Below are positions 1-64,000 of a stretch of DNA of 64,000 nucleotides, in pieces. The stretch lies in the NCBI GenBank assembly GCA_029948255.1, contig JALIZF010001611.1:186001-250000 (forward strand). The letters are read 5' to 3'. Position 1 is the first letter of the stretch. Each line of letters starts with the position of its first letter. The stretch is from Telmatactis stephensoni. Its lineage: Eukaryota > Cnidaria > Anthozoa > Actiniaria > Isophelliidae. The notes beneath the pieces are model-generated. The model had not been told where the DNA came from. It saw only the letters and a list, made by a program, of their open reading frames with translations, and ran no database searches. The position numbers and the translations under genes were made by a program.

Positions 1-160
1 TGATTGGCTGAATGCTGCGCTTTATCAGAGAACGGAGCACAGTTCTGATGTCAGCTGTGCAAGCTCGACTGCATGCGTGCACCTTTTGAATTTTGTACGG
101 AGAACATCAAACTGTTTCCCTTGAATATTTACTTCAAAATATATAATAAAACAAATCGAA

Positions 161-337
161 CATCTTTTTCCATGCTCTGTTCATTAATAGTACAGCACTT
201 AGGAAGTGCATAGAGCACTCAAGAAGTGTAGAGAGCACGAGCCTAAGGTCAAGGACATGCTCATGCTCTCCTTGCACTTCTTTCATGCTCTTGTCACTTC
301 CTGTGTGCTGTATTACTGAACTGAGCATGGAAAAAGC
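161..337. mobile_element. Palindromic MITE-like inverted repeat
   Basis: Two imperfect arms of about 45 bp face each other: the left begins near 166 with TTTTTCCATGCTC and the right ends near 336 with its complement GAGCATGGAAAAA. Both arms carry a CAGCAC/GGAAGTG block. There is no coding capacity. It lies about 120 bp upstream of the raftlin-like start codon, in the presumed 5' flank or UTR. Confidence 0.6.
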
Positions 338-453
338 TGTTCAATTTGTTTAATAAACAAACAATGAAGACTTTGAACTGTGCATGAGATGCCATGTCAA
401 CATCACTAACATGTCTTTTTCTTACATTATAAGCACTGAAGTGCCCCACCACA

Positions 454-3400
454 ATGGGAGCTTCAGGATCTAAAGAACCCAAAGCAAAATACTGTAATCA
501 TTCACCTTTGCCAGAGGATGCTGTGCCATATAGAGGCCCACAGTGCTTGTACTTATTATGTCACGTACAAGTAAAGATGTCATCTAATGGTATGTAGGAT
601 AGAAGTAATTTGCTTAAAGTTGAACTCTTGATCTAACTAGTGATCTAACTTCTTCCTTTCTCCCTCCCTTTCTTTTTTCAATTTAATTTTCCTTTCTCTC
701 TCTCTCTGTTTTTTTATTACTTAATCAAACAAGGATTAAATCAGATCAAATGTTAACTAGATTTAAACTATACCCCAAATGTTCTTCTTTCTAGTGACAT
801 TTGGATTCTCTGCTGGTCGTCCCATGGTCACAACTAACATTGACTCATATTATCCAATGCTAATGCAGTACTACCAACAAGGCTACTTGCTTCACACCTT
901 CTATAGAGTACCTTTTGTAGCACAAATGTCAGGTTTTGGGTCAGTTGTCATGCCTTATGAAGCTATTTTCTCCAAACCATCTGATGGGTAGGTGGTGACA
1001 CAGTTGAAAATCATTTCATGGCAACTCTTGATGGGGGTTCTAAGTTATGCATTGTTAGCTTAATATTTTGTATGCAACCCCTGTTGGGATCTAAGATCAA
1101 AATGTCAAATTGATTGGTGAATGTATCACAGAAATATGATGCCCAGTACCTTGCAATGTAATTGAAGGGATACCAATGAAAATGGCTCAAGATGTGACTT
1201 TTTGATGATTTTTCTTATTTTCTCAAATGGTTCAAAATAGTATTGACTTTTCTATGGTAAAATATCAACACTAGCACAACAAAAGTCACTTAGGCCATTT
1301 TCAGGGGTATCCCTTCAATTGATGAAGTTTGCTTCCCCAAACGCATCCTCCCAAAAAGTCACACCTTAAAAAAAGTCAGATCCAAACAATTTAAAACATG
1401 AAAAGCATTTTGCCTGATCCTCATCTCGGTGTATGAAATTCCTGTTAGTTTATATTCTTTTTATAATGTTGATTGATAGTTCCATGGCTGAAGGAGGAGT
1501 ACCATATGAATTGAGGATTGAAAAGTCTTTGATGCAGATACAGGCCATGTATACTGGGATAATAACGCCGGGTACAGTTGCACATACTGCTGATATCATA
1601 CAAAAGGTAATAGAGCAGATTTTGTTTTTAGTGTGAAATGGACTGCATTAATTGTGCCATGACTGTGTCAGTGCTCTGATGCCTATGTGATACTTTGTGG
1701 GCTTTTATTCAGGTCTTCCAGTTTTTCTCCCTCAGTGAAAAGGAACTAGTGAGATCAGAATTGTATGCATAGGATGTATGACCTCCTAGCTGAAAACGAT
1801 ATCTGATAGTATTACAATTCCTTTTGAAAATACTTTATTACCAGATAGCACAGTACTCAAGTCAGGGAGCCAGACTAGTTTGTATTGAGATGACTGGGTG
1901 TGTCTCATCTCAGGGATTCCAAAATGCTATGGCTGGCATGAGTGGAGGTAAGAATGAATGACTGATGCAACTTTGTACTAGTTAAAGTTTCACCAACCAC
2001 TTACTGACACCTTACCATCCACTTGCTGAAACCTTACCAACCACTTGCTGAAACCTTACCAACCACTTCCTGACACCTTACATTACCTCAAATCAATGAT
2101 ATTGGATATCTCTGCTTTTAAGATATACTTTAGATCACGAAAATTGCTGAAAATATCGAGTTTTGCCCGACGATCATTTTTGTAGCAATAAAAATTCGAA
2201 AGGCAGTTTTCCAAAATCATACAAACCATTCTTGTGTTTAGCGCTAGTTCCTCTAATTTTTGTCTTAGTTCCTTTAAAGCAAATCGGAACGCAAAAGGAA
2301 CGCAAAATTCGGCCCTATCATAGTGTGAAAGGGAACTCAAAAATCGGTTTATCGGAACAGATTTCGATATCTGTTCCCAACCGCTATTTGAATCGGACCC
2401 ATTTAAGTCAAAGGGAACAATTGTTCCCCTCTTTGGGCATTGGGAACACCAGGTTGTTCCGTTTTGTGGAGATCGGATTTCGCAGTTCCCTTTTCCAAAG
2501 ATTAGGAACGATGAATGTTCCGCTTTTCGAAATTGAGAACACAAGTTCCGTTTTACAAACATTAGGAACAACGAATTGTTCCCTTTTTTGGCATGGGGAA
2601 CGGTTGTACCCTTTTTCAAAAATTGGGAACGCGAGAATGTTCCGTTGTGTAACAGTTGAGACGCTAGTTCCCTTTTAAGACATTGGGAACTTCGAATCGG
2701 TCCGTTTTGGAGCATCAGGAACGATTATTCCTCTTTCAAACAGTAGAAAAAATTGTTCCGCTTTGGCTTATTGGGAACGTCGAAATGTTCCGTTTGAAGA
2801 CATAAAGGAATTGTCCCGCTTTTAAACAATGGGACCGTTTGTTCCGTTTGAATACAGAAGGGAATGCCGTATTGTTCCGTTTTTCAATAATGGGAACGTT
2901 TGTTCCATTTTCAATTTGCTAATGCCTTATCGTTCCGTTTTTTAAAAAAAGGAACGTTTGTTCCGTTTAAAGACATAAGGGAACACTGAACTGTTCCTGT
3001 TTTTAACAATGGGAACGTTTGTTCCGTTTGAAGGCATAAGGGAACGCCGTGTTGTTAGGTTTCTAATTCGGGAACGTTTCTTCCGTTTAAATAGATTCGA
3101 TGACGCCCTATTGTTCCGTTTTGGTATGCACTGGAATCTACTGTTCTCTTTTAAGCATTAAAAACGCTGTTCCGTTTTGGGACCGATTAGAAACGATTGG
3201 TCCGTTCCTGACAACGCGACCAATAATTGTTCCTTTTTTATCAATCGTTAAATCGTTATTTAACCTTGATTTAACTTTTCACGAAAGACATAAGTTCCTT
3301 ATCAATTGAATTCGAATGGGAGGTATTGTCTCTTAGGGTTGTTCCAGTCCAAACATGTCCAGGCACGCACAGGCATGTTCAGACTTATCCAGGCTTGTAT

Positions 3401-6400
3401 GGGCATGTACAGACATGTTCAGACATGTCCAGGCATACACGGGCATGTACAGACATGCTCAAACATGTCCAGGCACGTATGGGCATGTACAGGCATGTTC
3501 AGGCTTATCCAGGCTTGTATGGGCATGTCCAGGCATGTTCAGACATGTCCAGGCATATACGGGCATGTTCAGACATGTCCAGGCATGTACGGGCATGAAC
3601 GGGCATGTTCACACTTATCCAGCCTTGTATGGGCATGTTCAGACATGCACGGGCATGTTCAGGCATGTTTATCAGTTTACAAGTAATGGCGTGCCCTTGA
3701 CAATCAAATGAGAGTCCCCGAGGGTTGATCAAGTCCAAACATGTCCAGGCATGTATGGGCATGAACGGGGGCATGTTCAGGCATGTTTGAACATGCCCTT
3801 GGTTACTGATATCTTTGATTGGATGAGCCGAATTACCTATTCCCACGAGAATTGCCGATTGGATCCGTTATTGGTGTAACTCGATGACAGTGTGTGATAT
3901 TTCGTGTAACTGCACAGTCTGATATGAGTAAGCCAAGTGGTAAGACGTATATCGACTGGTCAAGGCAAGACGGTGCTTCACTCAAACCAAAACGATTACA
4001 CTTGGAAGAAAAGGAAAGTGATGGCTTATTTCACTGCCCAGTAGAAAAATGTACGCACGAAGAAGGCTTTTCCACTCAAAGGGGCTGCAGAAAGCACGTA
4101 AAAAATAAGCATGCCTGGTTTTATTTCTTCGACTCGGAGCCAAGCACAGGCAAGCGAGCTGAACCGACGCAACCTCGCCTCGAGAAGAAATACCAATGTT
4201 TGACCAAATCTGTGGCCTCATTTGATGTCCAGAGTACAATTGGAAAGCAATTTGAAAAATGGTTGACAGGGAGTGGTGGTGGATGCAAAAGTGAAAGACA
4301 AGCGCAACAGATCGTCAAGAGAAGTTTCAAGTATCTCAAATTTTGTTGTGAAGATGACGAGGATGAAAAATTGGACTGGGACTTAGTCGATTACAGTTTG
4401 AGTTCGCCAAATTTTCTCTTTAAGTTTGTGGATGCGATGCAGACTGACTGGGGACTGGGGCACTCTGGTCGCATTGCCTATTTGGACTCAATAAGTGACT
4501 TGATCGATTTTCGAAAAGTGATTGGTGTTGCTTCCGAAACCGTTCTGAGAAATCTTACGTCGTCGGAAGTTTATTTAAAGCGTGCTCGTAAAACCATCTC
4601 TCGCATGATGCGATTGCAGTGGACTAGCGATCTGGACATTGACACGTTAGAATCGAAGGGACATTGGGCGTCGCTGGACGAACTTTTGCACGTGGTGACG
4701 TACCACCTTCCGCGTTACGAGACAGTGTCCAAATTGTGCAAAGAGGACCCCAACAAGACGACCACTTCGGATTTGTCGTTTGCCACCAAGTTTGTGGCAG
4801 TGTATTTATTCATCAAGGTCAAAGGTTCGCGTCCAATGACCTACCAGTATCTCACCGTGGACATGGTCAAGGCAGCTCACGAGGGCGATGGGTTTATTGA
4901 CCAGAAGAAATTCAAGACGACGGCAAGATATGGATTCGACTCGTTTTATCTCCCACCAGCTGGTCTGCAAGTTTTGGATATCTACATCGAGCACGTTCGT
5001 CCCCTTTTGAAGCCCACCTGCGAGTACGTTCTAGTCACGCTCAAAGGACAACAGCACAATAGAATTGGCCAGCTCATGAGCAAGTTGGTCTTTGAAGCCA
5101 CAGGCAAATACATTCATCCCACGCGATATCGTCAAATCGTCGAGACGGCGAGTCATCAACAACTGACCAGTAGCGAACAAGAATCGATCTCCGAGGATCA
5201 AAAGCATAGTTCCGTCGTGGCGAAAGTGCATTACCAGAAACGACGATCGCGCGACGTGGCTGCTAAAGGACACGAGTGCTTAAAGAAATTGCAAGGTGAA
5301 CAAGGATGCCGATTGGACGAGGACGTGCGCTCGAGGCTTTCCGATAGCTCAAACGATTCACCCGAGAAAAAGACGACCAACCAGCTGATTCCGACCAATG
5401 CTGCCGGTGCTCAGTTGTGCAAAAAGAAAGCGTTATTGTTCACGCCAGAAGAAGACGAGTACTTGAGACATGGCATCCGACGACATGGCCATGGAAAGTG
5501 GGTTGCCATTTTAAGGGATCCAAGTTATAAGTTCAAAACTGGAAGAACACCCAACTCTTTATTATACAGAGCATCCAAAAAGGGATTTGCAAAGGTGAAT
5601 TGAATGCAAACCATGACTTATCGATTGACTTGACTTTATTCAACGAACTCATATTTTATATCGTCTGGTAACGACATCAGACAATATTCTAGTATGCATT
5701 GCATTTGTTCTTAATTATCCTCATCTTTTCTATGTATTTGTATCTATATTAGTCAATAACGCATAGTGTTATCTTGACAAAGTACATAGTTTTGCAGTCT
5801 GTATCTCATGAATTATTCATGAGGACCAGACAAGCCTCCACCATCAATTCTAATTAATACAATTACAATTGATAGAGCACAAACACTAAAAGTGTGCAAT
5901 ACTTTGTGTTATTTAACACTAAATAGCACTAATTAAACAATAGAAAACAAAAGAATTTGCATAATTTAGCACTATTTAATACTATTTATGTTGCACACTT
6001 TTAGTGTTTGTACTCCACAACCTTAATATCTTAAACCTATTTGCTCAATTAGAAATTAACATATTCAAAGAAGAGTTTTAATAATCAAAGTAACAATAAT
6101 AGGAAATTTTAACTGTAAGTCTTAACCTAAATTGGACAAGAACAATGCCAAATGCGAAAAAAAAAAATGATGATTGCAGGGGCGGAACTAGGAGTGGGAG
6201 GGGGAAACCAATTTCGAGCCAGGAGGGACGCCTCCTGGACACTCAAGGAACCACTGCTGGATCCGCCCCTGTTTCGATACAATTACAATCCTTCTTACCT
6301 TAAACTTATTTGATAAATTATAAATTGACGGTTATTTGAATTTGCTCATAAAATATCCATGAGCTTATTGAAGGCAAGCTTACAACGTAGTAACAATAGG

Positions 6401-9400
6401 GCATTTGCACGATGGCGTCAGTTATTTACAACTACCAGAATGCTTTACGATTTGTTCTTTCTTATTTAGATTTTTATTCCTTCTTGAAAATAGTCCAACA
6501 ATTAGTGGCAATAATCATTTAACAAAAGAAAGTGGGCAAAGCATTCTGGTGGTTGTGTATGAATCCATTGTGCATATGTCTTATAGTCTTCTTTTACATT
6601 TTTGATTAATTGCAAATTGAACGCAAACTAATGAGAATAGCTACTTAGTGGTCCTTAGAAAAATACGCATATATTTTAAGTCTTACTCTAAATTGTATAG
6701 ATATGGAAAAGGTGTAGTTACACAGGGATTTTTTGTTTTTTGCTTCATTTTCTTTTACATTTTTGATTAATTGCAAATTGAACGCAAAACTAATGAGAAT
6801 AGCTACTTAACGGTCCTTAGAAAAATACGCATTTATTTTCTTTTGACCTCTTGTTTCTTGAGAACCTTTCAAACTCTTTGATCTTTTCCTTTTTCTCTGG
6901 CTGCTTGAGAAACTGGTAGGTGTTTGTGGTACAATTCGGATCGGCCTGGGCGTTAAAAATATATCGTCGTCGTCTTTAGGGGTGGCGGACTCGGGCGTTA
7001 CAAACGTATCGTCACTGTCGTCACTGTCGGGAAATCGCTGTACTTGTCTTCCTTTGTCTGGCCTTGGGGACCAAGAGGGTGTTTTGGGGGGATCCCACGA
7101 TAATGGGCTCGCTTGGCCACTTTCGTCTTGCTGCAACGCAGGACTTGGGGACTTGCAATCAGGTCTTGGGGACCAAGAGGGCGTTTTTGGTGGCGTCCAC
7201 GTTACCTCGTGTCCTCTATCCGACATTGGCGGCGTCATGGTTTCTGGAAAACAGCAAAGTGTGGGTAGGCGGTGATACACATTTCGTACTTCTGGAAGCA
7301 TCTCTTCTCTTATTAGACCTGAGGCAAGGCAGTATTTCCTTCTTTCCTCAAGAGCGATAGCATGGTTGGTGTCATTCTTGTCGTGAAAGAGTCTGATCTT
7401 GTTCTCGGTTATTCTTATGAGGCTTTCTAGAGTTGCCTTCATCTCTAGTTCTTTGGTTTGGTCAGCTTTTCTCACCAAATCACACATTTCTCTTTCTTTT
7501 TGTTGCAACCATGGTTGTTGGTAGATTTCTTGAGCCTGTTGGACTTGTACCTTGCGTTTTTCTCTTTTTTCCTTCTCGTTTTCACGTGCAATCATGTCCA
7601 TTCGTCGTTGCTGGACGTGCTGTGGAAGCTGGTGGTACGGATCTGTGATGTGCTCCATGGCTTCCTCTTCATTTACGATTCCAAGCTGTATCAACCTTGA
7701 GCGTCGAGACTCCAGTCTTTTCAACTCCTCCCCTCTTTGCCTCTGTACTTGTGCATTGCAGCGGTCCGTTAACTTTTCCAACAATTGCCCGCGGAAACTT
7801 TTTGGATCGCACTTTCTTTTCTCCACAGATAGCTCTTGTTGTCTTATTTCTGGGGTAGATAACTGGCTCAGGGAAACTGGGGTGGACATCGATGCGTCTT
7901 CTGCCGATGGAGCATTGCTGTGGCCACATTCTTCAAGATCCCAGTGCTGATCCAGGTTGAACATACACAATTCGGCTTGTTCATCCAAAGACAGTGCATC
8001 ACCTACTTCTAGACCTTTAAAGATAAAGTCAATGATATCAGTGATTGACTCGCCAAGTATATTCAATGACCTCTAATGCAAACTAATAGTTATATTAATT
8101 ATTTTGACGATGATATTCTTACTTGTTGAGACAACGTCTGCTGGCTCATTCGGTGTAGTATGATCAATTGCCCAAACAATGCACTCAACAGGATGACTTT
8201 TTAACCATTCAAAGGCCTTTGGGTCTTTTGTGGGAAGGCTCTTGAAGTTATAAACATTCAAGCGGGCGTCCATGGCGGGCTGATCTTCTTTAGGAAACTT
8301 CAACTCTTGCTGGCATGTAATGAGCATCGGGCATTTGTTCATAAACCCTCTGGCCGTCGAGAACTTCCTGTCGTGGGCTGTCCAACCTCCCTGTGTAAGC
8401 AGTTTCCAATCGTCCACGTCCATGATACCAACCGTCGCTTCGTCTATGAAGATAATTTCTGTTTGATCGTCAATCATAGCCTTGTTGAAAGATTTTTGTT
8501 TCGTCACTCGTGCTATGCGAGATATAGGGATCACACCAAACACTGGAGCGAATAGGCTAGTTTTCCCGCTATTTGCCTCACCAACAAGGCAAGGTACCTG
8601 TTGAACAAAAGAAACTGTTCTTCAGATAATCAAATCTTACTGGTTGAGATAAAGAATTGCTTAACTAACCCTTTGCTTGTGACTTTTCTTTTGGTGCTTA
8701 AATAAATCAAGAAAGTCGTTGCAGAATTGTGCTATTTGGTCAGGAGTCAAACTGTTGTCTAGTATCTCTGCAAAATATTTGGCATTGTTCGGCGTGTCCT
8801 TATCATAACTGAAGTAAGCCCGAGGACTCCTTTTACCAACCTCCATCTGTACCTAAGCAATAATGATAATATAAATTATATTAGATGCACAAACGTGTTA
8901 AAAAGCTGCTCTTTGTTTAACTAATGAAAGCAAATAAATTACCTTCACAAACTTTCTTTCAGACAAGCTCAAACACCATCCGTTGCTTATTTCAATCAAG
9001 TCGTACGCCACCTCTAGCTGTCTAATTAACTGGCTCTTCGGGTTCTTCAGCTTTTCCCTTATTTTATCTCCGTATTTTACCAAGCTTGAACGGAACGAGT
9101 CATTCCCTTCAAGGGCACCAATGAAAGAGTTGATATCGCATCTGTACGTATACGTGTACAATGATTCTGGATTTTTCTTGTAAATCAGTCCCTGGTGGAC
9201 AGCATAACCAAGTTGTTGCATAAGTATTTCGATGTTATTGATAACTTGCGTGCACTTGTCTGTTGTGAGCGATTTTGTTAGACGAGGGCAAAGATCGTCG
9301 CCACTTGCCAAACCCCTTACATCCAATTTCAATCCTGCGTTAACAAGTGCTTCAATTATTCGCCTCATCCGTTGGGTATTCTGACCGTTGACCAAGACAA

Positions 9401-12400
9401 ATCTCACCGCATGCTCTCTAAACTCTTCCCTGGCAATTTCCAAATCATCATCTCTATCTAGGCGACTTGTTGCTTCGTCGAAACACTTTTCAAATGAATC
9501 GTTAACAATGTCCCCAATATAGCTGGAATTGTGATCTTTTAGAACTGTGCAAAGACGTTTTGTCAAGTCGTACGAAGCCGACGTCCCAGGCCGCGCGGAC
9601 AGCAGTTTTGTATCGATTTCCACATCGCAACTTAAGAGACTTCTTTGAAGACGAACAAGAGACACTGGAGCTCCGTTTGGGGATTCAAATGCAATCCAGT
9701 AAGCTATTGCTGGCAAACGACCCTTTTCAACTGCTGTGTTTATAGCACTGGATGTTGACACCTCGCTGGTCACAGTTCTTTGGCTTGACTCAATCAAATC
9801 ATCTTCACCATCGTCGCCATCAGTCACAGCGTTCTTTCCTTTCTTTTTGGATCGATTTTCGCTAGACGATATAGCGGAAAAATAGAATGCCACACCTGGA
9901 AGATTTTCTAAGGCATTGTCACATTCCGATCGCTTGTCACACACGAGTTCCCAGGCTCTTCCCGAGCTGTTTCCATCTCCTTCTACTCTCCATACACAGT
10001 TTGCAGCAACAAGACAAAATTTTCCCTGCACCTCTGGAATCAAGTAACTGATAATGGCATCTCTGATAGATTTGCTATTGAGCTGGCGCGCTGGGTGTTG
10101 TGCTGCCGACATCTTCCTTTAGAAAGCAAAAATATCTATTAGTCGAGTGACAAAAATGCACATATAGGCACACTCTATCGATCTAAAGGCCGCAAGGATC
10201 AACAATGATATACTTACGTTTTTTCTTAGATAAAAACTCTTGTTCTCGAGACTTGTTACTCGCAGCAAATCCGAACAGCTCTGAGCAACTCTGAAGATTT
10301 GTTCCTTTTTATACTCTCCTTGTACAACTAGCAGTGACGTAGCACTGGATTCCAATGCTTAATGAGAATCTATAGTTTTTTTGTTTAATGTATGGTGTTC
10401 AAGAAAACGAGTTTTAACAACGCCTTAGGGAAAAGAAAGTTGACATTCAAACAATCCGATTATATAGCACAAAGAGTGCAAATGCGACGAAAGAATTACA
10501 TCACTATGAATGTGCAATCTAGATTTAGACTAAGGACTATGTCGGTTTATTTGTAACATTATTGATATCAGTTAAGTAGTATATATTTTAAATATAAAAC
10601 AGACCTAGTGCGAAAACGAACCGCAAGTAGTAAATCCGTACATCCATCTGTCCGTTGTATAATCAGAGCAGCTTCTAGATCATCTTCTGGATTCATCATG
10701 AATATTGATAAAGCACTCATTACTTCATGTGTGAGATACAGAGTTGAACATCAAAATCCGTGCATCCGTAGATCCGTGTTGTTTTCAGACCGACTTACAG
10801 AGCACAACAGTTGAGAATTACTATTCATGACGGGACTCAGCAAGTTCTGAAACTAGTCAGAAATTACAACGGATCGACGGATGGACGGAAAAAACACTTG
10901 CAGTTCTACTTTAAAACTCAGGAATATTTAATATACTCATGCACTAATATTCATAGAGTTGAAGATCAAAATCCGTACATCCGTAGATCCGTGTTGTTTT
11001 CAGACCGACTTACAGAGCACAACAGTTGAGAATTAATATTCATGACGGGACTCAGCAAGTTCTGAAACCGATCAGAAATTACAACGGATCGACGGATGGA
11101 CGGAAAAAACACTTGCAGTTCTACTTTAAGACTCAGGAATATTTAATATGATAATGCATTTATATTCATGACGGGACTCATCAAGTTCTGAAACTGGTCA
11201 GAAATATCAACGGATCGACGGATCGACGGAAAAAACACTTGCAGTTTATAATATATTTAATTATTCTGGAATGTTTAATAGAATAATGTATTACTATCAA
11301 TAATATATTAAATGATATATTATTAATATTTGTTGTATAATGTATTAATATTAATAATATATCATTTAATATATTATTACTATTAATACATTGTTATATA
11401 TTAAATATTCCAGAATATATTAATATATTATATAATAAATAATATAATATTAATATTAATACATTAGTATATTAAATATTCCTGAGTTTTAAAGTAGAAC
11501 TGCAAGTGTTTTTTCCGTCCATCCGTCGATCCGTTGTTATTTCTGACCAGTTTCAGAACTTGACGAGTCCCGTCATGAATATAGATGCATCATCATATTA
11601 AATATTCCTGAGTTTTAAAGTAGAACTGCAAGTGTTTTTTCCGTCCATCCGTCGATCCGTTGTAATTTCTGATCGGTTTCAGAACTTGCTGAGTCCCGTC
11701 ATGAATATTAATTGTCTATACTTGCTCTTTAAGTCGGTTTAAAAACAACACGGATCTACGGATGCACGGATTTTGATCTTCAACTCTATGAATATTAGTG
11801 CATGAGTATATCAAATATTCCAGTCTTAAAGTAGAACTGCAAGTGATTTTTCCGTCCATCCGTCGATCCGTTGTAATTTCTGACCAGTTTCAGAACTTGT
11901 TGAGTCCCGTCATGAATATTTTTTGTCTATACTTGCTCTTTAAGTCGGTTTAAAAACAACACGGATCTACGGATGCACGGATTTGTCTTCTTTCTCCTGC
12001 AAATATCGTAGTTGATATCATGACCCGCAGTCTAGTCTGCAAGTATCGTAGTTGATATCATGACCCGCAGTCTAGTCTGCAAGTATCGTAGTTGATATCA
12101 TGACCCGCAGTCTAGTCTGCAAGTATCGTAGTTGATATCATGACTTGTATTCGATTCTGCAAGTATCGTAGTTGATATCATGACCCGCAGTCTAGTCTGC
12201 AAGTATCGTAGTTGATATCATGACCCGCAGTCTAGTCTGCAAGTATCGTAGTTGATATCATGACCCGCAGTCTAGTCTGCAAGTATCGTAGTTGATATCA
12301 TGACCCGCAGTCTAGTCTGCAAGTATCGTAGTTGATATCATGACCCGCAGTCTAGTCTGCAAGTATCGTAGTTGATATCATGACCCGCAGTCTAGTCTGC

Positions 12401-15302
12401 AAGTATCGTAGTTGATATCATGGCCTGCAGTCTACTCTGCAAGTATCGTAGTTGATATCATGACCCGCAGTCTAGTCTGCAAGTATCGTAGTTGATATCA
12501 TGACTTGTATTCGATTCTGCAAGTATCGTAGTTGATATCATGACTTGCATTCGATTCTGCAAGTATCGTATACTTTACCTATATTCTCTGTAAAGCAGAG
12601 CCCAGTTGTGTTCCGATTAATATCAGGTCCGATTTCTAGTTGTTCCTCGCAAAGGGAACAACATCCCGCAAATAAGATGCCCTAAGCAAATGCTTTAAAC
12701 TTGAAAATCGTTTTTTTGACAAAGTCTTGTTATTCAAGTTATTGCTTCGTCAAAGTGACCATACACGATGAAAAATCTTGAATAATTCCACCGAAAATCG
12801 CGATTGAAAAAGAGGAACAGTGACGGCAGTACAATGGCACCTTACCAACCACTTACTGACACCTTACCAACCACTTCCTGACACCTTACCAACCACTTCC
12901 TGACACCTTACCAGCCACTTCCTGATACCTTATCAACCACTTCCTGATAACTTACCAACTACTTACTGATACCTTATCAACCACTTACTGACACCTCACC
13001 AACCACTTCCTGATACCTTACCAACCACTTCCTGACACCTCACCAACCACTTACTGACACCTTACCAACCACTTACTGACACCTTACCAACCACTTACTG
13101 ACACCTTACTAACCACTTAATGACACCTTACCAACCACTTACTGATACCTTACCAACCACTTACTGACACCTTACCAACCACTTATTGATACCTTACCAA
13201 CCACTTACTGACACCTTACCAACCACTTACTGACACCTTACCAACCACTTATTGATACCTTACCAACCACTTCCTGATACCTTATCAGCCACTTCCTGAC
13301 ACCTTACTACTAACTTTAATACTGATATCTTACCAACCACTTCCTGATACCGTACCATCCTCTTCCAGACACCTTACCAGCCACTTAAACATATACCAAA
13401 TCTAAATTATCTTAAGCATTATTTTTCCCTTCTATTTTCTTGAAGATATGGGTGTGGACCTGTTCTTTAATATTCCACGCATACCCAATCCCCCATTGTA
13501 CAGCTACAATTGTGTCAATGTTCCAATTGGATTCAGAGTTCAACCAGGCTTTTCCAATACAGTTGAACTTGATTGTGATTTCATGGGGAATTTTGCTGCA
13601 TACTTAAATCAAGGGTGGAAATTAGTAGAAATCTTTCTAGATCAAGGAATGCAGAGGCATGGAGGTAAGTAGTTTACAATTTACACAAAAGCTAAAAGCA
13701 CATTTGGTGTTCATTGCAGGTATGCTTGGAGTGAATCATGTGTCCCTCTGTCAATGAAATTTGGGGACATTTGGTTATAAATATGGGACATTTTTCAATT
13801 ACGTTTTATGTCATTTGCTTCAATCGTCTCTCTCTTTCATTTCAAAAGTCTCAAATTGAGTAGATTTCATATGACTAACTGTGAAAACGGCACCGCACGG
13901 TCACAGCACGATTACCGCACAGTTACCGCAGGAATATTGAATCTTTTTATAGAAAACATGGTACTGACACAGCACGGCAGTCGGCGCGGTCCGTTTCATA
14001 CCCACTGCTCTATTACAAATGCATCAGGTCATTTGAAAGTCAGGGACACTAACCAACTAAGCCACACAAGCTCCTTGGCCTAGTTGGGAAACACATGGTT
14101 GGCTGAGTGGTGAGAGCACAGTCCTTTCACCACTGTGGTCTGGGTTCAAGCCCCAGCTCAGGAATCAGATCATATGTGAACTGAGTTTGTTTGAGGATTT
14201 TTTCTCCAGGTTATATTACTTATATATTTCAGGACATTTCATAGGGGCTTACATGAAATACTAACCGTTAATTTTTATTGAGATAAAATGGAAGCAAGCA
14301 ATTTTTATCGTTGTGCTTGCACTTATGCTTGTGTTGTAGTAAAAACCAGACTATGCCAATATGAATAACAAGACTGTGTATGCACATGCAGAAATAGGTT
14401 ATGTGAGTTTTAATCTAGTCTCCCTCGCAGCCGTGTTTAGCCTCGTCACGCAACGATCCCTCGGAAGCGTTGCGTGACGAGGCTAAACACGGCTGCGAGG
14501 GAGACTAGTTTTAATCCAAAGTATTTGACTATTTCAGCCTTTTCAATGTCAGCACAATTGAATTCTGTCTGGTTCTTTGAGAAAGAGACTTCAAAAGTCA
14601 ACGATCCCACTCCCCTTTATGAAGGAACCATAATATACTATCAACATATTATCAAGGTGAGTATATAACACACGCCTTCATATTCTACATAAATAATGAA
14701 TTCTACATAAATAATAAAAGTGGTAATACATACAAGTATCAAGAAGTATGATATTCATTTTTATATGATAATTGGTGTATTACGCGAACTCTGATTGGTC
14801 GAGAACCGTGTGTTATTACAGTACACACATATATGACGTCATTGAATCTTACGCGCGCCTGATTGTCTGAAATGTACGAGCGTGCAATGTTTAAAATGTT
14901 GCAATGAAAAGTTCAAAATTTGAACTTTCTGCAACAATGTTTTTGCCGCCTATGTTGCCAGACATGATACACTCGGCAATTTCGCTCTGGCAACAAAATC
15001 CCTAAAATTGCATTGCAAGCGCGAGAAAAAATTGCGGTTATTTCTACAATTTAATTAGGATTAACTGATGGATTGTAGAAGTGCATGATGTAATTATTAT
15101 TTATGATCTACAATCTTGTTTTTAGAGTGGATTTGGTGGTGTAAAAGTTAAGAGTGACTGGTCACCTATTATGCAGCAAATGGGCGAGAAAGGATGGGAG
15201 TTGGCCTGCTTGCTAGAAACTCCGCAACAGCAACGAACTGGCTTAACTACGGCTAGTGTCACCATTTTGCTTTTCTTCCAACGAAAGATTATTAGGGGCT
15301 GA
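454..15302 (+). CDS. Raftlin-like lipid-raft protein, 7 exons
   Basis: Raftlins are acylated raft-associated proteins implicated in receptor signalling and endocytosis. Exons: 454-589, 795-987, 1480-1606, 1845-1947, 13446-13664, 14538-14656, 15126-15302. Every junction has GT..AG ends and matching phase, giving 357 aa. The N-terminus MGASGSK fits an N-myristoylation signal and a Cys follows at residue 14. Residues about 46-110 hold the YQQGY segment of the family. The last exon (residues 300-357) ends in the hallmark block GWELACLLETP followed by a hydrophobic strand. The protein is shorter than vertebrate raftlins (over 500 aa), as if it lacked the central linker. Intron 4 is 11.5 kb because it contains the recombinase/helicase element. 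The start is the first ATG giving the myristoylation motif. Family assignment is by remembered sequence pattern; exon calls are seen directly. Confidence 0.82.
1160..1320. mobile_element. Short MITE with inverted termini
   Basis: It begins AATTGAAGGGATACC and ends GGTATCCCTTCAATT, with a further matching inner block around ATGGC/GCCAT. The length is 161 bp, it is non-coding, and it lies in intron 2 of the raftlin-like gene. Confidence 0.75.
1990..2081. repeat. Left part of a split 22-bp minisatellite
   Basis: About four copies of a 22-bp unit (consensus CTTACCAACCACTTMCTGACAC) end abruptly at CACCTTAC (2074-2081). The same unit resumes at 12838 on the far side of the large insertion. The array belongs to raftlin intron 4. 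Confidence 0.85.
2230..3240. repeat. Array of GGAAC/GTTCC palindromic motifs
   Basis: Roughly two dozen degenerate copies of paired motifs, typically GGGAACGTTTGTTCCGTTT, recur every 30-60 bp through a thousand bases at the left end of the element. The inverted pairing GGAAC-N4-GTTCC suggests binding sites for a dimeric protein. Open frames across it are repeat artefacts. Its link to element-encoded proteins is inferred from position only. Confidence 0.7.
3351..3670. promoter_or_regulatory. Array of 32 decamers matching the p53-family half-site
   Basis: Thirty-two 10-bp units are packed with no spacing, consensus RGRCATGTYC. By direct inspection 16 match the p53-family half-site RRRCWWGYYY perfectly and most others differ at one or two positions. 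Several adjacent pairs make perfect full sites without spacer, for example 3411-3430, 3451-3470, 3521-3550 and 3561-3580. A shorter related array follows at 3737-3797. It ends about 125 bp before the recombinase ATG, so it lies in the expected promoter region. It may also be just a satellite whose unit happens to match; binding is not shown. Confidence 0.55.
3737..3797. repeat. Second short decamer array
   Basis: Six related decamers, starting AAACATGTCC and ending GAACATGCCC, follow an AGTCC lead-in like that of the main array at 3345. It is probably a partial duplication of that array. The register is disturbed once by two extra Gs. Confidence 0.6.
3924..5603 (+). CDS. Tyrosine recombinase with C2H2 finger and Myb/SANT domain
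   Basis: Predicted integrase of the surrounding element, 559 aa in one exon. A C2H2 finger lies near residues 37-62 (CPVEKC ... HVKNKH). The catalytic domain occupies about 260-445. The apparent tyrosine-recombinase residues are R303 (KGSRPMTY), H398 and R401 (HPTR), H428 (KHSSV) and nucleophile Y437 (KVHYQK), in the canonical order and spacing. The C-terminal 50 residues (FTPEEDEYLRHG ... HGKWVAIL) form a Myb/SANT domain of the telomere-repeat-binding type. The ATG at 3924 was chosen; the frame stays open for ten codons upstream but without ATG. There is no frameshift and no intron. The decamer array lies just upstream, and the helicase gene converges from the opposite strand. Crypton is the nearest known class; two DNA-binding modules in one recombinase are unusual. 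Confidence 0.8.
   Translation: MSKPSGKTYIDWSRQDGASLKPKRLHLEEKESDGLFHCPVEKCTHEEGFSTQRGCRKHVKNKHAWFYFFDSEPSTGKRAEPTQPRLEKKYQCLTKSVASFDVQSTIGKQFEKWLTGSGGGCKSERQAQQIVKRSFKYLKFCCEDDEDEKLDWDLVDYSLSSPNFLFKFVDAMQTDWGLGHSGRIAYLDSISDLIDFRKVIGVASETVLRNLTSSEVYLKRARKTISRMMRLQWTSDLDIDTLESKGHWASLDELLHVVTYHLPRYETVSKLCKEDPNKTTTSDLSFATKFVAVYLFIKVKGSRPMTYQYLTVDMVKAAHEGDGFIDQKKFKTTARYGFDSFYLPPAGLQVLDIYIEHVRPLLKPTCEYVLVTLKGQQHNRIGQLMSKLVFEATGKYIHPTRYRQIVETASHQQLTSSEQESISEDQKHSSVVAKVHYQKRRSRDVAAKGHECLKKLQGEQGCRLDEDVRSRLSDSSNDSPEKKTTNQLIPTNAAGAQLCKKKALLFTPEEDEYLRHGIRRHGHGKWVAILRDPSYKFKTGRTPNSLLYRASKKGFAKVN
5875..6015. mobile_element. MITE nested in the element
   Basis: The termini GAGCACAAACACTAAAAGTG and CACTTTTAGTGTTTGTACTC are near-perfect inverted repeats around an AT-rich core of about 90 bp. 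It lies in the convergent spacer between the recombinase and helicase genes. Confidence 0.75.
6177..6271. mobile_element. hAT-type MITE remnant
   Basis: It starts CAGGGGCGGA and ends GGATCCGCCCCTG. CAGGGGCG-type ends are typical of hAT elements. The body is only 95 bp and no clear 8-bp target duplication is visible, so it may be truncated. A longer relative lies at 18485-18685. Confidence 0.6.
6594..6670. repeat. Direct duplication of the helicase gene 3' end
   Basis: This stretch repeats 6757-6836 almost exactly, with shared blocks TTTTTGATTAATTGCAAATT and CCTTAGAAAAATACGCAT. The second copy includes the last codons and stop of the helicase gene. The duplication lies downstream of the stop codon on the minus strand, so it falls in the 3' UTR or spacer. 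Confidence 0.75.
6807..10355 (-). CDS. SF3 helicase of the mobile element, 5 exons, C-terminal PIP box
   Basis: Predicted replicative helicase, 1055 aa. Exons (minus strand): 10355-10218, 10112-8943, 8846-8670, 8597-8123, 8014-6807; introns of 72-108 nt have GT..AG ends and consistent phases. SF3 signatures: Walker A GEANSGKT (K507), Walker B EIIFIDEAT (D547, E548), motif C PMLITCQQ (585-592) and a probable arginine finger at R607 (ARLNVYNF). This set is known from papillomavirus E1 and parvovirus NS1. Residues 1-440 match nothing I recognise. The C-terminal 400 residues are charged, with two copies of a motif ending YHQLP/YHRLP and two of PPKTPSWSPRPD, offering SP/TP phosphorylation sites. 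The end has a basic patch KRKRSK and QKKINAYF (1044-1051), a perfect PIP box, implying contact with host PCNA. The exon 5 acceptor is the least certain. Tail-to-tail with the recombinase. Confidence 0.78.
10600..11990. repeat. 1.4-kb palindrome with inverted iterons around an AT-rich core; candidate origin
   Basis: The left half carries GGATCGACGGATGGACGGA with CACTTGCAGTTCTACTTT at about 10872, 11090 and 11212. The right half carries the complements at about 11490, 11615 and 11830. A second motif, CCGTAGATCCGTGTTGTTTT, is at about 10764 and 10980, and its complement at about 11740 and 11950. The centre (11270-11460) is almost pure A/T with TAATATATT runs. Inverted initiator sites around an AT-rich segment are the layout of origins used by SF3 helicases. 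Origin function is inferred from this layout and the neighbouring helicase gene. Confidence 0.6.
11995..12575. repeat. 40-bp tandem array, about 15 copies
   Basis: The unit runs from TCTGCAAGTATCGTAGTTGA to the end ATCATGACCCGCAGTCTAG, with TTGATATCA at its centre. Copies are nearly identical; three carry a variant ending TTGTATTCGAT or TTGCATTCGAT. Homogeneity suggests recent expansion. There are no spacers, so it is not a CRISPR array. Confidence 0.92.
12838..13390. repeat. Right part of the split 22-bp minisatellite
   Basis: About 25 copies of the CTTACCAACCACTTMCTGACAC unit run until just before exon 5 of the raftlin-like gene. They are the same family as 1990-2081, and together the two parts mark the insertion site of the large element. 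Confidence 0.9.
13856..14013. mobile_element. Copy 1 of a TAGAG-ended MITE family
   Basis: It shares the body GTGAAAACGGCACCGCACGG and the GCGCGGTCCGTTTC end block with copies at 32849, 50993, 52862 and 57772. Its inverted termini (GAGTAGATTTC.. ..CTGCTC) are the most decayed of the five. It lies in raftlin intron 5. Confidence 0.7.
14095..14220 (+). mobile_element. tRNA-derived SINE fragment
   Basis: Pol III-like A box (TGGCTGAGTGGTGAGAGC) and B box (GGGTTCAAGCC) are followed by a tail related to the copy at 26395-26640. There is no intact cloverleaf, so it is not called a tRNA gene. Confidence 0.7.
14415..14510. repeat. Near-perfect 39-bp-arm hairpin
   Basis: AGTCTCCCTCGCAGCCGTGT begins the left arm and its exact complement ends the right arm. 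Only about 12 bp separate the arms. It is a short fold-back element in raftlin intron 5, immediately before the exon 6 acceptor region. Confidence 0.85.
14768..14880. repeat. Dispersed repeat with TGACGTCA and GCGCG motifs
   Basis: The segment from AATTGGTGTATTACGCG through TGATTGGTCGAGAACCG and ATGACGTCATTGAATCTTAC resembles 50446-50660 and the complement of 57360-57490. It is probably part of an old dispersed element in raftlin intron 6. Confidence 0.5.
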
Positions 15303-16615
15303 TATTTTATCCCAAGAAAAATATTCCAAGGAGGAACTATAAATCTCGTCTGGCTTTATATCAGACAAGCAAAAATTTAGTTATTTGACTGAACGAACAG
15401 TATATACAGAATTAGTGCACTACTACAAGAAATAGTGAAGCCCGGGGAAGCCCGGGGAATTAACAAGGGAGTACCGAGAATTTACTGCATGAAGACATAG
15501 GTGCACAGAGTAAACTGACAGGTTTGTAGATGAGCGGGAATTTTTAAAACTAGCCGAGTACCTCGCATTCTACCGATGTCTGAAGACATCAACCTTGTGT
15601 TCTTATCAAGTATAGTTGCATATTTCATGAAGGGCATGTGCGTTGATCAATTTGTACATTTTTGATAGAAAAACTATCAGGATTGTTACAAGTTTCCATT
15701 CATCCCATACCCAAAGGGTTGACAGCAGTGGAGTCTAAAAGATTATTAGTTTAATGCGAATTTTACAGAGAATCATTCGGCAATCACCGTTTTAACTCCA
15801 TAAATTTCGAAGACAAAAAAATAGTCTCTAAAACTTACAGTGTAATTTATTGCTTTATAAACAAACGCCTTAAATACACAACATTCATATTGATAATTAT
15901 GCAGTATTTCTAAACCTATATGGCCTAACAGCTATAAATGCAAGTTCAGTAATTGGCTCATGTTTATATGAAGACGAGTTGTCCTGGTGGCCGGGATAAC
16001 TCAAGGATAACTCTACCCTGGGTACCAGAGGCCAAGTCCCTCTCGGGCCTCTGGTACCCAGTTTTCCCTAGAGTCTTAATAATTTAGACTGGTCATGAAG
16101 GAAAATGCCAGCAAGAAAGACAATTAGATAGGAATATAAATAATAGTTGTAAAATCCACCTCACCCCAACCACAAGTATAAAATGCTGACCCTCCCCTCC
16201 CTAACCTCTGCTGACTATGTCCTCTGGCCAGTTTCGTTATAACTCTAATACTAATTTTTTGCCTATTGATATATATCTAATTCTATAATTTATTTGCCTA
16301 TTGATATATATCTAATTCTAATCTATTTGCCTACTAATATCTAATTATAATAATAATAATTAGGTATTTATAATATCTATTAATGATGATGATATATATG
16401 ATATCTCTATGATATAACAAAATAATATTTCGTTTTCTTATCATATTGGAATTTCTTAAAATCGCATGCACAGCGAAGCCCTGGTAATTCTAAAGACCTT
16501 TTTACTTTGGGCGCTTAAGTTTCCTTCTAGTCATCTCAGACTACGTTTTCTTTTTTCGTTTTACGCCTTTAGATAATAGGAAAGCGCCGTTTAAGAGTAA
16601 ACGAGAGACCTAACC
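15303..16615. other. Downstream flank of the raftlin-like gene
   Basis: Presumed 3' UTR and spacer. A short hairpin at about 16016-16060 has arms CTGGGTACCAGAGGCC and its complement. TTGTCCTGGTGG upstream resembles the MITE at 60300. AT-rich tetranucleotide-like sequence fills 16240-16420. I see no further gene. Confidence 0.5.
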
Positions 16616-16616
16616 G

Positions 16617-17015
16617 CCCGGGGGGGGGGGGGGGGGGGGGACTCCTATATATAAGAGGACGGGGATGCTCGTTGGAAATTTTGCAAATGAACCCTAAAAG
16701 GTACCTGAGTGGGAGTGGCAACAATTCATTTCTATCCCTAAAAGGTACCAATTCAAAAACAACAAAGAATTGAAGTAATGAAATACTTTGTTATCGATGT
16801 GCTTTGAAGATTCAATTCAGATCATCAAAATCGTCACTGTCATGCTTATTTTAGGTAGTTTATTTACCCCAACACAGTCCCTAAAAGGTACCAGCTATGT
16901 TTCTGGTAGTCCAATAAGTCTGAAACACCCTAAAAGGTACTAAATTGCAGATTTTGACCCCTAAAAGGTACGACGAGCATCCCCGTCCATTTACGATCGG
17001 AGTCCCCCCCCCGGG
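16617..17015. mobile_element. MITE with poly-G/C ends and internal CCCTAAAAGGTAC repeats
   Basis: The left end is a G-run then ACTCCTATATAT and GGACGGGGATGCTCGT; the right end is ACGAGCATCCCCGTCC then GATCGGAGT and a C-run. CCTAAAAGGTAC occurs about five times inside. A fragment of the same family is at about 32610-32665. Confidence 0.75.
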
Positions 17016-17158
17016 CCTAACTGTAGCAAAAAAGATTCGCGTTCCAAATTTATCTGGATTGGTGTTGGCGTAGTCTTAAATCACGTGAAATTCTCTTGAG
17101 TCTTATTTCTTTGTTCAGAGAAAATGCCTGAAAACATAAATGTGGCTGTTACTCAGCT

Positions 17159-17492
17159 CACTCTAAAATTTCATATTTATGATTTCCTCTGCTTAAAACA
17201 AGCATATTTTCCCCTCCAAATTCTGTCCTCAAACAAGAACCACATTTGCCTCAAAACGATGTTCTACATATACTTATTTTACGAAAACATTTCTTAAAAC
17301 AAGCGCTTTTTATCTCAAATTATCTCAGGACACAATTTTGAGATAAAAAGTGCTTGTTTTAAGGAAACGTATTTCTCAAATAAGTAAATGTAGAACATCG
17401 TTTTGAGGCAAATGTGGTACTTGTCTGAGGACCCAATTTTGAGAAAAATAATGCTTGTTTTAAGGAAATCATAAGTATGAAATTTCAGAGTG
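17159..17492. mobile_element. Fold-back element
   Basis: Long imperfect arms of about 160 bp begin CACTCTAAAATTTCATA and end TATGAAATTTCAGAGTG. Inner blocks such as AACGATGTTCTACAT and its complement match. It is non-coding and sits between the convergent raftlin-like and MFSD12-like genes. Confidence 0.8.
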
Positions 17493-17666
17493 CATACTAA
17501 GGATTTTATATGCAAGAGAATGACACGTTCGTAATCTGAAACAAGAAAATATGACGCTCAACGTAACTGTCTTCAAATGGGGATTTTTTGTACTTCTTCT
17601 TTAAATAGTCAGTTTAGTAACCATCGCTCATGCTGCAAACTGAATCTATAGTAGTTAGGAATGAAA

Positions 17667-20600
17667 TTACATGGCAGTCTCAAATACGTCTGATTTATCT
17701 TCCTCTAACTCTATATTACTCTGTTTTTCATTTCCCATTTTTCCATTTTCCTTTGTTTCGTTTTCTGTTATTTCATTTTGCCCTCCGATGACATTTTCCT
17801 CTTCTTCCTTGTTAATATTTATGATTTCATTTCCGATTATGTCACTGTTCGTTGCTTCGTTTTCTGTATCACTTTCCTCTTCAATGGCATTGAAGAAAGA
17901 ACCTGCATTTGCGCCCGCGTCTTCTTCAATTACGTCCAGAATACTGGCAGTCGATACAAACGAAGTCTCGTCTGTTTGGGTTTCAGCATCTTCCGTTTCA
18001 ACTGTTTGTGAGAAAAAAGGATTGCTTAAGTTAGCAAAATTAGAAGCTCTTGAAACCCTGCATTTGCGATACCGTGGCAAAACGACTGCGCATGTGCGAG
18101 TTTTCGCGCGTTTTGTGCGCGTCCGCGTCTTGACGACAGGAATCCCAAGGAATATTATTAGTATAGAATTTTATCAAAGATTTTTTTATCAAAGATGTTT
18201 TTCCAGATTCCATATCTTTGCGCTCAATTTTGAGCATTGGAACAAACAGGAAAGTACTTGGTGCAAAAGACAGGTGACAATATACTATAATGTCCTCAAA
18301 CTGATTTTTTTGGGGACTAACTTTGGCTGCTGTGGCTTATATTTCACCGCCAAAGTGCCTAATGTTTTCATCGGGATCGCTTCATAAGTTGCGCATGCGT
18401 GATACATTTTGGCGCGGTGTCTGCATTTGCACTGAAGGCACATTCTCGTATTCGTTTTTCACCATAGCTGATAAACAGGCAGATCAGGGGCGAATCCAGG
18501 GGGGTGTCCATAGGTGCACCGGACACCCCCATAGCGCCGTGCTGACGTATCTTTTATAGGCTTCTTGCGAGATGACGTCATCAGTTAGGAGGCCGCCATC
18601 TTGGATGTGACGTCATCTCTCAAGAGGCCTATTTTGGACACCCCTCCCCCCCCCCCCCCTTTGTAAAATCCTGGATCCGCCCCAGCAGATAGACTCTAAA
18701 TTGCTTGATTAGTGCCGTTCTAGCCATCATGCACTCATGTAACATCCATCCATAACATAGTATGAAAAGGACATGAAATGTAAGGTGTTTATGTTAATTT
18801 TAGTATTAGAGTGCTTCCAATATATCCGTGAAAAAGTTAGCGAACTAAATTGTACTAAATAGCGGGAAATCCTTTGTTTTCTATTGTTTGATTAGTGCAA
18901 ATCAGTGCAATTCCTTACAAAGTTTTTCACGGATATATTGTAAGCACTCTAAAGGCACGATGAGAAATCCATTAAGTACTTACTTATTGGCTTGCACTGG
19001 ATTGTTGCTGGGATAAAAATGATGAAAGCCAGAAGACCAAGGAACGCGCTGACACCAGGGGTCAGTGCAAACACATAATGAGTATAACGAACATAATGAG
19101 GGCTGAAAAAGAAGAACAGGATAAGTTAGGACTGAAAAAACAACGACATATAACTAGTATGAAATGCGTGGTAATTTTGTATTCATAAGGGGTTCATAAT
19201 CACGTAACCAAAACAACTAAAGCGTCTTGAGCATACGATATGTAATGAAACGTTTCTCGCAACGTTTTGGTCAATATGGCATATATACTATATTAGCGGC
19301 GGATCTAGACCTTTTAAAAGGGGTCCACCATTCAACAAAACACGTTGACGGGGGCCGGCGTAACTTCCTCAAAACCCCCTTCTAAAGTAACTACGCAGGG
19401 CTTAAGCAAGCCATAAAATTTCGAGCGGCTAAAACAACGACCATGATTATCCTTTTGCGAGCGCGAAATTTGAGCTAAGGCGCGTCATCAATTCGATTAG
19501 CAAAACTAACAGCAAACATTTAGAAAGTAAAGCTTTGGAAAAGTACATTGTCCAACACCTTTAGACAGAAGAGACATGAAGAGAGAGAGGGAGAGAGAGA
19601 GAGAGAGAATAAAAAGTAAGTAGGGCCCAACTGAAAGGGAGGAAGAGGCCCGGAGGAAAGTAGTTTCTTTATGCTGCACATGAAAGTGCCCACTGGAACA
19701 ATTATTTAAAGTCAAGGCCTTTTACAGTTTGATAGAAAAGACTGTTTCTTACTCGGTTGGTTTTGGAGAAAACTCTTGTAAGAGACAGAAGAGGACACCA
19801 GTAGCGATCTTAGCAAAGAAACCCATGGACGACATCAAAAATGCTCCAGAAGCCTGTAACAATAAAAAAGAATGATTAGAAATATACGGCGAGAATATCA
19901 AGTGGGAGAACTAAAACTGACAGAGCGTTTTCCTCTCGTTACTAGAACCAGGGACATGCAATTTTAAAAGCAACACGTCTGAGACTGAGGAATGGGGTAA
20001 ACAATAGGATGCGACGTCCTATATTATATACTGTAAAAAGGCCATTGATCATCTTTTGATTGAAAAGGTTAAGATAAGACACTAATATTTAGCGTCGGTA
20101 GTTCCTTCAGTTAGAAGTTGATCTCCTGGGAAGCCGACGCTGTGCTCTTTATTACCCCCTCTCTTCATCAGTGCTCCGTTTTAAGAGTATTCAAAGCTAA
20201 TTAAAGCTACACAGAATGGAAAGAAGTGGTCTTACACCGTCGTCATACAATGAGATAGATCGTACCCTGTCAGCATCGACAAATTCAGCAGCTAAAGCAA
20301 GCGTAGTTACAAACATAATGGACGTTCCACATCCTGACAAGAAGGCGGGGACATAGGTGACATTACGATTCTCCTCCGTCAGCAAGTAAAACCATCCTGA
20401 TGCTCCCATTACCAATACTGTACCAAGACAAAATGTCCACTGAAAACATTAAAACGTGAGTTATACAAAAAATATCTATTTTCTTTCCTTCCTCTCTTCC
20501 ATATTTCATCCCTTCCTTTACTCCTTCCTTCGCTCCCTCCCCGCTCAGTCGGTCAGTCGGTCAGTCGGTCAGTCGGTCAGTCGGTCAGTCGGTCAGTCGG

Positions 20601-20865
20601 TCAGTCGGTCAGTCGGTCAGTCGGTCAGTCGGTCAGTCGGTCAGTCGGTCAGTCGGTCAGTCGGTCAGTCGGTCAGTCGGTCAGTCGGTCAGTCGGTCAG
20701 TCGGTCAGTCGGTCAGTCGGTCAGTCGGTCAGTCGGTCAGTCGGTCAGTCGGTCAGTCGGTCAGTTGGTCGGTCGGTCGGTCGGTCGGTCGGTCAGTCAG
20801 TCAGTTAGTCACGCAGTCAGTCAGTCAGTCAGTCAGTCAGTCAGTCAGTCAGTCAGTCAGTCATT

Positions 20866-20897
<32 letters not shown>

Positions 20898-20951
20898 CAG
20901 TCAGTCAGTCAGTCAGTCAGTCAGTCAGTCAGTCAGTCAGTCAGTCAGTCA

Positions 20952-20991
<40 letters not shown>

Positions 20992-21585
20992 TTCGGTCAG
21001 TCGACAGTCATTCGGTCAGTCAGTCAGTCAGTCAGTCAGTCAGTCAGTCAGTCAGTCAGTCAGTCAGTCAGTCAGTCAGTCAGTCAGTCAGTCAGTCAGT
21101 CAGTCAGTCAGTCAGTCGGCCTCACCTTATTTCCAAGAATTGTATTTAACTTTTTGCCACCAAAACTAGCAATAACTCCACTTACTAGGATAACTAAAGG
21201 AAAGTAAGCGATGGCAATCTGAAAACAGATTTTAGAGCGTTAATTTTGGAAACTTCTGAAAGAGTAATATTTACAACTTCATAATTACAACACCTATCGT
21301 GTATTCAGTATGTTACTTGGGGTCTTATTGTGTAAAAATCGGGAAAAGAGAATGTGTCGGTAATTTCTTAGTCCTTACCATTCCATATTTGAGATGATCT
21401 GTCAAAAAGAGAGGCAAATAGGCAGTTGTAATGCTCTGAGCCACTCTTGTAAACATGTAGGCAAACCCAAGCTGAAAAGCAAGACGAAAGGTCAATTTTT
21501 GTATTATCATTGTAAATCAAAGAAAACAAACAAACATACAAAGAAACAACAAGCAAACTAATATTTATGAAAGCAAGCAAGCAAG

Positions 21586-21663
<78 letters not shown>

Positions 21664-24600
21664 ACAAACAAACAAACAAGGAAACAAGCAAAGCAAAATG
21701 TTAGAATATTGCCACATACAGTAAAAACCCGCATATAAGAACCACTGTTTTTCGAGGCTAGGCTAAAATGGTTCTTATGTAATTGGTATTTAGTGAGAAT
21801 TTAGGCTAAGGTGGTTCTTAACTGGTTCTTATATACAAGGCAAAAACAATATGTATATTTATATGTTTGTATTGTATATGTATAAAAAAAATCATTTGCT
21901 TATTATTATTGAGTACAAATAATAACATATTGTATTGTATATACATCACCTAAAACATTTGTAAAGCATTTATCTTGTAAAAATTTGGTCATTCAGCCTG
22001 AACTTATATTTTTTCACCATTTACAAAACAAGAAAAAAGAACATAAATCCAAATCAATGTTGAAAACTTTTATATAAGAACCAGTCTAATTTCTTAGGCT
22101 AAAGTGGTTCTTATTTAACAGATGCTTAAAAAGCAAATTTTAGCCTGGTGGTTCTTAATCCACTGGTTCTTATATGCGGGTTTTTACTGTATTGTTCATT
22201 TTGCCACAATTTTTGCATTCTCTTTTCTCCGTTCGTCACCAAACCGATTCCATATATAATGCACCAGTCAATTAAAACCCCGGCCCCCCAACCCCCGGGG
22301 AGGGCCGGGGAATTAACACATTATAGCCGGGTCTTTAACACTGTTTTAACAGCACAATCAACGGGAAGGCGGGGGAATTAACGTCTAATTCAAAGAAAAT
22401 GATCTGTTTCGCCGCCGTTTTTGGCCTCTAAGGGCCGGAAAATGCTGGGACTTTAACATTGTAGAAATGTTAATTCCCCCGGTATTGCCCGGGGGTTGGG
22501 GGGCCGTGGTTTCAATTGACTGATGCATAAGTTGTAGCTTTCGTTCTTAGTGCTGTTCTTATGGTCCCTATGCACTAGCAGGTCGCAGTGTGTGTATCAG
22601 TCTACGTTCATCACTAGCTAAACTTAACTTAACTGTCCAGTTACCTTGTAATGCTTGGGGTTTTTTAGTACGCTCATGAAAGTTGTCTTCTCCTCAACCT
22701 CAGATTCCAAGTCGTCTTCTATGGTATTTATGTAGACATCATCTATTATGTGTTCTGGAGTTAAACTGAGTCTAACTTTAGCTGGGACCTTCACGTTGCA
22801 ATCTTCACATTGGGAAGGACTTTCTGCGGCCAATGGAGACGTTTTGATAGATCCATTGCTTGCAGGATTCCTCTTCTTCAGACAAGAAGGACTGCATTTA
22901 GCTTCACCTTGTGTAGAAAATTCTGATGCCAACGGCGATGTTTTTAAGGATGCTTTTCTGGAGGAGTCTAATCTCGTGGGGCACGTAGGACTGTGATTAT
23001 TCCATCTCTGTTTTGAGTCTTGCCTGGAAACTGATATCAACCCTGGATAGTTTTGAAGAGCCCGGTCATCCTCAATGGTGGCCAATGGAGGCTGATGGAA
23101 CATGTTGGAAGGACGTCGATACATATCTGAATGAAGTGCATGAGAACTCCGTCTTGAATCATATTGATAACCATGGGTTGTTGCTTTGGACCCTCGTCTT
23201 GAGTCATGTTGATGAAGATCTGAATGGAAGCCATGGGTAGTCGCTTTGGAACTCCTTCTTGAGTCAGCCGGATGGCGATCTGGATGGATTCCATGGTTGG
23301 TTAACCTTGAATCTCGTCTTGAATCTCGTCTTGAATCAACCGAGCGACGGGACTTCTTGGAACCTGTTCTTGACGGTCCTCGGCTACTTGAAATGAACTG
23401 GCCAACACCTGGAGCCTTAGAGTTTCTCCGTGAGCTCAGAATTACATTAGCATGAAATGGTACCATATCTACGTAAGTTTTGGGCATGAATAACTCAAAG
23501 TTGTCACTGTCGACTTCAGAACTTTCATGGCCAGAGTGAAACCCCTCTGAATTGTAGCCTTCAAAACTGATGGAACTAAGACTGTCAACGTCGCTGTCAG
23601 GATTCTGTTTGGATTTGTTTTCCTCTGGTAATGTTTGTTGTAGCATCTCTCTCAGTGCTTTAGCATTATCCACATCTGACTGTCCAGCCACCTCAGTGCC
23701 TGGGCCGTGCTTCTCTGCGGACTCGTGCTTTTCTTCTCCACTTTCGTAAGAGAGATTTACGTGGGAAGTGCCAGATTTACTAGCACGGCTGTATTTGTAG
23801 TTTTCCTCAAACGAGGACTCTTTATGGCTACTATCTGTGAGTTGTAACGATTTGGAGCGTTTTTCCTTTTTGGACTCTATCTTTGCTTCCTCTTCATCTG
23901 TGTCTCGCTTTCTTTTCCTGCAAACTTTGAAGAAAACATTTCTATATGAAGTCAAGAGAGTAGACATCATTAAAGGTAAAATGAAAGACTAAGTGAACAA
24001 AAGGAAGTTGAAAGAAGAAATGAGTTAAGTGTATTCATTAATTACCTCCTTCAGCTGTTGGTTCTCGCACACCAATGTGAAAAATCATCTCGAAAAACAC
24101 GCCCGTTGCTAGGACGATTAGGACTAGTTTCTGCAAAAACAAAATCATTCTATCAATACGTTTCAAGGACAAACTCGTTGGCCGGGGACCCAATGGTAAA
24201 CTGTAGATCAAATTTGCCCGTATGGATAAACGACTTCGTGGAGGTCATTTACGGAGTTAAGCAGGAAGACTTGCTGTGCAAGTCGCAAAATAACGTAATG
24301 ATTACAAGGAAAATGATAAAATAAGATATAAATAAAAACACTAAACAAAGGAGGAGGGATGAAAATGTTATTCCAAAGTAAAAATAGAGAAAAGATTAGG
24401 TCATCTTAAATATATAATCTTCTTAGTGCAGTATTTTTGCCCCTTTTACGCGATCTAAGGGAGCAATGTCTTCCCTACAAGTGAGGTGATAGGAATATGC
24501 AAACACAGACCAGCGTTAACGCTTTATTTAAGATAATCGCACCCTCAAACCAATCATCCCCATTAAAAAAAAGCAATTGAAACAAACGTCCCTCCACTCT

Positions 24601-27154
24601 CCATCGTCCCTCCCTTACCGGCCCCCGCCGTCACTGGCGATAGCTAAGAACAGATGGATAATGCCGCGTAGCGGCCCGAAGAGAAAGGGTCAGGGGGAGG
24701 AGAAGGGGAAGGGGGAATGAGGAGAGTAAGAAGGACCCATTCCCCCTCCCTTCCTCTCCCTAGTCCCTCCCCCTGCCCTTAGGGCCATTACATAGGCTAA
24801 TAATTTTTTCCTGAAAATTGGTTTTTAGGGAGGAGAAGGGGAGCACAAGGTGTTTTAATGGATTAACAGGGGGTGGAGGGAGAGGTCATGGGGCTGGATG
24901 AGCGTATAACCAGGATTGTACGTTACGGTATTTGCGTGACGTGGATGCGTCACGTGGTTGCGTGACGTGGTTGCGTGCCTACATAACTTGCTTTGAAAGC
25001 TTTAAAAAAGCATTGAATCAAACTCTTTACAGGAATGGACGGCGCGTTGTTGCAAAATTTAAATCATTAATCCATTTTTTATATTCCAATGTGAAACTCT
25101 TTCATTCTTTCGAATGAAGAAGTTACCGTAAATTCTGGCTTCTGCTTTTCGGAGAGAGTGCTATTGACGTCACTTCCAAGCAGTACCCACATTACGGCAT
25201 AGACATAGACTCCACTCAGCAGCGCCATGGCGGAACTACAATGGATAATGAAAATACACATTTCTTTTCCTAGTTCTCATTCATTTATCTTTCCTCCATT
25301 TTCTTTATCATTTTGTTAGGTTCTAATTTTTTACTTCTATCCTTTACTTCTCTCCTGGTTTAGAACCTAAGAAAATGAGCACAACTAAATCCTTTGAAGT
25401 CCGTGCAAAAGAAATATCAGTCCATTTTCTTTGATTTCATTGAATATAATATTACTCAATAAACCTGTGTTTGGTTATATGTTCTTGGATAAATTATTAC
25501 TTGATCAGATAATTGAAATCACAGAAGTTATCGGCAAGGCTCGTGTTTAATTTCGAGTAGCTCCTCGAGTCCTGACCGGGGTGGGCAAAGGCCCACCGTG
25601 TTTCATGTAAAACAGGTTAAACCAGTTTTGAATCTAAAAATAATCTGACATCAGCTCATGTCGGTCATGCACTAGACAGGGCGGTGCCAGCATTGATCAA
25701 AGGTTATACTTTTCGTGAGCTGTTGTGTTTTGGGCAATACCGTCTAATCAAGAAGCAAAACATGCGCTTGAATTACGAGCACCCGATAAACTTCTGACTC
25801 ATGACAAAGGGTCGCGACTTGGAAGGTTGTTGTCGCAATTTCCCTGACAAACGGGCTATAGCCTGTAATTCGACCAAAGAAAATGTTTTCCATGTGTTCA
25901 AAGTTGCGTCCTTTAGCGATCTGTTAACTTGTAGCAATATTTCTATTGTACATCAAAAATTTTCCAAAATAGAAATGATACTGTATAATCCTCATTTACC
26001 GACGACACCAAAACTGAAACGGCAAGGCAACGATGATTTTCGGCAATAAGGATGAATTTAATTTTTGATCGCAAAATGATAAAATTTTATATGGCACTGT
26101 ATGATTTGTCATTGCCTATAAAGAAAATACTAGCCAACACAGTGCCATTTAATATAGAATTCTATCATTTTCCGTACAAAAAGCAAATTCATCCTTGCCT
26201 TGCCCTTTTTTGGTGTCGTGCAAATGGGACTCGAGATTCAATCCGTACGTAGTAGTTAAAAGTACGTTTTCCTTTCTTCGCTTATGAAATTATTTTAATA
26301 AATCAATAATAATCAATAAATAAATATAAAGATAATCATATATGAATCAATAAATAATAAATAATCTTCTACAGCAGATCCACGTAGTGGCTATTCTTCT
26401 GCTGGCACTCACACTCACTGCCTCTACATTAAATATTTTACATACATCGCTCAACTCACATGTTGATTTTTGCTGAGGGAGAAAAAACCGGAGAACCCGG
26501 AGAAAAAACCCTCGTGGCATGGTAGAGAACAACACATCAAACAAACTCAATTCACTTATGATCCGAAGCTGGGACTCGAACCCGGACCACAGCAGTGAAA
26601 GGCCGGTGCTCTCACCACTCGGCCAACCATGCCACCCGTCAATGAACTATCACTGACCTTACTGCACCGAGCTTGACCATTTCACTTTGTCTTGTGGCCA
26701 CCTCTGGAATGAGGGCTAAATAGTGCGCCATTTTCAAACTTAAACCGGTATAGCATACAACTGCAAAAGGCACATAATACACCACGGCTTTCCAATCGCC
26801 AACTCCATCGTCGCATGGAAAACATGGCATCAGTAGAAAAGGGAAGGCTACAGCAGCCAAAACACAACCAATAAGATGCCAAGTCTTTCGCCTGCCGTAA
26901 TATCTCGACAAGAACGGGATTTGAACTCTGTCCGAGACGCGGCCAACAACTAGAGCTAGGAAAGCGTCTATGATTGCGGGGCAAAGCCAAAGAAGGCCAA
27001 CTACATCGCTTGGAAGACCAAGAACCTTGGTTTGAAATGTCAGTGAATAAGAGGAGAAAACAGCAAGGATAAGGTCACACAATACATTTCCTGTGCCAAA
27101 CACTGTTATCTGCCCGACAGAAAAGCGAGGTCTCTTCTTCTTGGAGAGCTCCAT
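17667..27154 (-). CDS. MFSD12-like major facilitator transporter, 10 exons
   Basis: MFSD12 family members are multi-pass carriers of the lysosome/melanosome membrane linked to cysteine import. Exons (minus): 27154-26658, 25235-25127, 24130-24046, 23924-22645, 21471-21379, 21218-21126, 20439-20236, 19853-19753, 19102-18984, 18001-17667, all phase-consistent, 971 aa. Residues 1-166 hold the first transmembrane helices and the MFS loop signature YYGRRKTWHLIG. Exon 3 ends in FHIGVRE, typical of the end of helix 6. Exon 4 inserts about 425 mostly hydrophilic residues between the two six-helix halves, with KRKR patches and repeated DSRRxS units. Exons 5-9 give the second helix bundle. The last exon is an acidic tail of about 110 residues. 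Vertebrate MFSD12 is about 480 aa, so this protein is doubled by disordered additions. Transport substrate is not readable from the sequence. Confidence 0.82.
18485..18685. mobile_element. hAT-type MITE
   Basis: It starts CAGGGGCGAATCCAGG and ends CCTGGATCCGCCCCAG, flanked by CAGAT on both sides (18480-18484, 18686-18690). The inside is palindromic around GATGACGTCATC. It lies in the last intron of the MFSD12-like gene. Confidence 0.75.
18807..18953. mobile_element. MITE with 28-bp inverted ends
   Basis: AGAGTGCTTCCAATATATCC at the left pairs with GGATATATTGTAAGCACTCT at the right. The body is about 147 bp and AT-rich. It lies in the last intron of the MFSD12-like gene. Confidence 0.8.
20545..21118. 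repeat. AGTCGGTC / CAGT microsatellite
   Basis: Pure octamer AGTCGGTC repeats to about 20765 grade into (CAGT)n to 21118, almost 600 bp. It abuts exon 6 of the MFSD12-like gene and occupies its intron. Serine-rich open frames here are artefacts. Confidence 0.97.
21570..21681. repeat. (AAGC)n / (AAAC)n microsatellite
   Basis: About 110 bp of tetranucleotide repeat in intron 4 of the MFSD12-like gene. Confidence 0.95.
21719..22189. mobile_element. Tc1/mariner-type MITE, TA target
   Basis: Ends CAGTAAAAACCCGCATATAA and TTATATGCGGGTTTTTACTG are exact inverted repeats, extended inward by GAACCA, and both are flanked by TA (21717-21718, 22190-22191). The body has repeated GGTTCTTA blocks. It is 471 bp, non-coding, and close to intact. 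Confidence 0.88.
22259..22527. mobile_element. GC-rich-ended MITE
   Basis: ATGCACCAGTCAATTAAAAC at the left faces TTTCAATTGACTGATGCAT at the right, each followed inward by CGGCCCCCCAACCCCCGGG or its complement. It is 269 bp, in intron 4 of the MFSD12-like gene. Confidence 0.8.
26003..26218. mobile_element. Palindromic MITE
   Basis: Arms CGACACCAAAA, AAGGATGAATTT and ATATGGCACTGT on the left match their complements on the right in order. It is about 216 bp, in intron 1 of the MFSD12-like gene. Confidence 0.7.
26395..26640 (-). mobile_element. tRNA-derived SINE
   Basis: On the minus strand it begins with GGTTGGCCGAGTGGTGAGAG (A box) and GGGTTCGAGTCCC (B box), then a 150-bp body with TTTTTTCTCCGGGTTCTCC. 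It is the most complete copy of the family also seen at 14095. It ends about 17 bp from the exon 1 donor of the MFSD12-like gene. Confidence 0.78.
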
Positions 27155-27489
27155 TTTCTTTTAGTAAAATAAAATCAGCCGTCTGCTTGCAAAAGCTGGT
27201 TAACTACAGAAAATAACAAAATAAATTCCATGTATCAAATACACATAAGAGACAACAAAATGTAATTGCTAGTATACCGATAGAAAATTTAGGCGAAATT
27301 TAAAAATGCTCTTACCGCCCAACTTGACGTGCTGTAAGGTAATGAAAAACTTTTGTGGATTCAGCACATTTAAGTGTAAAGTTATTTGAAGAATCTTACT
27401 GGTTACTGACTTGTCAAATCATGTTTTTCCAGTTTATCCTGATTGCCACCCGTTTTCGGCATTGAAAATTAGGTATCTTTATGAGGGGG

Positions 27490-27870
27490 TCGTAGGGGTT
27501 TGCGGGATTGCGGGATTGACCATTTCTTTGTGCGGTATTGCGGTATTTTACAAAAAAAATTGCGGTATTGCGGGATTCTCAAACCCTGCGGTATGCGGTA
27601 TTTTCTTTTTTGAGCTGCGGTATTACGGGAAAAACGATTTGAAATTGCGGTAATGCGGTATTTTTGAGGCCTGCGAGATGCGGGATTTTGTTTCTGGCGC
27701 TCGATAGAAAATTTCATGGCGTGATCGAGGTCCCGTGGGAGTGGTATTTCGAATTTTTCGTGTGGTGAGCCGTATTTTCGAATTTTTCAAGCGGGATTGC
27801 GGGATTGACCATTTTTTCGTGCGGGATTGCGGTATTTTCGAATTTTTCGTGCGGGATTGCGGTATTCGTA
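27490..27870. repeat. Degenerate GCGGGATTGCGG repeat
   Basis: Irregular repeats of CGGGATTGCGG and CGGTATTTTCGAATTTTTC fill about 380 bp upstream of the MFSD12-like gene. Open frames on both strands here are low-complexity artefacts. Confidence 0.8.
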
Positions 27871-28168
27871 ACCCTCCTAGGCCCCCCTCCTTTATAAAGC
27901 CTTGTTCCGGTGTGATCATCGCGCTCTTTAGAATATATGCACGCAATTGCTAGTAAGCCCAGGCCGGCCAGCGTCTAGGTGTTTCACCGAGTATTTAGGG
28001 CATTAGTCCTAAAACTGACAAAGTTATGAATTTTTGAAGCTAGATATTTTTGTGGAATTTTTATAAAGAATTGTATGTGTTTAGTGAACGTTGAATGCAG
28101 AGCTGATACTACGGAGGATACTTAGCAATATTGTCACATCACGGAGCTTAAACTGAGACAATCGAAAA

Positions 28169-28220
28169 GCAACTGTGGATAGCTATTTCGGTCTAGTTGG
28201 ACCTCATCAGCACAGTGCAG
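28169..28220 (-). ncRNA. Type I hammerhead ribozyme, minimal stem III
   Basis: On the minus strand: stem I strand CUGUG, core CUGAUGA, stem II GGUC-(CAACUA)-GACC, core GAAA, then UAGCUAU, C at the expected cleavage position, and the second stem I strand CACAG. All invariant core bases are present. Stem III can form only two base pairs with a tetraloop, or a dimer through the self-complementary AUAGCUAU, as in Penelope and retrozyme hammerheads. Confidence 0.85.
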
Positions 28221-28635
28221 CTTTAGTCAAGCACATGGTAACGACTGACTACAGAGCAAGCTCACCTTCGATTGCCACATCGACACAACGCGTGACGATG
28301 ATGAGATGACAATGGCATTCGAAGCGCGCATGATGTGACAACGGAGCTAAGTAGTAAAAATCTGAAGAAAGCCATACTTTCTTTCAGTGGAATACATGGC
28401 CAAACCATGTTTAAAAGCGACATATCGGATCTGAAAAGACCTACGGCCCACGAATATTGAAAAATAATGATAAATAATGAAGGGACCGTGTACGATAGCC
28501 GCGAATGTAGGATCTGTAAAAGATCTAATCAGCCATAATACTAAAAGTGAACGTTGAATGCAGAGCTGATACTACGGAGGATACTTAGCAATATTGTCAC
28601 ATCACGGAGCTTAAACTGAGACAATCGAAAAGCAA

Positions 28636-28660
28636 CTGTGGATAGCTATTTCGGTCTAGT
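28636..28660 (-). ncRNA. Truncated hammerhead ribozyme remnant
   Basis: This holds the GAAA core, AUAGCUAU and CACAG half of the same ribozyme. The sequence switches to the inverted copy in loop II at 28661, so the CUGAUGA half is absent and it cannot self-cleave alone. Confidence 0.75.
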
Positions 28661-29019
28661 CTCCGTAGTATCAGCTCTGCATTCAACGTTCACTTTTAGT
28701 ATTATGGCTGATTAGATCTTTTACAGATCCTACATTCGCGGCTATCGTACACGGTCCAGTCATTCTATTCATATATTTATATTTTCTCGTGGGCCGTAGG
28801 TCTTTTAGATCCGATATGCTGTACCTAAACATGGTTTGGCCATGTATTCCACTGAAAGAAAGTATGGCTTTCTTCAGATTTTTACTACTTAGCTCCGTTG
28901 TCACATCATGCGCGCTTCGAATGCCATTGTCATCTCATCATCGTCACGCGTTGTGTCGATGTGGCAATCGAAGGTGAGCTTGCTCTGTAGTCAGTCGTTA
29001 CCATGTGCTTGACTAAAGC

Positions 29020-29070
29020 TGCACTGTGCTGATGAGGTCCAACTAGACCGAAATAGCTATCCACAGTTGC
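29020..29070 (+). ncRNA. Type I hammerhead ribozyme, inverted copy
   Basis: Same ribozyme on the plus strand: CTGTG (29024-29028), CTGATGA (29029-29035), stem II GGTC/GACC, GAAA, ATAGCTAT, predicted cleavage after C29061, then CACAG (29062-29066). Stem I CUGUG/CACAG is perfect and extended by a UGC/GCA pairing beyond an internal mismatch. Identical in the core to the copy at 28169. Confidence 0.87.
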
Positions 29071-29287
29071 TTTTCGATTGTCTCAGTTTAAGCTCCGTGA
29101 TGTGACAATATTGCTAAGTATCCTCCGTAGTATCAGCTCTGCATTCAACGTTCACTTTTAGTATTATGGCTGATTAGATCTTTTACAGATCCTACATTCG
29201 CGGCTATCGTACACGGTCCCTTCATTATTTATCATTATGTGTTTAGCATGGTAACGAGGCTGGCGCCGAGCATGTGATGCCTGTTGT

Positions 29288-29733
29288 CTTCTATAAATGG
29301 GGCAGCATAGCAATAATGGAGAATTTATAATTCATATCTTTGTCAGTTTAAGAACAATCTTCCCGAAACTTTGCAATAGTACTAATAACGATGTGACAAA
29401 TTTGATAGTGAATTCCTTTTCCCGATAAATCAAATAATTTATAATTTCACGCTTGCGTGATACGGGTCTAGTGAAGTGTTAACTGGTTATAATTTCTATA
29501 TTTTACTAAAAGTGTTAACTGGATTACGAGTCTTCTATAAATGGGGCAGCATAGCAATAATGGAGAATTTACCTACCTTAACTGCACTAGAAGTAACAGA
29601 TCCTCCCTCTGCTGAAACTGAGGATAAATTTAAAGTTAATTTAATTTATTTGTCTCCCCGATTAGTAGGGCACTTGTGCCCAGCTATAAGACTAGAGACT
29701 TTAATAAAGTTATTATTATTATTATTATTATAA
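29288..29733 (+). mobile_element. LINE/SINE 3' end with (TTA)n tail and a nearby direct repeat
   Basis: GCACTTGTGCCCAGCTATAA then AGAGACTTTAATAAAG ends in (TTA)n at 29710-29733, the usual look of a non-LTR element 3' end. A block of about 40 bp starting GTCTTCTATAAATGGGGCAG occurs at 29288 and again at 29531. No reverse transcriptase frame is present. Confidence 0.55.
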
Positions 29734-32700
29734 AGACAAAGACATTTGTTTACATACGGACATTCCATCCGGGAATCGTCGTCGTTAGAACGCTCCGGAT
29801 TATATGATTTCTATGACTGTTTTAGCGCGTAGCATGGTTCAGAGTCCTTTCTATGTGACAGGCGAAGCGTATCCCGCATCCCGTATTCCACTGGTCTTGA
29901 CTCTTGACTCGACGACAATGTTTGTAGTTAATATTTTCCCCTTAACTTATTAACTTATTAACCTATAGACGTTGGTTGACGATTAACAAAATATAATATA
30001 TGCTAAACTAAAATAGGAATCCGTACGTAGTCCGCAAACAGTCCGCAGCCCGCATTGTTTACCGACACGGAACCAAGTACTTACAGCTCAAAACCGGCTC
30101 CTCAGCCGTGCACTTCCGTTTTATTTAGGAACTTCCCACTTTAATACTCAATATCGATCACAACAAGTTTTCGTTTTCTTGGAAAAAAGGAAGAAAGAAG
30201 GAAAGAAGAAACTAGAAAAATAGATTTATATATCCTGGAAATACAGACGAAATTCTCGAATTCAAAGAGAAAAAAAAACAAACCCCGGATGTATGTGTAA
30301 ATTAAAGTCTTACTTTGGTCACGGCTGGAAATCGAATCTAGCATACTCCAGGTCTTGACTCTAAATTATATTTATGAATACTTTTGTAAAAATTTTACGC
30401 ATATTTGAAATCAAAGGATAAATTGGTGTGTGCCACGGTAGAGGGTTTCCCACATATCCGGCTTAAGATTAGGTTACCTGATCTCGCAAGACCTATTTGT
30501 ATCACGGGTAACCGGAGGATCGGACCTATTTATGGCCGTGGCAGCCCCCCAATCTTGTCACGCAAACCAATTTGGCACGGCTCCCGTTATCATCATCATT
30601 TTTAACTCGTGGAGTGCAAATCCACGAGTTATTATGGGGAACAGATATGCAAATGAGTCACTCACTCACTCACACACTCACTCCGTCAAGTATCATATGT
30701 AAACTCGTTCCCAGACGTCTATCGAGAATAAAGATTGCCGTCCACAAACTTCGAAAATTCAACTTGGAACTAGCTCTTTCGATTCAACGGGCATTGACTA
30801 TATCAGAATTTGTTTCACGGATTAAGTGCCATTTCAAATATATAGAGGATATTGGCACGGTGGCGCGAAGATATGAATTATATTTTCGAGTGGCGAAAAT
30901 AATATTTTACGAGCGAGCAGTTCTTTTTATTATATGGACGGCAAACTGAAGCAAACTAAAATAACTTATTTTTGATGTTTGAAAGATAAGTTTAATTTAA
31001 AGTCAAGAACACTTTTGTCTGTAGAGTTTCTGATCCGGCGGCAGTTTTAGTGTTGTGCAACCCAGTTTATGCACGTTCTTGTAAGGAATATTCGGCTATG
31101 TTTGCATTGAAATGAAATTAGTAATGAAAACGAATCAAAAACGTTTTTTTTACTGATGACCTCACTTGAAGATTCAACAATGATTCTTCTTCTTCTTTTA
31201 TAATTAACTTTGGATAAATATTTTGAAGCTCAGGAAACATCAGTGTTTCTATTACCCGTTTATCGCTGCCAGATATTCCCTGAAGATACGAAGATCATAT
31301 TTGGTTTTCTTTACAGTATTTTCTTTACAGCATTTTCTTTTGAAAACTTCACCAAATCGTCGTCGTCTTAAAATTTCTACGAAAACCCGATGTTTTGCAG
31401 GAACAAGCGACAAGAAACTGGCGGAAAAATGTTTTTAGGACGCGCGCGTACATCCGGGACATTTGTTACATAACTTTTTCATATCTTCATTAGTGAAAAT
31501 ATGGAAATACGAGTGTTTTAGTTTCCGGTAAAATACTATCATCCACATATAATAATATATATGAAAAAATTTCTCGATTCTGATTTGCTGAGAGCAGAAA
31601 TGTTAATTAAAGAAATATCCATCATTTAGTATTTTTGGCGGGATTTTGTACATTCAAACGGCGCGCGTTGCCAAATTTCCCGCCATTCGAACAAAACTGG
31701 CGATTGTTCAAAGTGAAGTGAAGCTCTGACAAATTTAGTGCAGTAAATTGAAGTTATCTCTGTGTTTATTACCTAAATGGATTATAAAGAAAGTATTTTT
31801 TTCCCCACTGGGAGTCTAACGTTGTCAAGTGAAGAAGACTAGACTTTATCTTTACACTGAAGGAAAAGAGCCAAGACAGATTCCGAGCCGTCATTTGCTA
31901 AACTCGTCAGGCATTGAACTGTCAAGATTTGCAAAAAATTCACAGTATAAAATGAACAGACTCAGTTTTTCTCATCAGAAAAATCCAAGCTGGCATTTGA
32001 AAACCTGGAAATATATACAGTTTTATCCTCATTTGGACAGAAGAAAAAGATAAATACAGATTTTGTTACTAAAGACCAGTTGACTTCAGAAATCGTACTC
32101 ACATGGAAGGCTGACTGTCTGGACTCGTCAAAACTGTAAGTTTTTAAAATTTTAAGCAATGCATTTTTGATTTGATGAAAATTCCTCGGGGAAAAAACAT
32201 TTTTGGTCCTAAGAAATAAGAAAGTCAGTTTAGGGTTTGAGTGTTTACTTTTTACTATATTTGTCGAGTTGTGCCGACAGAAATGTTTTGAAATTTGTTC
32301 TCGTAATTATATCTTCAGATGTACCCAGCTGCGAGCATAGGATTTTTCGAAAATTCCTCCAGTTTTCACAGGGTGACAAATAATGCAAATAACTTAAGCT
32401 TATCTATTCAACATTAAAACTAAAAGGACTCCCGAAAGAAGGGAATCTTGAAATTTACGAGCCACATTTATTTCGTATTTCAAGAGCTTGCGGGCTTGCA
32501 TAAATTCTTAAAAGCTTTAAAGGTTTAACTACGTCTTCAATGCCCTGGCCGGTAAATTTTCCCTTCTTAAAAAACTTCCAGTATCTTTTAGCGGTATTTT
32601 TTTAAATTTCCGACGAGCATACCCAATCCTTTTACAATGGAGTGTCCCCCCCCCCCCCCCCCCCGGGTAAATTGTACAGCCTATCACAGAGGAAAATGAC

Positions 32701-32848
32701 TGTCATGCATTCACTACCAGAAAGGCTTCCCTTATTGTATGTCAATACTAACAACTTAAGGACAGACTCAAATGAATGGCGCCTAATTAAGTCATTAATT
32801 ATGGACCCTAGGAAAGAGTCACACTGTAAGACATGGTAACAAGTTTAA
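29734..32848. other. Intergenic stretch without recognisable gene
   Basis: AT-rich sequence with short random frames. It holds a fragment of the poly-C MITE family at 32610-32665 and a short inverted GGAGTGCAAATCCACGAG block near 30610. No family, splice-consistent exon series or RNA gene could be supported. Confidence 0.5.
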
Positions 32849-33001
32849 TAGAGTCGTTTTCGTATGAGTGGGAAACTTACCGCGCCGTACCGTGACCGTG
32901 TAAGTGCCGTAATGTCTACGGATAAAAACATTCGAAATTCATGCCGTAACCGTATCGTATCGTAACCGTACAGTGTTCCCACTCATGCGAAAACGACTCT
33001 A
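32849..33001. mobile_element. Copy 2 of the TAGAG-ended MITE family
   Basis: TAGAGTCGTTTTCGTATGAG at the left and CTCATGCGAAAACGACTCTA at the right are inverted repeats. The body has the shared ACCGTGACCGTGTAAGTGCC block. It is 153 bp. Confidence 0.85.
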
Positions 33002-34014
33002 AGAACTGTGCACGTCCTGTAACTCAACGTAACTCAATCCACGAGTTACCTACGCCATTGGCGGTTGGATTCACTTACGCGTCTAAACGTTCAATTTTAT
33101 TACCCAGTGCTCAAGTATGCCAAAAAGAATCGACCAGTGTGTCTTGTTTTAGGGCCTGCAGAGACATAGAAAAGTTTTGTGCAAATACGTGATTATCTTC
33201 TAGTGTCGTTTCAGTTGTTTTGCTAGCTGACCTAGCTCAAATCGGGCAAATAAAACTTTTTTTAGTTTCTTTTCATTAAAAATTATTTTAATAGCTTTTG
33301 AGAACATGATTCTTCGAACAGGACATTCCGAAATGGTAATTAAGGATCAGAGTATAGGATCAGGGTATGATTGTCCGTTTTATTTCATATGGGTCTGTCT
33401 TTCTTAACTTTATAAGCTGTCATTTATGTCTGTCATCATTATCGGGAACAATTAAGCGATTACTCACCGGAGAAAATAAAAATAGACTATGACGAATTTC
33501 TAGCCTCAAAAGTGGTCACGTTCGATTTATATAGATAAGAAATTTCACATTTAGTAGTTGCTTACGAGAGAGCTTTTGTGCAGCATTTAAGTGACTTTTT
33601 CGAGAGTATGCGGACTCCAACTTAATCTTTGTATATGATTCTTTCCGTCTCTCGGTCCAGTCCTGTCCAATCGGATTTTGGGTCCAGTCCAGCTTTAACA
33701 ATAGGCAATGTCCAGGATGGTTATACTGCTACGTCATCGTTTTGTTTGGAATAAAGTCATCAGGTCTGGCTCCCCGTTGCAGATTCTAGAATATACTTTT
33801 TGTGTGTGTGTCTGTGTGTGTGTTTTTTTACGTACACGTTTGAACGAGCTCTTCTTGTAAGCAAACGTGACTGACGTGACTGACGTGGCTAAATAAAGTA
33901 TCTCTATCTATCTATCTCTCAGTCTAGTTTGTATGTATTAGAAATAAAAATCCTGTTTTCAAGGTTTGTGAAAAATCCGCGTCAGCCCTTCTACCCCGGC
34001 CTAACTTTGATGCT

Positions 34015-34024
34015 TATAAATATT
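34015..34024 (+). promoter_or_regulatory. TATA module, copy 1
   Basis: TATAAATATT preceded by GATGCT and followed by a TCAACTGGTATGATTGAATA block shared with the other three copies. No start codon of a recognisable gene follows, so it may be an orphan promoter. Confidence 0.4.
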
Positions 34025-35452
34025 AGAAGGGATACAGTCAACTGGTATGATTGAATATGTAAGAAAATTCATTGAAAGAACTTTGTTCTTTGTCTCTTAA
34101 TTCTGCATGCGAAGTGATGCAACACTGAGTCTGCTCTGCGTATGTTACTGTTCCGCTTCTGTTTCCGTCACTCGTGAAAATCAGCCCTAATTAGTGCCAA
34201 AAATAATCGTCCTGTGTGGCCAGTTCCGTGCAATTACGATTATCTTCTTAAATGACCGCCCTTGGTGCAATAAAAAATTGACGCTTATGGCAGAGTTAAT
34301 TGAGGGGTCTCCTCTATTAACTCTGCTTAATATGGGAGATGGCCGCTCACGGAAAAAAATAACAATGTACGCTTCATACACTGTATAGATAAGGTTATTA
34401 TGTGAAGATATTGTTTTGCTAGCTGAAATCAGGCAAATAAAAACTTTTCTTTTAGTTTCTTTTTATTAGCTTTCGAGAACTTGATTTAATTGTACTTGGA
34501 TATTGCGAAATGATAGGGAAATTAAGGATAGGATCAGGAAATTTTTGTCCGTTTCAGCCAGAAAGAACGATTAACGGTCTTTCTTACTGAATTTTTAAGC
34601 CGATATCTGTGTCTGTTATCACTATCACAAACATGCAATGAACTCAAGCAATTATTCTTAGATTAGCTAGACAATATCCCTCTAAGTCCTCTGAGTGGTC
34701 GCCAGTTTACCGGAGGCAATAACAATACAATATGACGAATTTCTAGCCCCAAAAGTGGTCACGGTCGCTTGTATAAGAATTTTCATCAGTTGTACAGTAT
34801 TTGAGTGACTTTTGCGGAGTTCGCGGATTTTAACTTTATCTTTACATGATTCTTTCGGATCCTTTCGGACTCCCGGTCCAGATCTGTCCAATCTGATTTT
34901 GGGTCTAGTCCAGTTTTTATAGTGCACGGAATAGGCAGTGTCCAGGCACCGATTGCATGCACGAAAGATGGATAGTTCTATTCGTTGGATAAATCTGTAT
35001 GGTGGATAAAATGATGGGATATGTGTTCCAATAAATGTATCAACTGAATAAGGATTCATCCAGCTGATAGCACTATATATCTTTCGTGCAACCGGGACCA
35101 GTATGATTGTGTTGTAATGGCGTTAAAACCTTATTGTCTGCTACGTGATCGTTTTGCTTGCATTATAAAGGTCGTCAAGTCGGCCTCTGTGGCAGATTCC
35201 AGAATACCGGTGTGTTTGTTTTGTGTGTGTGTGTGTTTTTTCACGTACACGTTTAAACAAGTCAGTCTTGTAAGCTCCTTAGCGTTACGTGGTTAAACAA
35301 AGTATCTATCCATTTATCTATCTCTTCTATCTTGTATGTATCTTTTTCAACTAGATATAAAACTCCTGTTTGTAAAGTTTGTGAAACATCCACTGCAATT
35401 CGCGTCAGCCCTTTTACCGCCCGGCCTAAAATAGACTAAGCTCCTTGGTGCT

Positions 35453-35462
35453 TATAAATATT
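35453..35462 (+). promoter_or_regulatory. TATA module, copy 2
   Basis: TATAAATATT in the same context (GGTGCT before, TCAACTGGTGTGATTGAATA after). Orphan copy. Confidence 0.4.
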
Positions 35463-36612
35463 AGAAAGAAACAGTCAACTGGTGTGATTGAATATGCAAG
35501 AAAATTCACTGAAACTGAACTTTGTTCTTTGTCTCTCCTGGAAGTGATGCAACACTGAGTCTGCTCTGCGTATGTTGCTATTCCGCTTCTGTTTCCGTCG
35601 CTCGTGAAAACCAGCCCTAAGTGTTCAGAACAGTGCCAAAAAAACGTAAATAAAATCGTCCTGTGTGACCAGTTTTAGGGGCTCCGTGCCATAAATAGCT
35701 TATTGTGCAATTACGATTATCTTCTAGTGTTGAATTGAAATAAAAAAATATAGTTTAGGTTATTATAGGAAATATTGTTTTGCTAGCTCTAACCAGGCAA
35801 ATAAAAACTTTTCTTTTAGTTTCTTTTCATAAAAAACACTATATTAGCTTTTGACTTAATTTGACATGATCTGACTTAATGCTTAGACATTCCGAAATGG
35901 TAAGTATCAAGGGTATAGAATACTGACGAATTTCTAGCCCAAAATGTGGTCACGGTCGCTAATATAAGAAATTTTACCAGTGGTTGCTTACGCGAAAGAG
36001 CTTTCTTACGCAGTAAGTGACTTTTTTTGCGGGATTCTACTTCTCTTTTTCGACAATCCGCGGACTCTAACTTTATGTTTACATGATTCTTTCGGACTCT
36101 CGGTCCAGACTAGTCCAATCTGATTTTGGGTCTAGTCCAGTTTTTATAATACACGGAATAGGCAGTGTCCAGGCACCAGTTGCACGAAAGATGGATAGTT
36201 CTATTCGTTGGTTAAACTGATATGTATGGTAGATAAAATGATGGGGAATGTGTTTATTATTATAGTTAATTATTATGTTCCAAGAAATGTATCAACTGCA
36301 TAAGGATTCATCCAACAGATAGCACTATATATCTTTCGTGCAACCGGGACCAGTATAGTTATGTTGTAATGGCGTTAAACCTTATCGTCTGCTACGTGAC
36401 CATATTGCTTGCATTAAAGTCGATCAAGATCAAGCCTGACTCCTTATGGCAGATTCTAGAATATACTTTTTGGAATGTGTTTGTGTCTTGTTTGAATCTT
36501 TTTCAACTCGAAATAAAAATTCTGTTGCAATGTTTCTGAAATAAATATCCCCTTCTTCCAATTAGCGACGCCCTTTTATCCCGGCCAAAAATAGAATAAG
36601 CGGTTGGGTGCT

Positions 36613-36622
36613 TATAAATATT
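36613..36622 (+). promoter_or_regulatory. TATA module, copy 3
   Basis: TATAAATATT after GGTGCT; the downstream block is more diverged (GAGTGGTGTGATCGAGCATG). Confidence 0.35.
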
Positions 36623-37107
36623 CAGCAGAAGGGATACAGCGAGTGGTGTGATCGAGCATGCAAGAAAATTGAAAATTTTATCAGTGCGCGAAGCGCACGC
36701 ATGCATTGAGATTATAATTTCACGAGCAAACCGAAATAAGATATAATAGCGTATTGTCCCTACATGGCTTCCCGCCAAAATTTTGGAGACAAAATCCTCA
36801 GCATATCCTCAGGACTGGCTCGCCGTCGCAGATTCTAGAATATACTTGTTTTTGCGTGTGTTTGTTTTGTATGTGTGTGTCTTTCTTTTCTTTTCTTTCT
36901 TTCTTTCGCTTTTTTACGTACATGCACGTTTAACGAGTTTTTCATGTAAACACTTTAGTACGGTATTACGTGGCTAAATAAGGTATTTATCTATCTCTCA
37001 GTCTAGTTTGTATGTATCTTAAAACTCCTGTTTTCAAGGTTTGTGAAAAATCCAATTAGCGTCAGCCCTTTTATCCCGGCCAAAAATAGACTAAGCGGCT
37101 GGGTGCT

Positions 37108-37117
37108 TATAAATATT
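37108..37117 (+). promoter_or_regulatory. TATA module, copy 4; likely promoter of the mosaic gene
   Basis: TATAAATATT lies about 370 bp upstream of the signal-peptide exon at 37476, in the right orientation. It is the only copy with a gene behind it. Confidence 0.5.
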
Positions 37118-37475
37118 AGAAGGAATAAAGTCAACTGGTATGATTGAATATGCAAGAACTTTGTTAATTGGAACTTGTTGACATAAAGGTAGAGTGATCC
37201 TTGTCAAGGCCAAAACGATTTTTTTTCTTCCCTAGAAACACTAATTAAGAAATACTCCCAGTATACCCTTGTAACGCAAACGAGCTCTCAGCAGTAGCTG
37301 GGCCATCGCTGTTGAAACGAGTTAAGTAGTCAGATCCAAATAAAGACTCGACTAATTAATATATTAAAACGTTCTTGCAACATCCACATACGCGTATATA
37401 TGTCTTATATTTTGTCTACTCAAATCATTAGTTGGAAGGTAAAATTGAAAGACTGACTTTGACGAGGTGGTATCA

Positions 37476-40400
37476 TGTCTAAAATGTACTGGAATTTCTT
37501 TGTTGCAATGTTGATTTACCAGGTAAATGCACTAATATAAAGTTTGGTGTTTTTGTCACATGCCGGATGACAATAAAGTTCACTAGGCGTTAAATCGACG
37601 GAAACAACGGAACTCTTAGGAAATGTGTTGTTCAAATCATGTTAAATCTTTTCAGGACTTATTTAACTACCTTGGAAACCATAAACTAGTTTATGTTTTA
37701 TCTATATATCTTGATAAACTAAAGACAGTAACTGCAAACACTGACGGTCACTGAGAAATTGTCTGATTTTGAGACTCAAATATTATTTTATGGAGTTCCC
37801 GATTTTCCAAGTACGGTGAAATAAAGATTTCTCGTTGAATCCTACTGGAAGTGTGAAAAGTTAATTAAGCAGGTTTTTTTTCCTTTTTTGGTGACTTTGC
37901 AAGAAATCTTGTTTACAGTATATCAATTTATCTGATTTTATTCCTTTCCACAGGTACTGGACATAGAGTCGGCTGATGAAGGTATTCTATGTTATGCCAC
38001 GCTTTTTATGATTTTGATAGTTTCGTTATTAGAATTTCAATCTTTCTTAGCAATTGCGTTTAATAACCAAGTAACTAAACACAGCTAGCCAGCTTACAGC
38101 TTTAGACATTTTGTTAATTATTTTCAGCCACCATGCAGTTTTAGTAGTTTCATTAATTAGCTAAGTTTTGATCAGTTTTGGGACATTCTGAAAAGGATGC
38201 CAGTTTTATTGACATAAGAATTGCCCCACTGTTATAATTACGGGAGATATCAGGCCAATAGCTTTTTAGTTCTGGTTTGTTAGGTTATGTTTGTGGTGTG
38301 AAACAATGTGAAAACTTATTGTAGTTAAAATAACTGTATAGGATTGCTCAAGATGTTCTATTCAAGGCAAGAAACCCCCTCATTGTAGGCATATATCAAT
38401 CCATAGTTAGATATGGTAAAACAGCAAGCATAGAAGAATTTTGTTCAGACTGAAAGATCTTTCTACAGGGTCCCCTATACCCCACTGCAAAATGAAATCA
38501 TGCAAAAATACTTGGTCTTTTCACGTGTCACGTATAATTCAAAAATCTCTTTCACGTTCACAAAAATTCAAAAGTTGCATTCACGTGGACGCAAAAAGAT
38601 TTTAGACCTTAAGTCACGTTTCACGTCAAAGTAAATCAGCCATTTACGTTTCACGCAAAAAGTATAGGGAACCCTGTTGCCTAACTGTATTGAGGTACGT
38701 TAAGGATTGCTAATAAAGTAAAGGTACGATCCCAGCCTCGTAGATCCTGTTAGGGAACGCGCAACTGAATGTAAACTAGCTAAAGTCTACATTTGTAAGA
38801 TTTTCGTTTTGAAAATATTTGCCAGAACGAGAAAGAGTCAGTGCACCTTTCTACGTCCCGAAACTTTCAAGAATTAACTGAAGTTTTTCATTGTATTTTC
38901 ATGTACAAAATTAATACATTTGGTAAGCCATTTTGGTTCCTTTTTAGCTCAGTCCTCAGTTTATCTTCATTGCTCTAAGTATATAAAAACAACCCAGGTT
39001 TTTCCTGTATCATGATCGAACTAAACTAGGAAGATCAAAACAGAATAAATGGATAATTTAAAACTACATAGGGGCACTAAACTACTAATATATGATGGAC
39101 CCCAAATTTCAAATTTCTATTACATTACACCATAACATATAGTCACGGCGTTTCCCGAACGTCCGGAACCAGCATGTAAAAGTTATTAGTCACTTCCAAG
39201 TGGGAAGTTTAATGTTAGACACGTTCAGAAATTTAGCGTGTGTATATAGCTGGTCCTATAGTTGTAATATTCATTCCCTGAAGAAGTCTCCGTTAGAGAC
39301 GAAACGCATCGGAATTAAAAAGAAAGTTTACAACTACACGAGTTCTCCTCTGTGCTGCTAACTAGTCCTAGTTAAAAAAATTATAACAGGATTATAAACA
39401 CCTGTTTGTTAACTGTCTCGCTCCGATTCTTTACAGCTATAATAGACCCATATAAAGAAACGGAGCGAGACAGTTAACAAACAGGTGTTTATAATCCTGT
39501 TATTTGTTGGCTTCTAGAAAGAAATGGTGCAGGTCAAAGAAGAAAAATGAAAAGCGGATGAGAGAAGGAATGAGAAGGGAATGGGTTGAAAGAAGAAAAA
39601 ATGAAGGCTTGGGCAAGGTCAAGAAAAAGTAAAGGGGGAATGGATGGTATCGAAGAGGAAAGAAGAAGAAAGGGGATCGAAGAAGGAGATAAAGTTTCGG
39701 GTTTGCTAGGTATTGGAGAAAGGATCAAGACAGTGCTTGGAGTGACGAGAAGGACAAAAGAGAATGGGAGGGGGGAGTAGTAGGAAAAGGACAGTTCTGG
39801 GACCGGTGCAGCCGGTACAGCACCCCCCCCCCCCCCAACCCCCAGCCCGGTAGGGCTACCTCCCCTCTCTGGGGTATGGGGTACGACCCCTCCCCCTACT
39901 AGCCCGGTAGGGCTACCCCTTTCTGAGGTATGATGAGGTACGACCCCTCCCCCTTGATAGGATTACCCCGGGGTATTTTCCGGAAGGAGTCTATTTTGGG
40001 TATAGGCTTCTATTTTGAGAAACCACTGATTCCATCATACCTATAAATGTCATGGGATAAGAACATGACACTAGTCGAAGAACAACTATGTCCTCAGATG
40101 AGAACACCACAGCGTGGGCCATTGCAGTCAGTACAATTCCTATTTTAGGAGATTTACATGGAGAACAGCGTTGTTGGAAAAAAGGAGAATCTCCAGTCCC
40201 AGAATACCTATATTTTGACGTATTGTTACAAGCAAACGAAGAGCACACAGAAAACCCAATCATTCATCAAGTCGCTTATCAGATACGACGTCGCGTCGAG
40301 TGGATTCTTCAACAAAGAAATTATCGAAAGTCACCAGACATATCAGACATTTTATCTCATTTGTGTAGTCCACAGTTTTTTGACTGGATGGCCAAATGTT

Positions 40401-43400
40401 TTTGGGACGGAAAAGACAAAGTCGACGAAGGCATATCTTTCGGGTGTGCTCCCATTTATTGTCATGATGTACAAGACAAAGCAGATTGGTTGGAGGAGTG
40501 TCCTCAGAACCCACAATGTATAGATCGTAGTGTAGGTGATTACTGTTCGTATGGATACTACAACTGCGACTGGTGTGGATGGCACAACAGTCAAATATGT
40601 CTGAAATGTTTTGATCGACTGGTCAACAACCACCCACCCCCACCAGAGTCTCTACAAGACGAAGTCCGTCGGATTCATGAACTAATAGAACAGGGAGAAA
40701 TAAATATGACTCTGTACCTACCCGAACTAGCTAAAAGGGCTGCACTTGGACACCAAAAAAGTTGTGAGCAAGGCGATCGACTTTTTATTATGAAATATGG
40801 GCATCATCCAGAATTACCAGCTTGGGAATCCTTTGATGTAAAAATATTAAAATTTCCTGAAAAATATACATGTCGACCTTTTTGTTGTCCTTCGAACTAG
40901 TATGAATTTGTACATTGATATGTTGTAATATAATAAAAACGTTTTAAAGAAAAACGTGTGTTCTCCTTTTTATTTTTTATTTTTGTCTTCATCCTAGCAA
41001 CAAGTTACTTACCAAAGCTATCGACTATCTTAAAACAAAACAAAAACAAAAACAAAAACAAAAAAACAAGACACCAGTAAATGTTTGAATATGATTTTAT
41101 TTTCTTTCTTTTTTTAGTTACAATTAATACAAGAGTTAAATACTACTTAATATTTTTCCCAACCGGGTATGGACTGAATCATGGCTCTTATTCGTTGTGA
41201 GCGTCTTGGAGGTTGGAACACCTGTCCTCTATACTTATGTTCATCTTGATAACGTATCCACCTGGGATCAGCTTGGGGTTTTTCTTTAGTGGATGGAGGC
41301 GTGAGAGGAAACTCTACACTCGATAGAGTGATGGGAGTGGAAGTAGAGGGTTGGTCTACTTTTAATGGAGTCGACGGTATCTCCTCTGTACCCTGTGGAC
41401 CACTAGATTTAAAAGGTGTTCTGACTTTGGATGTCAGACGTTCTAGGAATGAGGGTGTTTTAGGTGTTGCCATGCCAACACCACTGTCACTGGTCACACT
41501 TGTAGAAGAGACGTTTTTCGGAGTCGTCACGTTAGCCGGAGGCTGACTCTGGTCGACCAATGTTGATACGGTTGAAATGGGTTCCTGTCTCGGTATCGTT
41601 GGACCGGTATTGGAGAGTTGTTGTTGTAGAGCAAGGTAATGATTAAACAGTGGACCATATTCTTTGATTTTCACCTCTGGAGGTAGGGTGGGGTCTTTCA
41701 AAATGGCGTCCATCTGTTCTTCTAGTTCCTGCATGGCTTTCAGTTGGGGTGACTGTAAGTACCCTTGACGCTCAAAAAAGTTAGCGATGGTCTTTACGGC
41801 ATCTGTTTGACCTCCAGTCTGCGATGGGTGAGCATCATTTGGAAGAACGTTGGTACGCAGTCGACACCCCTCTGGGGTGTTGGGTTTGAGATCGACGAAC
41901 AGGTAGCCGTAAGGCCGCTGAACTGCATCTTCATACTTTGACAGAAGAACTTCTCTGTCTTTCCAGGGTACATCTGTTTTCCCAAGTCATCATTTGTAGC
42001 TTTGTCTCTTGGATTTTTGAATAAGATAAGGTATGCAGCGTTCAGACTCAGAGTGCGCATGATTTTTCCTTGAAAATATAGATTCTGCGTAAGAAAAATC
42101 ACACTGAGGTTTCGATGATGAGATCCTTTGGTAAATAAGTTCATAATTCTCTTGTCGTTGGACGTCTCTGTCATTTGATCATCAATCACCATACAGTTGT
42201 TGATCTTAGGGTCAAAGTACGCAGTCCTTCATCTAGGTCTAGTGGGATACCTTTAACAAACTCGATCCCAGGGACCGTTTTGAGCATCCGGTCGTAGGCC
42301 GGTTGCCATTGAGAGTAACTCCATACAATACGTTGAGGTGGAGGTTGGATGACTTGGTTGGCATGTTCCAGTAGGTTTTGAACCCAGACCGTTTTCCCAG
42401 AGCCGGTCATTCCAGCCACTAAGGCTGTGAATGGGTGGAGTAATTGAAACCGGTCACATTTGGTTTCCACTTGAGGTTTTGTCTGAGGGTAGGGAGTAAA
42501 CCGCTGACCAACTTTTGTGCATTTTTCTTGACCTAGCCAATACTGTCGCTGTGAATTGTCCAGCTTATGAGTTCGACTCAAATGAGTGTGTAAATTTTGT
42601 TGCGGCTTGCCGCATATAGGACACATCCGCACCATTCCGCGTCTTGTACTGAATGAAACCAATTTTAGAAATATGTGTTATTTATGGTCTATATGGATTG
42701 TTATTTTCTACATTAGATAAGATCTATTAGATTCTACATTAGATTAGATTAGATTAGATTCTACATTAGATTAGATTAGATTAGATTAGATCTATACTAG
42801 TTTAGATTCTACATTAGATTAGATTAGATTCTACATTAGATTAGATTAGATTAGATTAGATCTATACTAGTTTAGATTCTACATTAGATTAGATTAGATT
42901 AGATTAGATCTATACTAGTTTAGATTCTACATTACATTAGATTAGATTAGATCTATTAGATTCTAATTAGATTAGATTCTACATTAGATTAGATTAGATT
43001 AGATTAGATTCTAATTAGATTAGATTCTACATTAGATTAGATTAGATTAGATTAGATCTATACTAGATTAGATTCTACATTACATTAGATTAGATTAGAT
43101 CTATACTAGTTTAGATTCTACATTAGATTAGATTAGATTAGATCTATTAGATTCTAATTAGATTAGATTCTACATTACATTAGATTAGATTAGATTAGAT
43201 CTATTAGATTCTAATTAGTTTAGATTCTACATTACATTAGATTAGATTAGATTAGATCTATTAGATTCTAATTAGATTAGATTCTACATTAGATTAGATT
43301 AGATTAGATTAGATCTATACTAGTTTAGATTCTACATTAGATTAGATTAGATTAGATTAGATCTATACTAGTTTAGATTCTACATTAGATTAGATTAGAT

Positions 43401-46400
43401 TAGATTAGATCTATACTAGTTTAGATTCTACATTAGATTAGATTAGATCTATTAGATTCTAATTAGTTTAGATTCTACATTAGATTAGATTAGATTAGAT
43501 TAGATTCTAGTTAGATTCTAGTATTCTAGCTAGATTCTAGTATTCTAGTCTAGATTATCATAATAGATAAATTATAGTGTTTTTCCCTCATTATTTCATT
43601 TGGAGCAAACGTCCGTACAGACAACATGAGTCGTTTGATCCGTGACCATTTTGGGTATTTGTATCACTTAACCAATTGTCCTCATCATCAGAGAACGCTT
43701 TTACTGGCCACCGCTAGTCCAGAACAGGTTCATGCCATTTGTGAAGTTTGCTCGAATTTATCCAAAGGCACTATACCAGTGTCACAAGTGCAAAAAGAAA
43801 GACTGAGAAAGCATGTGGACGACATACGGAAATTAGCCGACCCATCCGTTCCTTTCAAAACCAAGAAACAAACTCTAGCGCAACGGGGTGGTGGTTTTGT
43901 GTCCGATATCATGTCACCTCTGGTGTCGGCTCTGAAGTTGTTTTTGTTTTAAATATTCCTGTCCATAAAGAAGAAGCTCATTTCGACGTTGATCATTTGA
44001 GGAAGCAACATGAAAAGAGCACGGAGCGAGTCCACTGATTCTGAAGACAGTATTGCTTCTTACACCGAAGAGGCCACTTTTGACGGTGATGATATTGAAA
44101 AGGTTTTGCAGAAACTCTCCCAGAGTATCCCCGAAGAAAAGGCGCTCGCATTTCTTCATACCCTGTCAGCTTCGAAAAGTATTTTATACTGGAACTCCCA
44201 TGAGGAGATGATGTATCATGAGCGAAGAATTCCTGTCACCAGCATTGCAGAGCTCATTGAGTATGTCATGTTACCTTACAATTTGGATGTTAAAGTACCT
44301 CGTGGGTTGAAAACGTTCACTCAAGGATTATCAGAGATTGGTATTGACAAGAAACTGATCCGTAACAAAAGGGTTCTGGCAGATTTGGTTGCCAGGCAAC
44401 CGGAAGAGGACGAGACAGATAGCGAAACTAGTGACCAAACCTCTGAAAGAGAAACTTCAGAGTCGGACAGTGAGAGTGTTAGTGAAAGCTTAGAGTCACA
44501 GGAGCATTCAGAACCGGAAAGTTCAGAATCAGACGATGAACCCCTAGAGTGTCACGTCTGCCGTGACTTCAAATCGTTCTATTCCATACCTGTAGTGCAA
44601 TGCCCCAGATGTCTGTGGCGCGAAGGTTACTATTGTCGTGACGACCAACTGGTTGAATGCGATATTTGCTCACACGTCTTTGCCGTAGATGATCATACCA
44701 CGAAAGTCAAGTTTTGTCGTTGTCGAGACTGTGATGCAGTCCATCAATTGTCGTTGAAATCCAAGAAATTAAAACTCATGGATGATCATGATGACAATCA
44801 AGAAGAATCCGAAAGCGAATTGTAACATCCCGAACGTGAATAAATGAGGACTTTTGACACTAAATTTGTGTGTGGTTTGTCTGACTACCTTTCAAGATCT
44901 GAATTTACATGTGTTGAAACCGTTCAGAGTGATTTATTTATCTCTTTATGATCTCATGTATAAACTGTTCTCCCACTGACTTTACGAGTCACAAACCCAA
45001 AGGCGATCGTACGGAAAGGTTAAAACTGAGTGGTTGGAGAACTGAAATAATCATGGGTGATGTTAGGATCAACTTTTCATGCAAGTCACCTCAACCTGAC
45101 TGGTTCAAAGAACTCACATTTAAAGTGGGACCGCAAAACGGTGTTTCGTCAGGTCGTGGACAGTTCGGTGGTGTACCCTTAAAAGAGCAAATGCGTCGAA
45201 GGAAATTGACGGGACTACAGCAACAACAAGAAGAAATCAACAAAATTTAATCATGTATACCTCTTGAGACAATTGTGTAAACAATGAACGAGCCTTAAGT
45301 AAACAAATGAGGCAGAACGTTTGGTGAAATTTGCATACGTTCTAGACATAAAACTTGTCACATAACAAACTAGTGACTCAAAATAAAGTGTAAATGATAT
45401 GAGATCCTGACACTTACGTATTTTAAATCTATAATTTTGATTGTAATATTTACCCTTGGAATGAATTGAATAAATGACTCTGGAACTTCCAATTCTAGTT
45501 TCAAATTCTTGTACGAACTATAAACACGAGTTTAAAACAATAGATTACAGGTGACCGTTTCTAAAACAATAGCCGTCACGCACATAGGTTTAGAAAATCT
45601 AAAAATATGATTCTTTGTGGCCACTTTAGCTACTTCTTTTATTGGATACCATTTAAGAATTAGAAGAAAATATTAATATGATACGATTTACGAATTAGGA
45701 GGATTCAAAAGAGAGGAAAATTGCTTGACCGGCTGGTGATTATTACACCACCAATGACGTCATCGACTCCGTAATCGCTGTACCGGAAACTCGCTGCGCT
45801 CGTACCCCATTCATACCCCGTTGTACCACCCTCGTACCCCATCATACCTCAGAAAGGGGTAGTCCTACCAGGCTCGAGGGGGGAGGGGTCGTACCTCATC
45901 ATACCTCAGAAAGGGGTAGCCCTACCGGGCTAGTAGGGGGAGGGGTCGTACCCCATACCCCAGAGAGGGGAGGTAGCCCTACCGGGCTGGGGGTTGGGGG
46001 GGGGGGGGGGGGGGGTGCTGTACCGGCTGCACCGGTCCCAGAACTGTCCTTTTCCTACTACTGGGGGGGGGGGGGGGGGAGGCCAGGGATTGAAGTAAAA
46101 TGCCAACGTAGGACGAGGAGGGGATTCAGTTAAGGTGTCAACAAACTTTCTATGAAACGCAGATTGCAACGAGATTTTGTCCAGTCAACTCAACTTCACG
46201 GCCACTTCCTCAAGACTCCCTACAACAGATTTTGGACCACATCAAGCTGGACTCCACAACACGCATGCTTGGTGTGCAGCTGAAGCTACCGCTGACCAGC
46301 ACCTAGTCGCAGACTTGGGGGCAGTAATGATGATCAAAGCAATTGCAATTCAAGGAAATCCGAACAGAGACGAGTTTCTAAAAAGCTATAGTTTATCATA

Positions 46401-49400
46401 TGGTGTAAATGAAGGACACTGGGTGACGTATACAGAACTCGGAGCAGTGCGAAAAGTGAGTATATATAATTATTACAGAAATTTTTTGTTGGTTTGCCTA
46501 GCTGTATGCTTATCCTAAGCCCGAAAACTCAGGGCTGGACCAACGAAGTACATTTGGCTTGGTATCTTACGTGGAATCTAGGATGTTAGAAACGGTTTGC
46601 AGTAGTTTACAGTAAATTTGGTTTAAAACTTTTTGTGTTTTAATAGTTCAAAGGTAGTGTCAACAGAGGGAAGGTATCAGTTCAAGACCTCCAGAATATA
46701 ATAGCTGCTCAATTTGTTCGCATAATGCCAGAAACATGGTTTGGTCATGTATGTGTCAGAGTACAACTGTATGGATGTGAAGCAGGTATGCCAATAGATG
46801 AAGTTGAAAACAAACCAACAAACAGAAAGATAGGCAAATAGACAGACAGACAGGCTGGCAGTAGGCAGAAAGACAGACAAAAGGACAGACAGACAGACAG
46901 ACAGGCAGGCAGGTGACACACAAACGAACGAACGAACGAACGAACGGACAGACAGACAAATAAATAACCAGACAATAAACAAACTAACTAACAAACGAAC
47001 GAACAAACAAGTAAACAAGCAGACCTGAATCAAACAAACAAGCAATCAAACAAACAAGCAGACAAACAAACAAGCAGACAAACAAACACGTGTTAAATAA
47101 GAAGAAGAAACCGTCTTACATTTTTACGAAAATTCGTGATAATAGCCCCAACAGGACGAAGAAATATAATAAAAAACCACTTGCAAGAGACCTATTTATT
47201 TGTTTTAAGATTCTCTTCGACCTCTTGGAATGACAAGTGGTGCTATTCCAGACAGTGCAGTTACTGCATCTTCATATTGGCCCGGCACTTCTCACCTACC
47301 CTACTTTGCTCGCTTACACTGGACTAAACGTGGATCTGCACAAGCATGGAGCTCCTACGCGAGAGATCTAAATCAGTGGCTAAAGATTGATTTGAGCAGG
47401 ATGGAATTCATCACCGCGATTGCTACCCAATCAAGATGTAACTTTAACCAGTTTGTAAAAACCTATTGGCTTGATTTTGCCACCGATGGAATCACGTGGA
47501 ACGAATACAAGAAGGAAACTGATGGAACCAGAAAAGTAAGTGAAACAAATTAAAACCGAACTAAACAAAACCAACAACAACTTTAATTCACCATTAGCCA
47601 CTTTCATACCGTGAAGACTGGGTACGAGTCCCTTAAACTTTGATGATGGCAACACAAAACTTAATTATGTAGTCAGAAAGAGCACATCGAGCTGTATATG
47701 ATCCCGAGGTTTCATGTTAATCGGATATACATTGAAAGAGATACAGCAGTTCAAACATGCTAGATTTTACAAAGAAATGTATGGTTGTAGGCCGGACAAA
47801 ATGTCCCACAACCATACATTTCTTTGTAAATTCTAGCATTTTTGCACGACTGTTAGTCATTCAATATTAAACCGATTAACACCAAACTTCGAGATTTTAT
47901 ATAGCTCGATGTGCTCTTTCTGACTATATGAGTTTTGTGTTACCATCGTCAAAATTTGAGGGATTCGTACCCAGTCTTCACGGTATGAAAGTGGCTAATA
48001 GTTAGAATAATCTTAGAATAATACAAATGGCTGACAAAAAAGTGAAAAAAAAAAATTAAATTAAACTCCAATAAATAATTATCTTTGTTTTGCAGGAGTT
48101 TACAGGAAATACAGTCATAGATGTTGTAGTTCGCAATCTCTTGGCACCGTCTGTCTATGCGCGCTTTGTACGCTTCCATCCTATCACTTATGTGAATCAT
48201 ATCTCTATGAGAGTAGAAATATACTCCTATGGACGAGGTAAACTATATCTATTCATTATCATTATTGAATTACTTACTTACTTACTTAGATTTATCGAAA
48301 TGCTTCCAGACTTTATCTACGGTTAATAGCCGGCATTTTACGAGTGAGTGCAGTAATGTTCAAGGCGAGTCGAGATCGAAAATATAAATATCCGTAAATA
48401 TAAATATATATAAATATATATATCCGTAAATATTATACCGTACCTTTTCGTGGATTTGAATTTGAAACCCTAATGAGAAAAAGAGGAAAAATGTACATCA
48501 TGAAATGACCTCAAAACGTTGTTACACATTATTACCTTGTCTTTTTATCCCCGAGTATTTTCCTGTTTTCGTCCGTGCTCAAAATGAAAAATGGGAAAAT
48601 CTAAAGAAAAAAATCAAAAAATAGTGCACATGGGATTCCTGTGATCAAGACGCGGCCGCGCGAAAGCCCGCGAAATCTCGCGCATGCATGCGCAATCGTT
48701 TTGCCGCGGTGTCGAGCTGGTTCAACAAAGATACAACTGTGGTATTTCACTCTTTAGCATAACGTTGTTTATGAAATTATCTGTATCACTTCTAATTGCT
48801 GGGTTTCATCCATTCCTTCGGGTATCAAAAGACAATGAAGCAGTAGCCATGTTGGATGAACAAACAAGAGACGCTAATGAGAAATCTTTTGTTGAAGTTC
48901 ATCCAAGATGGCTGCCATGACGTCACATGCAACCCAAGAATTCGGAAAAAGCTTATGTCTTTAAAGTTAGCTGAGGTATCTTTTATTCTGCATATGTTAC
49001 TTATATCTACCAACAGCTTCTCCAAGGGACCTTGGAATCGAAACCAATGAAATTCCTGACAGCCAAATCACAGAATCCAGCATGTACAACTCTCGTCACG
49101 CAGGATATTATGGCAGACTGAACAGAAATAAGGCAGGAACATCATACTCTTGGTGTACTTCTTCCTTTTCCGGCAACCACTGGTTAAAGTTCGATTTTGG
49201 GTACCCTGTGCTTGTTACAGGAATCATCACTCGAGGAAGAGGGTACAACTTTCCACGCTGGGTCACTCAATACCAGGTTATTACGTCACATTTGTACTCA
49301 TGGCTACATTTGGGTTTCCTGTGTGATTATTTGAAAATCGAACTTTTCGTTGTGCATACGCAGATTTGATATTCAAACATCTGGCTCTCAGTGTACTAAA

Positions 49401-50185
49401 TCTGAAGCTCATTGGCTCATTCGCGTGTGTTAATAGCCATTAACCCACGATTTTTCAATGATTGATTTCTTTCGTTGTGAAGCTATTAAACTGTCAGCAA
49501 TCCATTAAATGGCACTAGCGAGTTAGCACTAATAAGCCACTTCACGCTTTCGTCTGTCATTTTGAATTGGGGCAAACGCGTCAAAATCTATACAAATCTG
49601 GATCACTTTGGCTTACAATAACTCTTATTTATCGTATTTTTTAAGAATTCAACTTTTTTGGAACGATATCGGCTTTGTTATTTATGACCGTTTACATGAT
49701 AAATATTGGAAGACTACAAGATTAGAAAAAGAGGATTTTTGTTTTCAAAATAAATCGTTCGGCACATTAATATCATTCGCAAAAAAAGAGATTGTTTTGG
49801 AAAACGTTGTTAATATACTTGTATTGGTCTTATTTTCAGTCCGACACATGGCATGCATGTCTGCAAATCATTGAAGTTTAAATTTTGAAAATCCGACAAA
49901 TTCGAGCCGAGTTATAAATTTTGGCGCGTTTGCCCAAATTCAAAATGGCGGACGAAAGTGGCTTATTCTAGCTAACGTGTTGCAAAACGCGCACGAATAA
50001 TAAGACATGCGTTTACAAAAACGATCCCTTTAAAATATTATTCAATTTTCTCGATTTCTTTAGGTTTCATACAGCTTAGACAACAATAACTGGATGGGCT
50101 ACCGAGATAAAGGTGCAAGTCAAAATAAGGTGTGAATGCCATTCTGTGTAGCTTTAGCTTTAAAATATCCTCAAAACGAAGCACT

Positions 50186-50283
<98 letters not shown>

Positions 50284-53200
50284 AAGAGAAGAGAGTGAGC
50301 AACGTCGGTCTTATGTTTATCAGTTACTCTGGAGTTGACTGTCACGAGTTACCGACGTAAAGTAAGGTGACTTTACCTTTAGTTAATTACCTTTTACTTT
50401 TTAGTGTTAATGTACGGTTCGGCAAATTACGGCATGCGACGGAATTACATAAAAATTCAAATAGTACACGCGCTCTTATTGGTCGGGAATCATGTGTGAT
50501 TAAAATACATACGTACAGATGACGTCACTGAATCTTACGCGCACTTTAATTGGTTGAAATATTTCGATGACTATAACAAATAGAGTCCATTTTCCCGTGG
50601 CTCAGTCAGTGCGTCTATTATAGTGCAGACGCACAGAAAATGGAATCTATTTGTTAACTGGTAATTTTTAAATACTGTAATCTTTAACTTTTATCCAGAT
50701 GATTAAAGGTAATACTGACGATACTGGCTACGTAACGGAAAAATTCGATCGGGATATCTTAGCCTGTTATATCAAGATTTATCCAAAAAAATGGAGTTCA
50801 AGTTTTGGGGTAGCATGTATGCAAGCGTCAGCCATTGGTCGCCGAAAAGGTAAAAGCCCGATACAAGGTGCATGAATTGCGTGCTCACTTACAAACTACC
50901 TCAATGTTCCTCGTCTCATCAGAACATCTGACTATAGTTGGTTAACATACCTGTAACCATGGTTACCATGTTGACAATCATTGCTAAGGGTTTAGAGTGG
51001 ATTTCGCATGACTGTGAAAACGACACCACACGGTCACGGAACGGTTACGGCAGGAATTTCGAATGTTTTTATAGACATCACGGTACTGACACGGTCATGG
51101 TACAGCGCGGTTCGTTTCACACACATACGAAATCTGCTCTATCTGATTAAGATTACTAATGCAATGGTCTGATGGGACGGCGGCCGACATCGGTGCGTCA
51201 ATTATATACACAACCATTTCCAAATAATAATTGAGAAAGAAGAGTTGTAGAGTCCACACCACAGGACGCCGATCCGATAGGAAGCATGAGAGATCGAGGT
51301 TGTAATGATTTACTAGTATTTTCGACTTTCACGTTTAATGTATGTATTTTTTCAATACCAGAAGTCGAAGCATGGCATCCCCCCCCCCCCCCCCGGGCAT
51401 GGCATCATGAGATTTACAATTTGTTTCTTTTCTACCCATAATCCCTTTCAGGGTTCATGGCAATGTTTTTAGATAGCTGTACATACAGTTTATTTACGAT
51501 ATCGAGGCATCGCTTATGCATGTTGAAGCTTATTCGAGTAAAAACTACACACATCAAAGTTCACTTTTGATGTCTTTTCGTTTGTTATTTTTCAAGTAAG
51601 ATGTTATTTATTTGCATTTTAATCTCTTTTCAAATATTTTTCACAATTTTCGTGTCTCGCCATTTTGTTGAAAAATTGCTGGGTTTCATCCATTCCTTTG
51701 GGAATCAAAAGACAATGAAGTGGTAGCCATGTTGGATGAACAAACAAGAGACGCTAACGAGAAATCTTTTGTTGAAGTCCATCCAAGATGGCTGCTGTGA
51801 CGTCACATGCAACCGAAGAATTTCTTGGACTTTCTGTTCATTCATTTTCAAAATATAATGAAAATAAACCAAGTTAAGCCATATCAATTACAGTGAGACT
51901 TTGTGGAATGTCGGTCAAAGTAAACTACAAAATGTCGCTACGAAACAATTAAAGTTATCACATTTAATGATAAGAATAACCAAAAGAGGCGACGTAGGTG
52001 GCTGAAACTCCACACAAATACTGGAGACACTATAGAAGAAATCTTGAGAATTGAGGTAATTAAGGGCAAGTTATAATTCGTTGAAAAACTTTAGGTATAA
52101 AAACAATCAGTGACAACCCCAAAAACGAATTACTCGATTTTCAAACGTAAGGGCAAGTTAATAAAGAATTATGAAACAGGTACAACCTGTTTAAGACACC
52201 CCATAAATAACGCTAATATTTCTCAATTCTTATAATCTATCATAGGCCCTCTAGGCTCGCCAGTCTTCAAGAACCAGGAAGCCAACAACAACCTCGTGGT
52301 ATATGAACAAGATGACGTCACTTTACAATGTCAAGCAGTCGGTGATTCGCCAATCACTATCACGTGGTCACACAAAGGTCACGTGGTTAGCAGCAATTCT
52401 GATCTCGTTATTGAGAAGGCCACTAAAAGTAATCAAGGGATTTATATTTGTAAAGCTACCAACAGTCGAGGATCAAATAGCAAAATTCTTCATCTTGAAG
52501 TAAAAGGTACAAAGTTGTACTACATCCAACACCCCAATCTCGTACCTAGAGCCTTCGTTACTTTCGGTCTGCGGCGAAGAACCAGCCGAAAGTAACGCAG
52601 GCGCTGGGTACGAGATTGCCAACGTCCTAATTACTCAGCCACTCATTTGCGCACTTTGCATGATCTCTGGGTCCAATTGCTCGAAGGTGCGTGTAAGTGC
52701 TAACCCAATGTTAAATCCAAAGAAAAAATTGCTGGGTTAGCACTCCTGAACCTGCCTTCGAACAACCAGACCTTGAATGTCATATTCGTACTTGTTTTCA
52801 ATCCTAGGCCTGGCCTCAATTTTTCTGAGTAAATCTGGCAAAAAATCCAAGCAATATACAGTAGAGTAGATTTCTGTGAAAACGGCACCGCACGGTTACG
52901 GCAGAAATGTCAATTGTTTTTATAGACAATATATATAGATATGTAGTTTTGAAGTGGCCAGCGTGCAGAAATAAAGTTTATATGTATGGATGTATAACAC
53001 GGCACTAACACGGTCACGGCACGGCGCGGTCCGATTCACACTCATACGAAATCTGCTCTAATATAAAATTCACTTCTTATTTGCCTGTAGACGCTTTTTA
53101 TGTTTGCCTGAATCATCGAAAAATTTCTGACAATACTCGCCTCGCAAGCCTCTCTTCATCCAACCATTCATCAGATGACAGTAATCTGAACGAGACAGAC

Positions 53201-54079
53201 TGGTACGTGTTCCACGATTCTACCAGTTATTATCGCATTGCTACCAAGTGCGCACAGCCAAACCACTGCCAGGCCTCGGCCCCAGGCTACATGGACGGTA
53301 ACTTACCAACAACCTATGACGGCATAGTGAAAAGAAAAGTCTGTTTCCATGGCAATGGGAATTGTTGTGGTCACAGTGTCAATATCTTTGTACGCAATTG
53401 TGGACTGTTTTACGTGTATAAGCTGAAGAACCTGGATTTGTCCTGGCAAGCCAGATACTGCGTGGAGCCTTACAATAATGGTATGTAAGCACTTTAGAGT
53501 GTAGCTCAGTTGGTTAGTAAGCTACCTTCAGTGCGAAAGTTCCGGAGTTCGATTCTCAGTGACCTCACACTTGTCCCCCCTTCCTTCCTTCCGTTTCGTG
53601 TAGCTTGAAATCGCTTTAAATACCCTTAAAACGCAATACTAATGGAGAGAAGGTGTAAAAAGCGCACCTTTGGCTTCCTGGGAGACCAGCTTTGTTCTGG
53701 GGTAGCTACCGATGCTATATATTAGTGCTTTCCCTTTTTTCCTTTAATTGACATCACAACTGAATTCATTGTTAAAAAATAATCAAATTTCTTGCTCACT
53801 TTGTACACAGGGAGTCCGCCTACAATGTTTAGTATGTTTCGATGGTCCAATCAACGACTTGTTCTGCAAAACCACGTGATTAGATCTTTCTATGACGTAA
53901 CTGAAGGTCTAACTTGCATGACATTTTGTATGATGGACAAACAGTGTAAAACCTTCAACCACAACCCGAGCTTAGCCACGTGTGAGTTGAATAACGCCAC
54001 GGCAGACCAGCATCCCAACGAACTGGTATCGCGCTCAGGATACACGAATTTCTACCAAGCAATGATAACAGTTCATTAG
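37476..54079 (+). CDS. Secreted F5/8C x3 - Ig - D8C - PAN/apple mosaic protein, 12 exons
   Basis: Predicted secreted, matrix or mucosal adhesion protein, 790 aa. Exons: 37476-37523, 37954-37981, 46163-46455, 46647-46785, 47210-47535, 48096-48237, 49017-49276, 50064-50129, 50699-50849, 52246-52506, 53091-53480, 53811-54079. Signal peptide at residues 1-23 (core WNFFVAMLIY). Discoidin (F5/8 C) domains at about 27-168, 172-325 and 326-484, each split by phase-0 introns. Ig domain 485-571 (VTLQCQAVG ... GIYICKA). D8C domain 572-701 as in uromodulin/GP2 (CHAPGW-like ASAPGYMDG, GIVKRKVCFH, CCGHSVNIFVRNCG). PAN/apple 702-790. Domain borders are phase 1 throughout, the mark of exon shuffling. Intron 2 (8.2 kb) holds the Maverick-like element. 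Ligand unknown; sugar and lipid binding are common for these domains. Confidence 0.86.
38465..38677. mobile_element. MITE with ACAGGGTCCCCTATAC ends
   Basis: The left end ACAGGGTCCCCTATAC matches the right end GTATAGGGAACCCTGT. The body has repeated TTCACGT blocks. It is 213 bp, in intron 2 of the mosaic gene. Confidence 0.8.
39382..39503. repeat. Fold-back hairpin with 44-bp arms
   Basis: ATAACAGGATTATAAACACC through CTCGCTCCG on the left is perfectly repeated in inverted orientation on the right, with a 31-bp loop. It lies about 270 bp before the Maverick-like element. Confidence 0.88.
39776..39954 (+). repeat. Left terminal inverted repeat
   Basis: Contains a C-run, two AGCCCGGTAGGGCTAC blocks and two GTACGACCCCTCCCCCT blocks, mirrored at the right end. 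Confidence 0.9.
40088..40900 (+). CDS. Uncharacterised Cys-rich protein of the Maverick-like element
   Basis: 270 aa, single intact frame, first ATG at 40088 and AATAAA at 40932-40937 just after the stop. The central part (about 135-180) has CXXC-like pairs (CDWCGW, CLKCF) plus other cysteines, suggesting a zinc-binding fold. The rest is mixed helical with no signal peptide. I do not recognise the family. First gene inside the left repeat, transcribed inward; the packaging ATPase ends convergently 250 bp away. Confidence 0.65.
   Translation: MSSDENTTAWAIAVSTIPILGDLHGEQRCWKKGESPVPEYLYFDVLLQANEEHTENPIIHQVAYQIRRRVEWILQQRNYRKSPDISDILSHLCSPQFFDWMAKCFWDGKDKVDEGISFGCAPIYCHDVQDKADWLEECPQNPQCIDRSVGDYCSYGYYNCDWCGWHNSQICLKCFDRLVNNHPPPPESLQDEVRRIHELIEQGEINMTLYLPELAKRAALGHQKSCEQGDRLFIMKYGHHPELPAWESFDVKILKFPEKYTCRPFCCPSN
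41147..42635 (-). pseudogene. FtsK/HerA-type packaging ATPase, frame-broken
   Basis: Virion DNA-packaging ATPases of this type drive genome entry into capsids of Mavericks and adintoviruses. The copy starts with a C2H2-like finger (CPICGK ... HLSRTH), followed by Walker A (GMTGSGKT) and, in the next frame, Walker B (MVIDDQM) and the GSHHRNLSVIFLTQN segment that I associate with this family. The last third is a proline- and threonine-rich tail of about 190 residues. Two single-frame shifts, near 42215 and near 41930, separate three reading frames that otherwise follow one another without loss. So either the gene is dead or the assembly has two indels. The start is taken at the ATG at 42635; the frame is open 27 bases further without ATG. 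Confidence 0.72.
42690..43555. repeat. ATTAGATT minisatellite inside the Maverick-like element
   Basis: About 860 bp of (ATTAG)n-type runs alternate with TCTATACTAGTTTAGATTCT blocks, a higher-order unit of roughly 60-75 bp. It fills the divergent spacer between the ATPase and the 108-aa gene, where promoters of both would lie. Almost no G/C beyond the repeat unit. Confidence 0.95.
43626..43952 (+). CDS. Small basic virion-associated-type protein
   Basis: 108 aa, intact. Begins with a His/Cys-containing segment, then a helical middle (SNLSKGTIPVSQVQKERLRK), a basic stretch and a C-terminal hydrophobic end after QRGGGFVSD. Small proteins with a basic linker, a Q/K-R-G-G turn and a hydrophobic C-terminus recur beside packaging ATPases in Maverick/adintovirus-like loci, from my recollection of such loci. 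The role there (core or membrane-active) is uncertain. Divergent from the ATPase across the minisatellite; 57 bp before the next gene. Confidence 0.6.
   Translation: MSRLIRDHFGYLYHLTNCPHHQRTLLLATASPEQVHAICEVCSNLSKGTIPVSQVQKERLRKHVDDIRKLADPSVPFKTKKQTLAQRGGGFVSDIMSPLVSALKLFLF
44010..44825 (+). CDS. Acidic zinc-finger protein of the Maverick-like element
   Basis: 271 aa, intact. Residues 25-130 form a compact domain (ILYWNSHEEMMYHERR ... GLSEIGIDKKLIRN) of a type I recall from other Maverick-like loci. A Ser/Glu/Asp-rich stretch follows at 132-175. The C-terminal third has at least eight cysteines in CxxC pairs (CHVC, CPRC, CDIC, CRC), a likely zinc module. AATAAA is at 44839-44844. Function unknown; the acidic stretch plus zinc module would suit a nuclear or DNA-interacting role, which is inference. 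Confidence 0.62.
   Translation: MKRARSESTDSEDSIASYTEEATFDGDDIEKVLQKLSQSIPEEKALAFLHTLSASKSILYWNSHEEMMYHERRIPVTSIAELIEYVMLPYNLDVKVPRGLKTFTQGLSEIGIDKKLIRNKRVLADLVARQPEEDETDSETSDQTSERETSESDSESVSESLESQEHSEPESSESDDEPLECHVCRDFKSFYSIPVVQCPRCLWREGYYCRDDQLVECDICSHVFAVDDHTTKVKFCRCRDCDAVHQLSLKSKKLKLMDDHDDNQEESESEL
44948..45250 (+). CDS. Small hypothetical protein of the Maverick-like element
   Basis: 100 aa from the ATG at 44948; an in-frame ATG at codon 36 (MGDVRINFSC) could be the real start. The C-terminal half is Gly- then Arg/Gln-rich (GRGQFGGVPLKEQMRRRK). No homologue recognised. Last frame before the right terminal repeat; 45251-45878 looks non-coding. Confidence 0.4.
   Translation: MISCINCSPTDFTSHKPKGDRTERLKLSGWRTEIIMGDVRINFSCKSPQPDWFKELTFKVGPQNGVSSGRGQFGGVPLKEQMRRRKLTGLQQQQEEINKI
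45879..46062 (-). repeat. Right terminal inverted repeat
   Basis: Complement of 39776-39954, with a longer G-run at about 45987-46014. A further diverged repeat block continues inward to about 45835. Confidence 0.9.
46800..47095. repeat. (AGAC)n/(AACG)n/(AAAC)n tetranucleotide tract
   Basis: Impure tetranucleotide repeats fill most of intron 4 of the mosaic gene. Open frames on the minus strand here are artefacts. Confidence 0.93.
47593..47999. mobile_element. Fold-back element with about 190-bp arms
   Basis: ATTAGCCACTTTCATACCGT at the left and ACGGTATGAAAGTGGCTAAT at the right are exact inverted ends; similarity continues to the centre, where ACAACCATACATTTC closes the stem. 407 bp, in intron 5 of the mosaic gene. 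Confidence 0.9.
48794..48943. mobile_element. 150-bp MITE-like repeat, copy A
   Basis: AATTGCTGGGTTTCATCCAT to CAACCCAAGAATT has short inverted ends (AATTGCTGGGTT/AACCCAAGAATT) and about 95% identity to 51674-51822. It lies in intron 6 of the mosaic gene. Confidence 0.75.
49531..49967. mobile_element. MITE with about 50-bp inverted ends
   Basis: AATAAGCCACTTCACGCTTT and the right-end complement AAAGTGGCTTATT, with inner GGGGCAAACGCG/CGCGTTTGCCC blocks. 437 bp, in intron 7 of the mosaic gene. Confidence 0.83.
50135..50385 (+). mobile_element. SINE copy with (AG)n expansion
   Basis: GTGTAGCTTTAGCTTTAAAA, CACTGATGGAGAG and the end block AGTAAGGTGACTTTACC are shared with copies at 53505 and 56717. 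An (AG)n run of about 90 bp (50188-50280) expanded inside it. Adjacent to exon 8 of the mosaic gene. Confidence 0.7.
50446..50660. repeat. Dispersed TGACGTCA-containing repeat
   Basis: Related to 14768-14880 and, in complement, to 57360-57490 (TTGGTCGGGAATC, AGATGACGTCACTGAATCTT). An inner inverted pair AACAAATAGA(G)TCCATTTTC / GAAAATGGAATCTATTTGTT closes at 50577-50655. Confidence 0.6.
50993..51141. mobile_element. Copy 3 of the TAGAG-ended MITE family
   Basis: TAGAGTGGATTTCGCATGAC at the left, ACACATACGAAATCTGCTCTA at the right (21 bp, last base pairs with the first). 149 bp, in intron 9 of the mosaic gene. Confidence 0.87.
51674..51822. mobile_element. 150-bp MITE-like repeat, copy B
   Basis: Close copy of 48794-48943; differences are mostly single substitutions. 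In intron 9 of the mosaic gene. Confidence 0.75.
52535..52618. repeat. Short fold-back hairpin
   Basis: CAATCTCGTACC..GTTACTTTCGG faces CCGAAAGTAAC..GGTACGAGATTG; arms of about 36 bp. It begins 28 bp after the Ig-exon donor. Confidence 0.85.
52862..53060. mobile_element. Copy 4 of the TAGAG-ended MITE family, with insertion
   Basis: TAGAGTAGATTTCTGTGAAA to ATACGAAATCTGCTCTA. About 50 extra AT-rich bases interrupt the middle at 52930-52985. It ends just before the D8C exon acceptor. Confidence 0.83.
53505..53735 (+). mobile_element. tRNA-derived SINE
   Basis: Starts with GTAGCTCAGTTGGTTAGTAA (A box) and GGAGTTCGATTCTC (B box), then the body shared with 50135 and 56717. The best tRNA-like head of the three copies, but not foldable as a functional tRNA. 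Confidence 0.8.
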
Positions 54080-54139
54080 AAAAAAATCGTAGATGTATAA
54101 GCGGTGAACTATAACAAACTCAAGCAACATGTGATGCTT

Positions 54140-54440
54140 CGTTCCAGAGTGAGCGGAGAGGAACGGTTTAGGGAGGAGGGAGAAATAGCCCCCAAAAAGT
54201 AGGGAGGAGGGAGAAAAGAGGCAGAAAAATCGGTTTGGGAGGAGGGAGGAAAACAATTATGAGATGTAGTGAAGGAGAAATGGCCAAAAAAAGTAGGGAG
54301 GAGGGAGAAATAGGCTCAAAAAGTAGGGAGGAGGGAGATTTAGACTCCTGTTCCTCTCCGCTCCAGAATCGAATCCGGGACTACAGATCGAGGTGACAGA
54401 CCGGCGCTCTAACCGCTCGGCCACCCTCTGTGACCCCTGT
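54140..54440 (-). repeat. GGAGGGAG minisatellite and tRNA-derived SINE head
   Basis: Four to five copies of AAGTAGGGAGGAGGGAGAAA at 54170-54345, then on the minus strand GGTGGCCGAGCGGTTAGAGC (A box) with TCCCGGATTCGATTC (B box) at 54355-54437. Downstream of the mosaic gene stop. Confidence 0.65.
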
Positions 54441-55447
54441 ACAAGTGTTTTTGACCTCCTATGGCCTAAACAACGCCATTGGCATGAATATTTCTATACG
54501 TAGCTTTAGGTTGTCATCAGTGAGTTGTAACAATAATGTTACTGTGGATGCACCGATCTACACAAGTTTTTGAGTAAATTTACACGCGCGTTTTTACAGT
54601 GAAGGCATTTGGCCTTATGCGACCCCAGAGGCTTTCGTGTACACCTGACGTAAGAGAGCAAATCTGTTTAGTCTGCGGTGAAATAGCTATCTATTAGACT
54701 TAAATCATTTCTTTTGTACCAGTTCGACTATTATACAATAATTGGCTCTTATTACGATAATCGCACCTTTTTTAACTCACCCAAGAGAAATAAGTAATAG
54801 CTGACCAAAATAAACATTTTGTTTTTGTGCGTTTGATTATTGACTCTAATATCGGGTTTTCATTCATGTATTTGCTCACTCATTTTCATATTTATTCATT
54901 GATTCATTTGACTTACAACTGATTTATCAGTTTTTTGACCCATGACCACACTTAGCACTCTGGGCTCACAATTATTCGTGAGCAGACGTAATTACCCTTA
55001 CTTAGCTTTCTCTTCCACGCCCTAAACGTCATGCACGTTCTTTGAAGTATAATTGATTTCTGTGTTCGTGTTCGTGACCTCGATAGCACAAACAATCGTA
55101 TTTACATACATGTTTCTATACTTAACTGTATGTTGCCAACAGTGAGTTGTAAAAATAAGTCTGTTGATCGCACCAGTAATATGGATGTTGATATTTTTCC
55201 CGTGAAAAATTCCTTTCCAAAGCACATCCATCATAATATCTGAAAACGATAACAAAGGTCAATGATTTTCAATTCAAAACGGGTAAATAATTCCAATTCA
55301 CAGACACCAGAAGAAGCAACAAAACATAATTGAATCCTAGCTATTTTAAGATGACAATGAATTTAAATGTTCGGCATGATTGGTAAATGACATTTCACTG
55401 ACACTGAAATCTGTCGTTATCGAGAGTACTCCTCTTGTCCCGTAGAA
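54441..55447. other. Spacer between mosaic and ATP-grasp genes
   Basis: Probably the promoter and 5' UTR of the ATP-grasp gene towards its right end. TTGTCCCGTAG directly before AAATGG at 55446 looks like a splice acceptor, so an upstream non-coding exon is likely. No other gene seen. Confidence 0.45.
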
Positions 55448-56467
55448 ATGGCGGAACGCAATATAGTCCTGTATGTTGGCTCTAGAACGGACCCGCACAT
55501 AAACACCGTCCAGGCATATCTACGAGGCATAAATAGTGATCTCAAACTAATACTTTTTAACCCTCTGTGCGTGAATCATTACATTGACATAGCGATTGAC
55601 AACAACAGCGTCCTCAACTGCGTGATTACAACAGGAGAGCACCGTACTTATGCCGAATCTGTTCGCGCTGTTTGGTATCGTTGGATGCCGAGGAAATTTG
55701 CGGCGGGAGATTCCATAGAAGACGCTTTTATAGCGAAAGACTTTGCGCTGGAAGAATGGAAGAATGTTATGCAGTCTCTTGGAGTGTGTATACCACGCGC
55801 GTTGTGGATGAATCGACTAGAAAATGTTGAGCGGATTAGGAGTAAAGTTTTTCAGTTAAAACTTGCTCAGGATTGTGGTATGAGGATTCCACTGACCAAG
55901 ATTACCAACGATGCAGCATCAGTCCAAGGCCTCTTTACTTCTGACCTGCCGACGCGCGTCGTCTCCAAACCGCTCACTCCTCTTTTGATCCCACCCTCAA
56001 AACGCGTTCGCCCACGAGAAATATCATCGGAGTACGCTGTAGATGCCTCTTCAACGATTTCAATTTTTCCTGGAATTTTTCAAGAATTGATTGAAAGAGA
56101 TGTCGGTCTTTGCGTTGTTGTTGTGATGGAAGTGATCTTTGCTGCTCGCATCCGCCCCAAGAAGTCCTTTGGTCGAGCAGACAAGCTCGCAACGACTGAT
56201 AAGGAAAGTAATGACCCTCATTTTGGAACTTGTAAAATTCCCGAGTCTCTGGAGAAAAGTATCTTGCGTTTTCAACACAAAGCAGGACTGGTCTTTGCAG
56301 TTTACGATTTTCTAGAAGTTGAAGAAAATGAATATGTATTTCTGGACTGTAATCCTAGTGGTTCATGGCTTTCTCTGGAGGACGATACTGGCCTTGACAT
56401 TTCTCACCTTGTAGCGCAAACACTTGCAGGAAATAATGCTGCACTGAAACAATTTGAAAACCTTTAA
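55448..56467 (+). CDS. Intronless ATP-grasp enzyme, MvdC/MvdD graspetide-synthetase-like
   Basis: 339 aa. MvdC and MvdD are bacterial ATP-grasp ligases that macrocyclise ribosomal peptides by linking acidic side chains to Ser, Thr or Lys. The protein follows their layout: an N-terminal Rossmann-like part ending in AVWYRWMPRKF (family pattern VWYRR), a central IPRALWMN ... KLAQDCGMRIP helix pair, a lysine-containing VVSKPL strand, FQELIERDVGLCVVVV, and the metal-binding end FLDCNPSGSWLSLE with D300 and N302 where bacterial members usually have E-x-N. There is no signal peptide. AATAAA at 56517-56522 and a splice-acceptor-like sequence just before the ATG mark it as a nuclear gene in animal sequence, not contamination. 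No obvious precursor peptide is nearby. Substrate unknown; bacterial ancestry is inferred. Confidence 0.75.
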   Translation: MAERNIVLYVGSRTDPHINTVQAYLRGINSDLKLILFNPLCVNHYIDIAIDNNSVLNCVITTGEHRTYAESVRAVWYRWMPRKFAAGDSIEDAFIAKDFALEEWKNVMQSLGVCIPRALWMNRLENVERIRSKVFQLKLAQDCGMRIPLTKITNDAASVQGLFTSDLPTRVVSKPLTPLLIPPSKRVRPREISSEYAVDASSTISIFPGIFQELIERDVGLCVVVVMEVIFAARIRPKKSFGRADKLATTDKESNDPHFGTCKIPESLEKSILRFQHKAGLVFAVYDFLEVEENEYVFLDCNPSGSWLSLEDDTGLDISHLVAQTLAGNNAALKQFENL

Positions 56468-56716
56468 GACTGAAAATTTTTTATACCAAAATCGATGCAA
56501 GTTCAGATAGTATGATAATAAAATAACTTATACAATGATAGAACTGGAGTAGACTAAATGGCTGACCTGACCTTAATCCGGGACCTTACTGTGGTAAAAG
56601 TCATGTTACGGGCCGGGGTATACAAAGGAGATTTTCATACGAGATAACTGTAAAATATCATGGCATACTGCACGGCTACGTTAACGTTGTCTACAAACCG
56701 TTCAAAATCCCTGAAG

Positions 56717-56925
56717 CAAGGATGGCACAGTTGGTTAGTGTGCGGCCTTCGGTACGAGAGGTCCCAGTCCTGCTTTCCATTCCGTGTGGCTTTAATTAGC
56801 TTTAAATACCCTCTAAACGGAGAACTGATGCAGAGAGGGGGTAAAATGAGCGCACCGTCGGCCTCGAGTTTATCGGTGTACTGTTACGAGCTAGCTACCG
56901 ACTTTAAATAAGGTTGCTTTACCTG
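56717..56925 (+). mobile_element. SINE copy
   Basis: GGCACAGTTGGTTAGTGTGC head followed by the body GTGTGGCTTTAATTAGCTTT and end AGCTACCGACTTTAAATAAG. Third copy of the 50135/53505 family, downstream of the ATP-grasp gene. Confidence 0.78.
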
Positions 56926-56979
56926 TTTCAGTGACCGACTGTGCCGTTTTTACAGTGATGCGAAAACTTAGCAAATTAA

Positions 56980-57495
56980 GAGATTAAGCATCACGTACAC
57001 GAGAAACGGCAGACGGCAAAGAGGATCACGTGACCTGCTTTTTTCACGTCTGGCGTTGCTGTTTCAACGCGAGGATGGATTTTGCGTTTGCCGTAAACGT
57101 GAAAAGTCGCTCTTTCGTTTGAGTACCAAACGTGCAACGTCAGGTGCGAAATTCGTAGGTCACGTGTTCCTCTCTGCCGTTTGCCATGTACGTGATGCTT
57201 ATATGTTTCTTTTTTCTTGCGAAAATGCATAGATGACGTCAAAATGTGGTGAAAACAAAAAGTCCTTCACAAGACGAAGTTGTGTGGCGTGACTGTTGCT
57301 CTCATCACATTTTGACGTCTTTTGTGCATCTATTAGAGTACAGACCCACGGAAAATGGAATCTATTTGCCTTATAAAATTTCAACCAATGAGAGCGCGCG
57401 TACGATTCTATGACGTCATCTATATACGCGTGTACTGTATTTACACACGGGTCTCGACCAATCAGAGCGCGCGTAATATACCAATTGTCTATGCA
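56980..57495. repeat. Nested inverted repeats
   Basis: An outer pair AAGCATCACGTACACG/ACGTGATGCTT spans 56988-57200 with inner CACGTGACC blocks. A second segment, 57232-57490, carries ATGACGTCAAAATGTGGTG and its complement and the dispersed TGACGTCA/GCGCGCGT repeat also at 14768 and 50446. No gene. Confidence 0.6.
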
Positions 57496-58719
57496 TTCTT
57501 ACGGCATGGCCACGAAACAGAATGTTGAATATTTGATATGGTGCTTCTCATTGTAATTGTACTTGTACTTACTAATTGTAATGCTGTGGCGACCATTTTT
57601 ACAATAACTTCTCATAATTACAAGTTCCTTGGGAAAGATAGCCAATCGATCTCTCGTTGGCACATGAATTACATAGGCTAACGTCAACGTGAGATACGTC
57701 AGATATACTGTGCGTAAGTGCTTGCGTAACCGCTGCGCGCAAGACACGCAGTCCATGCCAGGAATTTTCAGTAGAGTAATTTTCGTATGTGTCAGTGAAA
57801 CGGACCGCGCCGTAGCGTAAACGTATCAGTGCCGTGATGTCTCGTAATGTTTATAAAAGCATTCGAAATTTCTTCCGTGACTGTTTCGTGCCGTGACCGT
57901 GTCGTATTCACAGTCATGCGAAATCTATTTTATCATGTATGAAATCTATTCGAATCTATACTGAAAACACAAAAACTGGCATCGTTTTTCAATCTCCGTT
58001 GTCGCCATCCACACACAAACAGCGTTTTTTGTGGACGAAAGACTTAACTCTAATACCAAGCAATTTAAGTTATCACTTGTCCCGCATTTGCGCAAAGACA
58101 TGAAATCACTCTGATTTTCCTGTCTCTACTGATATGACAAACTGATGATACTAGTGTCAGAAAGAAAGACTGCAAAGTCGTACATCAATAAGCTTGAATT
58201 ATTTTATTGAAATATATTTTGGACTTGATTACGTGATAACATGAAAGCAGTAAACTATGGATCTGTTTGAAAAAACATAGTCTAAACTTTGAAAAAGCAC
58301 GCTAAAATTGCGAGAAGTAAAATGAAATGATCTTGGTTTGATCGCTAAGTTTGACTTCCAAAGCGATCATCAAATTTGCGGTGTATAGTTCGCTTGGAAA
58401 ATCTTTTCATAAACAAACAGGTGTACACTATTTATAAACACGAAGAAATTCCCGCTGGGCGAGTGTCGTTCCCAAGCCAACCGACTTGCAAGTGATTGAG
58501 CAGGTGAATGGAAACACAGGAAGCCCAAAAACGCTATAAGGTTAAATTCATATATATGCATCAATATATCGGATATTAATATAAAATGCACATCAAAAAT
58601 CAGAACTACCATCAAAAGTAAAACAGATTTTATGAAAATTTCGATTTATCATTTTAGGGTTTAAGATTCAAGGATAGAACAGTCGGGCTTCCTGTGGTTG
58701 AGGAAATGTATCAACAATA
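57496..58719. other. Spacer before the SGNH hydrolase
   Basis: Contains one MITE (57772-57932). The rest is AT-rich without coding signals; the hydrolase promoter should lie near its right end. Confidence 0.4.
57772..57932. mobile_element. Copy 5 of the TAGAG-ended MITE family
   Basis: TAGAGTAATTTTCGTATGTG at the left; CATGCGAAATCTATTTTA at the right. Body blocks CCGCGCCG and CCGTGACCGTGTCGTA as in the other copies, inverted relative to copy 3. Confidence 0.8.
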
Positions 58720-59496
58720 ATGGCTTCTTCTTTCAGCATAAAGAGTGTAGTTGCTGCTGCCGTTATATTCTCAGCAATTGCTGTAATTTATATAATTTAT
58801 GCTGATAACTTACAAGTGAAAGACAGAGGCCAAAAAGAGTTGAGAATTCTTTGTTTTGGTGACTCGTTAACGCGCGGAAACACTGGCATAATTGGTAATG
58901 GTGGCCGAAAACGTTCCTATCACCCGTATTCCTTGATCCTTAAAAAACGGCTCAAAAAACAAGGCTTAAAAAGAAGACTTAAAAGAAAAATTATGGTACA
59001 TAATCAAGGCGTGGATGGTGAAAGAGTTCGTAAAAGTATGGAGGAAAGGCTTCCACGTCTGTTGAAAGATAGGCATTACGATTGGGTTATAATACTTGGT
59101 GGCACAAACGATTTCAGAGCACTGCGAGAGAAAAACCCTTCCACGGACAATTATGACCGAAAGCTCTACCAACCCATATCAAATGCTTTGTTAAAACTTC
59201 ATCGTATCGTGCACAAACATGGTGGAAGAACCGTAGCTGTCACCATTCCAGGCAGACGTTGTGAATTATCGAAAAGATGTTCTGGTTTGAAAGCTGTCCG
59301 ACAGTGGACTAATGAAAGGCTGAAGAAATTTGCCGCGAAATTTAAAGACAAGGTTGTTTTGGTTGATTTAGATAAAGAGATGAACATTGAGAGTGCTAGT
59401 TCTTTGAAGTATTGGAGTGATGAGGTGCATTTCACACCACAAGGATATGATAAGATGGGAGCCATTATATATAATGCATTATATGATTTTCTTTAG
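58720..59496 (+). CDS. Membrane-anchored SGNH/GDSL hydrolase, intronless
   Basis: 258 aa. SGNH hydrolases remove acyl or acetyl groups from lipids and sugars. Residues 8-28 are a single hydrophobic segment (signal anchor), so the enzyme probably faces the ER lumen or outside. Block I FGDSLTRG with Ser49, block II NQGVDGE with Gly97, block III GGTNDF with Asn130, block V SDEVHFTPQGY with Asp234 and His237: the full catalytic set. A Lys/Arg-rich stretch at 76-91 is unusual. Two cysteines at 181 and 187 could pair. Like the ATP-grasp gene 2.2 kb upstream, it has no intron, unlike the other host genes. Substrate not predictable. Confidence 0.82.
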   Translation: MASSFSIKSVVAAAVIFSAIAVIYIIYADNLQVKDRGQKELRILCFGDSLTRGNTGIIGNGGRKRSYHPYSLILKKRLKKQGLKRRLKRKIMVHNQGVDGERVRKSMEERLPRLLKDRHYDWVIILGGTNDFRALREKNPSTDNYDRKLYQPISNALLKLHRIVHKHGGRTVAVTIPGRRCELSKRCSGLKAVRQWTNERLKKFAAKFKDKVVLVDLDKEMNIESASSLKYWSDEVHFTPQGYDKMGAIIYNALYDFL

Positions 59497-59620
59497 TTGC
59501 ATGCATGGGATTGATGAGGTTTTGTGATACTCATCACCGTTGCCCATAAGCTTGATGGCTAGGGGCTGAGCCTAGGTTACTGCATATTCAAATTTACAGG
59601 TCAGACATGCCACAGTGATA

Positions 59621-59786
59621 GCATCCTCGGAAACCAGGGGTAAAATTTTGTCACTCATTTCACGCCTGCAGAAAAAAATACCCATGGAAACACTTGTTCT
59701 AAGATAAGTCGAAATTCAATATGGCAGCTTTCAAAGAATCCAACCAATCTGATTGGTCAAGCGTACCCCTGGGTTTCCAAGGATGC
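59621..59786. mobile_element. MITE with a 7-bp target duplication
   Basis: GCATCCTCGGAAACCAGGGG at the left, CCCCTGGGTTTCCAAGGATGC (21 bp, one mismatch and one indel) at the right; AGTGATA directly flanks both ends. 166 bp. Confidence 0.83.
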
Positions 59787-60299
59787 AGTGATAAGGGATG
59801 TTTTTTTTGTAGCTATTGATCTCATTCCCTAGAACTCTGGGCCAAGTTGCTCGAAGGCAGGTTAGCAATTTGTTACTTTTTTTATTTATTGCACACAGAG
59901 ATAGCACTAACTCAGGATTACAAATGCATTTGTAATTGCTGGATGAATAAATAGTCAACACACTCATGGATCTAGAACCCCCTTCCCCCACAAAACTCCT
60001 GGGTACACCCATTTCTTTTTTACATGGTGGAAATTTGGTTGTACCCCCCAGACAAGGTCATATTATGGTGGTGCTATGTGTATGCAAATCTATATGTAAT
60101 TGTGTAACTGTCTCGAAATGAAAGCACCCTTGTATACCTTTGACTCGATCATGTTGGGCTGTGCCCTTTGTAATTCAGGACTGTGCTGCAAGGGTGATGA
60201 ACTACACCAAATATAATTTTACATTCTAATCCTTTTCTCAACTATTAAACTTTTAATAAATACACTTTGCATGGGTTTATGCAAACTACTATTTGGGGG

Positions 60300-60490
60300 C
60301 AAGTTGTCCCTGGTAGCTAGGGATAACAAAAGAAAACAAGAGTTTTCCAGCTGTCTACCTATGTTATCGTAGACAGCTTGAATCTCCGATCAAAACAGTA
60401 CATTGTATTACTTTTAACTTGTACATGTAAAATTGGATGCTAAATTTAAAAAAATATGTATGTATGTTATCCTAGCTATCATAGGACAAC
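60300..60490. mobile_element. MITE with GTTGTCC ends
   Basis: AAGTTGTCCCTGGTAGCTAG at the left; CTAGCTATCATAGGACAAC at the right, with inner GTAGACAGCT pairs. Related ends at about 15974. Confidence 0.72.
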
Positions 60491-60828
60491 ACGCCTTCAT
60501 ATTATCAGGGCCTAAAAAGCAAAAAACATTACTTACTACAAAGAGAATTAGAACTGACTTTAAAATTATACTGTAGTCCCAAGACTCTAAAGAATATCAT
60601 ATGAATAGTAAACAAACAACAAGTTATATTGAAATTCTTTTATGTAAATTCTTTACAAACCAACCAAAAATCAACAAAATATAACAAATTTTTTGTTTAA
60701 AAACATGACAACTTTGATAAATTAATAATGATTTTCCATTATCATGATAATTATATTATATCAATGTTTAAAACATTTTTCTTTTATCTACATTTGTTTT
60801 TGTTAGAAACTATTCTCATTTGTTTAAT

Positions 60829-63675
60829 TCACCACCCTGGTTCCCAAACAGCTTTAGGAAAATCTCTTTTTCTTCTAGATCGTCTTGATGCACTAGATGC
60901 TCTAGATACTCTAGAGATGCTTGTACTTGCTACACTAGCCACGTCTGATGTCGTCATAAGACTCGACTCACTACTTGCACGTGTCATCCTTGATCTGGTT
61001 GATCTGGTGCTTCGTGCACTGGACGGACGCACTACCTTGGAGGCATTGGTACAAAACCTCTTTTGAGCAGCTGCTTCCTTTGACAAGAAATCTTTACTTA
61101 GGGCTGGAGTGGGCTTTATGGCTTGAAGTCTTGATAGTATTTTCTGGAAAGATCAATGGTTATGTTATAAATAATAAGTGTTTTTTAATAGGAAGAAAAC
61201 ATATTCCTTAATGATTATTTCAATTATTTTGCCATTTAAAAGGAGAAAGTCAAGATAAAATCATTGTGCCCCTCATAAAAAGATATCACTCTAAAGTTTC
61301 ATGAAAAATTACTCATTATTTACTGAGATTTTTGACATTTTATGTCACCAATAATTGTGCTAAAAAAACTAGATGGCATGTTTTCCAACATTATTGGAAA
61401 TGTTTGGAAAAGTACCTTGTGACGTACCCCACAAGTAGCAGTTTTCCTCTTTTATCACTGAACGAGAGGAAAAACCACTGCAGACCAAATGAGTGTTTTT
61501 GAATCAAGCATGTACATTAGTACAGGGAACATGTCAAAACCAAATGCCACTTCCTGTGTTATGGTGTTAAAATAGTTCTTGTAGTCATTGACTGGCTTGC
61601 AAACAACCACGCATAAGGATATGAGGAAACATGCATTAACCTGTTCAAACTGGTATTTACAGGTTTCAAACTGTTTTTTGTTCAATTTAGTGTCCATAGA
61701 TTGGGATTGAACAGATGCTCACAGTGGTTTGTCATCTCACTTGTCAATAAGAGTCGAGGGAGGAAAAACCACAGTTTGCAGGGTACTTCACTTTTTGCTT
61801 TTTTCAATAGCATTTTTGGTTTATAATTGTTTTTCTTACAACCAAGAAGATTTGGTAGAATAATAAAATTTTTGTGATCACAAACAATGAATGTATTACA
61901 GTCCTTGACAACTTTAACTGATTTCCTGATCAACTGTGGCAAATTGCTCAGGAAAATCAGGCTTTGTACTTAGTTGATTTATCTCATACACAATCATTAC
62001 AAAAACCATTTATGAAAACCATTTTTAAAGATTGCTTAGTTGAAACCACACTAGAGATTGCATTGATTACATTTAAGTGAACAACCCATGCAACCTTACT
62101 TCCATTGCTTTAAATCATCACATTACAAAATAATGCAAAACAGAAGCTTCATTTAATTAACTCATGCTGTGATCCCTTTTCAATATGAACTGTGAAGATT
62201 ATTGTTTATTGAAACAAAAACCCAATACTAAACACCTATGACAAAAAATTAGCACTTGGAGTCTGGTGCTATGCAATTTAACCAATGACATTTCTTTTTG
62301 ATGCAATTAAGGCTGTTTAGAAAAAGAAAAAGAAAATCGCTCGTTGGCACCTTAAATTGTGTAACTGTACTTCCAAAGGTTTCATAATTCCTATTCAAGT
62401 ATTCTAATTCCTATTCAAGTATTCTGATGAAAATAGAAATATAGAATGAAAATAGAGATTGCAGACAACTGTAATACAGCTACTTGGGGAAGCTGCGTCA
62501 TTTTCAAAGTTCTGCTCCGGAAACATTATGGTGGACAGGTATTCTGAAGTTACTCCTACTTAACATAATCTTTTGGGAAACAAATTTCTAATATTGCTCA
62601 AGGGGACTCTTGCTTTAGATAAAATGAAATAAGAGATAAAATCGAAATGTAGAATTTTCTTTTTTTCTTTTTAGATTTGAGCAATGAAAGAGAAAATCTC
62701 TTGGAAAAAATAGCTGTAGGATAGTTGTAGGTCTCATATTGCTCATTCAAAAGTATATTTTCAAAAACTTTTAGATACAATTGTTGATAAGAACAATATG
62801 ATAATTATCACATCAGTGCAGCGTGGAGTCTATAAATATTTAATAGCAAGTTGCAACATATATACTATCCTCTAGACTGTACGGCTGTACAGTACTAGTT
62901 CAAATAAGCTACTTTCGTTTATGTAAATATTTAGATAATAAGAAGTATCCATAGTTTTCAGTTGATAAGACATTAAACAGTCAAAGAGATATTAAAATTA
63001 CGATAATAGTAGGCAAATACCACGAAGTTATTAAAATCATCTGACAAGGGTCTAAGTTATAATCATCTGCACATACAAGCTTGCAATTGAGTTGCAGTTT
63101 TTCTTGACATAAACTTACTTGATTTTCCTCATCCACTCGTCTTTGAAACCTCGTTCTGTTAACCTTCTGAAGTCGTTTGTACTCTCATGGGTTCTACAAA
63201 ACTTCTACTAGTCGAAGAACTAGCCGACTTCGGCCGCCCTCTTGCAGTGGTGGTTATCTTTTTCAATAGTCTTTGGTTTTCTCTGTCGATATCAATCACT
63301 TTATTGTTACTAAACGACATGTTTTTGCGTTCTGTGGGAGCTGCTCTCTTTGGACCATCATAACGGACGACTGCTCTTAGGTCTGGAGCTAGTAGAAGAA
63401 GCTACAGAACGTTTATCAAAGTCAACAGTCCTCTCAGACGAACGCGTAGTTTCTTGTTCCGTGCTGGTTTTCATGTCAATCTTTTGCTCCTTACTTTTCT
63501 CCTCTTTGTCGCGATCTAGTCTATCACTAATGTCCAATACAGCTTTCAACAATAAATTCAAATCTATCTGATCAGAGTCAGGTCTGAGGAAATGCTCTCT
63601 TTTTAAGCGATCGAGGTTATTTTCTTCTTCTAAATCCTTCGTCGCGCTCTTTCTACCGTTCATCCCCGCCGCCAT
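60829..63675 (-). CDS. CFAP97/hemingway-like ciliary protein, with two frame breaks
   Basis: CFAP97-family proteins act in cilia and sperm tails. Final exon 61143-60829 (phase 0, 105 codons with stop) carries the hemingway-type ILSRLQAIKPTP block, a long Ser/Arg tail and the end KAVWEPGW. The upstream region 63675-63119 begins MAAGMNGRKSA and holds an acidic/Ser-rich part, then NMSFSNNKVIDIDRENQRLL and a NRTRFQRRVDEENQ end before a GTAAGT donor. However, the three segments of this region lie in three successive frames, with shifts near 63365 and near 63190, and no introns fit. Either the sequence has two indels or the gene is decaying. The preserved 2-kb intron rules out a processed copy. Intron sequence 61144-63118 shows nothing else. 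Confidence 0.68.
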
Positions 63676-63739
63676 GTTGTTTTGAATGAGCGCGCAATCG
63701 GCTTGATCAGACTCATCATCGTAATCACCATGGAAACTC

Positions 63740-63835
63740 GAAACACAGAGTACAAACGGAAGTAAAATATAACGGAAGTGAAATTTTAAACGGAAGTAGA
63801 TAATAAACGGAAGTAGATCTAACGGAAGTAAAAGC
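63740..63835. promoter_or_regulatory. ETS-type motif cluster in a divergent promoter
   Basis: Five to six ACGGAAGT or CGGAAGTA/G motifs fall within 90 bp, with CTTCCGGGAG after them, between the CFAP97-like start (63675) and the plus-strand ATG at 63897. CGGAAGT is the core of ETS/GABP sites, frequent in housekeeping bidirectional promoters. One more copy at 63904 is within the first codons of the right gene. Confidence 0.65.
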
Positions 63836-63896
63836 TTCCGGGAGAATAAGAGAGAGACGTGGTACGAGTTTTTGTGGTCCGCGGTTTTTGGAAGGT

Positions 63897-63977
63897 ATGG
63901 TCAGCGGAAGTGCAAAGACAGTTCTTGAGTACAAGAATTCGTCGTGGCATGGAGGGAAACCTGAAAGAAAATGGATG
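63897..63977 (+). CDS. First coding exon of a gene leaving the window
   Basis: ATG at 63897 opens 27 codons (MVSGSAKTVLEYKNSSWHGG, then KPERKWM), followed by a possible donor GTAATT at 63978. The frame also stays open to the window end, so the exon may be longer. No family recognised. Divergent from the CFAP97-like gene over about 220 bp. Confidence 0.45.
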
Positions 63978-64000
63978 GTAATTCTCATTTTTATGTTGCT

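Follow-up and report, generated by a model that had tools for sequence, protein, structure and literature searches.

A probable hexacoral-wide transposon family with linked tyrosine recombinase and SF3 helicase genes that behaves like an integrative plasmid

In the sea anemone Telmatactis stephensoni, a stretch of 64,000 nucleotides (contig JALIZF010001611.1, positions 186,001 to 250,000; the whole stretch is called the window here) carries a tyrosine recombinase (YR) gene and an SF3 helicase gene between two halves of a split minisatellite, and the question is whether both genes belong to one mobile element, and of what kind. The reading considered likely was that of a hexacoral-wide transposon family behaving like an integrative plasmid, with linked genes, a circular stage, replication, reintegration and control by a p53-family protein. 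Two convergent genes were found between conserved ends, with insertion into tandem repeats, lox/FRT-like head-to-tail joints and recent multiplication. The anatomy of the attachment sites and an origin-like region suggested that the element would excise as a circle, replicate and reintegrate. The use of the minisatellite as host target, the microsatellite targets, the p53-like array and the origin-like region go beyond what a first-pass annotation of this DNA had described.

Comparison of six copies placed the mobile element at 2082-12837 (the left edge may lie one base further, at a shared C). The block that the first-pass annotation had seen between the minisatellite halves was real, with splits at 2081/2082 and 12837/12838. 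The transposon was about ten kb in size and had sea-anemone and coral relatives. Near-identical copies were present at six loci (n = 6), with outer flanks unlike from locus to locus by eye, and the start and stop bases were identical in all six (flanks of all five other copies compared). The window-type copies differed by 1-6 substitutions per ~4 kb around the YR gene (15 pairwise comparisons), which fits the earlier suggestion that the element may be recently active. A genome search with a YR-gene segment returned six copies that were about 100% identical, with many more near 80%, and a search with the helicase core recovered the same six loci plus further linked loci. All six window-type copies lay inside one dispersed 22-bp minisatellite, in identical phase.

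Two repeat arrays occupied the outer parts of the element. A GTTCC/GGAAC array (2222..3330, + strand) lay between the left end and the p53-family half-sites described below, the motifs reaching 35 per kb in 2082-3330 against a background of 1.2 per kb; the enrichment was found in 7/7 subfamily representatives (19-39 per kb). Near the right end was a 40-bp tandem array of 14 copies (11997..12570, + strand), to which an array of subfamily C86 was ~74% similar. Outside the element, further long tandem arrays were observed in the window at 20545-21119 and 42707-43556 (TCAGTCGG x72 and ATTAG-type). The element and its minisatellite apparently lay within an intron of a host gene (window 13406-15300, perhaps 440-1960), and 15135-15300 resembled Raftlin (E 5.9e-6, 25.7 bits, below the cut-off of 29.4).

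The SF3 helicase gene lay on the - strand, with its ATG at 10112 and its stop at 6807. It had been described as a complete gene of five exons; four coding blocks were found (10112-8943, 8852-8670, 8597-~8123 and 8072-6807), with Walker A and the core in 8597-8123. Between the core and the C-terminal ORF, that is, between the last two blocks, an in-frame TAG (within 8073-8123) was present in all six near-identical copies, for which an intron, truncation and recoding are candidates. Walker A residues G393/K394/T395 were kept in 29 of 30 aligned relatives (one gap) and the arginine finger R494 in 30/30, and Walker B residues I431, F432 and E435 were invariant. The named relatives among the matches listed came from the hexacorals Acropora, Oculina, Montipora, Desmophyllum, Porites, Nematostella and Actinostola. 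Six relatives were scanned against Pfam: P0146 exceeded the cut-offs for PF00519 (Papillomavirus helicase) and PF19263, P0135 matched PF00519 below the cut-off, and two matched Parvo_NS1 below the cut-off. The sole Pfam match of the window helicase piece alone was MMR_HSR1, and the helicase profile had no match among PDB sequences at E ≤ 0.1.

SF3 helicases are a typical feature of small DNA viruses, and phage P4 is a satellite that borrows the capsid of a helper. It was asked whether the element could descend from a Polinton-like or other DNA virus and have lost its capsid, or be a satellite dependent on a helper's capsid as P4 is, which was judged unlikely. The SF3 helicase, the matches of its relatives to PF00519 and Parvo_NS1, and the head-to-tail arrays, which fit a replicating circle, speak for such an origin, as do the gene maps of Polinton-like viruses and virophages, which include an S3H helicase and a YR and for which a circular donor has been proposed (available text of PMC4642659). 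These viruses have, however, capsid and packaging ATPase genes (available text of PMC4642659), whereas no major capsid protein, packaging ATPase or other capsid or packaging match was found among the 24 block ORFs of at least 80 aa. Pfam was run on all 24 of these ORFs, and the ORFs of other copies were covered in part. Reverse transcriptase and polymerase matches were likewise absent from the 24 ORFs, in agreement with the earlier statement that the block has no reverse transcriptase, capsid or polymerase gene, and besides the Myb match of the YR and the P-loop match of the helicase core nothing in them exceeded a curated Pfam cut-off. Searches of IMG/VR contigs, made with two short peptide patterns for each of YR and helicase, confirmed no relative of either, and three proteins compared with PHROGs gave no match below E 0.1.

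The YR gene (3924, first ATG, to the stop at 5603, + strand) encoded a C2H2-like N-terminal part, recognised by eye, and an R-K-H-R-H-Y set. The catalytic residues R304, K329/K332, H399, R402, H429 and Y438 (P0001 numbering) were kept in 41/41 sequences (the alignment took in the window protein together with 40 of 904 homologues), which bears out the complete recombinase with an R-H-R-H-Y set that had been annotated. That both genes are open, as also claimed, held for the YR frame in five of the six near-identical copies but not in C124, which had a single TGA, nor for the helicase, with its TAG in all six. The C terminus of the YR carried a Myb/SANT domain (5439..5567, + strand; PF00249 above cut-off), and all 19 matches of the YR profile to PDB sequences fell in this region, TRF1/TRF2 foremost (E 5.6e-5). 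TTAGGG occurred within the attachment arms of several shallow subfamilies and was absent from the arms of the window; binding of TTAGGG-bearing arms by the TRF1/TRF2-like Myb is only a suggestion. A structure model of the YR was of low confidence (mean pLDDT 65.4, pTM 0.36). Named relatives among the best 120 of the 904 matches were from the hexacorals Porites, Oculina and Actinostola.

DUF3504 is the Crypton domain, and neither it nor another integrase Pfam family matched the YR at E ≤ 1. This argues against a Crypton as published with a helicase acquired in addition, a reading that was regarded as quite improbable. The element is, like the Cryptons, a YR-bearing DNA element without reverse transcriptase, and CryptonA is known from Nematostella (Kojima and Jurka 2011, available text of PMC3212892). 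The available text of that paper mentions no helicase, whereas here a second conserved gene, the SF3 helicase, was linked at 42 of 47 helicase loci; it describes animal Cryptons as having neither a C-terminal domain nor terminal repeats, in contrast to the inverted attachment arms found here (PMC3212892). Judged by description and Pfam, the element fails to qualify as a Crypton on DUF3504, on the second gene and on the inverted arms.

The form of the attachment site was read where copies stood head to tail, namely at C182 (four copies at a spacing of 9.22 kb), C117 and C1367, with one junction read per array. The junction at C182 and C1367 was TTAGGGAAATGG-TCATCA-CCATTTCCCTAA, made of 12-bp inverted arms and a 6-bp spacer, and at C117 the same arms enclosed an expanded (TCA)n; the arms were therefore present in 3/3 junctions and the single 6-bp spacer in 2/3. 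Sites of YRs consist of 11-13-bp inverted arms and a 6-8-bp spacer (available text of PMC3212892), and because the 12-6-12 arrangement fits this description, the attachment site has the form of a YR site. In the window, the left arm (2081..2103, + strand) was CATTACCTCAAATCAATGATA.., with AAATCAATGATA conserved across shallow subfamilies, and the right arm (12814..12837, + strand) was GGAACAGTGA....GTACAATGG, whose GAACAG was shared by the deep families read. The two arms of the window subfamily had diverged and matched each other poorly.

Tandem repeats adjoined the arms in every subfamily read. Of the host 22-bp minisatellite, taken as the target, the left part (1992..2081, + strand) ended in CACCTTAC, and the right part (12838..13387, + strand) began with it, so that this 8-mer was shared by 2074..2081 and 12838-12845 (+ strand). 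It stood on both sides in 5/6 copies, the right side of C489 being CACCTTAT; a spacer or crossover segment and a target duplication are candidates for it. Single copies with C182-type arms lay in TCA repeats at C1, C118, C4, C542 and C160 (left flanks only), as did relatives with TTAGGGTAATGG arms at C204 and C44 (both sides) and at C184 and C329 (left only). The deep relatives had different arms (CATAGTCCAAAA / TTTTGGAATATG at C223) and were flanked on both sides by CT-rich repeats, the targets being (CTCTC)n at C14 and C240, (CTCCTT)n at C901, (CTT)n at C223 and, at C201, an imperfect CTTCC-type repeat to the left and (TTCC)n to the right. Some of the microsatellites beside elements were long and near-perfect (132 copies of CTCTC at C240, 164 of TTCC at C201). 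Periodicity was in the top 5% of background in 33 of the 37 flanks scored, and the remaining four (C184, C7, C118 and C542, left) still ended in short TCA runs.

The window subfamily had CACCTT at the place of the spacer, and its host minisatellite contains CACCTT; this spacer and those of the deep family were read from the flanks, so that their match to the target exists by construction, and the spacer was known independently of the flanks for the C182/C1367 type only. From these sites, identity between spacer sequence and target repeat would be the rule of target choice.

The 22-bp minisatellite itself was abundant. A dimer with up to 3 mismatches had 9,971 genome matches (5,214 + 4,757) against 0 for the reversed control, and the 100 places among the matches listed formed 20 clusters, of which a single one adjoined an element. 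Because the other 19 listed clusters lay away from any element found, the minisatellite is taken as a pre-existing host repeat that was used as target. Its abundance elsewhere also ruled out the minisatellite as a part of the element. Manufacture of the tandem repeats by the element after insertion was held to be very improbable: arrays did flank copies of every subfamily read, and some were very long, such as the 132 pentamer copies at C240, but to the position of the 19 clusters is added that the minisatellite units were on average ~2-9% off their consensus, against ≤0.15% for the inserted elements.

Linkage of the two genes was examined by whole-genome protein searches, which gave lower bounds of at least 96 YR matches (78 of 132 candidates scored; 66 loci after clustering) and at least 96 helicase matches (48 of 269 candidates scored; 47 loci). 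A YR lay within 10 kb of 42/47 helicase loci, the genes being convergent in 42/42, whereas chance would give ~0.1 (66 YR loci, +/-10 kb, 483.5 Mb); the refuting case named by the first-pass annotation, homologues that never co-occur elsewhere, was thereby contradicted. Five helicase loci had no YR within 10 kb (C458, C60, C819, C979 and C276, the YR of C276 being 16 kb away), and decayed copies or a separate use are candidate explanations. No helicase match was found within 10 kb of 23/66 YR loci, some of which were fragments or near contig ends; C14, counted among these 23, had a helicase on closer look. Separate ends for each gene, also raised by that annotation, were tested for, and the two genes were found to share a single pair of ends: the six window-type copies and C204, C44, C14, C223 and C201 were read at both ends, with both genes inside.

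Both genes had the same layout in 7/7 diverged loci and in 3/3 deep-family loci, the latter with 50-52% identity in the YR and with a helicase core 32-38% identical to that of the shallow family. Over all 36 pairs, YR and helicase identities were correlated (r +0.81). Within the shallow family (C117, C182, C86, C204, C316 and the window; 15 pairs) r was -0.42, and because the identities do not correlate there, YR and helicase modules may be exchanged. In other hexacorals, YR and helicase matches fell on contigs of equal size (81048, 2264954 and 717496 bases; compared by eye among the best 120), which suggests linkage there too, distance left out. Two unrelated elements nested by chance in a minisatellite, which the convergent rather than operon-like arrangement and the 5/47 helicase loci without a YR within 10 kb might favour, are ruled out for practical purposes by the 42 linked and uniformly convergent loci, by the two ends shared by every copy in which ends and interior were read, and by a deep family that keeps the layout.

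Just upstream of the YR gene lay an array of p53-family half-sites RRRCWWGYYY, mostly in 10-bp phase (3351..3798, + strand). It contained 20 matches, compared with a mean of 0.12-0.14 and a maximum of 2 in 500 shuffles, and 8 zero-spacer pairs, compared with 0 elsewhere in the window. The 13 shallow copies tested had 12-20 matches each against shuffle maxima of 1-3, and phased arrays were present in 3/3 deep loci (no shuffle comparison), making 16/16 copies tested overall; the array was also present in 7 further shallow copies. Copies within one subfamily are not independent in this respect, and tandem arrays keep their likeness by descent. Zero-spacer pairs numbered 9 in C204, C184 and C329, 0 in C316, and 1 in each of eight other shallow copies, which were mostly 20-bp spaced.

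A p53-family response element consists of paired RRRCWWGYYY half-sites spaced by 0-13 bp, in which the C at position 4 and the G at position 7 matter most to p53-family proteins (available text of PMC2807882), and the array has such paired half-sites. Position 4 of the decamer was C in 32/32 cases in the window, 22/22 in C204, 31/33 in C86 and 22/22 in C316, and position 7 was G in 27/32, 21/22, 31/33 and 22/22, respectively. About every second decamer departed from RRR in arrays of the C86/C182 type. The motif was kept across the deep split while the surrounding bases changed, which argues that the array is functional. The nvp63 protein of Nematostella binds the canonical site and was a stronger transactivator in transfected cells after UV (available text of PMC1964547). 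On the strength of the motif, the putative half-site array probably lets a host p53/p63-family protein switch on the YR gene, and another palindrome-binding protein may instead recognise the half-sites.

Upstream of the helicase start, an origin-like region (10740..11984) had ATCCGT/ACGGAT iterons of 8-bp period within long inverted repeats (arms of 219 nt, 97%). The 200 central bases (11274..11473) formed an A+T-rich core of 91.5%, compared with a background median of 0.61 and maximum of 0.825. The window had 27 ATCCG or CGGAT motifs in 2.7 kb vs 0.9 per kb, in both orientations on both sides of the core and without left/right strand bias. C204 had a core of 99.5% A+T, a 9-bp iteron period and inverted arms of 863 nt (91%), with 27 CGGAT and 0 ATCCG on the left of the core and 37 ATCCG and 6 CGGAT on the right, and the region of C44 resembled it. 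Iterons and an A+T-rich core thus occurred together in the window, C204 and C44 (A+T 0.915-0.995); C316 had a core of 0.925 with few CGGAT motifs, in C86, C7 and C117 the A+T content nowhere peaked above the background maximum, and the region of C182 was covered in part. Long TAACCCAC-type repeats were observed on both sides of the helicase in deep loci C223 and C201 (L051 3929-4665 and 8725-9901; L052 3748-5058 and 8490-9506). By its composition, the iteron and A+T region would be a replication origin, clear in some subfamilies only.

Put together as a cycle of the integrative-plasmid kind, the YR would cut the element out as a circle, the two ends of which meet in an arm-spacer-arm site, the helicase would open the iteron-flanked A+T-rich origin, and host polymerases would copy the circle. 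The YR would then recombine circles into a host tandem repeat matching the spacer, giving dispersed single copies, and integration of a circle where a copy already sits would give head-to-tail arrays. A host p53/p63-family protein would induce the YR through the half-sites, as DNA damage does a prophage.

Integrative plasmids, prokaryotic phage satellites and the yeast 2-micron plasmid combine a site-specific recombinase with replication or maintenance proteins of their own and a circular state. They are not animal elements, and the likeness drawn here is one of gene content; by this analogy, the element would function in the manner of an integrative plasmid or of a temperate element that lacks a capsid. 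Integrases of endogenous nimaviruses likewise are YRs with a C2H2 domain that insert into tandem repeats, and are the nearest precedent for repeat targeting, likened here by description (available text of PMC10871703). Their target is, however, the (TAACC/GGTTA)n telomere repeat and nimaviruses are large crustacean DNA virus genomes (available text of PMC10871703), whereas varied micro- and minisatellites, two genes and no virion gene were found here. Cress-like sea-anemone contigs bearing RepE1, compared by description only, have a Papillomavirus E1-like replicase and some are linked to cnidarian DNA, but they are described as virus-derived and with a capsid-like gene, and no YR is mentioned in the available text (PMC11071296).

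No named family of animal elements with a YR and an SF3 helicase was found among the best-ranked papers of the literature searched, which lay outside subscription papers and Repbase; a Repbase name for the YR may already exist. A bolder proposal, put forward tentatively and given somewhat less than an even chance, is a new superfamily of animal mobile elements, made up of prophage-like integrative replicons that bring along a recombinase, a replicative helicase and an origin, go into spacer-matched repeats, are induced by the host's p53/p63 DNA-damage pathway through some ten to twenty-five half-sites and are possibly packaged by a helper.

We know of no other animal transposon in which a site-specific recombinase is accompanied by a replication initiator and an origin-like region; the element would amount to an integrative plasmid of animals. 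Its attachment sites are simple enough for assays in cells, and the rule that spacer equals target repeat would be a mechanism, open to direct test, by which targets are chosen and genes spared. With the half-site array one could ask whether transposons make use of p53-family signalling in animals whose germ line has an active p63-like protein. Elements that dwell in repeats would also be a source of structural change in the genomes of corals and anemones.
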